Shown piece after piece: positions 1 through 42,096 of a stretch of 42,096 nt of DNA. The stretch's first letter is position 1. Each line of letters begins with the position of its first letter. This DNA comes from a virus: IMG/VR virus record IMGVR_UViG_3300012936_000043, positions 1 to 42,096 of that record; one strand, written 5' to 3'. The position numbers and the translations under genes are program-made. The notes under the pieces were generated by a model that was given only the letters and a program-made list of their open reading frames with translations, was not told the DNA's origin and ran no database searches.

Positions 1-512
1 AAATGTTCTGTGTTTAATCCACCGTGATCGGGCATCTCTACCATTGCATTCATTTTAAAATGCGGAAGTTCAAAGTGTCCGAACATATAACGACATTTTA
101 TTTTATGTATCTGTTTCCATTCGTCACCAACTAACCAAGGGACAAATGCAATCTCGTCTTGTACAAATGTATCTTCTATTAAATCTACGTTTTTAAACAA
201 TCCAGCATATGGCAAACTGTTTAAATCTCGCTTTTCACGATAGTATAAATCATGGTTGCCCATAATCATATACACACGTTCAAAGTTTTCACTTAGTTTA
301 CGAACGTTTTCTACACTGTAATTGAGTGTGCTTACGTTAACACCAGCACGATGATGGTGCCAATCTCCTAAGAATATACAAGTTTCACAGTCTTCGCTTT
401 GTTGAATAAACCAATCAACAAATTCTGCACAATCGTCATTATGCTGACGACTATTATTTTTATTGCCGAAGTGTAAGTCTGTAAAACAGGCGGCTTTGCT
501 AAAAAATGTCAT
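1..512 (-). CDS. 47: T4 gp47-like recombination endonuclease subunit (SbcD/Mre11-type metallophosphatase), 3' end outside window
   Basis: Hand translation from the ATG at 512 gives an open frame of about 170 codons that runs off the left edge. It shows the calcineurin-like phosphoesterase motifs in order: TDLHFG (D12, H14), FLGDWHHH (D50), MGNHD (N86, H87) and a later FGHFELP. These are the metal ligands of Mre11/SbcD nucleases. In T4 the homologue gp47 pairs with the SMC-like ATPase gp46 to resect DNA ends during recombination-dependent replication. gp46 is expected just beyond the window edge but is not visible. The gene lies 35 bp behind the gp55-like gene on the same strand and has its own promoter-like sequence. 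No Shine-Dalgarno motif precedes the ATG. Assignment as gp47 rather than another phosphatase rests on the motifs and on the T4-like context. Confidence 0.8.
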   Translation of the reverse strand, partial: MTFFSKAACFTDLHFGNKNNSRQHNDDCAEFVDWFIQQSEDCETCIFLGDWHHHRAGVNVSTLNYSVENVRKLSENFERVYMIMGNHDLYYREKRDLNSLPYAGLFKNVDLIEDTFVQDEIAFVPWLVGDEWKQIHKIKCRYMFGHFELPHFKMNAMVEMPDHGGLNTEH

Positions 513-518
513 AGCTAT

Positions 519-547
519 AGAATACTACCTAAGTTATTGATTGTCAA
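519..547 (-). promoter_or_regulatory. Sigma-70-type promoter for the gp47-like gene
   Basis: On the minus strand a perfect TTGACA (542-547) lies immediately after the stop codon of the gp55-like gene. It is followed 17 bp later by TATTCT (519-524), a 4/6 match to the -10 consensus. The expected start of transcription is near position 512, which is the A of the gp47 ATG, so the message may be leaderless. Confidence 0.55.
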
Positions 548-1426
548 CTAGAAGTTTGTACCTGTTTGTTCTTTGCGTTCACGCTCGTTTTGTTCGTCCC
601 ATTTAGCACGTTCTTTTGCTTCGTGGTCAAGTTGTCTACTAAATGATGGCATCTGTCCTGCTTCTTGTAATAAGTCATCTCTAATATTTTGATTCCTCTT
701 TTCTAAATTTAGAATTCTAGTAAAACTATTTGTTACTGCCGCTGTGTAATATGCAAATGGATTTTGACTTTTAAGTTCATTGAACTGTAATCCAATTTGC
801 GATAATTGCAATAGTGCATGACTACGCATTTCATCTACATAAGTATATCCTCGCCAGTTTGAGCGCATACTATAACGTTCACATAACTTAATAAACATCT
901 TAGCAAGTTCATTTGATATTTTTCCATGCTGTGTATTAAATTTTCCATTATCAATACCGCCTTCCCAATGACTACGTACTACTTCTTTTGTAGTTTCACC
1001 GACTTTTGCAAAGTGCTTGAATGGAGGAAAGTTACATTTAGAATGTAAGTCTGCAACTGTTTTTGGTTTGCTCTTACGCCCTGGTTCCTCTGGAATATGA
1101 TCAAATGTCATTACTCTGAAAATTAAACTATCTGTATCAATTTCTTCTGGCTCGACTCTACTTTCTGCTTGTTTTGGTTTATCTTTCGATCTACGTGTAC
1201 CATCATACCATTGTTTGTAAGCACGTTCGTAATTTTCACCACTAAGCTGATGTGCTCTGTTTTCACGAGCTTGTTGTATAATCTCTGGCTTAAAAATATC
1301 ATTGTAATCTTCTACAATAATATCAAATCTGTTGTATTCTTCATCCATTGAGTAGCAAAATGACATTTTGCTCTTGTGGATTTCTTTTAACATATCTTTA
1401 TTGTTAAGGTAATTTTGTTTCCTCAT
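548..1426 (-). CDS. 55: T4 gp55-like late-transcription sigma factor
   Basis: This 292-residue protein carries, at roughly residues 180-260, the region conserved in T4-family late sigma factors: a helical segment (YVDEMRSHALLQL), then NPFAYYTAAVTNSF and LNLEKRNQNIRDD. These resemble the sigma region 2 core-binding and -10 recognition segment of gp55. In T4, gp55 replaces the host sigma on RNA polymerase and recognises TATAAATA late promoters with help from gp33 and the sliding clamp gp45. Octamers of that type occur in this window. The protein is about 100 residues longer than T4 gp55 (185 aa). The extra N-terminal half (about residues 1-165) is charged and unassigned. The start is supported by AAGGA (minus strand, 1435-1439) eight bases upstream and by a good sigma-70 promoter. 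The C-terminus is rich in Lys, Glu and Arg. Confidence 0.78.
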   Translation of the reverse strand: MRKQNYLNNKDMLKEIHKSKMSFCYSMDEEYNRFDIIVEDYNDIFKPEIIQQARENRAHQLSGENYERAYKQWYDGTRRSKDKPKQAESRVEPEEIDTDSLIFRVMTFDHIPEEPGRKSKPKTVADLHSKCNFPPFKHFAKVGETTKEVVRSHWEGGIDNGKFNTQHGKISNELAKMFIKLCERYSMRSNWRGYTYVDEMRSHALLQLSQIGLQFNELKSQNPFAYYTAAVTNSFTRILNLEKRNQNIRDDLLQEAGQMPSFSRQLDHEAKERAKWDEQNERERKEQTGTNF

Positions 1427-1452
1427 TATTATTTTCCTTAGATGTTATTAAT

Positions 1453-1481
1453 AATATAGCAACTTTAACCTAAAATGTCAA
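1453..1481 (-). promoter_or_regulatory. Sigma-70-type promoter for the gp55-like gene
   Basis: The minus strand carries a perfect TTGACA (1476-1481), a 17-bp spacer and TATATT (1453-1458), a 5/6 match to the -10 consensus. Predicted transcription begins near 1446, upstream of the AAGGA ribosome site. A host-type promoter fits early or middle synthesis of the phage late sigma factor. Confidence 0.7.
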
Positions 1482-1509
1482 CCTTTATTAAAGTAGCACT
1501 TTAAAAGGC

Positions 1510-1517
1510 AATAAATA
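1510..1517 (+). promoter_or_regulatory. T4-type late promoter AATAAATA for the baseplate operon
   Basis: The octamer AATAAATA matches NATAAATA, the late-promoter form of T4-like phages. Its predicted start near 1523 lies just ahead of the AGGAGA ribosome site (1525-1530) and the ATG at 1537. It sits back to back with the minus-strand promoter of the gp55-like gene. Confidence 0.6.
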
Positions 1518-1536
1518 GTAACATAGGAGAATAACT

Positions 1537-2121
1537 ATGAGATATTCACAACTAGTTGAAGCGGATGCAACAGACATTGCTGTATTTTACGGTGGTAGAT
1601 TTCAACCTATGCATAGTGGACACTTTCAGGTGTATATGGATCTTGTTCGCAAGTTTGGTAGCGACAACGTATTTATTGCTACTACAGTTAGTAAAACTGC
1701 AACATCAGATAAAGACCCATTTACATTTGATGAAAAGAAAATGATTGCAAATAAGATGTTTAATATTCCTGCTAACAAAGTTGTAAACACACAACCTTAT
1801 AAACCAGATGTAAGTTTAACAGGTAAAAATCCAGCGAACACTGCAATTGTACTTGTATTCAGTGAAAAAGATGCAGGGCGTCTTAAGACTGGTGGATATC
1901 TCAGAATGTTTAAAGACGAAACACTTGTGACAGGTGATGAAGCAGGTTACATTTATACTGTACCTGTAAAAGATGACGGACGTAGTGCAACAACATTTAG
2001 AAATGCAATGCGTATGGAACTTGATGTAAATGAAAAACAGAAAGTATTCAAAGATTTTTTTGGAGCATTCAATCCAGAAGTTTTTGATTTTGTAATGGAT
2101 AAGTTAAATGGCGATCAGTGA
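1537..2121 (+). CDS. Cytidylyltransferase-fold nucleotidyltransferase (NMN adenylyltransferase-like)
   Basis: The 194-residue product has the signature of the HxGH nucleotidylyltransferase superfamily. FYGGRFQPMHSGH at residues 17-29 contains HSGH (26-29), the nucleotide-phosphate-binding motif. ATTFRNAMR, at about residues 150-158, sits where the family's ISSTxxR motif lies. Relatives join a nucleotide to NMN, pantetheine phosphate, glycerol phosphate or sugar phosphates with release of pyrophosphate. The substrate cannot be decided here. An NAD-salvage role (NMN plus ATP) is one option, and activation of a sugar or alcohol phosphate for the downstream glycosyltransferases is another. It is the first gene of the late baseplate operon, with a good AGGAGA site, and it overlaps the next gene by 14 bp. 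This placement ahead of structural genes is unusual for a metabolic enzyme. Confidence 0.75.
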   Translation: MRYSQLVEADATDIAVFYGGRFQPMHSGHFQVYMDLVRKFGSDNVFIATTVSKTATSDKDPFTFDEKKMIANKMFNIPANKVVNTQPYKPDVSLTGKNPANTAIVLVFSEKDAGRLKTGGYLRMFKDETLVTGDEAGYIYTVPVKDDGRSATTFRNAMRMELDVNEKQKVFKDFFGAFNPEVFDFVMDKLNGDQ

Positions 2122-2704
2122 TAACAGAGCTAGAATAATAACAGGAAAACCTGACTTATATTGTCAAGGACCTGCAAGTGTATTAAGACCACATAACGGA
2201 ATGATATTTCCTCTACAACCTGATATTGCATATCAACAAAGTGTAACATACAGTACATATGATTTATCTCATACAAATAATAGTTTTCAGTCTTATAGAA
2301 ATACACCTAGTGCGGCTATTCAAGTTACTGCACAGTTTGTGCAATCAACACAAGAAGAAATGGCATATATACTAGGAGTAATACATTTTTTACGTAGTGT
2401 TACAAAATCATACTATGGGTTAGGAGATTTAAATACTAATCCACAAGCAGGTACACCACCTCCAGTATTAAGATTTAGTGCATTTGGTAGTCAACAGTTT
2501 AACAATATTCCTGTTGTAGTTAGTAACTTTGCTACAACATATGATAGTGGAGTTGACTTAGTAGAAATAAACGGACAAAGTGTTCCAGTTATACAAACAC
2601 TATCGTTGGACTTACAACAACAACACAGTCCTGCAAGACAAAAGAAACAGTTCTCAAAGCATGGATTTTTATCAGGACAGTTATATGGAGATGGATTTAT
2701 CTAA
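2108..2704 (+). CDS. T4 gp48/gp54-type baseplate tail-tube junction protein (putative)
   Basis: This 198-residue protein has no enzymatic motif. Its central part (TAQFVQSTQEEMAYIL, then HFLRSVTKSYYG) and the following AGTPPPVLRFSAFG and NNIPVVVSNF resemble the conserved segment of myovirus tail-tube initiator proteins. In T4 gp48 a similar pattern (residue-counting helix, valine-rich strand, final strand with TLEI) lies near the C-terminus. Here the matching final strand is VPVIQTLSLDLQQQ. Such proteins cap the central hub and start polymerisation of the tail tube. The position directly before gp53 and the hub genes supports this role. It could equally be the gp54 counterpart. The start overlaps the preceding gene by 14 bp and the stop overlaps the gp53 start (TAATG), suggesting translational coupling. 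Confidence 0.5.
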   Translation: MAISDNRARIITGKPDLYCQGPASVLRPHNGMIFPLQPDIAYQQSVTYSTYDLSHTNNSFQSYRNTPSAAIQVTAQFVQSTQEEMAYILGVIHFLRSVTKSYYGLGDLNTNPQAGTPPPVLRFSAFGSQQFNNIPVVVSNFATTYDSGVDLVEINGQSVPVIQTLSLDLQQQHSPARQKKQFSKHGFLSGQLYGDGFI

Positions 2705-3003
2705 TGGCAACTTATAAAGAAAACAGTAATTATTTCAACACTAGTATAAATCGTAAATTTTTGGATATCTATAATCCACCATTAACTCGTGATTCGCTTA
2801 ATGCCGAAACAAAGAAAATGAAACTTGAAAACAAATACGACCGTAGACCAGATTTACTAGCGTACGACTTGTATGGTAATAGTAACTTATGGTGGGTAAT
2901 TGCACATTATAATAGAGAAGTTTTAAAGGATCCACTTAACGATTTTGTTGCTGGTATTACAATTGAAGTTCCAAAAACATTCCGTAATCCTGGGAGTCGT
3001 TAA
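2704..3003 (+). CDS. 53: Baseplate wedge subunit gp53
   Basis: The 99-residue protein matches the conserved core of T4 gp53 family members. It has an N-terminal segment SNYFNTSINRKFLDIYNPP, then YDRRPDLLAYDLYGNSNLWW and a run ending in DPLNDFVAGITIEVP. This last part is the LysM-like fold shared with other tail proteins (xW.I...N...dP). gp53 bridges neighbouring wedges around the hub during baseplate assembly. It is shorter than T4 gp53 (196 aa), as is common in marine T4-like phages. One-base TAATG overlaps on both sides tie it to its neighbours. Confidence 0.88.
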   Translation: MATYKENSNYFNTSINRKFLDIYNPPLTRDSLNAETKKMKLENKYDRRPDLLAYDLYGNSNLWWVIAHYNREVLKDPLNDFVAGITIEVPKTFRNPGSR

Positions 3004-5636
3004 TGGCCGAAGATATTATTGACTACATTGCTAGAAAAGAAGGATTTAAATCCGAGCCTTACTGGGATGAAAAGCAGTGGAGTATTGGACATGGTTCATA
3101 TGCTGGTAGTAGAGATCCTAATAACAAACCAAATATAAGTGTTACAAAAGATAAAGCACGTAGTATGCTTGTAGATCAACTACAACCTTTTAGAGCAAAT
3201 GTAAATAAGTTTGATTCAAAATATAACTGGACACCAAACGAACGGGATGCACTCTTAAGTTTTGCATATAACATTGGTAGTATAGATCAATTAACAGCAA
3301 ATGGTACAAGAACCAAAGCTCAGATCGCACAAAAAATGACAGAGTACCATAACGCAAGTGGTTCGTTTAGTCAAGGACTTTTTGATAGACGTAAAGAAGA
3401 ACAATCACGTTTTCTTGGTAGCAGTGTTCCTGTAGAAAAAGCTATAGAAACTGACTTAGATGCGTTCGGCGGCGCTGGTAAAGACGTAACTGAAGAAACA
3501 AAGCCTAATACAAATGAGCAACAATTTATACCTAGAGCTAGAAGTAGAACTAACAATTATTCTCCAAACGCACTAAACAATTTTGATAGCTACACTTATC
3601 AATGGACTGTTTACATGGTGCATCCTTTAAAAGCACATCGAGATCCTGAAGAACTTACTGAAAGTAATGACACAGTAATTATAAGTCAACAAGGTGTCGA
3701 CGACGAAGTAAACATTCAAAGTGTAGTACAAGATTTATTTTTATCTTTTGCAAAAGAAAATAGAAGTGCGGCGGCTAACAACTTTGCAGTAACATTTTTA
3801 GAGCCAGGTGGCTTTACAATGTTTAACAGAATAATTTTTGCGGCCCAACAGCTTTCCATAGAAAATCATTTAGATGCTTGCTATATTTTGAAATTAGAAT
3901 TTTTAGGCTGGAGAGGAGACTCTGCGGCAACTGCACCGTCTCGTCCATTCTTTTACACAACAAGATTAGTTGGATTAACATTTGATTTTAGAGACGGCGC
4001 AAGTACTTACTACGGTAACTTTGTTGAAACAAAAGAAGATGCATTTAATAGACTAGAACTTTATCTAAAAAATGATTTAAACATTACTAAATGTACAACG
4101 TTTGGTGACTTTTTAAGTAGACTAGAAAAAGGCTTTAATCATCAACTTGAAGAACAACTAGATAAAAATCAACATCAGCTTGAGCGTGATAGATATAAAT
4201 TTACAACTAAGGCTGGTTGGGCTGGATGGAAGTTTGATCAAGTTATTCCTGACTCGTTAACAAAAACTAGAGGTATTAGTGTTTCAGGAGACGGTGAACT
4301 TAGATTTGAATTACCAAAAGGTACTGCACTAAACAGTGCAATAGCACTTGCACTTTTTCAAACTAAAGAATTTAAAAGAGTGCTTACTGCTAAAGGTGAT
4401 TATATTAAAGAAAATCCAGATGATGGGGAAGCAGATCCAGTTAAGTTAGCTGAACTTACTAAATGGGTTAAGATTTCTCCAAAAGTAAAATACTATATGT
4501 ATGATGTACTTGCAAAGAAATATGCAAAAGAAATTACATACAGTGCAGATGAAATTATTGCACCTGAGATAGTGCATGATCCTCAGAGTTTCTTAAAATT
4601 ACATAGATCAAAAGCAACACAAAAAGACAGACTTAAAAATATTTTTGATAACGGATTATTAAAAAAGCGATTTGATTATAACTTTACAGGACTTAATACT
4701 GAAGTATTAGATTTAGATATTAAAATTGACAGTGGTTACTATGCTATCCAAGCACTTAATAGTGGAGCATTAAGTCATACATCAGATCTTTTTACAGGTA
4801 GTAGTTTTGATGGGCAAAAAGAAACAAGTGCAACTAAAAGACAAAGTTTAAAACTAAGAGAACAAAGAAGAAAACTACAAAATGATCGAGACAGACTTCA
4901 AAAAGATATTACCAAATTAGAAAAAGAATCAACTGATTATGAAACAGAAGCGTATGGCGGTAACAGAAGTATTCCTAGTCAACAAGTTAAACTTAATGAA
5001 ATTGAAGAAGGTATAAAAGAACTAGATAGATTTATCAGAGTAGCAGATAGTGCATATGAACGTGCTAAAGAAAAAATGCGTGAAGGTTATAAACCTGCTA
5101 AGAGAATTCCTTCTGCCGCACAACGTTATATTACACAAAGTGATTTATACGAAGGACTACAAAGTAGTTCAGACAACAGAGAAGATTTACCACAGAAATT
5201 CGAATATGCACCTATAGATAGTTTGGCAACTGCTGGTCCTGAAAAGAAACACGACGACATCGGTTCTAGTATGCTAGGTGCAATGGAACTAAACTTAAAT
5301 AGTATTTCAGATCTTCAACAACAACAAATTTTTGTAAGAGGTGATCCGTATTGGCTTGGTGAACAAAATGGCGGAGCCGCATACGAAACAGGCGGCTTGT
5401 TTTATTTTTTAAATACAAACTTTCCTACATACCCAGATGAAGATACTGGATTGATTAAAAGTTTAAGTACTAGAAATCAAAGAGGTCAATTTACAATTAC
5501 AGGATTATACAGAGTGTTACAAGTACAAGGACGTTATCAAGACGGTCAATTTACTATGTTGTTAAAATCTTTTAGAGATACTAATACAAATACTACACTA
5601 TTATATGAAGATTTACTTAAAGGATATGTAGAATAA
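3003..5636 (+). CDS. Baseplate central hub protein with N-terminal GH24 (T4-type) lysozyme domain
   Basis: Residues 1-140 form a T4-lysozyme-type muramidase. KEGFKSEPYWD holds the likely catalytic Glu13 and Asp22, WSIGHGS holds Ser27 at the place of Thr26 of T4 lysozyme, and GLFDRRKEEQSRFLG is the family's C-terminal signature. After a linker (about 140-190) comes a structural part, about 190-600, rich in beta strands (LDACYILKLEFLGW, FYTTRLVGLTFDF). A charged coiled coil follows at about 610-695. The C-terminal domain has IFVRGDPYWLG and GLYRVLQV followed by GQFTMLL, a pattern common in tail hub proteins. By position, between gp53 and gp5, it should do the job of T4 gp27 plus the lysozyme part of gp5, cutting peptidoglycan as the tail tube penetrates. 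The fusion differs from T4, where the lysozyme is internal to gp5. Confidence 0.75.
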   Translation: MAEDIIDYIARKEGFKSEPYWDEKQWSIGHGSYAGSRDPNNKPNISVTKDKARSMLVDQLQPFRANVNKFDSKYNWTPNERDALLSFAYNIGSIDQLTANGTRTKAQIAQKMTEYHNASGSFSQGLFDRRKEEQSRFLGSSVPVEKAIETDLDAFGGAGKDVTEETKPNTNEQQFIPRARSRTNNYSPNALNNFDSYTYQWTVYMVHPLKAHRDPEELTESNDTVIISQQGVDDEVNIQSVVQDLFLSFAKENRSAAANNFAVTFLEPGGFTMFNRIIFAAQQLSIENHLDACYILKLEFLGWRGDSAATAPSRPFFYTTRLVGLTFDFRDGASTYYGNFVETKEDAFNRLELYLKNDLNITKCTTFGDFLSRLEKGFNHQLEEQLDKNQHQLERDRYKFTTKAGWAGWKFDQVIPDSLTKTRGISVSGDGELRFELPKGTALNSAIALALFQTKEFKRVLTAKGDYIKENPDDGEADPVKLAELTKWVKISPKVKYYMYDVLAKKYAKEITYSADEIIAPEIVHDPQSFLKLHRSKATQKDRLKNIFDNGLLKKRFDYNFTGLNTEVLDLDIKIDSGYYAIQALNSGALSHTSDLFTGSSFDGQKETSATKRQSLKLREQRRKLQNDRDRLQKDITKLEKESTDYETEAYGGNRSIPSQQVKLNEIEEGIKELDRFIRVADSAYERAKEKMREGYKPAKRIPSAAQRYITQSDLYEGLQSSSDNREDLPQKFEYAPIDSLATAGPEKKHDDIGSSMLGAMELNLNSISDLQQQQIFVRGDPYWLGEQNGGAAYETGGLFYFLNTNFPTYPDEDTGLIKSLSTRNQRGQFTITGLYRVLQVQGRYQDGQFTMLLKSFRDTNTNTTLLYEDLLKGYVE

Positions 5637-7249
5637 TGGCAGGTGCAAAAAAATTCACAGGTAGCAATTCAACAGGGTATGAAATACCTGATTTCTTAGA
5701 TAGACAAAATGTTAAAGGCTTGCGTAAACTTAATGGTGTATTCAATGCTAAAGTAGTAGACTTTGCAGATGAAAGATATCAACAACATATTTGGGTTGAA
5801 CTTATAGGACACGATTATTTCTCTGATAAAAAAGATATTGAAACTAGACACGAGTATCATAAAATAAGACAATGCAGTCCATTTGGTGGTGTAGTACATG
5901 GCGAGAATTATAGTAATAACTATGGTGCAGTGTTTACTCCTCCTTCTCCGGGTACAGAAGTAATTGTTTGTTTTACTGGACAAGAGCAAGAAGGTTATTT
6001 ACTTGGTGTACTTCCAGACATTAATAGAAATGCTATGGTAGGTGGACATCCTTCAAGTCCTGATCCGGATGATGGAACAGTAGAAACTGCATTTGATCAC
6101 CATGTATTTGAAAAGCATGACGGTACAAGAAAAAAACACCCTGTCGGACAAGCAATTGCTAAACAAGGATTAGCATTAGATGCTTTTCGTGGTCATGGTA
6201 GTAGTGGTGCTAGAAGAGAATCTCCTAGTAGAGTATGTGCTTTTGCTAGTCCAGGTGGTCATGGTTTAGTTCTAGATGATGGAACAGAAGAATATAAAGA
6301 AGGTGTAAACTTTGTACCTGATAAAAGTCGTAAAACAGGTGATAATAACTTACTTAGAATAAGAAGTGGCAAAGGCGCACAACTATTATTAAATGATAGT
6401 GCTGGTATTGTTTATGTTATTAATCAAGATGGTACAGGATGGATTGAAATTGATGCAAAAGGAAATATTGATGTTTATGGTGAAAGCAATATTAGTATGC
6501 ATGCCAAAGAATCGATTAATTTTTATGCAGGTGATCAATTTAACGTAGATGCAGATGAAATTAGTATGCGAGCTAGAGGTAGTGGCGGGATTAAACTAGA
6601 AGCAACTACTAATCAAATACAACTTTTTGCTCATGAAGATATGAAGTTAACAACTGAAAAAGTAATGCATTTAAAAGCAGGACCTCACATGAAATTAACA
6701 GCAGATCTAATTGATCTAAATGGTCCGCCTGCAACTGCCGCAACTCGACCTGACATTGTTGCTCTTACAGTAAATCGTGAAGTGAAAGAAAGTGTTAATA
6801 ATCGTGTACCAGAACATGAACCATGGGGAGGTCACATCAGTCAATATGATCAGATTGCCGCACAAGCAAAAAGTGATCCTATCGATCCTGATACTAACGA
6901 TTTTTCATTAAGTAGTTCAGGAGGCGGCAAACGTGGAGGTTACACAGGCGGAAATAGTGCAAGGAGAAATTCACAACAAGATTCGGAAACAAGCCTTGCA
7001 AGTCTCTATCCAGATGATGATCCGTATGGTGTTGGACAATTTGGCGAATTTTCTACCCAATCAAATCTTGGTAATTCAAATAGTGTTGCCAATGCACAAA
7101 GTAATACACAAGGTATGACAAATCCTCAGGGTTTAGCAATGTTCATAAATATTCCAACAGATGAATTAGTTAATAAGTTAACATCTAGACCAAAAATTAG
7201 TAATGGTAATCCTAGAACCCAAAGAGCCTGGGACAGCGATATTTTATAG
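5636..7249 (+). CDS. 5: Baseplate spike gp5 (OB-fold plus beta-helix needle, no lysozyme domain)
   Basis: The 537-residue protein begins with the gp5/VgrG-type OB fold (about residues 28-130: GVFNAKVVDFADE, then YGAVFTPPSPGTEVIVCF and GYLLGVLPD). From about residue 235 to 365 it has short alternating hydrophobic repeats (IRSGKGAQLLLNDSAG, then IEIDAKGNIDVYG, ISMHAKESINFYAGD) of the triple-stranded beta-helix that forms the membrane-piercing needle. The tail (about 400-537) is Ser, Gly and Asn rich and low in complexity. The central lysozyme of T4 gp5 is absent. A lysozyme domain is fused to the upstream hub protein instead. The start overlaps the hub stop (TAATG). The spike should sit at the tip of the tail tube, bound to the hub trimer. 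Confidence 0.85.
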   Translation: MAGAKKFTGSNSTGYEIPDFLDRQNVKGLRKLNGVFNAKVVDFADERYQQHIWVELIGHDYFSDKKDIETRHEYHKIRQCSPFGGVVHGENYSNNYGAVFTPPSPGTEVIVCFTGQEQEGYLLGVLPDINRNAMVGGHPSSPDPDDGTVETAFDHHVFEKHDGTRKKHPVGQAIAKQGLALDAFRGHGSSGARRESPSRVCAFASPGGHGLVLDDGTEEYKEGVNFVPDKSRKTGDNNLLRIRSGKGAQLLLNDSAGIVYVINQDGTGWIEIDAKGNIDVYGESNISMHAKESINFYAGDQFNVDADEISMRARGSGGIKLEATTNQIQLFAHEDMKLTTEKVMHLKAGPHMKLTADLIDLNGPPATAATRPDIVALTVNREVKESVNNRVPEHEPWGGHISQYDQIAAQAKSDPIDPDTNDFSLSSSGGGKRGGYTGGNSARRNSQQDSETSLASLYPDDDPYGVGQFGEFSTQSNLGNSNSVANAQSNTQGMTNPQGLAMFINIPTDELVNKLTSRPKISNGNPRTQRAWDSDIL

Positions 7250-7264
7250 GAGTCGGCAAAAATT

Positions 7265-8164
7265 ATGATGTCTGAGATTGCAAATGTAAACAAAACTATT
7301 TGGGAAGATTTTCCAATGGCTGATGAATCTAGTTATAATACAAACATTGATATTAGTCAAATATATATTAGCGAACAAGGAAAACTTGCCGCACTAAACT
7401 TCGGACGGTATATTGGATACGATGGGTTTGGTTATGGTGAGGGTAATGTGAATAGAGGCATTACTGAACAAGAAGCATTTGATACATGGGATCAAGTTTT
7501 TAATGCTCAATTACAAGTTTACAGAAGACAGTTGCGAGGGTATAACATAACAGAAATTCCACAGTCCGTATATGATGGTCTTATGCTTTATTTTTGGGCA
7601 GTAAACAAAATTCATTTTGTATATTCTAACGAAGGTGTCTACGATATGCAACAATATATTGTTGATAACGATTGGGATACTGTTGCAAGTATGATTATGA
7701 GAAGTAACTTTAACAAACAAGAATGTGTAAAAGCCGCAACAATTATAAGACTTGCAGACTATGGTAAAAATAAATCTAGATCTTGGTTCAGAACAAACGG
7801 CATTCATGCAATGCGTAATAATAATGAAGCAACATTGTTTACACAAGAAGAATTAAAGCGAGCCCGTTTTGCTTACTATGCAGAAACTAGACAGTTCTTA
7901 CCGTTTACACCGGAAAGTACTAAACGTAATACAGTTAAAGAATATGAAAATACATTACTAACAAACAAATTTTTATATGATGGAACTACAAATTCATTTA
8001 CTATTCCTAAAGAACCTAGCATGACACCTGTTGAAAAACTTGAAGTATATGTTAACGGTGATTTAATACAAAATACATTTGATTATGTTCTGTCAGGAAC
8101 ACAATTACTAATTTCAAAAACATTAAATGACCAGGATATCATTAACACTGTTATAAGAATTTGA
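7265..8164 (+). CDS. Baseplate protein with degenerate lysozyme-like domain and C-terminal beta module
   Basis: This 299-residue protein lies between gp5 and gp25. Residues about 25-185 follow the GH24 lysozyme pattern: YIGYDGFGYGEGN resembles YxDxxGxxTIGxGH, ITEQEAFDTW resembles the helix after it, and IPQSVYDGLMLYFWAV resembles the helix that usually reads xxxxFDALVSFAFNVG. The canonical catalytic Glu-Gly is not recognisable and the GLxxRR end is replaced, so it is probably inactive and structural. Residues about 230-299 (LEVYVNGDLIQNTFDYVLSG, then DQDIINTVIRI) form a small beta-sandwich module that recurs in the giant protein encoded from 12102. AGGAG at 7248-7252 serves either ATG 7265 or ATG 7268. 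The lysozyme likeness is by eye and uncertain. Confidence 0.5.
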   Translation: MMSEIANVNKTIWEDFPMADESSYNTNIDISQIYISEQGKLAALNFGRYIGYDGFGYGEGNVNRGITEQEAFDTWDQVFNAQLQVYRRQLRGYNITEIPQSVYDGLMLYFWAVNKIHFVYSNEGVYDMQQYIVDNDWDTVASMIMRSNFNKQECVKAATIIRLADYGKNKSRSWFRTNGIHAMRNNNEATLFTQEELKRARFAYYAETRQFLPFTPESTKRNTVKEYENTLLTNKFLYDGTTNSFTIPKEPSMTPVEKLEVYVNGDLIQNTFDYVLSGTQLLISKTLNDQDIINTVIRI

Positions 8165-8190
8165 TAGATTATAGTAGCACATAATTTATG

Positions 8191-8198
8191 GATAAATA
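8191..8198 (+). promoter_or_regulatory. Candidate T4-type late promoter GATAAATA before gp25
   Basis: GATAAATA matches NATAAATA and lies in the 39-bp gap before gp25. The predicted transcription start falls at about 8204, the A of the gp25 ATG. No Shine-Dalgarno sequence precedes that ATG, so either the transcript is leaderless or the match is fortuitous. Confidence 0.4.
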
Positions 8199-8203
8199 TT
8201 ATT

Positions 8204-8569
8204 ATGGCAACATATATCGGATATAGTTCAATTGGACAGTTAGCTGAAAGCAGAATTCTTACAGATAAGGATATTGCAAAGCGTGATTTGATGAATCATT
8301 TTTACACCCGTAAAGGTGAACGTGTAGTTAATCCTGAGTTTGGAAGCATCATATGGGATATGATTTTTGAACCAATGGATCTTTACACAGAAAACTTAAT
8401 TCAAGAAGATGTAGAAAGAATTATTAACAGCGATCCACGTTGGAATCTGTTAAATTCAGTAGTACAAAAACCAGATGATCACAGCATTACAGTTCATACA
8501 AATGTTGAGTACGTTGATACAGGAACAGCAGAAGAACTACGTTTAAACTTTTTAGGTGAGATAGAATAA
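8204..8569 (+). CDS. 25: Baseplate wedge subunit gp25
   Basis: The 121-residue protein has the length and core motifs of the gp25 family. DIAKRDLMNHFYTRKGERV and NPEFGSIIWDMIFEP match the region that binds the wedge core in T4 and in type VI secretion (TssE). NLIQEDVERIINSDPRW and the closing VEYVDTG...LRLNF strands also fit. gp25 joins gp6 and gp53 and helps anchor the first sheath ring. The ATG has no clear ribosome site, but a late-promoter-like octamer lies six bases upstream. Its stop overlaps the gp6 start (TAATG). Confidence 0.92.
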   Translation: MATYIGYSSIGQLAESRILTDKDIAKRDLMNHFYTRKGERVVNPEFGSIIWDMIFEPMDLYTENLIQEDVERIINSDPRWNLLNSVVQKPDDHSITVHTNVEYVDTGTAEELRLNFLGEIE

Positions 8570-11500
8570 TGGCACAAGGCGCAAGACAAAGTAGCTTATT
8601 TGCGGCAGAAGATTTTAGTGTAATATACGAAAGCTTCGCACAAGCAAATTTAAAAGCATATGATTTTGATACCATTCGTACAGCAATGGTAGAATACATG
8701 AATTTAAACTATCCAGAAAATTTTACAGACTGGATTAGTTCAAGTGAATTTGTAAGTTTAATGGAACTTATGGCATTTCTTGGACACAACTTAGCATTTA
8801 GAAATGATTTAAACGCACGTGAAACATTCTTAAGTACAGCAGAACGTAGAGAAAGCGCCTTACGTATTGCAGAATTTTTAGGATACACACCAACACGTAA
8901 TGTAGTTGCCAATGGATATTTAAAAATAAATGCTATCAAAACAACAGAAGAAATTTTTGATGTAAACGGAAATAGTCTTTCAAATAAATTTGTTCAGTTT
9001 AGTGGAACTAGTAGTCCAGACAATTATCAAAACTTTTTGTCAATTATGAATTCAGTGTTACAAAGTAACAGCCAGTTTGGACAACCATTTGCAAAGTTTA
9101 CAGATAGTAATAATGTACGTAATGAGATTTACAGAACAAATAGTTTAGACAACGATGTAGTTTACGAATTCTCAGGAACAGTAAACGGCGGAAGAGCAAC
9201 ATTCGGAGCTCACAGTGTTTACTATAATCAAGACTTAGGTAAACTAGAAGAAAAAGCTCCTAACCCTTATGGTGTTATTGACTTCTTATATCGCAACGAT
9301 AACAGTAGTACTGCCAGTAACAAAACTGGATTCTTTATGGGATTCAAACAAGGTAGTTTACAGTTTCAAGACTTTAATGTTGAAAATGGTATTCCAAATA
9401 TGGTTATTGATATTAATGCAGAAAATGTTGCTAATGAAAATATATGGGTACAAACAATAGACGAAGTTGGTCAAGTAATGAAAAACTGGACCAGAATTGA
9501 TAGACTATATGGTCTAAGTGCAGTTTATAATAGTTTAGAAAATAAGCAACGTGATATCTATACAGTTAGTAGTCGTGAAAATGACCAAATAAGTATTGTA
9601 TTTGCAGACGGCGACTTTGGTAATATTCCACGTGGAACAATTCGTGTTTGGTATAGAACAGGTCTAAATTTAACTTATAGACTTGCTCCTAGCGATTTAG
9701 GAAACATTGCTATCACATTTGACTACACTGGTTCAGATGGTACAACTTATAGAGCAACATTAGATTGTAGTTTAAAAGATACAGTTAGTAATGCAAGTGC
9801 AAGAGAAAGTATCGATAGTATTCGTGCAAATGCAAGTAGATTTTTTGCTTCACAAGATCGAATGGTAACAGCAGAAGATTATAGCATTTATCCACTTACA
9901 GTTAGTAACAACATTAGAAAGATTAAAAGTGTTAACCGCATTCATAGCGGACACAGTCGCTTTAGAGACTTTAACGATCCAACTGCAACATACAGTGATG
10001 CAACACAGTATTTTGACGACGGATACATGTACACAGACAACTGCACAAGCAGAAAAGTTATTAACTTACCTACAAACTTAAACAGTGAGAGTATTTTTCA
10101 AAAACATATTCGACCTATACTTAATAATTCAGAGGTTAAAAACTTTTATTACACAAGACATTATTATGGTCCAACTGGTTTTTATAATAACAATAAACAG
10201 TACAGCGACACAACAAGTTATGTAACTTACTTTACATCAGATAACACAGAGACAAATGTCTTTCGTTGGAATATGGTTACTAAAAGTCATAAAACTTGTA
10301 CAGGTAATATTACATTCAACGGCGTTCCACAGCGTTTAGGAGAAATGGCACAGCATCCGTTACGAAAAGCAGAAATTAATGGATTAATTGAATTTGTTAC
10401 AGCACCTTTCAAAAAAGGTTATATTAAAAGTGCTACAGTTTTAAATGGTGGTACAGGATATGTTGATGCTCCAGATCTCACAGTAAACGGAGTTGGAACT
10501 AACGGCTCGTTAACAGCTAATGTTGCGAACGGTAGTGTTGTAAGTGTTAATATTAACGATAGTGGTATTAATTATAATTCAGCAACTAGTGTTTCTATAA
10601 AACCACAAACAACAGGCGGCACTGGTGCAATTATATTACTTGAAATTGCAGATGCAGAAAGTGTATGGACAAGAGTTGTTAGTCTAAGTAGTACTGGCTT
10701 AGGAGAAGATGATGCAACAGGTATTCCAACTGGTATAGACGAGCGTGGACGTGGTGCAGTTGTGTTAAGTAAAATTATTCCAAGTGGCGCACGTATTAGA
10801 CGACTTGTTCCAAGTTGGGAATCAGATTTAGATGATACAGTTAAAGCTGAAGTATTAAGTAAAATTGACAATAAAAATTCATTTGGTTTACGATATGATC
10901 CAGCAGGACAAAAATGGATTGTTGTTGATAGTGCAAACTTACCTACATCAGGAATTTCAAATAACGATGTTTCTAATTGGAGTAGGTTAAACGAAGGCAA
11001 TGATAGTTCAACTGGTATAGACAATAGTTGGTTAGTACGTATTAATTATCAAACTACCGAGTGGGAAGTATTGACTAGAAAAACAAGAATTATATATGGT
11101 AGTGATCAAAAAGTTAAATTTGGAAATTTAAACTTTGAAGATACATTTAGTAGTGAAACACTAAAACCAAGCAGAGACAGCGTTACTGTATTAGGTATTA
11201 ATACTTCTTCAAGTACAAATTATACACCTATTGGAACAGATTATAAATTTAATGCAACAGGATATTTTACATACAACGACGGTTATACAGATCCGTATAA
11301 AATAAGAGTAGCATTAGCTGATCCAGACAATGATGGATTCCCAGATGATCCAAGTGCATATAATAATATTATCGGAGACGAAACAACTAAACTTGGAATT
11401 AAAACAGTTGACGGATTCAAATATAAAGTATATGATGCTAATGGCACCGAGCAGGTAGTTGGTAGAGCACAACTACATACAAAGTACAGTCGTATTGCAG

Positions 11501-12105
11501 ATCTCGGACAAGTTATTGATCCAAGTATTACAAATATTATAGATACGTTTGTATTACTAGAAAGTTATGACAATGAGTTTAGAGTTTGGGCTAAAAATGA
11601 TGGACGTACATTTACTAAGCCTAACCCACCAACAGTACACGAATTAAACGATTTATTCTCACGTTTGAATACAAAGAAAACAATCAGTGACCAAGTTATT
11701 TACAGACCAGTAAAATATAAAGTATTGTTTGGTGACTTAGCAAGTGAAGAACTACAAGCAACATTTAATGTAACTAAAACAAGTAATTCAACAATGAGTG
11801 ATACTGAAATTAAACAGCAAGTGGTTAAACTAATAGAAGCATACTTTAATATTAATAACTGGGACTTTGGTGAAACATTTTACTTCACTGAACTTGCCGC
11901 ATACATTCATAATAGTATGGTAGGACAAGTAAGTCAAGTCACAATTGTACCTATAAACAATTTTGAATCAAACTTATTTGAAATTAGGTCTGATAGTGAT
12001 GAGCTATTTGTACCAATATTAAATACTTCGAATGTTGCAATAACAAATGAGTTTGTTGCTAATCCAACAAGTATTGCCGCTAATTCCGGAGTAAGCATCG
12101 TATGA
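8569..12105 (+). CDS. 6: Baseplate wedge subunit gp6 (J-like, enlarged)
   Basis: The N-terminal 130 residues are typical of T4 gp6: FTDWISSSEFVSLMELMAFL, then NLAFRNDLNARETFLSTAER and ALRIAEFLGYTPTRNV. The C-terminus contains a gp6-like segment with VRYR-type strands, KQQVVKLIEAYFNINNW and FYFTELAAYIHNS. Two gp6 copies per wedge form the iris-like inner ring that opens on sheath contraction. At 1178 residues it is nearly twice T4 gp6 (660 aa). Part of the excess is an insertion at about residues 616-694 with glycine-turn repeats (LNGGTGYVDAPDLTVNG, then a similar unit), a beta module common in marine phage tail proteins. The gene overlaps gp25 (TAATG) and the next gene (ATGA). Confidence 0.88.
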   Translation: MAQGARQSSLFAAEDFSVIYESFAQANLKAYDFDTIRTAMVEYMNLNYPENFTDWISSSEFVSLMELMAFLGHNLAFRNDLNARETFLSTAERRESALRIAEFLGYTPTRNVVANGYLKINAIKTTEEIFDVNGNSLSNKFVQFSGTSSPDNYQNFLSIMNSVLQSNSQFGQPFAKFTDSNNVRNEIYRTNSLDNDVVYEFSGTVNGGRATFGAHSVYYNQDLGKLEEKAPNPYGVIDFLYRNDNSSTASNKTGFFMGFKQGSLQFQDFNVENGIPNMVIDINAENVANENIWVQTIDEVGQVMKNWTRIDRLYGLSAVYNSLENKQRDIYTVSSRENDQISIVFADGDFGNIPRGTIRVWYRTGLNLTYRLAPSDLGNIAITFDYTGSDGTTYRATLDCSLKDTVSNASARESIDSIRANASRFFASQDRMVTAEDYSIYPLTVSNNIRKIKSVNRIHSGHSRFRDFNDPTATYSDATQYFDDGYMYTDNCTSRKVINLPTNLNSESIFQKHIRPILNNSEVKNFYYTRHYYGPTGFYNNNKQYSDTTSYVTYFTSDNTETNVFRWNMVTKSHKTCTGNITFNGVPQRLGEMAQHPLRKAEINGLIEFVTAPFKKGYIKSATVLNGGTGYVDAPDLTVNGVGTNGSLTANVANGSVVSVNINDSGINYNSATSVSIKPQTTGGTGAIILLEIADAESVWTRVVSLSSTGLGEDDATGIPTGIDERGRGAVVLSKIIPSGARIRRLVPSWESDLDDTVKAEVLSKIDNKNSFGLRYDPAGQKWIVVDSANLPTSGISNNDVSNWSRLNEGNDSSTGIDNSWLVRINYQTTEWEVLTRKTRIIYGSDQKVKFGNLNFEDTFSSETLKPSRDSVTVLGINTSSSTNYTPIGTDYKFNATGYFTYNDGYTDPYKIRVALADPDNDGFPDDPSAYNNIIGDETTKLGIKTVDGFKYKVYDANGTEQVVGRAQLHTKYSRIADLGQVIDPSITNIIDTFVLLESYDNEFRVWAKNDGRTFTKPNPPTVHELNDLFSRLNTKKTISDQVIYRPVKYKVLFGDLASEELQATFNVTKTSNSTMSDTEIKQQVVKLIEAYFNINNWDFGETFYFTELAAYIHNSMVGQVSQVTIVPINNFESNLFEIRSDSDELFVPILNTSNVAITNEFVANPTSIAANSGVSIV

Positions 12106-15100
12106 AGAACTATAAAGCAAATCCAGTTGTTGCACCGTTAATCACAAAACCAGGCGAAAGTAAAGAGTATGTGGGAACACGTAATGTTACTAACTTATTA
12201 CCTGAGATTTTTAAAACACAAGTAAACAAACGCTTTTTAGATAGTACATTAGAACAATTAATGAGTAGTGGTAGTCTACAAACTATTAATCATTATTTAG
12301 GTGAAAAAACTAAAACCAGAATTGTTGATGATTCATATATTGAAGATGGAAGAACTAGTGATCCATATCAATTTACTCCAGGTCTAGTTAACAAAGATAC
12401 AGATGGTAATGTTTCAAATGCAATTGCATATGATGATTTACTTCATAATATGAACTTTAGCCAAGTACAATTAAATCAAAATAACAGAGTATTTGACGAA
12501 AAAGGTTATACACTTGACTTACCAATTAATTATGATATGTATACAAACTATCACAGATACTTTTGGGCAGTAGATGTTGTTCCAGTTATTGACATTATTC
12601 CAGCGGCAAGTGATCCAATTACAATTGACGATATTGTAGGTAAGTTTGAATATACAACTCCAACACTTAGTAATGGAAAAACACTAACACTTAAAAACGG
12701 TATGCGTATTCGTTTTGAAAGTATTGATATAGAACGTACACATCAAAGTGTAGCAGGTAATAAAGTATTCACAAGTCCTATTAGTAATCCTCTAGAATAT
12801 AAAGTTTATCTAAATAATTTTAAGCAAACAGAAGGCGTTGACTATAATAAAATAAGTGCAACAGAGTATGAATTTGTTACAGCACCAGCAGTTGGTGATG
12901 AAATTGAAATTCATGCATTTTGGGTAAACAGTGGAACATACAGAAAAGAAGAAGTTTATATTGTTGATGGAGTTAAACGACCAGAAGGTATTAAGTTTAC
13001 AAAACAATTTACTCCAGTAGACGGTGTTGAAAACTACGGTAAACGTGTATGGTTTAACCAAACAATCTATAGCGGTAAGCAACCAACTAAATTTGACGAA
13101 GAAGGTGAAAGTTTTGAATTTAAGCCGTTTGATTTACGTGAACTAAAAATACAAACTCGTGAGTATACTTGTGAAGAACGTTGGGCACAAGATCAAAGTG
13201 CATGGGCTCGTAGTAACTTATGGATGAGTCAAGACACAATCGAAACTATTTGTGAATTTACTGATGATGATCCTTCATTATATACAATTGAACAGTTACG
13301 TGCAACAAGACCTATTATTGAATATAAAGCAAATATTAAAAAGTATGAGTTTGGCACACAACACTTAGAGTTTGTTGATTATATGTTTGATCAACTTGAT
13401 CCTGCGGTAGACATTGTAGGACAACCGTTCTTTGATTTAGCAAGACATTTGATTACACAAGATTGGGTACACAAAGGTTATAACAAAGGTGATTTAGTTA
13501 AAGTAGCTAGAGCAGGAGCAATTACATATTGGGATTGTAAACGTACACATGGCGAAGCATATGATCCTACAATGTTTGAAAACAACAAATACTGGAATCA
13601 AGTATACAGTAAAGTTATAGAAGATGACGAATTAGTATTATTCATTAATAGTACTAATGCTACATACAACAATAAAATTTATAGAGCAAGTGGAAATGGT
13701 ACAAGTTTGTCATTGACACTAGTTTATGATCTAACAGATTATAGTGTTGGTCATAAAGTAATGTGTGTAAACGGATACAATGCTGTCTTTTATGATAGTT
13801 ATGATGGACTTATCTACAGTGGTAGTGAATGGTATTGGGATGGCACCACTTGGGTTTATGGACAACAAAAAGAACATAGCAGTGCAGGCGCACTATTCCA
13901 ATTATATGATACAGAGCTAACAGAATTACATGACGCTACAAAATATCCAAACAGTACATTTAAAGGCGACAGAATTTTTGACTACGGCAAAGGTAGCACA
14001 CGTTATGATGAAAGTTTAGGATTTAATCCACGTTATGTTGATTATGGTAATACACCGGGTTTAAGTTTTGATTTAGAACTAGGTGCAAAACGCTATCATT
14101 ATAATGTAACAAAAGAAAACAGCGGATATCATCAAACATTTGATACTGGTAATATAGAAGATATTCCAGGTTACTACTTTTATAGAATGCTTGATACTGA
14201 CAAATATTATAATGGTTGGAAATTACTAAGATCAGGACAGCCTGTTAAACGTCATGCAAGTTTTGTAAGTTCAGGAACAGTTATATGTGAACTAGGAACA
14301 ACAGATTTAAAAACAGATAATAAGTTTATTATTCGTAAAGACAAAGGCGGTTTTGTTTTTGCAACTACTAGCACACAAAACTCATGTACAAAATTACATG
14401 AAGTGTCAGATATTAATCCATTTATGTTTGTTAGCAAAGATAGAACATACAAATTACAAACACAATTTCCTATTAGTGAAATTGAATTTGTGGACTTTGA
14501 AGGCTCTGCACTTACTAATGTTTCTATATCAAATATAGACACATACAATGCAGAACTTCAAGTTACTAGTGCTTTTGCAAATACAGTAATTAGATATCGT
14601 GAAGTTGGTAATACTTCAAATACAGGATTGATTTATGTTGACACAAATACGATTTTTAGAAACTTAGAAGTTTATGTTAATGGTGTTACTACAACTTCAT
14701 ACACACTAAATGGTAGTTTAGTAACTGTAAATGGAAAAGAAGATGATATAGTTGATGTGTATTGGTGGACAGATAGTGAACTTAACAAACGTGCCGACGG
14801 CAACTTCGAACCAGCAGATACACATTTATACAATGCATTCAATGAATGGGCAACAGAAGTTAGTTTCGGTGATTTACAAGAACATTTACGTTTAGGAATG
14901 ACAAACATTCCTGGATTTACAGGTGACTATTTTGGTGATAACAATTACGAAAACTTACCACATGTACACGATTTTGCAGGCACAATTAGAAAGCAACCTT
15001 ATAGTACAGCATTATTAAATCAACTTAGTGCAGACGTTGACACTAACATATACAATAGTATTGCATATGCCGCTAACAGTTATAAGAAGTTTAAGTTTCA

Positions 15101-18100
15101 GTTTTTACAAAAAGTAAAACAACTACACAACACAATTGCAATTGAAACTCCTGTACATGAACTCGTAGATAGCGCACTTGCTAGTATCAACTTAGGTAAA
15201 AACGATGACTCTATGTATGCTAATAGTAACATGGCAATGTTTAAAGATTACGAAAGTGTAGATTACACATGGGAATCAGGTCAGACACAAGCATTTACAT
15301 TACCACAAGTTGTGAATCAATATCATGATGCTAGTAATCATATACAAGCATGGGTTGAAGATAATGATGGTTGGCATAGTTTAGTTAAAGGTGTAGACTA
15401 TACACTAACTGCAAATAAAATTACAATTACTCGCACTATTGCATATAAAACAGCAAGTAATAGCGCAACATTACATGTTCGCTGGTATGCACAAAATGCA
15501 GTAAGTTTTATTCCGCCTAGTGCAGTTAAATTAGGATTAATTAAACCATATACTCCAAGCCTAACAAGCCAAGATATATTTGGACATGATGGAAGTATTG
15601 TTGAAAGATTAGGCACTGAAATTATTGATAGATCAGATGCTAACTTTAGAATTGAAGATGCGGCTAGTTGGGATTTAGAATTAAGAATTTACAATAACCT
15701 ATACAGTGAAATTGATTCTATAATAGATTATAAAGAAATAATGCCTAATGCAAATAGACCTACTACGTATACATGGGACGAATATGTTGCCGCATTAGAG
15801 CCAGACTTTAAACGCTTTGCACAAACAGCAGGATTAGAAAGTTTAACAGATCCTACATATTATGATGCTGGAAATAGATTTACATGGAACTATAGTAGCG
15901 TAGGTCCAGGCATTGGTGGCTGGAGAGGTTTGTATACTTATTACTTTAACACTTATAGACCAGACACACATCCTTGGGAGATGTTTGGATACAATAAAAA
16001 ACCAACTTGGTGGGATACTCGTTATAGTTGGAATGCAGGTGCTAAAAGAACTGCACTTATTGAATCATTAAAAACAGGACAGTACAGTGATCCAATTGAC
16101 TCTCCTAAGTATAATATAAATTATGCTTATACTGCATATGATTGGGATAATAATGTACTTGTTACACCCGGCGGTAACTTAAACAATCCAATTACAGCAG
16201 GTGTAGTAACTGCACCAACTACTGTAGCAGCCGCACAAAATTTTGTATTTGGTGACATGGGTAGTGTAGAGTTTGAGTGGATTCAAACATCAGAATTTAA
16301 AATTGTACAACAACTTGCACTACTAAGGTTACGCCCATTGTGGATGACAAACAACTTCTTTACAAGTACAAACAAAGAAGTAATTAGAAATATAAACATT
16401 CCAGATGATATTATTGTTGATAAAGATGCACTACAGTTAAGTAATTATACAACCGCAATGCTTTCAAATACTTTTTACAACGATAGCATTATTGAAAAAG
16501 TAAATGTAAAGTCTAGTAGTGCAGTAACAACTACTCCAGAAATAACTATTTTTGGTAACTATGGTACTGGTGCTACTGCTACAGCAATTGTAGAAAATAA
16601 TAGTGTTGTAAGTGTTAGCGTCACTAATCCAGGATATGATTATCAAAGTAAACCAGGAATAGTGTTCAGTGACGGTGATATTGTTACTGAAACATTTTTA
16701 CTTAAAAATGCAAAACGTTATAGTACCGGATTAAACACCGCTGTTGTAGACTTTGCACAGTATAATATAACTAATGCAAGTGTGATTGAAGATCGTTTTT
16801 CAAGAGCAAGTATACAGCCTATTATAAAAGCAGGCGGTTTTGTTAATCCTAATAGACAATCGCTTATTTTAGAAAGCAGTCAAGACAAAGGCAAAGTTAA
16901 TGTTCCTGAAGAGAATATACAAACAATGCTTTATATGAATCAACCAAATCATGAAACATTTATGGGCGGTATTCAGTTTACTAAAAAACAAAACAGTTAC
17001 GAAATGACTGGGATTGATAAAAATGCAATGTATGCAAATTACTTTGAGCCACTAGATAATAGTAAGAAAATTTATGTTAATCTATCTCAGTTTAGTTTAG
17101 TAAGATATGAAAAGTATTCACAAACCCCAACAAGAATTTATTATGGTGAAGTTCTTCCATCATTACAAGATGCATATACATTTATCTTAGGACATAGTGA
17201 ATATTTACGTGCAGATGGATGGATCACAAATTGGAAAGAAACTGCTGATAATTTTGCACTATGGGCTGAAACTGCTAATGAAGGTGAATCATTTTTATGT
17301 ATTCCAAGTACAATACGTTACGAAATTGCAGATGGTCCACGTGGCTATTATGATGCTATACTACATCGCTATGACGGTATTAATAATATGTTAGATGAAA
17401 ACGGAAATCAAGTTCCGGTTAATAATGTTGTTGTTAGCAGACCTCTTAATTCAAGCGAAGATCAAATTACTACTATTGAAGCGAAAACAGCTGATGTGAA
17501 TATTTTAGGATTACGTTTGTATCGTGTAGAACTAGAACACATTATTGTATTTGACAATGAAACGGATTTTGATGATATAATTTATAAACCAGAAATTGGA
17601 CAACGTCATAAAAGAATTACATGGCGTGGTGCTAGAACAAAAGACTGGAATGGTAAACTATATACACCAGGTTACTTTGTAAATGATAATACAATTATTG
17701 ATAACTTTGATACAGTCGCTAACAGTAGTTTAGAATACTTTAACGAATCTACAATTGATCTTAATAACAGTGCAATGGTAGATACCGCAAGATTTAATAT
17801 TGGTTATAACAAACCGCAATGGAGCGAGTACTTAAACTTAGACGATGATGTTGTGTTTAACTTTACAAAAGGTACCAGAAAATATAGAGGTACTAAGTAT
17901 GGTTTAAATGCATTTATGAGAAATACAAGTATGCTCGGCGGCATTGCTGATGCAGAGCTATGTGAACTGTGGGCAGTACGTACAGCAGACTACGGTGATG
18001 TTAGAAGTAGAGATACTTTAGAATTTGAATTAAACAAAGAAGAATTAAATGCAAGTCCTCAACTTGTTAAATTTCATGCAGATGACTTTCCAGATATTAA

Positions 18101-21100
18101 TATAAATCGTACTATAAACATTGATCCTACTAGTTCTCTTCTAGTTACAGGTACTACAAATTCACCTTTCAGAGCAAGACAATCAAAGTCATTTTATAGA
18201 CAAAATGTACTTGAAGATATGGATCAATTTGAAAACGATATTGTTACTGCTGGCTTACCTTTGCTAACAGAAACAAACTATAGAACACTTAATAGAGAAT
18301 TGTTTGCTTCAAGCGACTGGGCAACTACTAGTACTATAACTGAAAGATGGCAAAAAACAGAACAATGGAATAATAGAAAAGCATATAAATTTAACGATGA
18401 AGTAATTTATGAAGGTCGTGTTTGGAGAATGAGAGATCCGGATGGGACAAGCGGACTACAACGTCCTAATGATCCTATTGAAGTTGTTGGAACTGTTAGT
18501 TTACCTATTATTCCAAGTAGTGGACAAACACTTAGTATTGATGGAACAGTTGTTACTATTCAGCGTACTAGCCAATCAACTACTCTTAATCCAATACAAG
18601 TAACAGGATCTGGAAATATAAATCTACAAGGAGTACAACATAACTCTACATTGATAGTTGGACAAAGCTCAGGTATTAATCAAACATTAGTTTTTGATAA
18701 TACAACATCGTCTATTAATTTCCAAGACGTTACAAAAACAGGTAACATTACAAACTTCTTTATTGATGGTGGTCCTAATAGCGGAAAAGAACTAATAATC
18801 GACAGTGTTAGTATTCCTTTTAATGCTACTACTTCGTCCACTGGTAATATAACAATTGAAGATGGTTTTACACAAGCATTTACTAGTACATTTGTAACAA
18901 ACACTTCTTCAATTAGTGCAATCGTTACAGGTAGAATTAATGCAATTGAAGCATTAAGGTTAGCCGTTATTGCTGACACTGGATTAAGTGGTTGGAATTC
19001 AATAGTATCTAGTTACTTTACAAACGATAGCGGACTAGACATTTTATATCTTCAAGGAATTAGCAATGCTAACATTGCTACAGAAATAGACAATCTAATA
19101 GCTAACGATATAACACTTATTAACTCTATTACTAATAATACATATGCTAATAATCCTGCATTAATTCCTGCTAGTGTTATTCAAGCGGCACAAACAGCAT
19201 TAGATCCAGCACCGTTTATTACAAATATTAAAAACTTTGCTGTCAATAGTAGCAGTAATGTATTTGATGCAAATGAAGTTATTGCAACCTCAGGTACAAC
19301 AGTAGGTAAAAGATACTCAGATGTTGAGATTGTACAAGAAATTAATAACGCAGGTATTCCAGATGTTACTGCTAGTTTATCAAGTAACGGTAACTTATTA
19401 ATTACTAAAACTACTAGTGACAGATCTCAGCAATTTAGTTTAACAATTACAGCGGCAGGCGCAAATGCAGATGTTGGATTCAATACAACAAATCAAACAA
19501 TTACAAGTTCAGGTATAACAGTTATTGCCACACCAGACTTAACATTAGCAGAAGTAGTACAACAAATTAACTCAGCTGGCATTGCAAACATTACTGCAAC
19601 TGCTTTATCTTCTGGACAAGTACAAATAACATCTACAGCAAGTACACTTTATATTGGTCCAGGTAGTGCAAACGCTACTATTGGATTAAATGAAGGAGTC
19701 GTTCCTGCTACAGTTACAGTAACAACAACTGACAGAACTAGTGATTTAACAGATACAATTAGCTCAATTAATAATGCAGGTATTGTTGGAATTTCTGCTA
19801 GTAACTCAAACAATAGATTAAGAATTGTTAGTACAAACGAAACAATGACAATTGGATCAGGTACAGCAAATAATACATTAGGTATCACAGCACAAGTTTA
19901 CTTTGCTACACAAACTCAAATTAGTAATGAATTTAATGCAACTGGTAGTGACGGATTACCTACATTTGAACGTGTTGTGCAAGATCCATTTAATATGAAT
20001 ATTTGGGTTGCTGATAATAGTTCGCAAGGTAATATTAATGCAGGATATAATGTTTATCAAGCGATGGAATTTGGTATGCATATTACAAAATGTTGTGCAG
20101 GCATTAATGATGCAGATGAAGCACAAATTTCAATAGACTTATCAGATTATCCAACAACACATACAGCATTTCATAATTTATCCATTGGTGATTATGTTCT
20201 TATTGCAGGAAGTAATAGTATTCCTAGTATTGACGGTGTACATAAAATAACTAGTATCGATCCTGCAAATGCAAACATTTTTTACATTGATGAATATATA
20301 AATGAAAACGGAACAGCTGGAAATGTATATCCTTTACGTAGTGTTAGATTTACAAGTTATGCAGACTTGATTGCGAACTATAATACATTTACAACTGATT
20401 CATCACAAACTGGAGAAGCCGCAGTATTTAATTACAATTTTGCTGGCAACAGATTTGATAATGAACCTATATATGCATATGTTGATGACGCAAATTCAAA
20501 ACCAGCAGTATATCAATGGACAGGAAGTTGGTCATTAACAAGTGGGCACTTTGATGGCGAATGGATTCAAGTAAGAGTACAAGAAGGTCAAGCTCGCAAT
20601 GACTTAATTGAAAATATCAAAATTTATGATGCTAATAGACGCACTATTATAACAGCATTAGAAGTATACGATCCTGCTAAAGGTATTATACCTGGATTTG
20701 TTGATTCAGAAATTAACTTTAAATCTACAGCAGATAGAGCAGTATACAATTATAATAGTTTTAATGGGTATGAAGAAAATGATGATGCTTGGACTGGAAA
20801 ATGGGTAGGATCTAGATGGTGGGATTTAACAACTAGTATCTATTTAGATTACGAACAAGGACCAGATGAGTATAATCAACAACAATGGGGTAGGTTATTT
20901 CCAGGTGCAAGCATTGACATTTACGAATGGGTACGTAGCCCTGTATTACCAGAAGAATATGAAAACCTTGTTGCTAAAGGCGGAAAAATTGACGGACAAC
21001 GTGCAACAGGCGAAGCATATAGTGTTATTATAAATGGTGAAACAACATACTATTGGACAGAGCAAACATACTTTAATCCTATTAGAAAACAAAGCGAAAT

Positions 21101-23321
21101 AAACTATTTCTTCTGGGTTAAGAATAAGCAATCCGCATCAGGTATTAGAAACTATAATGTACAACAGTTATCGAATATTCTAACTAACTTTGGAGATTTA
21201 GATATTAGTTGGGCGGCAACAAGTAATAACGACAAATTACTTTTAGGTAATGTAGCGAAGTGGATCACTGAAGATACAGTTATACAAGTTAACCAACTTT
21301 ACGATAGCGGATCTTTACCATTGAATGAATGGACACTTATTCCAGAAGGGTGTTGCGAAACTACTATTCCAGAATACTTACACATTAAGTTACGTGATAG
21401 TTTAGCAGGTTATAATAACTATCGAGAGAAGTTTACATATAGTGAATGGGACGTAGCTACAGTATACTACAAAGATGATGTTGTAATTGAAAACGGAAAA
21501 TTTTATATTTGCACAGCCGAAAATACATTACAAAAGTATTCGCTACCATCGGCAAATGCGGCTAGTTCTGCACTTAATAATTGGTCAAGAATTTATAACT
21601 ATACACTACCTCCAGAAACAGAAGCAACAGACATTGAAATTTGGAGAGGCCAACCTGTACCTGATCTAAGATTACATCCATTTAACAGATATGGACACTT
21701 AACAAGACCAGTACAAAGTTTATATAGAGATATTAGTACTGCTAGACAAAACTTTGTAAGTGCGGCAAATGATTATCTTAAAGATATTTGCACAGTAAGT
21801 GAAATTACAAATTGGGCAGAATCTTTTTATACCAAGTATACAGAAGGTGAAGTAGAATATGATTTACAACACTATTGGAACTTTGTAGATTGGGTATACA
21901 GAGAGTATGATGATTGCGGAGTATTACGTTACGAACATGATGCAAGTATTCGTCCAGACTTTACATTTGATACACTACCACAAATTAAAGATTTAGATCC
22001 TAACATTACGCCTGCAGATGTGCCAGACGGAAGCTATGTATATATTAAACATAGCCCACACGAAGATGGTATTAATAGACCAGAAATTTGGTATAAAGAA
22101 AACGGTGAGTATTCATTACATTGGAAAAAGCATGGTACTATTGAACTTAGCGATGAACTTTGGATAGAACATAAGTTTGGACACGGATTTGATGCCGCAG
22201 GATTTGATATTAGTGGCTATGACAGTGGGGTTGCAAATATTATTAATTTACTATTTGATTTGTTTAGAGACAAAATCTTTATTGGACAATTCAAAGACAA
22301 GTATAATAAACTTTGGTTCAGATGCTTATATCAAGCAGTTATTGATGGTACAGCAGATGACTTTGCATTTAAAACAACATATGTTAAGTTAATGGTTGAT
22401 CATCCACTAATTAAAGATCCTAAAAATTATCAGCATTATAGTACAACAGCAATTGAAAGCTACTTTGCAGATATTAAACCATTCCATACTAAATTGCATA
22501 CATTAGAACAGCGTCCACATACAACAGATGCAGTATTGTTAGAATTTTCAGATGAATATAAAAGTGAAATAACTATTCAAATGAACGATTATTCTAGACA
22601 ATGGTGCGGAGATGTGCTATTATCTGGAGGAACATTTACTAATAGCAATGCTGAAGATACTTTTGCACAAGCTGGGTATACACAAGACGAATACTTCAGA
22701 GATGATAGTTTTAGTTATGAGTTTACAACACCAGAAGCAGATATAGCAACAATATATTCAGGTAATGTGTTTATACAGCCAGAACATGAATGTATTGGCG
22801 AAGAACTAATAGGATTAGATTTATTAGAAAATATTAGAATTAGAGTACAAACAAATGCTTCTGGAAGTACAGAAGATACAAATACACGTAGTTTTCAAAT
22901 TAACTTGTTCCCATTATATAACATTCAAGAAAGTATTGTTATAGTTGATGCAAATAAAACTACGTTATCAAGTGATATTGATAATAGTGTCACAACTATA
23001 CCGCTCACTGATGCTACCGCAATCAATGATAATAGTGGTGTAGTTTGGATTGGAAACGAAAGAATTACATACAGTGCAAAAGATGCAAACAATTTATTGT
23101 ACTGTACAAGAGGCACATTAGGAACTAGTGTTACTGCACATACATCAGGAGATAGTGTAATAGACGCTGGAAGTACTAATTCACTCCCAATACTGGAAAA
23201 TTTTGCACATAATCAAAACGATTTACGTCCAGCATACAATCAATTAGGAGTAAGTCTTGCCGCAAGCGGTACTGAACCAGATCATGCTTTCATTAGAGAT
23301 GCAGGTGAAGGAACGATATAA
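12102..23321 (+). CDS. Giant baseplate wedge/tail protein in the gp7 (VrlC-like) position
   Basis: At 3739 residues this is the largest gene here. The N-terminus (VTNLLPEIFKTQVNKRFLDS, then LEQLMSSGSLQTINHYLGEK) resembles the start of marine T4-like wedge proteins placed after gp6, where T4 has gp7 (1032 aa) and cyanophages have a large VrlC-like protein. The rest is a string of beta modules. Small sandwich modules lie near 233-280 and 850-900. Three short W..Y..gd.V..G..Y modules reminiscent of carbohydrate-binding modules lie near 452-507, 2083-2127 and 3110-3167. A glycine-turn module lies near 1467-1530. Three tandem repeats lie near 2390-2597, and a terminal IGNERITY...TRGTLGT...H module near 3620-3688. 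It probably combines wedge assembly with outer baseplate or receptor contact. Its start overlaps the gp6 stop (ATGA), and its stop codon lies inside a TATAAATA late promoter. No frameshift was seen. Confidence 0.7.
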   Translation: MKNYKANPVVAPLITKPGESKEYVGTRNVTNLLPEIFKTQVNKRFLDSTLEQLMSSGSLQTINHYLGEKTKTRIVDDSYIEDGRTSDPYQFTPGLVNKDTDGNVSNAIAYDDLLHNMNFSQVQLNQNNRVFDEKGYTLDLPINYDMYTNYHRYFWAVDVVPVIDIIPAASDPITIDDIVGKFEYTTPTLSNGKTLTLKNGMRIRFESIDIERTHQSVAGNKVFTSPISNPLEYKVYLNNFKQTEGVDYNKISATEYEFVTAPAVGDEIEIHAFWVNSGTYRKEEVYIVDGVKRPEGIKFTKQFTPVDGVENYGKRVWFNQTIYSGKQPTKFDEEGESFEFKPFDLRELKIQTREYTCEERWAQDQSAWARSNLWMSQDTIETICEFTDDDPSLYTIEQLRATRPIIEYKANIKKYEFGTQHLEFVDYMFDQLDPAVDIVGQPFFDLARHLITQDWVHKGYNKGDLVKVARAGAITYWDCKRTHGEAYDPTMFENNKYWNQVYSKVIEDDELVLFINSTNATYNNKIYRASGNGTSLSLTLVYDLTDYSVGHKVMCVNGYNAVFYDSYDGLIYSGSEWYWDGTTWVYGQQKEHSSAGALFQLYDTELTELHDATKYPNSTFKGDRIFDYGKGSTRYDESLGFNPRYVDYGNTPGLSFDLELGAKRYHYNVTKENSGYHQTFDTGNIEDIPGYYFYRMLDTDKYYNGWKLLRSGQPVKRHASFVSSGTVICELGTTDLKTDNKFIIRKDKGGFVFATTSTQNSCTKLHEVSDINPFMFVSKDRTYKLQTQFPISEIEFVDFEGSALTNVSISNIDTYNAELQVTSAFANTVIRYREVGNTSNTGLIYVDTNTIFRNLEVYVNGVTTTSYTLNGSLVTVNGKEDDIVDVYWWTDSELNKRADGNFEPADTHLYNAFNEWATEVSFGDLQEHLRLGMTNIPGFTGDYFGDNNYENLPHVHDFAGTIRKQPYSTALLNQLSADVDTNIYNSIAYAANSYKKFKFQFLQKVKQLHNTIAIETPVHELVDSALASINLGKNDDSMYANSNMAMFKDYESVDYTWESGQTQAFTLPQVVNQYHDASNHIQAWVEDNDGWHSLVKGVDYTLTANKITITRTIAYKTASNSATLHVRWYAQNAVSFIPPSAVKLGLIKPYTPSLTSQDIFGHDGSIVERLGTEIIDRSDANFRIEDAASWDLELRIYNNLYSEIDSIIDYKEIMPNANRPTTYTWDEYVAALEPDFKRFAQTAGLESLTDPTYYDAGNRFTWNYSSVGPGIGGWRGLYTYYFNTYRPDTHPWEMFGYNKKPTWWDTRYSWNAGAKRTALIESLKTGQYSDPIDSPKYNINYAYTAYDWDNNVLVTPGGNLNNPITAGVVTAPTTVAAAQNFVFGDMGSVEFEWIQTSEFKIVQQLALLRLRPLWMTNNFFTSTNKEVIRNINIPDDIIVDKDALQLSNYTTAMLSNTFYNDSIIEKVNVKSSSAVTTTPEITIFGNYGTGATATAIVENNSVVSVSVTNPGYDYQSKPGIVFSDGDIVTETFLLKNAKRYSTGLNTAVVDFAQYNITNASVIEDRFSRASIQPIIKAGGFVNPNRQSLILESSQDKGKVNVPEENIQTMLYMNQPNHETFMGGIQFTKKQNSYEMTGIDKNAMYANYFEPLDNSKKIYVNLSQFSLVRYEKYSQTPTRIYYGEVLPSLQDAYTFILGHSEYLRADGWITNWKETADNFALWAETANEGESFLCIPSTIRYEIADGPRGYYDAILHRYDGINNMLDENGNQVPVNNVVVSRPLNSSEDQITTIEAKTADVNILGLRLYRVELEHIIVFDNETDFDDIIYKPEIGQRHKRITWRGARTKDWNGKLYTPGYFVNDNTIIDNFDTVANSSLEYFNESTIDLNNSAMVDTARFNIGYNKPQWSEYLNLDDDVVFNFTKGTRKYRGTKYGLNAFMRNTSMLGGIADAELCELWAVRTADYGDVRSRDTLEFELNKEELNASPQLVKFHADDFPDININRTINIDPTSSLLVTGTTNSPFRARQSKSFYRQNVLEDMDQFENDIVTAGLPLLTETNYRTLNRELFASSDWATTSTITERWQKTEQWNNRKAYKFNDEVIYEGRVWRMRDPDGTSGLQRPNDPIEVVGTVSLPIIPSSGQTLSIDGTVVTIQRTSQSTTLNPIQVTGSGNINLQGVQHNSTLIVGQSSGINQTLVFDNTTSSINFQDVTKTGNITNFFIDGGPNSGKELIIDSVSIPFNATTSSTGNITIEDGFTQAFTSTFVTNTSSISAIVTGRINAIEALRLAVIADTGLSGWNSIVSSYFTNDSGLDILYLQGISNANIATEIDNLIANDITLINSITNNTYANNPALIPASVIQAAQTALDPAPFITNIKNFAVNSSSNVFDANEVIATSGTTVGKRYSDVEIVQEINNAGIPDVTASLSSNGNLLITKTTSDRSQQFSLTITAAGANADVGFNTTNQTITSSGITVIATPDLTLAEVVQQINSAGIANITATALSSGQVQITSTASTLYIGPGSANATIGLNEGVVPATVTVTTTDRTSDLTDTISSINNAGIVGISASNSNNRLRIVSTNETMTIGSGTANNTLGITAQVYFATQTQISNEFNATGSDGLPTFERVVQDPFNMNIWVADNSSQGNINAGYNVYQAMEFGMHITKCCAGINDADEAQISIDLSDYPTTHTAFHNLSIGDYVLIAGSNSIPSIDGVHKITSIDPANANIFYIDEYINENGTAGNVYPLRSVRFTSYADLIANYNTFTTDSSQTGEAAVFNYNFAGNRFDNEPIYAYVDDANSKPAVYQWTGSWSLTSGHFDGEWIQVRVQEGQARNDLIENIKIYDANRRTIITALEVYDPAKGIIPGFVDSEINFKSTADRAVYNYNSFNGYEENDDAWTGKWVGSRWWDLTTSIYLDYEQGPDEYNQQQWGRLFPGASIDIYEWVRSPVLPEEYENLVAKGGKIDGQRATGEAYSVIINGETTYYWTEQTYFNPIRKQSEINYFFWVKNKQSASGIRNYNVQQLSNILTNFGDLDISWAATSNNDKLLLGNVAKWITEDTVIQVNQLYDSGSLPLNEWTLIPEGCCETTIPEYLHIKLRDSLAGYNNYREKFTYSEWDVATVYYKDDVVIENGKFYICTAENTLQKYSLPSANAASSALNNWSRIYNYTLPPETEATDIEIWRGQPVPDLRLHPFNRYGHLTRPVQSLYRDISTARQNFVSAANDYLKDICTVSEITNWAESFYTKYTEGEVEYDLQHYWNFVDWVYREYDDCGVLRYEHDASIRPDFTFDTLPQIKDLDPNITPADVPDGSYVYIKHSPHEDGINRPEIWYKENGEYSLHWKKHGTIELSDELWIEHKFGHGFDAAGFDISGYDSGVANIINLLFDLFRDKIFIGQFKDKYNKLWFRCLYQAVIDGTADDFAFKTTYVKLMVDHPLIKDPKNYQHYSTTAIESYFADIKPFHTKLHTLEQRPHTTDAVLLEFSDEYKSEITIQMNDYSRQWCGDVLLSGGTFTNSNAEDTFAQAGYTQDEYFRDDSFSYEFTTPEADIATIYSGNVFIQPEHECIGEELIGLDLLENIRIRVQTNASGSTEDTNTRSFQINLFPLYNIQESIVIVDANKTTLSSDIDNSVTTIPLTDATAINDNSGVVWIGNERITYSAKDANNLLYCTRGTLGTSVTAHTSGDSVIDAGSTNSLPILENFAHNQNDLRPAYNQLGVSLAASGTEPDHAFIRDAGEGTI
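19270..19890 (+). repeat. Three tandem protein-level repeats (about 50-65 aa) in the giant tail protein
   Basis: Three consecutive units share the pattern D(L/V)xxxIxxINxAGIxxIxAxxxxxxxLxIxST, followed by an xIGxGxANxxxGx ending. The units lie near residues 2390-2455, 2479-2530 and 2546-2597. The second and third are closest (INSAGIANITAT and INNAGIVGISAS, then SANATIGLN and TANNTLGIT). The first has a diverged ending. The pattern resembles the IN-motif units of flagellar hook-associated proteins and some phage adhesins. That resemblance is by eye only. Confidence 0.6.
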
Positions 23322-23324
23322 ATA
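23317..23324 (+). promoter_or_regulatory. Perfect T4 late promoter TATAAATA before the tail-tip genes
   Basis: An exact TATAAATA octamer overlaps the TAA stop (23319-23321) of the giant gene. Its predicted start, near 23330, lies about 16 bases before the ATG at 23346, with GGAAATAAG between. It is the best late promoter in the window and matches the presence of a gp55-like sigma factor. Confidence 0.75.
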
Positions 23325-23345
23325 GTACATAATGGAAATAAGAAA

Positions 23346-23918
23346 ATGAGTTTATCACAAGTTGAAAAATCCTTAGTAAGCATAGAAGGTCACGTACTGA
23401 TTCAAGATTTTGACACAGGCGAAGTACTAGCAAAGAGACGCAATGCAATTCACTTTGAAAATATGAGTATTGCAATTGCTAATTTAATGGCTAATGTTTC
23501 AGGTGCAAACGGAACACATACTGTTGCGTCAATGTCGTATGGTAACGGCGGAACATTAATAGATGGCACAGGTGCAGTTACATATAAAGCACCTAATACA
23601 AATTCTATTACAAGTGGGTTGTATAACGAAACATTTACACAAGCATTAGATAGTACAACTGTAAGCCATACTAACGGTAATGTATATAGTGATGTTGTAA
23701 TGACAAGCACATTAGATTATAATACTCCAACTGGACAAGATGTTGAGGATACTACAACTGATATGAATAGCGATTACGTATTTGATGAAATTGCTATCTA
23801 CAGTGCCAACGGTGACATGTTAACACATGTTATTTTCCATCCTGTGCAAAAGAGTGAAAATAGAAAAATACAAGTGGTTTACACATTAAGAATAAGAACA
23901 ACATACAGCGAAGTATAA
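23346..23918 (+). CDS. Tail/baseplate structural protein (marine T4-like family)
   Basis: The 190-residue protein has no catalytic motif. Its N-terminus (SIEGHVLIQDFDTGEVLAKR, then NAIHFENMSIAIANLMAN) followed by ASMSYGNGGTLIDGTGAVTY is a pattern I associate with small virion proteins near the tail tip of marine myoviruses. The C-terminal half is beta-strand rich (DYVFDEIAIYS, then HVIFHPV and QVVYTLRIRT). It is the first gene after the TATAAATA promoter and is followed within 12 bases by a fibre-like gene. It may link the giant wedge protein to the fibre, as gp9 or gp11 do in T4, but there is no direct evidence for that. Confidence 0.5.
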   Translation: MSLSQVEKSLVSIEGHVLIQDFDTGEVLAKRRNAIHFENMSIAIANLMANVSGANGTHTVASMSYGNGGTLIDGTGAVTYKAPNTNSITSGLYNETFTQALDSTTVSHTNGNVYSDVVMTSTLDYNTPTGQDVEDTTTDMNSDYVFDEIAIYSANGDMLTHVIFHPVQKSENRKIQVVYTLRIRTTYSEV

Positions 23919-23930
23919 TAGGAAAAAACG

Positions 23931-24866
23931 ATGCCATATTCAGTTAATCATAGCGATCAAAATAAAACGCCAATTGTAGTTAACGACGGTACAGTAGACA
24001 CAAGTACTCCAGTCAGACTAATTGGTAAAAATACTACAAGGTTCGGTGAGTTTGTAAATGAAAACTTTTTAAACTTACTAGAAAACTTTGCAAGTGCAAA
24101 TCCTCCGGTCAATCCAGTTGAAGGAACACTGTGGTACGATAACGCAGATAGTATTTTATACATCTACGATAACGGACAGTGGTATCCAATTGGATTTACA
24201 GGTAATACAAGAATTGAAGTAAGAACAATTGTCGATACAAACGGACGTAATCACAAAGTACTTGTACACATTGTAGAAGGTGTTATTAATCATATTACTG
24301 TTGGCCCATATGATAACAACGGTACATTAGATACAAGTGCATGGACGCCTGCAAGTACTGAATTTGCAGAAGATGGCACAACTCCGTTAAGCACTTATTT
24401 TCCAGTAATGCAAGTTGGTATTAACATGACCAACAGAACAGATTTTAAATTCAGAGGAACAGCAACTACAGCTGAATATGCTGACTTGGCGGAACGCTAT
24501 GCCGCAGACGAAGTATTAGAAGCTGGTACAGTTGTTAAAATTGGCGGATCAGCTGAAATTATTCCAACTGGTTCGAGAGCAGACACTGACGTATTTGGCA
24601 TCATCAGTACTGCTCCAGGCTTTGAAATGAATGCAGGCGCAGGTAATAACGATACACATCCGTATGTAGCATTAGCAGGGCGTGTACCTTGTAAAGTGTC
24701 TGGAAAAATACTTAAAGGTGATAGGCTAGTAAGTAGTATGGTACATGGACATGCAGAATCTGCATTACCAACAGATGCTTCAGATTATAGAAAAGTACTT
24801 GGTAGAGCGTTAGAAGATCATGCAGGCGGCGAAGGCGTAATTGAAGTAGTTGTAGGGGCAAAATAA
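23931..24866 (+). CDS. Tail fibre-like protein with C-terminal DLAERY/peptidase-G2-like domain
   Basis: The 311-residue product has an N-terminal adaptor region common in marine phage fibres (TTRFGEFVNENFLNLLENFA, then PPVNPVEGTLWYDN). From about residue 180 it contains YADLAERYAADEVLEAGTVV, then FGIISTAPGFEMN, VALAGRVPCKVSG and LKGDRLVSS. That C-terminal domain is found in many phage tail fibres and appendages. It resembles the chaperone-like or autoproteolytic (peptidase G2-like) ends of some of them, though catalytic residues are not evident here. It is probably a receptor-facing fibre or tail-tip component. It is co-transcribed with its neighbours: GGAAAAAA precedes the start, and the next gene begins one base after the stop. 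Confidence 0.6.
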   Translation: MPYSVNHSDQNKTPIVVNDGTVDTSTPVRLIGKNTTRFGEFVNENFLNLLENFASANPPVNPVEGTLWYDNADSILYIYDNGQWYPIGFTGNTRIEVRTIVDTNGRNHKVLVHIVEGVINHITVGPYDNNGTLDTSAWTPASTEFAEDGTTPLSTYFPVMQVGINMTNRTDFKFRGTATTAEYADLAERYAADEVLEAGTVVKIGGSAEIIPTGSRADTDVFGIISTAPGFEMNAGAGNNDTHPYVALAGRVPCKVSGKILKGDRLVSSMVHGHAESALPTDASDYRKVLGRALEDHAGGEGVIEVVVGAK

Positions 24867-24867
24867 T

Positions 24868-26070
24868 ATGGCACTGGTACCAGTCTTTCCAGGTAACATT
24901 GTATACGCCGCAGAATATAACTATGTGGCAGATATCGCAAACTTAATTTTTGGCGATAATTATCCCGGTAGTCTGGTTACTGATACAAACAGAATACTTA
25001 CTCATAAATGGGGATGGGGTGCTCCTAACATCGACGATCAAGTTCCTGTTGGTGTATTAATTGAAGCTGATAGACTACAATTATTAGTAGAACATACAAA
25101 TGTTATGCTCGATCACGTTACAGCTAGTGATCATGTAATTGTTTTTAGTGTACCTGCAAACCGCACAGATGTTAAACCTGGATACTTGGTACGTGCTGAA
25201 GATTTGAATCTTGTACATGATAAGATGACAAATCTTATTCAACCAAATGATATGCATGCCACTGTTGATCCACTAAATGCAAGTTTAATAACTGCAACAA
25301 GTGCAATTTACTCACGTACTGTTCCGTGGTGGCAACAATTGTCCGGTGAACATAAGTTTCAGTGGAGTACATATAATGATGCAAGATATTTCTTTAACGG
25401 AGGTGGGCAACTACAACTTGACTTAGAAATGGAAAACGGTTGTACAGCTGGATATTATAACTGGTCAGACATTATTAATGAAGTTGGAACACTTACGTTT
25501 ACATGGAATAATACATTTCAAAGTGACGGTTATCTTACACCAGGCACAAGCGAAGGCAAAGGTTTTTATCATCTAACTAATCGTTATGGTGATGGAAGTG
25601 ATCCTGATGGAGTTGCAGATAACGAAGGACTATTATTTACTAGTTCAAATGTAACACAAACTGCTTACATATATAAAAATGGTTCAGCATATGGTTATGC
25701 TGGAATGTTTATGGATAACGATCCTGGAACAGGATACTTTAGTGCATATGCAACTGGATATCATTGTTCAACAAGTTACGTTTATTTAGGACCACAACCA
25801 AGTGCATATGGGTATACACCAAACTCAATTAGTAACTATGCAGATAGACGTTTTAAGTTATACGGAAAGTGGGCAGATGATGGTAAAGAAGTTCATTTTA
25901 AAATTGTATTAGATGATACAAACTTTGGACAAGTTATTGATGGTACATTTACTGTTACTCCTAGATACTTAATGCCAGACATTATTACTATTAATACCAG
26001 TGAGTTCGATGTATCTCCGGATCCAACATATGCAGTCATTGACGACTTTAATTCAGCAAATGATTCATAA
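24868..26070 (+). CDS. Tail fibre/appendage protein, family uncertain
   Basis: The 400-residue protein starts with a short segment typical of phage fibre bases (VFPGNIVYAAEYNYVADIAN, then IFGDNYPG) and two similar short helical units (VGVLIEADRLQLLVEHTN and PGYLVRAEDLNLVHDKM). These look like an internal duplication of a capping motif. From about residue 165 on, DARYFFNGGGQLQLDLEMEN opens a beta-rich domain seen in some phage appendage proteins. It is Tyr, Gly and Asn rich with many aromatics (KFQWSTYND, GYFSAYATGYHCSTSYVYLG), consistent with a glycan-binding surface. No enzyme motif was found. It ends the structural block, and a promoter region follows. Confidence 0.5.
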   Translation: MALVPVFPGNIVYAAEYNYVADIANLIFGDNYPGSLVTDTNRILTHKWGWGAPNIDDQVPVGVLIEADRLQLLVEHTNVMLDHVTASDHVIVFSVPANRTDVKPGYLVRAEDLNLVHDKMTNLIQPNDMHATVDPLNASLITATSAIYSRTVPWWQQLSGEHKFQWSTYNDARYFFNGGGQLQLDLEMENGCTAGYYNWSDIINEVGTLTFTWNNTFQSDGYLTPGTSEGKGFYHLTNRYGDGSDPDGVADNEGLLFTSSNVTQTAYIYKNGSAYGYAGMFMDNDPGTGYFSAYATGYHCSTSYVYLGPQPSAYGYTPNSISNYADRRFKLYGKWADDGKEVHFKIVLDDTNFGQVIDGTFTVTPRYLMPDIITINTSEFDVSPDPTYAVIDDFNSANDS

Positions 26071-26076
26071 TTTCAC

Positions 26077-26106
26077 TTGACATCTACATACTAAATAAGT
26101 TATATT
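26077..26106 (+). promoter_or_regulatory. Sigma-70-type promoter for the modification cassette
   Basis: In the 64-bp gap after the fibre genes, a perfect TTGACA (26077-26082) is followed after 18 bp by TATATT (26101-26106), a 5/6 match to the -10 consensus. The predicted start near 26113 precedes AAGGAG (26120-26125) and the ATG at 26135. It could allow the cassette to be made before late transcription begins. Confidence 0.6.
26090..26097 (+). promoter_or_regulatory. Possible late promoter ACTAAATA within the same gap
   Basis: ACTAAATA resembles the CTAAATA variant reported for late genes of marine T4-like phages. It lies between the -35 and -10 elements of the sigma-70-type promoter. If both work, the cassette has early and late transcription. 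The match is weaker than the TATAAATA at 23317. Confidence 0.35.
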
Positions 26107-26134
26107 AGTAGTTAATTATAAGGAGAAACTCACT

Positions 26135-26482
26135 ATGGATGAGAGACTCGAGAAAGCCCTCGAATTTGCAAATTACAGGACAACACTGTCAAATCAAAAA
26201 CGCAATATTAGAACTCGTATGCAAGTACTTCAAACAGTACATCATGATACAGGATCCTTTGTTGCTGATGAAAGAACAATTTCGTTTGTTGATGCATTGT
26301 TAAATTCTAAATTACAAACAGCAGTTATCGTTGATACTAAAGACAATCCTGTTGAAATTAAAGATCTTGATGAATTTAAACAAAAACTTTTAAGTGCTTA
26401 TACAGAAGCCTCCAACGAATATAAGATTCAAATGGATAAAATCAAACGAGCAAGAGATATTAAGAAAATTATGGATTGGTAA
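26135..26482 (+). CDS. Small conserved T4-like phage protein of unknown function
   Basis: The 115-residue protein is strongly helical and charged. It opens with MDERLEKALEFANYRTTL, followed by RNIRTRMQVLQTVHHDTGSF, and later IVDTKDNPVEIKDLDEF. I recognise this type as a conserved small protein of marine T4-like phages near baseplate genes, without an established function. A role as an assembly factor, comparable in size to T4 gp26 or gp51, is possible but is inference. It has a strong AAGGAG site and overlaps the next gene by one base (TAATG), so it leads the cassette operon. Confidence 0.55.
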   Translation: MDERLEKALEFANYRTTLSNQKRNIRTRMQVLQTVHHDTGSFVADERTISFVDALLNSKLQTAVIVDTKDNPVEIKDLDEFKQKLLSAYTEASNEYKIQMDKIKRARDIKKIMDW

Positions 26483-27393
26483 TGAGTGAAGAAGAAAATG
26501 GCATTTGCTTTTTTGCTTATAATAATGACCAATTAGATTATGTGAGATTTGCTCATATTGCTGCCGGTTATGTAAAAGCAAACATGAAAAATAACAAAAC
26601 ATGTCTCATCACTGATGATGGTACATATGAATGGTTAAAACAAAGTGTTGACCAAAAGTGGCACGATATATGTTTTGATCACGTCGTGGTTTCAAATCCT
26701 AATCATAGTACTACAAACAATAGAAAACATTTTGATAGTCCGTGGGCTGAATTTAGTGCTCCTTTTAAAAATAGTAACAAACACGATATTTTTACACTTA
26801 GTCCTTTTGAAAAAACAATACTATTTGATACAGATTACATTGTAAAAAACAATTTTTATGATTACATATTTGAAACCCAACATAGTTTAGCGATGCATCG
26901 AACCGCTACATATCTAGAACATCAACCTCCTTATATGAATGAAATTACTCTAGCTGACGGCGGTATACATCATTGGTGGAGTACAGTTGTATACTTTGAT
27001 AAAGCACAATATGAAGCTGAAATATTTTTTAATATTTGGAGTCATGTAAAAGATAATTGGGAATACTATGGTTTATTATATCAGTTCCCTAAAGGTCTTT
27101 TCAGAACAGATTTTTGTGTAAGTATTGCCGCACATTTATTAAACGGTTACAATGACGGAGAATTTGTTCATGACTTTATGAGTATACCTATGCGTAACAT
27201 GGATCAAAAAGATGATGTTATTAAAATTAATAGTTTAAATGACTGGACATTGTTAAGCCATAATAGACAAGAGCAATGGAAAAATATACTGAGTCGTAAT
27301 CAAGATTTTAATTTACATGTAATGAACAAACGTTCTTTAGATAGACATTCTAAAGAATTAATTGACCTATTACAGGAGAGACTAAATGTCTAG
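26482..27393 (+). CDS. GT-A-type glycosyltransferase (DxD motif), no. 1 of three
   Basis: The 303-residue protein has a nucleotide-diphosphosugar transferase layout: an N-terminal Rossmann-like segment (NGICFFAYNNDQLDYVRFAH), then SPFEKTILFDTDYIV with DTD at 116-118, the metal and sugar-nucleotide site. WWSTVVYFDK and a helical end complete the fold. The arrangement is closest to glycogenin-like (GT8-type) enzymes. The donor and acceptor are unknown. I place the start at ATG 26482, in a TAATG overlap with the previous gene. A TTG two codons upstream is less likely. Its C-terminus overlaps the next gene by eight bases. It and the following gene look like distant paralogues. Confidence 0.65.
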   Translation: MSEEENGICFFAYNNDQLDYVRFAHIAAGYVKANMKNNKTCLITDDGTYEWLKQSVDQKWHDICFDHVVVSNPNHSTTNNRKHFDSPWAEFSAPFKNSNKHDIFTLSPFEKTILFDTDYIVKNNFYDYIFETQHSLAMHRTATYLEHQPPYMNEITLADGGIHHWWSTVVYFDKAQYEAEIFFNIWSHVKDNWEYYGLLYQFPKGLFRTDFCVSIAAHLLNGYNDGEFVHDFMSIPMRNMDQKDDVIKINSLNDWTLLSHNRQEQWKNILSRNQDFNLHVMNKRSLDRHSKELIDLLQERLNV

Positions 27394-28264
27394 AGGCTTT
27401 ATAACAATTGGTATTGATACAGATACAGACAAAGTTAAAAACAATTATGTACTAGCATTAAGTCTGAAAGCATGTGATCCAACAGCAGAAATATGTATAG
27501 TAGTAGAAAAAAGCCAAAGCGATGCTATTGCTAAAAAATATGGAAGTGCATTTGATTATATAGTTGAGTTGCCATTCGGAAACACAGGATATGCAGATGG
27601 ATTTCACGGCAGTAATATTTGGCAAATTTTACACTGCACACCATTTGAAGAAACCATTTATCTAGATTATGATACATTTTTATTAGATGTTGATATACCT
27701 TTGTTGTGGGATAAGTTTAAAAATTATGATATTGCAATGCCTGTAAGTGCTAGAACTTATCGTAATCATATTATAAACAAAATGCACATGTTTGAAACAG
27801 AGATAGCCTATCAACTTCCTACATTTCATAATGAGTTAATTTATTTTAAAACTGGAAGTAAACTTGCTGTTGAATGGTTTAAATTAGCAGATCCGATTTT
27901 TCAAAATTGGAGAGAATCGTACAATGTATTTTTTAAAGAAAAAAAGCCGCAAACTTTTAACAAAAATATTTTGTGTAATTTAGTAACAGGAAATCTAGAT
28001 TGCTATCAAGAAGTAGGTATCTTTCTAAACAACTACTATGATTTACATACAAAAGGGCAATACTTCTGGAATGAAGATGTTCCTGTAGAATTAACTGAAC
28101 TATTAAATACTTGGTACAGTAGTAAATACGGTATGTTTATTGAAAACAGTTTAATTAATAGCGGTATTATACATTTCAGAGACGAAAATCTGATAACTGA
28201 AGAAATTAGAAATGACTTTAAATCAATTGTTGACTACAAAGAAGCCACCAGCCAAACAACGTAA
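27386..28264 (+). CDS. GT-A-type glycosyltransferase (DxD motif), no. 2 of three
   Basis: This 292-residue protein begins with a strand-helix unit (GFITIGIDTD, then NYVLALSLKACDP) and has TPFEETIYLDYDTFLLD, with DYD at 94-96 in the DxD position. That motif matches SPFEKTILFDTDYIV of the preceding protein in spacing and context, so the two are probably related. Later HNELIYFKTG and IIHFRDENL suggest acceptor-side strands and the C-terminal His seen in GT8-type enzymes. Its sugar is unknown. GGAGAG (27375-27380) supports the ATG at 27386. The gene overlaps its upstream neighbour by eight bases and the downstream one by up to 53. Confidence 0.65.
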   Translation: MSRGFITIGIDTDTDKVKNNYVLALSLKACDPTAEICIVVEKSQSDAIAKKYGSAFDYIVELPFGNTGYADGFHGSNIWQILHCTPFEETIYLDYDTFLLDVDIPLLWDKFKNYDIAMPVSARTYRNHIINKMHMFETEIAYQLPTFHNELIYFKTGSKLAVEWFKLADPIFQNWRESYNVFFKEKKPQTFNKNILCNLVTGNLDCYQEVGIFLNNYYDLHTKGQYFWNEDVPVELTELLNTWYSSKYGMFIENSLINSGIIHFRDENLITEEIRNDFKSIVDYKEATSQTT

Positions 28265-29216
28265 CTTTTATGTATATTTTGATGAGTGGACTGGAGGAAT
28301 TACAAACTTAACAAATAAACAGCGTTTGAATTCAAATGATCCGTTTTTAATTACTAGCGATCCAGTCGCTGGAGAAATTATGCTAGGCATTAGAAATATT
28401 AAAAAATACGTTGTTGCAGATTTAGTAGATGGATACAAATTAGTTCTTAAAGATGATTACCTCAGACTTAAAAAAGCAGAAGACTATCTAAGTAAAGTAC
28501 CACAAGTTAATTTTTCAGTTAATAGAGACGTTAATATTATTATGTACTTAAATTCGTATAAGTTAGAAGTTAATATTAGTCACGATCTTATGTATAAATT
28601 AACTGGAAAAATTTATGCTGAAAACGTAAACTTTCAAAAGCATGGCGAAACTTATGATAAAATTACGTTTTACATTGTAGAGAAAAACAATCCAATCCAT
28701 TTGTTAGAAACAATTGAAATTGATCCTGTTGAGCTACTTGAAAAAGGTTACATAATGTTTGACCTGAGTAGTTTACAAACTGTAATTGCACTTAAAAATG
28801 TAGACATACTTACTAGACGAATGTTTAAATCCTACGGTCTAAAGATAAAACAAACTTATGTAGCTTTAGATTATGGGTTAAATAGAAAGAGAAACAAAAG
28901 AACGCATAACAAAATTTTGCCAGAGACTATCGAAGAGTATACTGCATTTTCAATTACACCAATTGATGCAGGCTGGATAATTAAAAGTAACTTTAAGGAT
29001 CCACATGAACATAGAATATATAAGGATGTTAGGGTTTATATTACAGACGAAAACCCTAATGTTTTATTAGACGAAATTGTTTTACCTTATGATAGGATAG
29101 GTAATGAACAACAGTTTATTGCTTATACCGATGTTGATAGCAAAAAATGCAAATTGTTAATTGGAGAAGAAGGAATGAACATAACATTCAAATTTGAGGA
29201 GATGGTAAATGTCTAA
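28212..29216 (+). CDS. Unknown beta-rich protein in the modification cassette
   Basis: I do not recognise this 334-residue protein. It opens with RNFYVYFDEWTGGITNL, has a middle part rich in short beta strands (INFSV-like and IIMYLNSYKLEVNIS) and ends with paired strands (GWIIKSNFKDP, VRVYITDENP, NITFKFEEM). No signal peptide, membrane segment or cysteine motif is visible. It may be a virion protein or an accessory scaffold for the glycosyltransferases flanking it. The ATG at 28212 gives a 53-base overlap with the previous gene. TTG at 28227 or 28230 would shorten that overlap, so the start is uncertain. It overlaps the next gene by eight bases behind GAGGAG. Confidence 0.5.
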   Translation: MTLNQLLTTKKPPAKQRNFYVYFDEWTGGITNLTNKQRLNSNDPFLITSDPVAGEIMLGIRNIKKYVVADLVDGYKLVLKDDYLRLKKAEDYLSKVPQVNFSVNRDVNIIMYLNSYKLEVNISHDLMYKLTGKIYAENVNFQKHGETYDKITFYIVEKNNPIHLLETIEIDPVELLEKGYIMFDLSSLQTVIALKNVDILTRRMFKSYGLKIKQTYVALDYGLNRKRNKRTHNKILPETIEEYTAFSITPIDAGWIIKSNFKDPHEHRIYKDVRVYITDENPNVLLDEIVLPYDRIGNEQQFIAYTDVDSKKCKLLIGEEGMNITFKFEEMVNV

Positions 29217-30192
29217 TATGGTTAGCATAAATGATTTTGATATAGTTTATATCAGTTATGATGAACCAAATGCAGATGAAAATTATGCAGATCTCCTTGA
29301 AAAATGTCCTTGGGCTAAACGTAGTCATGGAGTGTGGGGTAGTGATGCCGCACATAAAGCCGCCGCCGCATTAAGTGAAACTGATCGTTTCATTACAGTA
29401 GACGCTGATAATATTGTCAATGACGACTTCTTTAATATTGAACTTGATATGAACCGAATCGGTCCTACTCACGTTATTAGTTTTGCCGCAAAAAATATAG
29501 TAAACGGTTTAGTATATGGCAATGGCGGAATTAAAATGTGGCCCGTAGATGTTGTAAACAAAATGCGTACACATGAAGCCGCACCTGAGAGCGATAAAAG
29601 AGCGCAAGTAGACTTTTGTTGGAATATTCATTATGTACAAATGAACAATTGGTATAGTTGGGTACATAATAATGGTAGTCCTCTACAAGCGTGGAGAGCA
29701 GGTTTTCGTGAAGGTGTTAAGATGGGTTTAGAAAACGGTGACATTGTACCACCTGAACAAATAAAAAACGTCTTCCATGAGAACTACAGACGTCTTATGG
29801 TATGGATGACAATCGGTGAAGATACACCCAATGGGCTTTGGGCTATATACGGAGCAAGACTCGGAGCATACATGACAAACATTACACGTCATGAATGGGA
29901 TTGGAGAAATGTACGTGACTTTGATTGGTTGACCAAGTATTTTAATACTGAACTTTTACCGGAGTTTGAAGATGGAACAGAAATGTGTCCACGTACAGGT
30001 ACAACTTGGAATAAAGAAAAACTTAAAGAACGTACAATAGAACTTGGTAGTGAACTCAGAGGAAAATTAGATCTAGAAATAGCAGATGTTGGTAAAGAAG
30101 GATCTCGTTTTTGGAAAACTGTGTATCGAAACCCAGCAAGACTAGGACCTCAAATTAGAGAAGATCAAGTGATAGAGACTATCGAGGATTAA
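29209..30192 (+). CDS. GT-A-type glycosyltransferase-like protein (DxD motif), no. 3 of three
   Basis: The 327-residue protein has an N-terminal strand (FDIVYISYDEPNADENYADL), a helix with GSDAAHKAAAAL and then DRFITVDADNIVNDDFF, with DAD at 65-67. This is the GT-A order: nucleotide-binding strand, helix, DxD. FAAKNIVNGLVYGNGGIKMW follows, a glycine-rich acceptor-loop type segment. I have seen this architecture in marine phage proteins annotated as glycosyltransferases. It is not closely similar to the two upstream GT-like proteins. The family resemblance is moderate and the sugar unknown. It starts behind GAGGAG, overlaps the previous gene by eight bases and is followed three bases later by the first radical SAM gene. 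Confidence 0.6.
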   Translation: MSNMVSINDFDIVYISYDEPNADENYADLLEKCPWAKRSHGVWGSDAAHKAAAALSETDRFITVDADNIVNDDFFNIELDMNRIGPTHVISFAAKNIVNGLVYGNGGIKMWPVDVVNKMRTHEAAPESDKRAQVDFCWNIHYVQMNNWYSWVHNNGSPLQAWRAGFREGVKMGLENGDIVPPEQIKNVFHENYRRLMVWMTIGEDTPNGLWAIYGARLGAYMTNITRHEWDWRNVRDFDWLTKYFNTELLPEFEDGTEMCPRTGTTWNKEKLKERTIELGSELRGKLDLEIADVGKEGSRFWKTVYRNPARLGPQIREDQVIETIED

Positions 30193-30195
30193 CCA

Positions 30196-31203
30196 ATGGC
30201 TCTCGGTGAACAAGGTTTTTACAATATATTAGATCATCATCATTCTGCCGCCAAGGACTGGGTTGTAGTAAATTGGAACTTGGGCAACATGTGTAATTAC
30301 AGTTGTAGCTATTGTCCAAGTATTCTTAATGACGGATCTTTTGGTTGGAACGACTTTGATATTATAAAATCATTTATTGATAGTGTAGTTGAACATTATT
30401 CTCCACGTAAAGTATATTTTGAATTTACTGGCGGGGAAGTAACACTATGGCGTGACTTTATTAAATGTGTAGAGTACATTAAAAGTATAGATCATGACAT
30501 TGGATTTATTAGTAACGGTAGTAGAACATTAAGATGGTGGGAAAAGAACAAAGACTTATTTGACCATGTATGTTTAAGTTTTCATCCCGAACATGCAAAA
30601 GCAGACCACTTCTTTGAAGTTGTAAAAATTATGAGTAAATGTTGTAGGACTCACGTAAATGTTATGGGTCATACAGATATAGAAAAATTTAAACTTGGTA
30701 TTGAACTTAGCGAAAAATTATGTCAAGAAGTTGAAAATATAAGCATGGCATTTCAGCCCTTAGTTGTCGACTTTGGCGAAGAAAGATTCCCATATACAAA
30801 CGAACAACAAACAATATTTGATGATCAGTATGTACTCTTCGGTAGTAAAGTAAAACATACTCGTGAATTTAAAATCTATCGTGGAAGTATGGATATGATA
30901 GATTCAATCAATGAACTACAAGCAAATAGTAGCGCACATCGCTTTATTGCTGATAATAGTAATAATTGGAAAGGTTGGGATTGCTGGGCAGGAGTTGAAC
31001 AGATTATTGTAGACTTCGATGGTAGTGTATGGAGAGGTTGGTGTCGTGTAGGAGGTATGCTTGGAAAAATGCAATATCCAAACGATGTACGTTTTCCTGA
31101 TGTACCAGTCAGATGCAATAAAAGTTATTGTCATTGTAATTTTGATATTATGTGTAAAAAAGTTTTACCTGAACATAGATATGTTGTTGAGGAAGATGAA
31201 TGA
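30196..31203 (+). CDS. Radical SAM enzyme with C-terminal SPASM-like auxiliary cluster domain
   Basis: The CxxxCxxC signature is C33-C37-C40 (MCNYSCSYC). It binds the 4Fe-4S cluster that cleaves S-adenosylmethionine. TGGEVTLW (79-85) is the SAM-amino-group GGE motif. The C-terminal part holds six cysteines arranged C263-x19-C283, then C307-x4-C312-x-C314-x5-C320, a pattern expected of a SPASM- or twitch-type auxiliary iron-sulfur domain. Such domains occur in enzymes that modify peptides or sugars. The segment around C263-C283 (NNWKGWDCWAGVEQ, VDFDGSVWRGWC) is repeated at the N-terminus of the next protein. The gene starts three bases after its upstream neighbour and overlaps the next one by four bases (ATGA). 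The substrate is unknown. Confidence 0.88.
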   Translation: MALGEQGFYNILDHHHSAAKDWVVVNWNLGNMCNYSCSYCPSILNDGSFGWNDFDIIKSFIDSVVEHYSPRKVYFEFTGGEVTLWRDFIKCVEYIKSIDHDIGFISNGSRTLRWWEKNKDLFDHVCLSFHPEHAKADHFFEVVKIMSKCCRTHVNVMGHTDIEKFKLGIELSEKLCQEVENISMAFQPLVVDFGEERFPYTNEQQTIFDDQYVLFGSKVKHTREFKIYRGSMDMIDSINELQANSSAHRFIADNSNNWKGWDCWAGVEQIIVDFDGSVWRGWCRVGGMLGKMQYPNDVRFPDVPVRCNKSYCHCNFDIMCKKVLPEHRYVVEEDE

Positions 31204-32585
31204 CACTTGTAAGTAATCCAGATGTACCATTGGACAACAAACAACTTCGTGTATATAGTAGTACAGGCGAATACACAAGAGTAAGTGTAGACGAAGCAAT
31301 TGCTAGGGGATTGAATAGTTGGAAAGGCTGGAAATGTAGTGCTGGTGTCAGAGGACTTTATATTGACTATGACGGAAACATATGGGCCGCAAACTGTGCT
31401 AGTGCAGATCGTAATAGTACTGCACATTTTGATATGGTCGTAGAAGAATGGAGACAGGAAAGAGAACGTATTTTTGGACCTTATCCTCATGTAAACTGGT
31501 ATAATGAAAACACAGAAGGTGGTTGGCCTTTACCTAAAGAAGGTTGGGAAACTTGTGAACAACATGTAAAGTTACAAGAAGAACTAAAAAAAGCTGAAGC
31601 AAAGTTTTTTGCTAATCTCGGTAAAAACATGAACAGCGAAGTTAAAAAATATAATACAACAGCTAGTGCTTGGAAGTGGGAAAGCACACTCGATGACACC
31701 AAAAACAATTGGGGTCTTATGGGTAACATTAGGGAAGGACTTGATATTCCCGAAGATTACTTAACTTGTCCTTACAATAGTTGTGGTTGCGGTGCTGATG
31801 TAATTCTGAGCAAATATAAAAATGAAAAACATAAGTTTTTATTAGATGTAACGCATAACGGCACCAAAGGAACAATGCGTACAGCTATGTATAGAGATGA
31901 ATTGAATACAAATAATCTAGTCGGTGCAGAAATGAATTTTGATATTCCATATCAAATATTATGGGATATAGGTCGTCGATGTAACTATAATTGTACTTAC
32001 TGTTGGCCCGCTGTACATAGTAATACTGAAAAGTTTCCTAGTATAGAAACAGTTATCACTACAATAGATATGATGATTGATAACTGGAGTAACGGAGAAA
32101 CTATACGTTGGAACTTTGGAGGCGGCGAACCGACTATGCATCCACAATTCTTAGATATTATTAAACATTTGAAGTCACGTAACCAATGGGTGCTTGTAAC
32201 TACAAACGGAAGTCGTAGTACTAAGTTTTGGACAGAAGCAAGTAAATACATCAACAGTGTAAACATGAGCGCACACTTTGCTAGTATGGACTTATACAGA
32301 GGCAATGAACAACGCTTTATTGATAATTGTAAAATTATTATGGATCATCATGATAAAGTAGATGACGACAATTGGCTAGAGATTAAACTAATGACCCCAT
32401 CAGGATTATTAGAACGAGCGCAAAAGTTTAGAGATAGAATATTAGAAATTGAAACTTGGCATCGACCTGGAGCAAATGGTAGACAAAAAGGTAGTTTAAG
32501 TCTTGTTCCTATTAGGGATATAGAAGATAGTAAGAGTTTAATAGACTATAGCGATAATGAGATAGAATTTTTTAAACAGCAATGA
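31200..32585 (+). CDS. Radical SAM enzyme with N-terminal auxiliary cluster domain (permuted order)
   Basis: The catalytic core is C-terminal: C261-C265-C268 (RCNYNCTYCW) and FGGGEP (GGE 308-310). The N-terminal 200 residues contain C46-x19-C66 and C190-x4-C195-x-C197. These spacings are the same as in the C-terminal auxiliary domain of the preceding protein. The surrounding residues also match: NSWKGWKCSAGV with IDYDGNIWAANC against NNWKGWDCWAGV with VDFDGSVWRGWC. The spacer between the two cysteine groups is longer here (123 residues against 23) and includes C119. The core stops at YSDNEIEFFKQQ, about where the neighbour's core passes into its auxiliary part. So the two proteins seem to be the same modules in opposite order. 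The gene overlaps both neighbours by four bases. Confidence 0.85.
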   Translation: MTLVSNPDVPLDNKQLRVYSSTGEYTRVSVDEAIARGLNSWKGWKCSAGVRGLYIDYDGNIWAANCASADRNSTAHFDMVVEEWRQERERIFGPYPHVNWYNENTEGGWPLPKEGWETCEQHVKLQEELKKAEAKFFANLGKNMNSEVKKYNTTASAWKWESTLDDTKNNWGLMGNIREGLDIPEDYLTCPYNSCGCGADVILSKYKNEKHKFLLDVTHNGTKGTMRTAMYRDELNTNNLVGAEMNFDIPYQILWDIGRRCNYNCTYCWPAVHSNTEKFPSIETVITTIDMMIDNWSNGETIRWNFGGGEPTMHPQFLDIIKHLKSRNQWVLVTTNGSRSTKFWTEASKYINSVNMSAHFASMDLYRGNEQRFIDNCKIIMDHHDKVDDDNWLEIKLMTPSGLLERAQKFRDRILEIETWHRPGANGRQKGSLSLVPIRDIEDSKSLIDYSDNEIEFFKQQ

Positions 32586-33418
32586 ACAATATTAAAGCCA
32601 AAATTAAAAAAGCAGATCCTGTTTTAATTTTATATCCTGCAGGCTTAGGTGGTGAACATATTGCTCACACATTAACTACATGCAACGATGATTTTGAAAA
32701 AACTGCAATGTTGTATAATGAAAAAGTAAATCAATTTCATACTGTTTGTGTGTTTAAGTATAGTAGTGAAATATCAGACATAAATGATGTAAGCACAGCA
32801 ATTGATATACAATACAAAGGTGAGTTTCCGAACACTAGTAAACGTATTGTTCTTAAAGATCATACTACAGAACTTTCATTTGAATTTTATAAAAAACATT
32901 TTCCTAATATAACAATACTATGTTTAATAGCAGAAGATACCGATAGTATTAATTATTTTGCTGAACTTACATTTAAAAAACTTGCAAAAAAGATAACAAG
33001 TCCTATTGACGAATGGTATGTAAAAAATGAAATAAGCCAAGATTGCACTCCAGAAGAAGCTGTTCATGTAATTAACCAAGTCAATAAATTTAGATGGGTT
33101 TGGAGACATGAAGCCCATATTTTAATAAATCATATGAGATCAAGAAACTCTCAAATAGATTTAGAACATTCAAATGACTTAACAAAAAGCATTTCTAACC
33201 ATAAACATGACATAATAAATACCAATAGAAAAATAGATTCGTATAAAGATTTTTTTACTAATTTCCATTTCATCTCAGTTGATGATTTAGCACTAACCGA
33301 CGATAGTGAAACTGTATGGCGAGAAATCAATAAACATGTTGGTTCAATTGATGTTGTGAAAGCAAAACAATTGACCAATGAATGGATCCGAAAGAACAAC
33401 AAGTTAAGTTTATTATGA
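32582..33418 (+). CDS. Unknown protein, possibly sulfotransferase-like
   Basis: The 278-residue protein begins with DPVLILYPAGLGGEHIAHTL, a strand, glycine-rich loop and helix unit that resembles the 5'-phosphosulfate-binding loop of PAPS-dependent sulfotransferases or another P-loop. KRIVLKDHTTELSFEFYKKH, then FPNITILCLIAED, resembles the second conserved strand of that fold. The C-terminal half is helical with RWVWRHEAHILINHMRSRN. No metal-binding or cysteine motif is seen. The sulfotransferase reading is a weak inference, helped by the company of other tailoring enzymes. It overlaps the upstream and downstream radical SAM genes by four bases each (ATGA), so it is firmly part of the operon. 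Confidence 0.35.
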   Translation: MNNIKAKIKKADPVLILYPAGLGGEHIAHTLTTCNDDFEKTAMLYNEKVNQFHTVCVFKYSSEISDINDVSTAIDIQYKGEFPNTSKRIVLKDHTTELSFEFYKKHFPNITILCLIAEDTDSINYFAELTFKKLAKKITSPIDEWYVKNEISQDCTPEEAVHVINQVNKFRWVWRHEAHILINHMRSRNSQIDLEHSNDLTKSISNHKHDIINTNRKIDSYKDFFTNFHFISVDDLALTDDSETVWREINKHVGSIDVVKAKQLTNEWIRKNNKLSLL

Positions 33419-35100
33419 GTGAAATAGAACTAACAAACGAAGAAATTAATCAAGACAATAAATTTGATTTGTCTATTTGGAGAAGTATGGACCAACGTAT
33501 CGAAATGGTACAGGATCCTGATTGTCCAGTAGAAGTTATTGAAGTAGTAATAGAACACGATGAAGATCAGCAAGTTGTACTAGGAACATTACTAAGTCGC
33601 CATATGAATGACGAAAGATTACAACTTATAAGTGATAAGCACGGTTATACTATAAAAGAATTAAAAGATAAACGTAAAGCTATGATTGCATTAAAAGACG
33701 ATGCAAGAACTAAAGTGTTTTGCGGAGTACCTTGGAATCATGTTAGTACTAATGCAAATGGTAGTATCAGAATGTGTTGTCAAATGATTAACAGTGACGG
33801 ATTTGAAGGTGAAGAAGCATTTGGCACAGTGTTTAAAGATGATGGTAATGTTCTTACTACTATGGATGATCTAAGTCAACACAGAAATGCAAAGCAGTGG
33901 AAACGTCTTAGAAAAGAAATGATGCAAGGTATAAAAAGTCCTATTTGTAAACTATGTTGGGATGAAGAAGATAATGGCATTGGTAGCAGACGTCAGTGGA
34001 CAAATGATATTTTTAATGATTTATTTGAACGAGCTGTAATTAATACTAGTGATGATGGCACTATTCATCATAAAGACTTTCCTATTGAACATTGGGATCT
34101 TAGATTTGGAAATAAATGTAACTTAGCTTGTCGTAGCTGTGGCCCAGGTGATAGTGACCTTTGGTATAAAGACTTTGTAGCAATGAATGAAAGAGATACA
34201 TTTCATACTAGAGGTGTTGGGGAAGTTAAAATTGACATAGACGACAAAGGAAAAGCTTCTATTAAAGATAGTCCGTTTGAATGGTTTAATAAAGGTGATT
34301 TGTTGTCAACAGTACAAAAAAGTTTACATGAGATTAAACGATTTTACTTCACAGGCGGCGAGCCTACTGTTAATTTAACACACAGAAAGCTATTACAATA
34401 TGCTATTGATAATAATTATGCTAAGAACATTACATTAGATTATAATACTAATATGGCAGGTGTACCTAAGGCTATTTTTGAACAATGGAAACACTTTAAA
34501 CAAGTTAATTTAGGCATGAGTATCGACGGTATATATGAACACTTTGAATATATTAGATATCCTGGTAAATGGCCTACTGCTCATAGAAATATGTTAAGAG
34601 TAGACAAAGAAGAAGGATTTGAAAACTGTAGTGCTAATATTACAATGACTGTTAGCATAATGAATATACTTCATGTTTTAGATATGCAATGGTGGATGAA
34701 AGAACAAGGTTGGGATCGTATTAACGAAAATATTATTATTCATAACTTGTATGGTCCAAGGCATTTAAATACGCAAAATATGCCTACCGCTATGAAAACA
34801 TATGTTACTGACAGATATAATAAGTTTTTTAAAGACATTAAAAAACAATGGCCAGATGATCTTGCTTGGTCTCGATTAGTAGAAAAACGTTTTCAAAGTA
34901 TATTACAACATATGAATGGATCTGAAGGCGATCCAGCAGATTGGAAAAACTGGTTTGTACAAGGACAAAAATTAGATGGCATTCGTAACGAAAATTGGAA
35001 AGAAAGTTTACCTGAAATACAGCAGATGATTACATTCTGTCAGGGTCGAGAAGGGAGAAAGCGTGATGTCAAATTGGTCTCAGCAAATAAAAGAAAATAA
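33415..35100 (+). CDS. Radical SAM protein with N-terminal twitch-type domain (N_Twi_rSAM-like), long form
   Basis: I take the ATG at 33415 (ATGA overlap with the previous stop), giving 561 residues. Residues about 33-80 (DPDCPVEVIEVVIEHD, then QQVVLGTLLSRHMNDERLQL) look like leucine-rich-variant or HEAT-like helical repeats. An auxiliary cysteine domain follows: C103, C121-C122 (GSIRMCC), C178 and C181 (ICKLCW). The core signature is C235-C239-C242 (KCNLACRSC), with FTGGEP (GGE 314-316). This order, twitch before the radical SAM core, matches the phage- and bacterium-borne family named twitch domain-containing radical SAM protein. The reaction is unknown. The C-terminus runs about 35 bases into the next gene, which is of the same family but lacks the helical repeats. 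Confidence 0.85.
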   Translation: MSEIELTNEEINQDNKFDLSIWRSMDQRIEMVQDPDCPVEVIEVVIEHDEDQQVVLGTLLSRHMNDERLQLISDKHGYTIKELKDKRKAMIALKDDARTKVFCGVPWNHVSTNANGSIRMCCQMINSDGFEGEEAFGTVFKDDGNVLTTMDDLSQHRNAKQWKRLRKEMMQGIKSPICKLCWDEEDNGIGSRRQWTNDIFNDLFERAVINTSDDGTIHHKDFPIEHWDLRFGNKCNLACRSCGPGDSDLWYKDFVAMNERDTFHTRGVGEVKIDIDDKGKASIKDSPFEWFNKGDLLSTVQKSLHEIKRFYFTGGEPTVNLTHRKLLQYAIDNNYAKNITLDYNTNMAGVPKAIFEQWKHFKQVNLGMSIDGIYEHFEYIRYPGKWPTAHRNMLRVDKEEGFENCSANITMTVSIMNILHVLDMQWWMKEQGWDRINENIIIHNLYGPRHLNTQNMPTAMKTYVTDRYNKFFKDIKKQWPDDLAWSRLVEKRFQSILQHMNGSEGDPADWKNWFVQGQKLDGIRNENWKESLPEIQQMITFCQGREGRKRDVKLVSANKRK

Positions 35101-36301
35101 ACATTTTTGCATACTACCTTTCACTCATATGCACTTAGGAACAGATAATGTAGCAAAGGTATGTTGTGTCTCTGATTGGAATGATAATATAACAACTGAT
35201 CTTACTGGAAAAACATTCGAAGAAATTTGGCACAGTCCTAATTATCAAAAAGTAAGACAAGATATGCTAGATGGCAAGCGTGTTAATGCATGTAATCTAT
35301 GTTACAAAACAGACGAAGAAGGAGGCGGCAGTGACAGATTTACACATAATCATTACTTCAGACCTCCATCAGACGATTGGGATATTTCTGTTGAGAATGG
35401 AAATACATTAGGAAGACCATTATGGCTAGACTTACGTCCTGGAAGATTTTGTAATCTTGGATGTAGGATGTGTTTTGTTGCAGTTAGTAGTACGTTTGCA
35501 GATGAACACAAAAAGCATCCAGAATTAGAAGCAGTAACAGGAGAGAGTTGGTTTGACTTACCTGAATGGATTGATAATCCTTCTATGTATGAAAGTTTAC
35601 AAGCACTTGTACCACATGTTACTACTATCAAACTTGCAGGAGGTGAACCTTTGTTTATGCCTGGAGTAATTAAATTTCTAAGATGGTGTGTTGAAAGTGG
35701 CAATACACACTTACGTTTAGATATTACAACAAACGGTACTAGAGGAAAAGGTAAAGTAATTAATTGGTTAGAAAAGTTTGATTCAGTCGATATTCAATAT
35801 AGTATTGATGGCATAGGATACACAAACGATTATATTAGACATCCAAGTAAATGGAGTGTAATCGAATCTAATTATCAAATGTATAGAGAAATTCCTACAG
35901 TAAACATGTTAAATATACTAAGCACAGTGCAAGCCTATAATATTTTTAATTTGCCTAATATTATTGACTTTTGGAAAGAACATACATCACATATGTTAGT
36001 TTTTAATTTTGTTAATTGGCCGACTGATATGAGTATAGAAATAATTCCATATGAAGATAGATTAGAAGTAGCAGATCAAATTGAAGAACGTATAAAAGAC
36101 CTACCAGAACATAGAAAAAAACAGGGTAGAATGGATGCAACTCTTTTCAAGCTAAGATCTAAATTTGATAACCTAGATGAGCGTAGACTTAAATGGGCTG
36201 AAAGAACAGTTATGTATGATAAAATACGTAATCAAGATGTAGGCTTAGTACATCCTAAATTAGCAGAGTATAGGGACGAATGGCTAAAGATAAAGATATA
36301 G
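35066..36301 (+). CDS. Radical SAM protein with N-terminal twitch-type domain, short form
   Basis: The 411-residue protein begins directly with the auxiliary domain: C15 (FCILPFTHMHL), C33-C34 (AKVCC), C76 and C79 (ACNLCY). The core follows with C129-C133-C136 (FCNLGCRMCF) and AGGEPLF (GGE 192-194), then ITTNGT and IQYSIDG strands. The N-terminal cysteine pattern C, CC, CxxC is the same as in the preceding protein, so the two are paralogues. I choose ATG 35066 over the GTG one codon earlier. AAGGGAG (35051-35057) fits either start. The start lies inside the previous gene. The function is unknown, but the two may act in sequence or as a pair. Confidence 0.85.
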   Translation: MSNWSQQIKENKHFCILPFTHMHLGTDNVAKVCCVSDWNDNITTDLTGKTFEEIWHSPNYQKVRQDMLDGKRVNACNLCYKTDEEGGGSDRFTHNHYFRPPSDDWDISVENGNTLGRPLWLDLRPGRFCNLGCRMCFVAVSSTFADEHKKHPELEAVTGESWFDLPEWIDNPSMYESLQALVPHVTTIKLAGGEPLFMPGVIKFLRWCVESGNTHLRLDITTNGTRGKGKVINWLEKFDSVDIQYSIDGIGYTNDYIRHPSKWSVIESNYQMYREIPTVNMLNILSTVQAYNIFNLPNIIDFWKEHTSHMLVFNFVNWPTDMSIEIIPYEDRLEVADQIEERIKDLPEHRKKQGRMDATLFKLRSKFDNLDERRLKWAERTVMYDKIRNQDVGLVHPKLAEYRDEWLKIKI

Positions 36302-38331
36302 TCTTTGAAAGTGAAGATAGAGATGAAATTATTAAAAAACTTATTGAGCAAGATCGAATTGATCATGCAGAAAGTCATCTCGGCGACACACAAAGAATAC
36401 CTGTACAACCAAAAATACACCCTAGAGGCTACAACTATTATACAGAACTAAATCCTTATGAAGGAGAAGATGGCATAACAATGGTCATTGCGCCTGCGTG
36501 GGGTATTATTTTCCCTCCATATAACATTGCAAGACTCAGTGGATTGTTACGACATTATGGGTATAGAGTTACAGTACACGACTTAAACATTGAATGCTAT
36601 CATTATTGCAAAGAAAATCATGACAAAGATTTTTGGGAAAGTAGATATTACTTTGCTTGGGAGCGTCCTGTATATGATGATGAAGTTTTTCCTATTATAA
36701 AACCTAAACTAGATGAAAGTATAGAAAAGATATTAGAAGAAGGTGATGATATAGTTGGATTTAGTGTATATCTAACTAACTTATTAAGCACTATGTATAT
36801 GATTGAACAAATTAAAAAACGTAGTCCAAGTACTAAGATTGTAGTAGGCGGCCCTGAAGCGTTCAATGATTGGTTTGAAGATTTAATTTACAATACACTT
36901 AAATTCAAGTCTGGCGTTATTGACTTTCGTATTACTGGAGAAGGCGAGCAAGAATTGTTAACACTATTGGAAAACTATAAAGAGCTTCCAATGAGTAAAG
37001 ATATGATTACATTCGGTGGCTTTCAAAGTAAACTAGATCTAAATCAGTTACCCTTTCCTGATTATAGTGATTATGATTTAAACTTATACCAACACCCTGA
37101 AGGAGCGAGTATCGAAACTAGTCGAGGATGTGTTGCTAAGTGTAGTTTCTGTGCAGAAACTTGGTTTTGGAAATATAGATTCAGAACAAGTGATCGTGTT
37201 ATTGAAGAAATGCAACATCAAATTGATACATATGGTACTCGTAGATTTTGGTTTGTAGATAGTCTTGCTAACGGTGCATTTAAAGAATTTAAAAATCTAG
37301 TAAACATGATAGTAGATAGAAAACTAGATATTAGATGGAATAGCTATGCTCGTTGTGATGGACGAATGGATTTAGAATTATTTCAAAAGATAGCTGATAG
37401 TGGTTGTATGAGTCTTAGCTTTGGAGTTGAAAGTGGAAGCGAACAAGTCTTAGACGACATGAAGAAAAAAGTTAAAGTATGGGAAATTGAAAACAACTTA
37501 CGTGATGGTGCTACTGTTGGGATGAAGAATCATGTTAACTGGGTTGTAGGTTTTCCTACTGAAGGTCCTGCAGAATTTTTACATAGTTTACATGTGTTGT
37601 ATAATACAAGAAAATGGATGTTTGCAATTAGTCCAGGGATGACTTGCGGTGATGCACCATTTAGTGATTTAAATGTAAACTGGCAAGAATATAAATTACA
37701 ATGGAATGAAAAGCCTTGGGATAATACATTTATGAGTAATTGGTATACAGAAAATTATGCCAATACTATTTTACATCGATTTATAAGATTAAAATTTATG
37801 CAAGTATGGTTATACCTTGCTAATAACATCTCAGACGGTACAGTAAAAAATGCACAGTTTAGACCTGGACTAACAAAGTTTTTTGACTTTAAAAAATTAA
37901 CAGATAACAGTATTGTAGATTACATTCCACAAGAACAAGGACAAAACTTTGATTATTTTACTGGCGATACAGATCAATCACAATTTAGTGCAAGTTTAGC
38001 AAACGAGTATTTGCCGTTTGCTTGGATGTTATATAAAACTTATGGTGCATTTGAATTAAATTTGCGTCATGATTTGGATGAAGATCTAGCGGAGTTTGGC
38101 GGATTTATTGTGAGTCCATATTGGGGAACTGTTTACTTACGTGTAGATAAAAATGAACAACTTACATTTAAAGTAAATCATAGATTCGAACATAGAACAA
38201 CTAGAGAAGATCCCAGAGTAGAGAACGAAGAAATTCCAAGACAGGATATGAGTTTTGACTGGAAAGAATATAAGATAGAATGTGATGTAAATAATTTTAA
38301 TGGAGTTGTGTTAAATGAATCTGAGTTATGA
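36280..38331 (+). CDS. B12-binding-type radical SAM protein (class B methyltransferase-like architecture)
   Basis: The 683-residue protein has an N-terminal Rossmann-like domain of the cobalamin-binding type. IAPAWGIIFPPYNIARLSGL with HYGYRVTVHDLN opens it, EEGDDIVGFSVYLTN and STKIVVGGPEA follow, and DFRITGEGEQELL closes it (about residues 65-235). The radical SAM core has C284-C288-C291 (RGCVAKCSFC), then FVDSLANG, RWNSYARCD and LSFGVESGSEQVLDDMKK. This is the layout of B12-dependent radical SAM enzymes, many of them methyltransferases and some ring-forming or hopanoid enzymes. The cobalamin-coordinating DxHxxG motif is not seen, as in many members that still use B12. A long C-terminal part (about 470-683) is unassigned. 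The start overlaps the previous gene by 22 bases. Confidence 0.82.
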   Translation: MAKDKDIVFESEDRDEIIKKLIEQDRIDHAESHLGDTQRIPVQPKIHPRGYNYYTELNPYEGEDGITMVIAPAWGIIFPPYNIARLSGLLRHYGYRVTVHDLNIECYHYCKENHDKDFWESRYYFAWERPVYDDEVFPIIKPKLDESIEKILEEGDDIVGFSVYLTNLLSTMYMIEQIKKRSPSTKIVVGGPEAFNDWFEDLIYNTLKFKSGVIDFRITGEGEQELLTLLENYKELPMSKDMITFGGFQSKLDLNQLPFPDYSDYDLNLYQHPEGASIETSRGCVAKCSFCAETWFWKYRFRTSDRVIEEMQHQIDTYGTRRFWFVDSLANGAFKEFKNLVNMIVDRKLDIRWNSYARCDGRMDLELFQKIADSGCMSLSFGVESGSEQVLDDMKKKVKVWEIENNLRDGATVGMKNHVNWVVGFPTEGPAEFLHSLHVLYNTRKWMFAISPGMTCGDAPFSDLNVNWQEYKLQWNEKPWDNTFMSNWYTENYANTILHRFIRLKFMQVWLYLANNISDGTVKNAQFRPGLTKFFDFKKLTDNSIVDYIPQEQGQNFDYFTGDTDQSQFSASLANEYLPFAWMLYKTYGAFELNLRHDLDEDLAEFGGFIVSPYWGTVYLRVDKNEQLTFKVNHRFEHRTTREDPRVENEEIPRQDMSFDWKEYKIECDVNNFNGVVLNESEL

Positions 38332-39424
38332 ATTACCAAAAAAAATATTCTGTACATTTGCTAATGATAGTATTGCAGAAATTGAACTAATACAAAATGA
38401 AGCAGTTGCTATATGGTGGCGTAGTTACGTACAAAATAATTTTATGGGTACATATACTCAGAGTCATGATCCGGAACTTAAAGGTGACCCTAAGTTTAAA
38501 GAAGATCCTGTCTCGGTGTCAATGATAAATCAACATATAGATAAAGTAGAAGAAATAACTGATACTGATTGGGGCATTAGAGCATATGATGGAATGGATC
38601 ATTCTATAACTAATTCTATACATAGAATGTTTACTACTAGTACAGCAACATATCAAAAAACACATTTAGTACCAGACTCTACTAGAAACTTCATAATAGA
38701 TAAAAAACAAAACGAATTTATAGATCACCATACAGCAACAACTCGAGTATATAAAGATTCCTATAATCATGAAATAACACACTTCAGCGAAAATAGAAGA
38801 AGTGAACTACAGGAAAGTTTACAGAGTATTAACAGTTGGATACATATATATGAAGCAAATCGACAATATAGCAATCGTTCAGTTACTGATAAGATTACTA
38901 ACACGATTGTAGTTGATATAGATTTAAAAAATGTAGACGGTAGTTATATATGGGCACATAAATATGAAGAAATAGCACAGCCCGAACTGTCAGTTGACTT
39001 GATGCATCTTGTACATACTAAGCCTGGAGCTAATGTTTACGCCAATAAAAAAATAATGGGCAAAGATTATTTTACTACATATTTTGATTATGACAATCCG
39101 TTAGAATGGGACGTAACTAATGTACAAGTTCTTGACGGAAGTTTTCAAATTGATTATGAAGATACGTATGAAAATAGAATAGAAAGCCAAGACTGGAAAG
39201 ATTGGGTTGCCGAATATAAATTAAATAGTAAAAGTACATACAGTAACTTACAACTCGGAACAGTAACTAACAATTGGTGCAATGAGTTAAAGCAATATGC
39301 ATATAGTAATTCGACGGACAAAAGACCAAAAGACATAACTAAAGATCCATCAACTGTTACTAAAGTTAGTGAAGTAAATCACATTGAACCAGACTGGCAA
39401 TTAAAGGATATAAGGATAGAGTAA
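38315..39424 (+). CDS. Unknown protein in the modification cassette
   Basis: I do not recognise this 369-residue protein. It starts with a strand-rich unit (KKIFCTFANDSIAEIELIQN, then AIWWRSYVQNNF) and continues with polar, Tyr- and Asn-rich sequence containing FIDHHTATTRVYKDS, IWAHKYEEIAQPELSVDLMH and TYFDYDNPLEWD. Several His, Asp and Glu residues could bind metal, but no known motif stands out. There is no membrane segment or cysteine cluster. It overlaps the B12-type radical SAM gene by 17 bases and ends one base before the oxygenase-like gene, so it probably acts with them. It could be a substrate-carrying or acceptor-recognising protein. This is speculation. Confidence 0.45.
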   Translation: MNLSYELPKKIFCTFANDSIAEIELIQNEAVAIWWRSYVQNNFMGTYTQSHDPELKGDPKFKEDPVSVSMINQHIDKVEEITDTDWGIRAYDGMDHSITNSIHRMFTTSTATYQKTHLVPDSTRNFIIDKKQNEFIDHHTATTRVYKDSYNHEITHFSENRRSELQESLQSINSWIHIYEANRQYSNRSVTDKITNTIVVDIDLKNVDGSYIWAHKYEEIAQPELSVDLMHLVHTKPGANVYANKKIMGKDYFTTYFDYDNPLEWDVTNVQVLDGSFQIDYEDTYENRIESQDWKDWVAEYKLNSKSTYSNLQLGTVTNNWCNELKQYAYSNSTDKRPKDITKDPSTVTKVSEVNHIEPDWQLKDIRIE

Positions 39425-39425
39425 T

Positions 39426-40187
39426 ATGGAAAGAATTAAAAAAGATGAATATTTAGACAAGTATATAAAATCAGACTATTACAAAGATACTAGTTTCGAA
39501 AGTCAGATACATGAAAATTGGTTAAGCAATGAAGAATTAGATGCGTTTGAAGAGGCATCTAAGTCAGATAATATATATTATGTACATGATACTAGTATGA
39601 GTCCAGTAGCAAAACGACTTGGTCTTGAACCAAATGATGACAACAATGAATACACAACAGCTAATTATTATATATTCAATGATTTTTATACTCGACCACA
39701 TTGGGAACATTTAGTAGATATTATACAACCTAAATTAGAAGCAACGTTTGGTAATGATATTATAGCCAGTCACATACATGTTTTAGATAGCCGGTTTCCA
39801 TACGGTTTACACAACGATGCTGAACAAGAAAATATGAAACTTGCTCCAAATCCAGCTTGGACATTAATTGTTCCATTTGATGATTATCCTAGTAAGACAT
39901 ATGTATTCAATGAAAGAAGCGGATACAAAGATCCTTGGTCTTGGATTAATAATAATGAAATACCAGCAAACGATTATTGTATTGATAAAGAAACATTTGC
40001 AAAAGATTTTGATCCATTTACTGATTATGAATTAATGAAATTTTTGTCAGTACAATGTACTTTCCCTTGGAAGCGGGGTAGCTGTTTTGCCGCTGATAGA
40101 TTTAATTATCATTGCAGTGATAATTTTTATAATCATGGCATTAAAAGTAAAAAAGCAATTATTATGTGGACTAGTAGAAAAGATTAA
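39426..40187 (+). CDS. 2-oxoglutarate/Fe(II) oxygenase-like protein
   Basis: The 253-residue protein has features of the double-stranded beta-helix oxygenases. FPYGLHNDAEQ carries H129-x-D131, the facial metal ligands. TLIVPFDDYPSKTYVF is the central strand pair. KRGSCFAADRFNYHCSDNF carries the candidate distal ligand H229. A 2OG-binding Arg is expected about 10 residues after H229. Only Lys residues lie there (KSKKAIIMW), so co-substrate binding is uncertain. Such enzymes hydroxylate peptides, sugars, lipids or nucleobases. The pattern HxD...H with prolyl-hydroxylase-like spacing supports the fold. It is the last gene of the cassette and is followed by a new promoter. Confidence 0.55.
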   Translation: MERIKKDEYLDKYIKSDYYKDTSFESQIHENWLSNEELDAFEEASKSDNIYYVHDTSMSPVAKRLGLEPNDDNNEYTTANYYIFNDFYTRPHWEHLVDIIQPKLEATFGNDIIASHIHVLDSRFPYGLHNDAEQENMKLAPNPAWTLIVPFDDYPSKTYVFNERSGYKDPWSWINNNEIPANDYCIDKETFAKDFDPFTDYELMKFLSVQCTFPWKRGSCFAADRFNYHCSDNFYNHGIKSKKAIIMWTSRKD

Positions 40188-40190
40188 ATC

Positions 40191-40219
40191 TTGACATTGG
40201 TTGATTAATCTGTTATAAT
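40191..40219 (+). promoter_or_regulatory. Consensus sigma-70 promoter with extended -10
   Basis: Perfect TTGACA (40191-40196), a 17-bp spacer and perfect TATAAT (40214-40219) are preceded by TG at 40211-40212, making an extended -10 (TGTTATAAT). Transcription would start near 40226, ahead of AGGAG (40232-40236) and the ATG at 40249. It is the only exact match to the full consensus that I found in an intergenic region of this window. Confidence 0.85.
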
Positions 40220-40248
40220 TTAGTTACTATTAGGAGTATTCTTATCAC

Positions 40249-41217
40249 ATGATTACATGGGGCTGGACAGGCATGGTTCGTGATGCAAGTCTCGCAGTTT
40301 TTAGTAGTGACGGCTTAGAGTTTGCCGCACTTAGTGAACGTTATAGTTTTAAAAAGAACGATAAACATCTACATAAAGACTTGATTGCAGACGCATTAAA
40401 TTACGGTAAGCCTAATAAAATTTATTTTTATGAACGTCCGAATCTTAAAAAGACAAGACAACTATGGGCAAGACAGTATACACTACTGTGGAAAGAATCA
40501 CCTACAACATATATACGTAAATTCTATAAAGATGCACCACGTTGTACTACAACTAGTCATCATTTAAGTCATGCGGCGTTTGGTTATTACACAAACAATT
40601 TTGATTATTCCAATGCCGCAGTGCTTGTAATAGATAGCGTTGGTGAGTGGGAAACTATTAGTATATGGGAAGGTAAAGGTACTAAACTTAAAAAACTATG
40701 GAGCCAGTGTTATCCGAATAGTATAGGCATATGGTATAGTGCTATGACACAGCGTATAGGTCTAACGCCACAAGAGCAAGAACATGAACTTATGAACATG
40801 GCAAAAATAGGCGATCCAGACAAGTATTACAAACTAATAAAAACAGACTTTATTAAAAAAATGCCATCACTAAGTGATCCACGTGTATTATTCAAACGTA
40901 ATTTTCACAGAGGATGTAGAGACTGGCGTACCGATTTGAATACTGTACAAGATTATGCTGATATTGCTGCCGCAACTCAACGTATATACGAAGAAATATT
41001 GGATGCACTTTTATCTATAACAGCAGACAAAACATTTACAACTAACATAGTTCTTGTAGGAAGTTGTATTCTTGATTGTGTAGCGAATGAAAGAGCGTCT
41101 AAGTATTTTGACAAAGTTTGGATCCCACCCCATCCCGGAGATGCAGGAAGTGCAATAGGTTGTGTATTAGCACATCGGCGTCAATTTTGTTTAATAAATA
41201 ACTACATATTTAATTAA
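40249..41217 (+). CDS. Carbamoyltransferase (NodU/CmcH/TobZ type), Kae1-like domain only
   Basis: The 322-residue protein covers the N-terminal Kae1-like half of O-carbamoyltransferases. Visible parts are WGWTGMVRDASLAVF, TSHHLSHAAFGYY with the metal-binding HxxxH (HHLSH), AAVLVIDSVGEWETIS, and VLVGSCILDCVANERAS with IPPHPGDAGSAIGCVLAHR. In this family that half joins carbamoyl-adenylate to a hydroxyl of a sugar or antibiotic. The second half (about 200 residues), which makes carbamoyl-adenylate from carbamoyl phosphate and ATP, is missing. The protein ends with an unrelated-looking tail (RQFCLINNYIFN), and no other frame continues the domain. It could be inactive, could use a partner protein or could act on another adenylate. 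Its own promoter and the gene after it suggest expression apart from the upstream cassette. Confidence 0.8.
   Translation: MITWGWTGMVRDASLAVFSSDGLEFAALSERYSFKKNDKHLHKDLIADALNYGKPNKIYFYERPNLKKTRQLWARQYTLLWKESPTTYIRKFYKDAPRCTTTSHHLSHAAFGYYTNNFDYSNAAVLVIDSVGEWETISIWEGKGTKLKKLWSQCYPNSIGIWYSAMTQRIGLTPQEQEHELMNMAKIGDPDKYYKLIKTDFIKKMPSLSDPRVLFKRNFHRGCRDWRTDLNTVQDYADIAAATQRIYEEILDALLSITADKTFTTNIVLVGSCILDCVANERASKYFDKVWIPPHPGDAGSAIGCVLAHRRQFCLINNYIFN
41193..41200 (+). promoter_or_regulatory. Possible late promoter AATAAATA before the tctA-like gene
   Basis: AATAAATA lies in the end of the carbamoyltransferase gene, with a predicted start near 41206 and the next ATG at 41228. AGGA (41219-41222) follows. 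If used, the transporter gene would also be transcribed late. Confidence 0.35.
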
Positions 41218-41227
41218 TAGGATTAAA

Positions 41228-42096
41228 ATGATAGAATCAATTGCAATATTGTTCGCAGGTATACTATATGGATTAATAATAGGAATAATTCCTAGTGCAG
41301 GAGCAAGCACAGGACTAATTGCACTATTTGGATTTATTAGTTACTTTGCATATGACCCTTATTTAGGTGTTATTTTTATAATGGCTGTAGTTGCCGCAAG
41401 TACAACTGGAGATAGTTTCACTGCAATCTTGTTAGGTATTCCTGGTGCAAATAGTGCCGCGGCTACTATGGTAGATGGATTTCCTCTTGCACAAAAAGGC
41501 AGAGCAGGATATGCTATTAGTGCCGCAGTTACCACTAGTACAGTAAATGGTTTACTATGGGGTTGTTTAGTATTTTTATTACTTCCATGGTACACTAATC
41601 TTATATACATATTTGGTATCCCAGAGCTCTGGGCATTTACATTACTTGCACTAGCAACTGTAGGATTTTTAAGTAATCAATATTGGCTACGTAGTATACT
41701 AGCTATTGCGTTTGGAATACTAATAGGAATGGTAGGTGTTAATCCAGATAACAATGAACCTAGAATGACAATGGGTTGGTTTTATTTAGAAGATGGCATA
41801 CAGATTATGGCAGTTGCCGCAGGTTTGTTTGCTATACCAGAACTTACAAGAGGATTGTTTTTAAAACACAGTACAGCTGATAGTCAAATTCGTAAAGGAG
41901 AACTATGGGCAGGTATAAAAGCAAGTTGGGATAATAGATGGCTTGCATTGCGTGGAGGATTTATTGGTGCATTTATTGGATTACTTCCAGGACTTGGAGG
42001 ACAAATGGCAGACTGGATGGCATATGGTCAAGCCGTAGCCGCTAATCCAAAAGAGAAATTTGGTAACGGTAACATCAAAGGTGTTATAGGACCAGA
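41228..42096 (+). CDS. TctA-like transporter permease (tripartite tricarboxylate transporter family), 3' end outside window
   Basis: Hand translation from the ATG at 41228 gives 289 codons running off the right edge without a stop. The protein is strongly hydrophobic, with at least six likely membrane segments. Motifs match the large permease of TTT transporters: GLIIGIIPSAGASTGLIALF near the start, TTGDSFTAILLGIPGANSAA, VDGFPLAQKGRAGYAI, and the second-repeat signature GAFIGLLPGLGGQMADWMAY. TctA normally works with the small protein TctB and a periplasmic binder TctC to import citrate or other carboxylates using an ion gradient. No TctB or TctC is seen upstream, and either could lie beyond the edge. 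The N-terminus is about 30 residues shorter than typical TctA. This is a host-like metabolic gene in a phage setting, and the base composition is not obviously different. Confidence 0.75.
   Translation, partial: MIESIAILFAGILYGLIIGIIPSAGASTGLIALFGFISYFAYDPYLGVIFIMAVVAASTTGDSFTAILLGIPGANSAAATMVDGFPLAQKGRAGYAISAAVTTSTVNGLLWGCLVFLLLPWYTNLIYIFGIPELWAFTLLALATVGFLSNQYWLRSILAIAFGILIGMVGVNPDNNEPRMTMGWFYLEDGIQIMAVAAGLFAIPELTRGLFLKHSTADSQIRKGELWAGIKASWDNRWLALRGGFIGAFIGLLPGLGGQMADWMAYGQAVAANPKEKFGNGNIKGVIGP

Follow-up and report, generated by a model that had tools for sequence, protein, structure and literature searches.

The phage and its tail-proximal gene run

We analyzed a 42,096-nt stretch of the sequence record of an uncultivated virus (hereafter, the window), in which 12 genes on one strand form a run (26476–40187) directly 3′ of the tail genes (Table 1). 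Within the run, two junctions are gaps of 3 and 1 nt and the others are overlaps of 4–53 nt. The initial annotation had described this one-stranded, abutting or overlapping arrangement behind the tail genes correctly, although it counted ten genes.

From its sequence, the source of the window is a jumbo T4-related myophage of the PA5oct/Atu_ph07 type. The gp25-like and gp6-like baseplate genes are 38–41% identical to those of jumbo phages, the best listed of 87 records; the best listed relatives of gp6 belong to PA5oct, Atu_ph07, and jumbo phages of Erwinia, Xanthomonas, Serratia, and Salmonella, and PA5oct carries its baseplate wedge genes in identical order. A pelagimyophage or cyanomyophage lineage, considered from an earlier study of such phages (PMC7029224), was ruled out by this baseplate homology and synteny. 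Among the tail genes, 23346 matches PHROG 11259 (E 1e-53) and 23931 matches virion and tail fibre PHROGs.

The sequence TATAAATA, which resembles a T4 late promoter, occurs once in the window against 9.0 (sd 3.1) expected copies. It is enriched upstream of homologues of the first tail gene, in 20% versus 1.4% of cases with mononucleotide shuffles and in 4 versus 0.8 expected clusters with dinucleotide shuffles and sequence clustering, the procedure that replaced mononucleotide shuffling in the promoter enrichment analysis. By that procedure, homologues of 26135 have an upstream sigma70-type promoter matching at least 10 of 12 consensus positions in 24 of the 46 sequence clusters, where 2.1 were expected, and promoters before GT1 and GT2 were not above chance. 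Because this conserved promoter lies upstream of 26135, the transcription unit more likely starts there than at 26476. A second unit, with a carbamoyltransferase and TctA, begins after 40187, where a perfect sigma70 promoter sits inside a 61-nt gap. The alignment of the carbamoyltransferase covers residues 15–320 of a 512-residue homologue, with the C-terminal third absent; NodU/TobZ carbamoyltransferases carry both an N- and a C-terminal domain.

Table 1 Features of the window, with the evidence for each
Feature	Position	Strand	Evidence or note
Late-transcription sigma factor	548–1426	−	PHROG 12791, E 1.4e-88
Baseplate wedge genes, gp25-like and gp6-like	8204–12105	+	PHROGs 43 and 10646
Giant structural protein, 3739 aa	12102–23321	+	Position and size as in 11–13 kb structural genes of PA5oct/Atu_ph07
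T4-late-promoter-like box TATAAATA	23317–23324	+	29 nt upstream of first tail gene (23346)
Three tail/fibre genes (23346, 23931, 24868)	23346–26070	+	PHROG matches; 24868 by position only
Sigma70-type promoter, TTGACA-18-TATATT	26077–26106	+	11/12 consensus positions; before 26135
First gene of unit (26135), 115 aa	26135–26482	+	Linked to glycosyltransferase block
GT1, putative GT-A glycosyltransferase	26476–27393	+	D118, D120 invariant in 13 homologues
GT2, glycogenin/GT8-like glycosyltransferase	27386–28264	+	Profile match to glycogenin-1, E 7e-6
Glycosyltransferase-block gene 28212	28212–29216	+	Same position in related loci
GT3, GT-A-like glycosyltransferase	29209–30192	+	D65, D67 invariant
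rSAM1, C-terminal Cys-rich twitch-like region	30196–31203	+	PF04055, E 1.4e-8
rSAM2, N-terminal Cys region (order inverted relative to rSAM1)	31200–32585	+	PF04055, E 8.5e-13
Gene 32582, N-terminal P-loop-like YPxGxGGE motif	32582–33418	+	Motif in homologues
Twi1, N-twitch radical SAM	33382–35100	+	NF033640 (NCBIfam), 337.6 bits (cut-off 170)
Twi2, N-twitch radical SAM	35063–36301	+	NF033640 (NCBIfam), 313.2 bits (cut-off 170)
B12-binding radical SAM (B12-rSAM)	36280–38331	+	PF02310, 39 bits (cut-off 32.1); PF04055, 56.5 bits
Gene 38315	38315–39424	+	Tail-fibre PHROG, weak (E 0.005)
Putative 2OG/Fe(II)-type oxygenase, closes unit	39426–40187	+	HxD (129, 131) and H229
Perfect sigma70 promoter, TTGACA-17-TATAAT	40191–40219	+	12/12 consensus positions
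Truncated NodU/TobZ-type carbamoyltransferase, opens next unit	40249–41217	+	PF02543, E 6e-33

Enzymes of the unit

Sequence and structure models suggest that the unit encodes two to three GT-A-type glycosyltransferases. Of the three claimed initially, GT2 resembles glycogenin/GT8 enzymes by profile, and the other two remain putative. The structure model of GT3 is confident (pLDDT 86.7) and its top Foldseek matches, SunS, ThuS, TarS, and TarP, are GT-A enzymes, but the superposition is weak (E 1.5e-4, TM 0.28) and a profile search of the PDB returned nothing meaningful; GT1, which had no match in the same kind of search, is assigned by its DxD motif only. Gene 28212 matched no family.

Five radical SAM enzymes had been proposed, and the whole record contains exactly five Radical_SAM domains (PF04055), at 30196, 31200, 33382, 35063, and 36280. 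Four pass the gathering score, and 33382 reaches 27.4 bits alone and 30.2 bits with neighboring pieces (cut-off 29.5). The CxxxCxxC motif is invariant among homologues of rSAM1, rSAM2, and the B12-rSAM. Further invariant cysteines accompany it in 12 homologues of rSAM1 (C33/C37/C40, with C263, C283, C307, C312, and C314) and in 11 of rSAM2 (C261/C265/C268, with C46, C190, C195, and C197). Twi1 and Twi2, both far above the cut-off of a model whose name describes a domain layout rather than a function, form a tandem pair beside the B12-rSAM. In the latter the B12-binding domain is N-terminal to the radical SAM domain, a layout that suggests a class B (cobalamin-dependent) enzyme and is the domain order of the methylases PhpK and RiPP C-methyltransferases. 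Unlike these, 36280 forms a separate phage family with long extensions at both termini, and its scores against TIGR04479 (124.6 bits, cut-off 600) and TIGR03975 (114.9 bits, cut-off 281.85) place it outside both families.

The remaining genes are less distinct. In 32582, Y18, G21, G23, G24, and E25 are invariant in eight homologues, with no family match and nothing meaningful in a PDB profile search, and the model of 38315 has low confidence (pLDDT 41). The HxD...H pattern that led 39426 to be called an oxygenase is present, and HxD and H229 are kept in one homologue at 62% identity, but no Pfam, NCBIfam, PHROG, or PDB match stands behind it, which leaves the label at motif level. A viral scan with this gene recovered one contig only, already known, and GT3, rSAM1, and 39426 had no homologue among 50,697 phage records. 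No predicted membrane protein and no flippase, polymerase, or lipid-carrier enzyme was found in the unit, so that it would depend on host glycan machinery or a cytosolic acceptor.

Peptides are often the substrate of radical SAM enzymes with twitch or SPASM domains, and among PDB sequences rSAM1 comes closest to the peptide epimerase YydG (E 6e-7). Together with the glycocin S-glycosyltransferases SunS and ThuS heading the GT3 fold matches, these points favor a RiPP-like role, in which enzymes with auxiliary Fe-S regions would modify a peptide or one of the proteins encoded by 38315, 32582, or 28212. With gaps of at most 3 nt the unit has no space for a precursor-peptide gene, and RiPP maturase models score far under their cut-offs, on which grounds we rejected a RiPP cluster; the neighboring genes, moreover, are glycan-type. 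We consider modification of a peptide or cassette protein improbable.

Two modules and their relatives

The block 26135-GT1-GT2-28212-GT3 recurs in 47–48 of 49 sampled loci, and its family is found at more than 590 viral places; the count takes in homologues of 23346 or 26135, and a 26135 homologue itself is present at 47 of the 49 GT3 loci. Searching related contigs for the gene order, as the initial annotation had suggested, showed the radical SAM core order to be kept in about ten distinct contig groups, which is not chance, and a twitch radical SAM gene lies within 6 kb of a B12-rSAM gene in 37 of 40 lineages. Between the window and one related genome (G001), the radical SAM proteins are 64–88% identical and gp6 and the tail genes 22–39%; dN for the radical SAM genes is 0.07–0.28 with dS near 1 or saturated, and the cassette is thus under purifying selection. 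Distance correlations are 0.70–0.94 (glycosyltransferase block and tail genes) and 0.91–0.94 within modules, and mostly 0.14–0.29 between them. The gene run, taken initially as one operon, is by these sequence comparisons two modules of different history, a tail-linked glycosyltransferase block and an independently exchanged radical SAM cassette.

Recombining modules, the variable content downstream of the cassette among contigs, and the truncated carbamoyltransferase would also be expected of a hypervariable host-recognition island that gathers unrelated cargo lacking a joint pathway. The conserved core order under strong purifying selection, the twitch–B12 pairing, and similar gene sets on chromosomes argue against this explanation, to which we assign little weight. 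In phages the neighbors of the cassette include a cytidylyltransferase (PF02348) and a carbamoyltransferase, with weak sulfotransferase and GDSL matches.

Clusters of rSAM1, rSAM2, twitch, and B12-rSAM kinds also occur in Bdellovibrionota chromosomes (L104, L108, L123, and L125), as in the window, with NodU, GT2, and AsnB-like genes near. Unlike the window, they lack the preceding phage glycosyltransferase block, and rSAM1 sometimes lies inside longer proteins. An rSAM2 scan of a genome collection gave two loci, both Bdellovibrionota, so that the cellular sampling covers this phylum alone. The chromosomal homologues adjoin GT2- and GT1-type glycosyltransferases, a DegT sugar aminotransferase, a NodU carbamoyltransferase, an ABC-2 exporter, and flagellins. 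Flagellins account for 4 of 36 neighbors, located at two of the six chromosomal rSAM1-rSAM2 loci, as against none of 78 controls, and the glycosyltransferase, DegT, NodU, and ABC-2 genes occur once each; all these numbers are too small to decide, and many chromosomal rSAM1 or rSAM2 copies have unrelated neighborhoods. The flagellin filament is glycosylated in many bacteria.

These surface-glycan and flagellin neighbors, the position of the unit beside tail genes, and a search of the unit that found no nucleotide-modification partner speak against hypermodification of phage DNA or nucleotides, in which the glycosyltransferases and radical SAM enzymes would act on bases. QueE-like PHROG and QueC-like Pfam matches, both weak leads, and the DNA-glycosylating phage glycosyltransferases cited in PMC12619734 point the other way; we regard this role as highly improbable. 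A glycan, glycopeptide, or virion-surface function, as first suggested, is the best-supported class, because glycan-type genes turn up repeatedly beside the cassette in other phages and beside its chromosomal homologues.

A proposed glycan-tailoring island

The genes present and their order, their co-occurrence, the histories of the modules, the promoters, and the glycan-type neighbors in phages and cells are observations; substrate, reactions, timing, and purpose are inferred. The best reading, which we hold at somewhat below even confidence, is a glycan-tailoring island driven by host RNA polymerase and acting on the host surface. The cytosolic glycosyltransferase block, locked beside the tail genes, would build or extend a sugar chain, and the cassette (rSAM1, rSAM2, two twitch enzymes, the B12-rSAM, and the putative oxygenase) would then alter that sugar at unactivated carbons, the B12-rSAM by C-methylation and the twitch enzymes by oxidation, epimerization, or deoxygenation. 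The sigma70-type start promoter means that host RNA polymerase can express the unit from the start of infection, as we propose it does. Late-only expression, considered given the tail linkage, is weakened by this promoter; read-through from the late promoter may occur. The target would most likely be a host surface glycan, altered for receptor masking or exclusion of rival phages.

Counting against action on the host surface, the tail linkage of the block fits glycosylation of the virion as well. In this main rival the phage would use GT1–GT3 to glycosylate its own tail fibres, and the cassette would tailor the glycans so added. The block is locked to the tail genes in 47 of 49 loci and co-inherited with them, all enzymes of the unit are predicted to be cytosolic, flagellins lie beside chromosomal relatives, and phage-encoded virion glycosylation in mycobacteriophages, by glycosyltransferases acting on virion proteins, is cited in PMC12619734, with no mention of radical SAM enzymes there. 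The unit differs from that precedent in having its own sigma70 promoter, which frees it from reliance on the late promoter, and the history of the cassette departs from that of the tail-linked lineage. We judge virion glycosylation rather unlikely.

PMC7029224 (2020) reports radical SAM cassettes with glycosyltransferases in the host recognition cluster of marine T4-like phages, pelagimyophages and cyanomyophages, and its authors proposed a change to the host O-chain. The cluster is an island with fibres and glycosyltransferases behind a giant VrlC-type gene, and the order of the window from the 12102–23321 gene through tail genes to glycosyltransferases is alike in layout only; the backbone here is of PA5oct/Atu_ph07 type. 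The passages of that study consulted here name no enzymes, modules, or promoters for its radical SAM cassettes. The statement that no phage pathway of this composition is defined holds for the chemistry, but the general kind of cassette is already known; this set of enzymes is without worked-out chemistry.

Surveys of marine viruses repeatedly report radical SAM genes and give them guessed labels (MoaA/NifB/PqqE, QueE-like); a Baltic survey reported 261 'ahbD' genes, with both radical SAM domains on three contigs only, and called their function speculative (PMC9301287). One such group is now tied to a defined, conserved set, a tail-linked glycosyltransferase block and a twitch/B12 cassette with its own promoter. 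If this view is right, phages perform radical chemistry on glycans, and giant phages and relatives of predatory bacteria would share a testable set of enzymes for sugars not yet known. We tentatively suggest, as a possibility that is on balance unlikely, that an undescribed modified sugar is the product of a mobile, host-polymerase-driven B12 and twitch radical SAM pathway found in both jumbo phages and Bdellovibrionota chromosomes, and that phages swap this enzyme set beside a fixed tail-linked block, varying the surface of the infected cell or of the virion.

Gene content and phage lineage

Twelve genes on the plus strand, overlapping or at most 3 nt apart, fill positions 26476-40187 of the 42,096-base IMG/VR virus record, and one more gene precedes them (Table). 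The initial annotation had described ten abutting genes; strand and overlaps held, but not the count. Its five radical SAM (rSAM) genes are borne out, as five genes of the run carry all PF04055 copies in the record. The two twitch enzymes are diverged paralogues (23% identity); rSAM1 and rSAM2 have extra conserved cysteines at opposite protein ends, and the C-terminal region of rSAM1 matches the N-terminal region of rSAM2 homologues. Of the three proposed GT-A glycosyltransferases (GTs), GT2 was supported by a profile, GT3 by a confident predicted fold that matches GT-A enzymes with weak superposition, and GT1 by a conserved motif. The putative oxygenase keeps its motif, but no family match for it was found in the databases searched.

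Table. Features of the window and of related loci
Feature	Position	Observation
Tail gene	from 23346	first of three tail/fibre genes
First gene of unit	26135-26482	overlaps GT1
GT1	from 26476	conserved DxD
GT2	from 27386	profile match to glycogenin
GT3	from 29209	confident predicted fold; GT-A structure matches
rSAM1	from 30196	PF04055
rSAM2	from 31200	PF04055
Twi1	from 33382	N-twitch rSAM; NF033640, 338 bits (cut-off 170)
Twi2	from 35063	N-twitch rSAM; NF033640, 313 bits (cut-off 170)
B12-rSAM	from 36280	B12-binding domain
Unassigned gene	from 38315	
Putative oxygenase	from 39426	conserved HxD...H
NodU-type carbamoyltransferase	40249-41217	C-terminal third missing; 322 aa (512 aa in L035)
TctA permease (PF01970, E 5e-68)	41228-42094	directly follows carbamoyltransferase
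Phage TctA permease	L003 16317-17810	
Gene after TctA	L003 17846-18910	signal-peptide-like start, no Pfam match; possible TctC-type binding protein
Dihydrofolate reductase and thymidylate synthase genes	phage L052 6033-7396; chromosomal L089 11019-12319	adjoin rSAM genes
Chromosomal 643-aa protein	L079 5333-7264	rSAM1 domain at its end; N-terminal half glycosyltransferase-like by eye, no Pfam match
Second rSAM cluster	G001 (L015) 68-80 kb	five additional rSAM genes with GT3-like, PP-loop and carbamoyltransferase genes

Upstream are genes for a late sigma factor and for baseplate proteins resembling gp5, gp25 and gp6, and a structural gene of 11 kb. The gp6 protein is 38-41% identical to those of PA5oct, Atu_ph07, Erwinia and other jumbo phages (the best listed of 87 records), and PA5oct shares the window's gene order as far as the tail genes. 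In the stretch that follows the shared genes, neither PA5oct nor Atu_ph07 has an annotated rSAM or GT gene; among 50,697 phage records, GT3, rSAM1 and the putative oxygenase had no match and the other cassette proteins tested had distant matches only. From this baseplate homology, gene order and absence of close cassette matches, we assign the phage to an uncultivated PA5oct/Atu_ph07-type lineage.

Two modules with differing histories

About ten contig groups keep the order GT1-GT2-GT3-rSAM1-rSAM2-Twi1-(Twi2)-B12-rSAM, and a 120-kb relative (G001) has the window's gene order. Between these two, rSAM proteins are 64-88% identical and structural genes 22-39%; synonymous sites are close to saturation, so the rSAM conservation reflects largely purifying selection. 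Third positions of the Twi2-B12-rSAM stretch are ~65% identical, and this stretch was perhaps exchanged more recently. With its second cluster, G001 carries ten rSAM domains; a PP-loop gene of that cluster's kind is QueC-like in L042. Two other loci (L060, L071) hold tandem B12-rSAM genes with a 38315-like gene between them.

Co-conservation as one operon, however, gave way to two modules. Pairwise distances correlate at 0.70-0.94 among the tail gene, the first gene of the unit and GT1-GT3, and at 0.91-0.94 among Twi1, Twi2 and B12-rSAM. Across the two sets, the distances of the first gene and GT1-GT3 correlate with those of Twi1 and B12-rSAM at 0.14-0.29, in most cases without significance, and with those of Twi2 negatively (only 6-7 taxa); rSAM1 and rSAM2 are intermediate. 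In a smaller comparison, the tail gene correlated with Twi1 and B12-rSAM at 0.43-0.47.

Neighbourhoods agree, in loci picked by similarity to one query gene rather than as a random phage sample. GT3 was confirmed at 593 or more places in viral contigs; among the best 80, 49 had enough flank, with GT1 in 48, the first gene in 47 and any recognised rSAM within 4.5 kb in 29. Oppositely oriented rSAM genes stand beside an intact GT block in six loci (L160, L165, L167, L175, L182, L193). The B12-rSAM scan gave 157 relatives, of which 80 were kept; in 40 flanked lineages (90% clusters), a twitch rSAM lay within 6 kb in 37, rSAM1 occurred in 21, GT3 in 16 and the carbamoyltransferase in 9. Contigs L181 and L197 exceed 300 and 500 kb.

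Promoters of the unit

The window has a single copy of the T4 late -10 box, TATAAATA, where 9.0 are expected; it lies 29 nt upstream of the tail gene, as if the box were avoided outside true late promoters. A sigma70 promoter with 11/12 matches precedes the first gene of the unit and a perfect one precedes the carbamoyltransferase, in the two >50-nt gaps flanking the unit. Despite its perfect promoter, the latter gene resembles a truncated relic at a site of recombination.

Upstream of first-gene homologues (46 clusters), at least 10/12 matches occurred in 24 clusters against 2.1 expected from dinucleotide shuffles, and at least 11/12 in 18 against 0.2, at a steady distance from the gene. The same comparison found no such promoter for GT1 or GT2, near-chance matches for rSAM1 and B12-rSAM, and a mild excess for GT3 (8 against 3.7 expected). 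Sigma70 consensus promoters in T4-type phages drive host-polymerase, usually early, expression, and the unit would be expressed in this way.

Chromosomal counterparts and proposed glycan tailoring

A pattern search for rSAM2 in 84,980 species genomes matched only two loci, both in Bdellovibrionota. Profile searches, confined to Bdellovibrionota, found rSAM2-like genes in 26/291 genomes, and rSAM1 and B12-rSAM relatives in 19 and 31 of 369. One locus (L123) combines GT2-like, AsnB-like, NodU, rSAM1, two twitch rSAM and B12-rSAM genes; L108 and L125 have rSAM1, twitch rSAMs, a GT2 fusion and rSAM2, with B12-rSAM in L108. Others hold GT1 and an ABC-2 exporter (L104), DegT and a methyltransferase (L079), or flagellins (L089, with NodU, and L105). 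Further homologue copies lie in unrelated neighbourhoods, and the neighbour counts, set against control regions, are no more than suggestive.

The unit encodes soluble GTs and rSAMs and no predicted membrane protein, and its genes lie too close together for a precursor peptide gene to fit between them; its phage neighbours include cytidylyltransferase and carbamoyltransferase genes and weak sulfotransferase and GDSL matches. With the glycan-type neighbours in phages and cells, this makes glycan tailoring the best class of function. Of the earlier proposal that one operon builds or alters a glycan, glycopeptide or virion surface, the glycan is best supported and the single operon is not. Judged by enzyme class, the steps would be C-methylation, oxidation and epimerisation.

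Linkage of the GT block to the tail genes, like the flagellins beside chromosomal homologues, favours a protein filament as target, yet glycosylation of the phage's own structures, the main rival reading, seems less likely given the unit's own sigma70 promoter and an rSAM cassette independent of the tail-linked GT lineage. Both observations favour the host surface, and a host surface glycan is our tentative choice of target. For pelagimyophages, host-recognition clusters that combine GTs with rSAM cassettes have already been published, with a proposed role in acting on the host O-chain (PMC7029224); new here are the phage lineage, the division into two modules, the twitch-B12 core, the conservation of the promoter and the counterparts on chromosomes.
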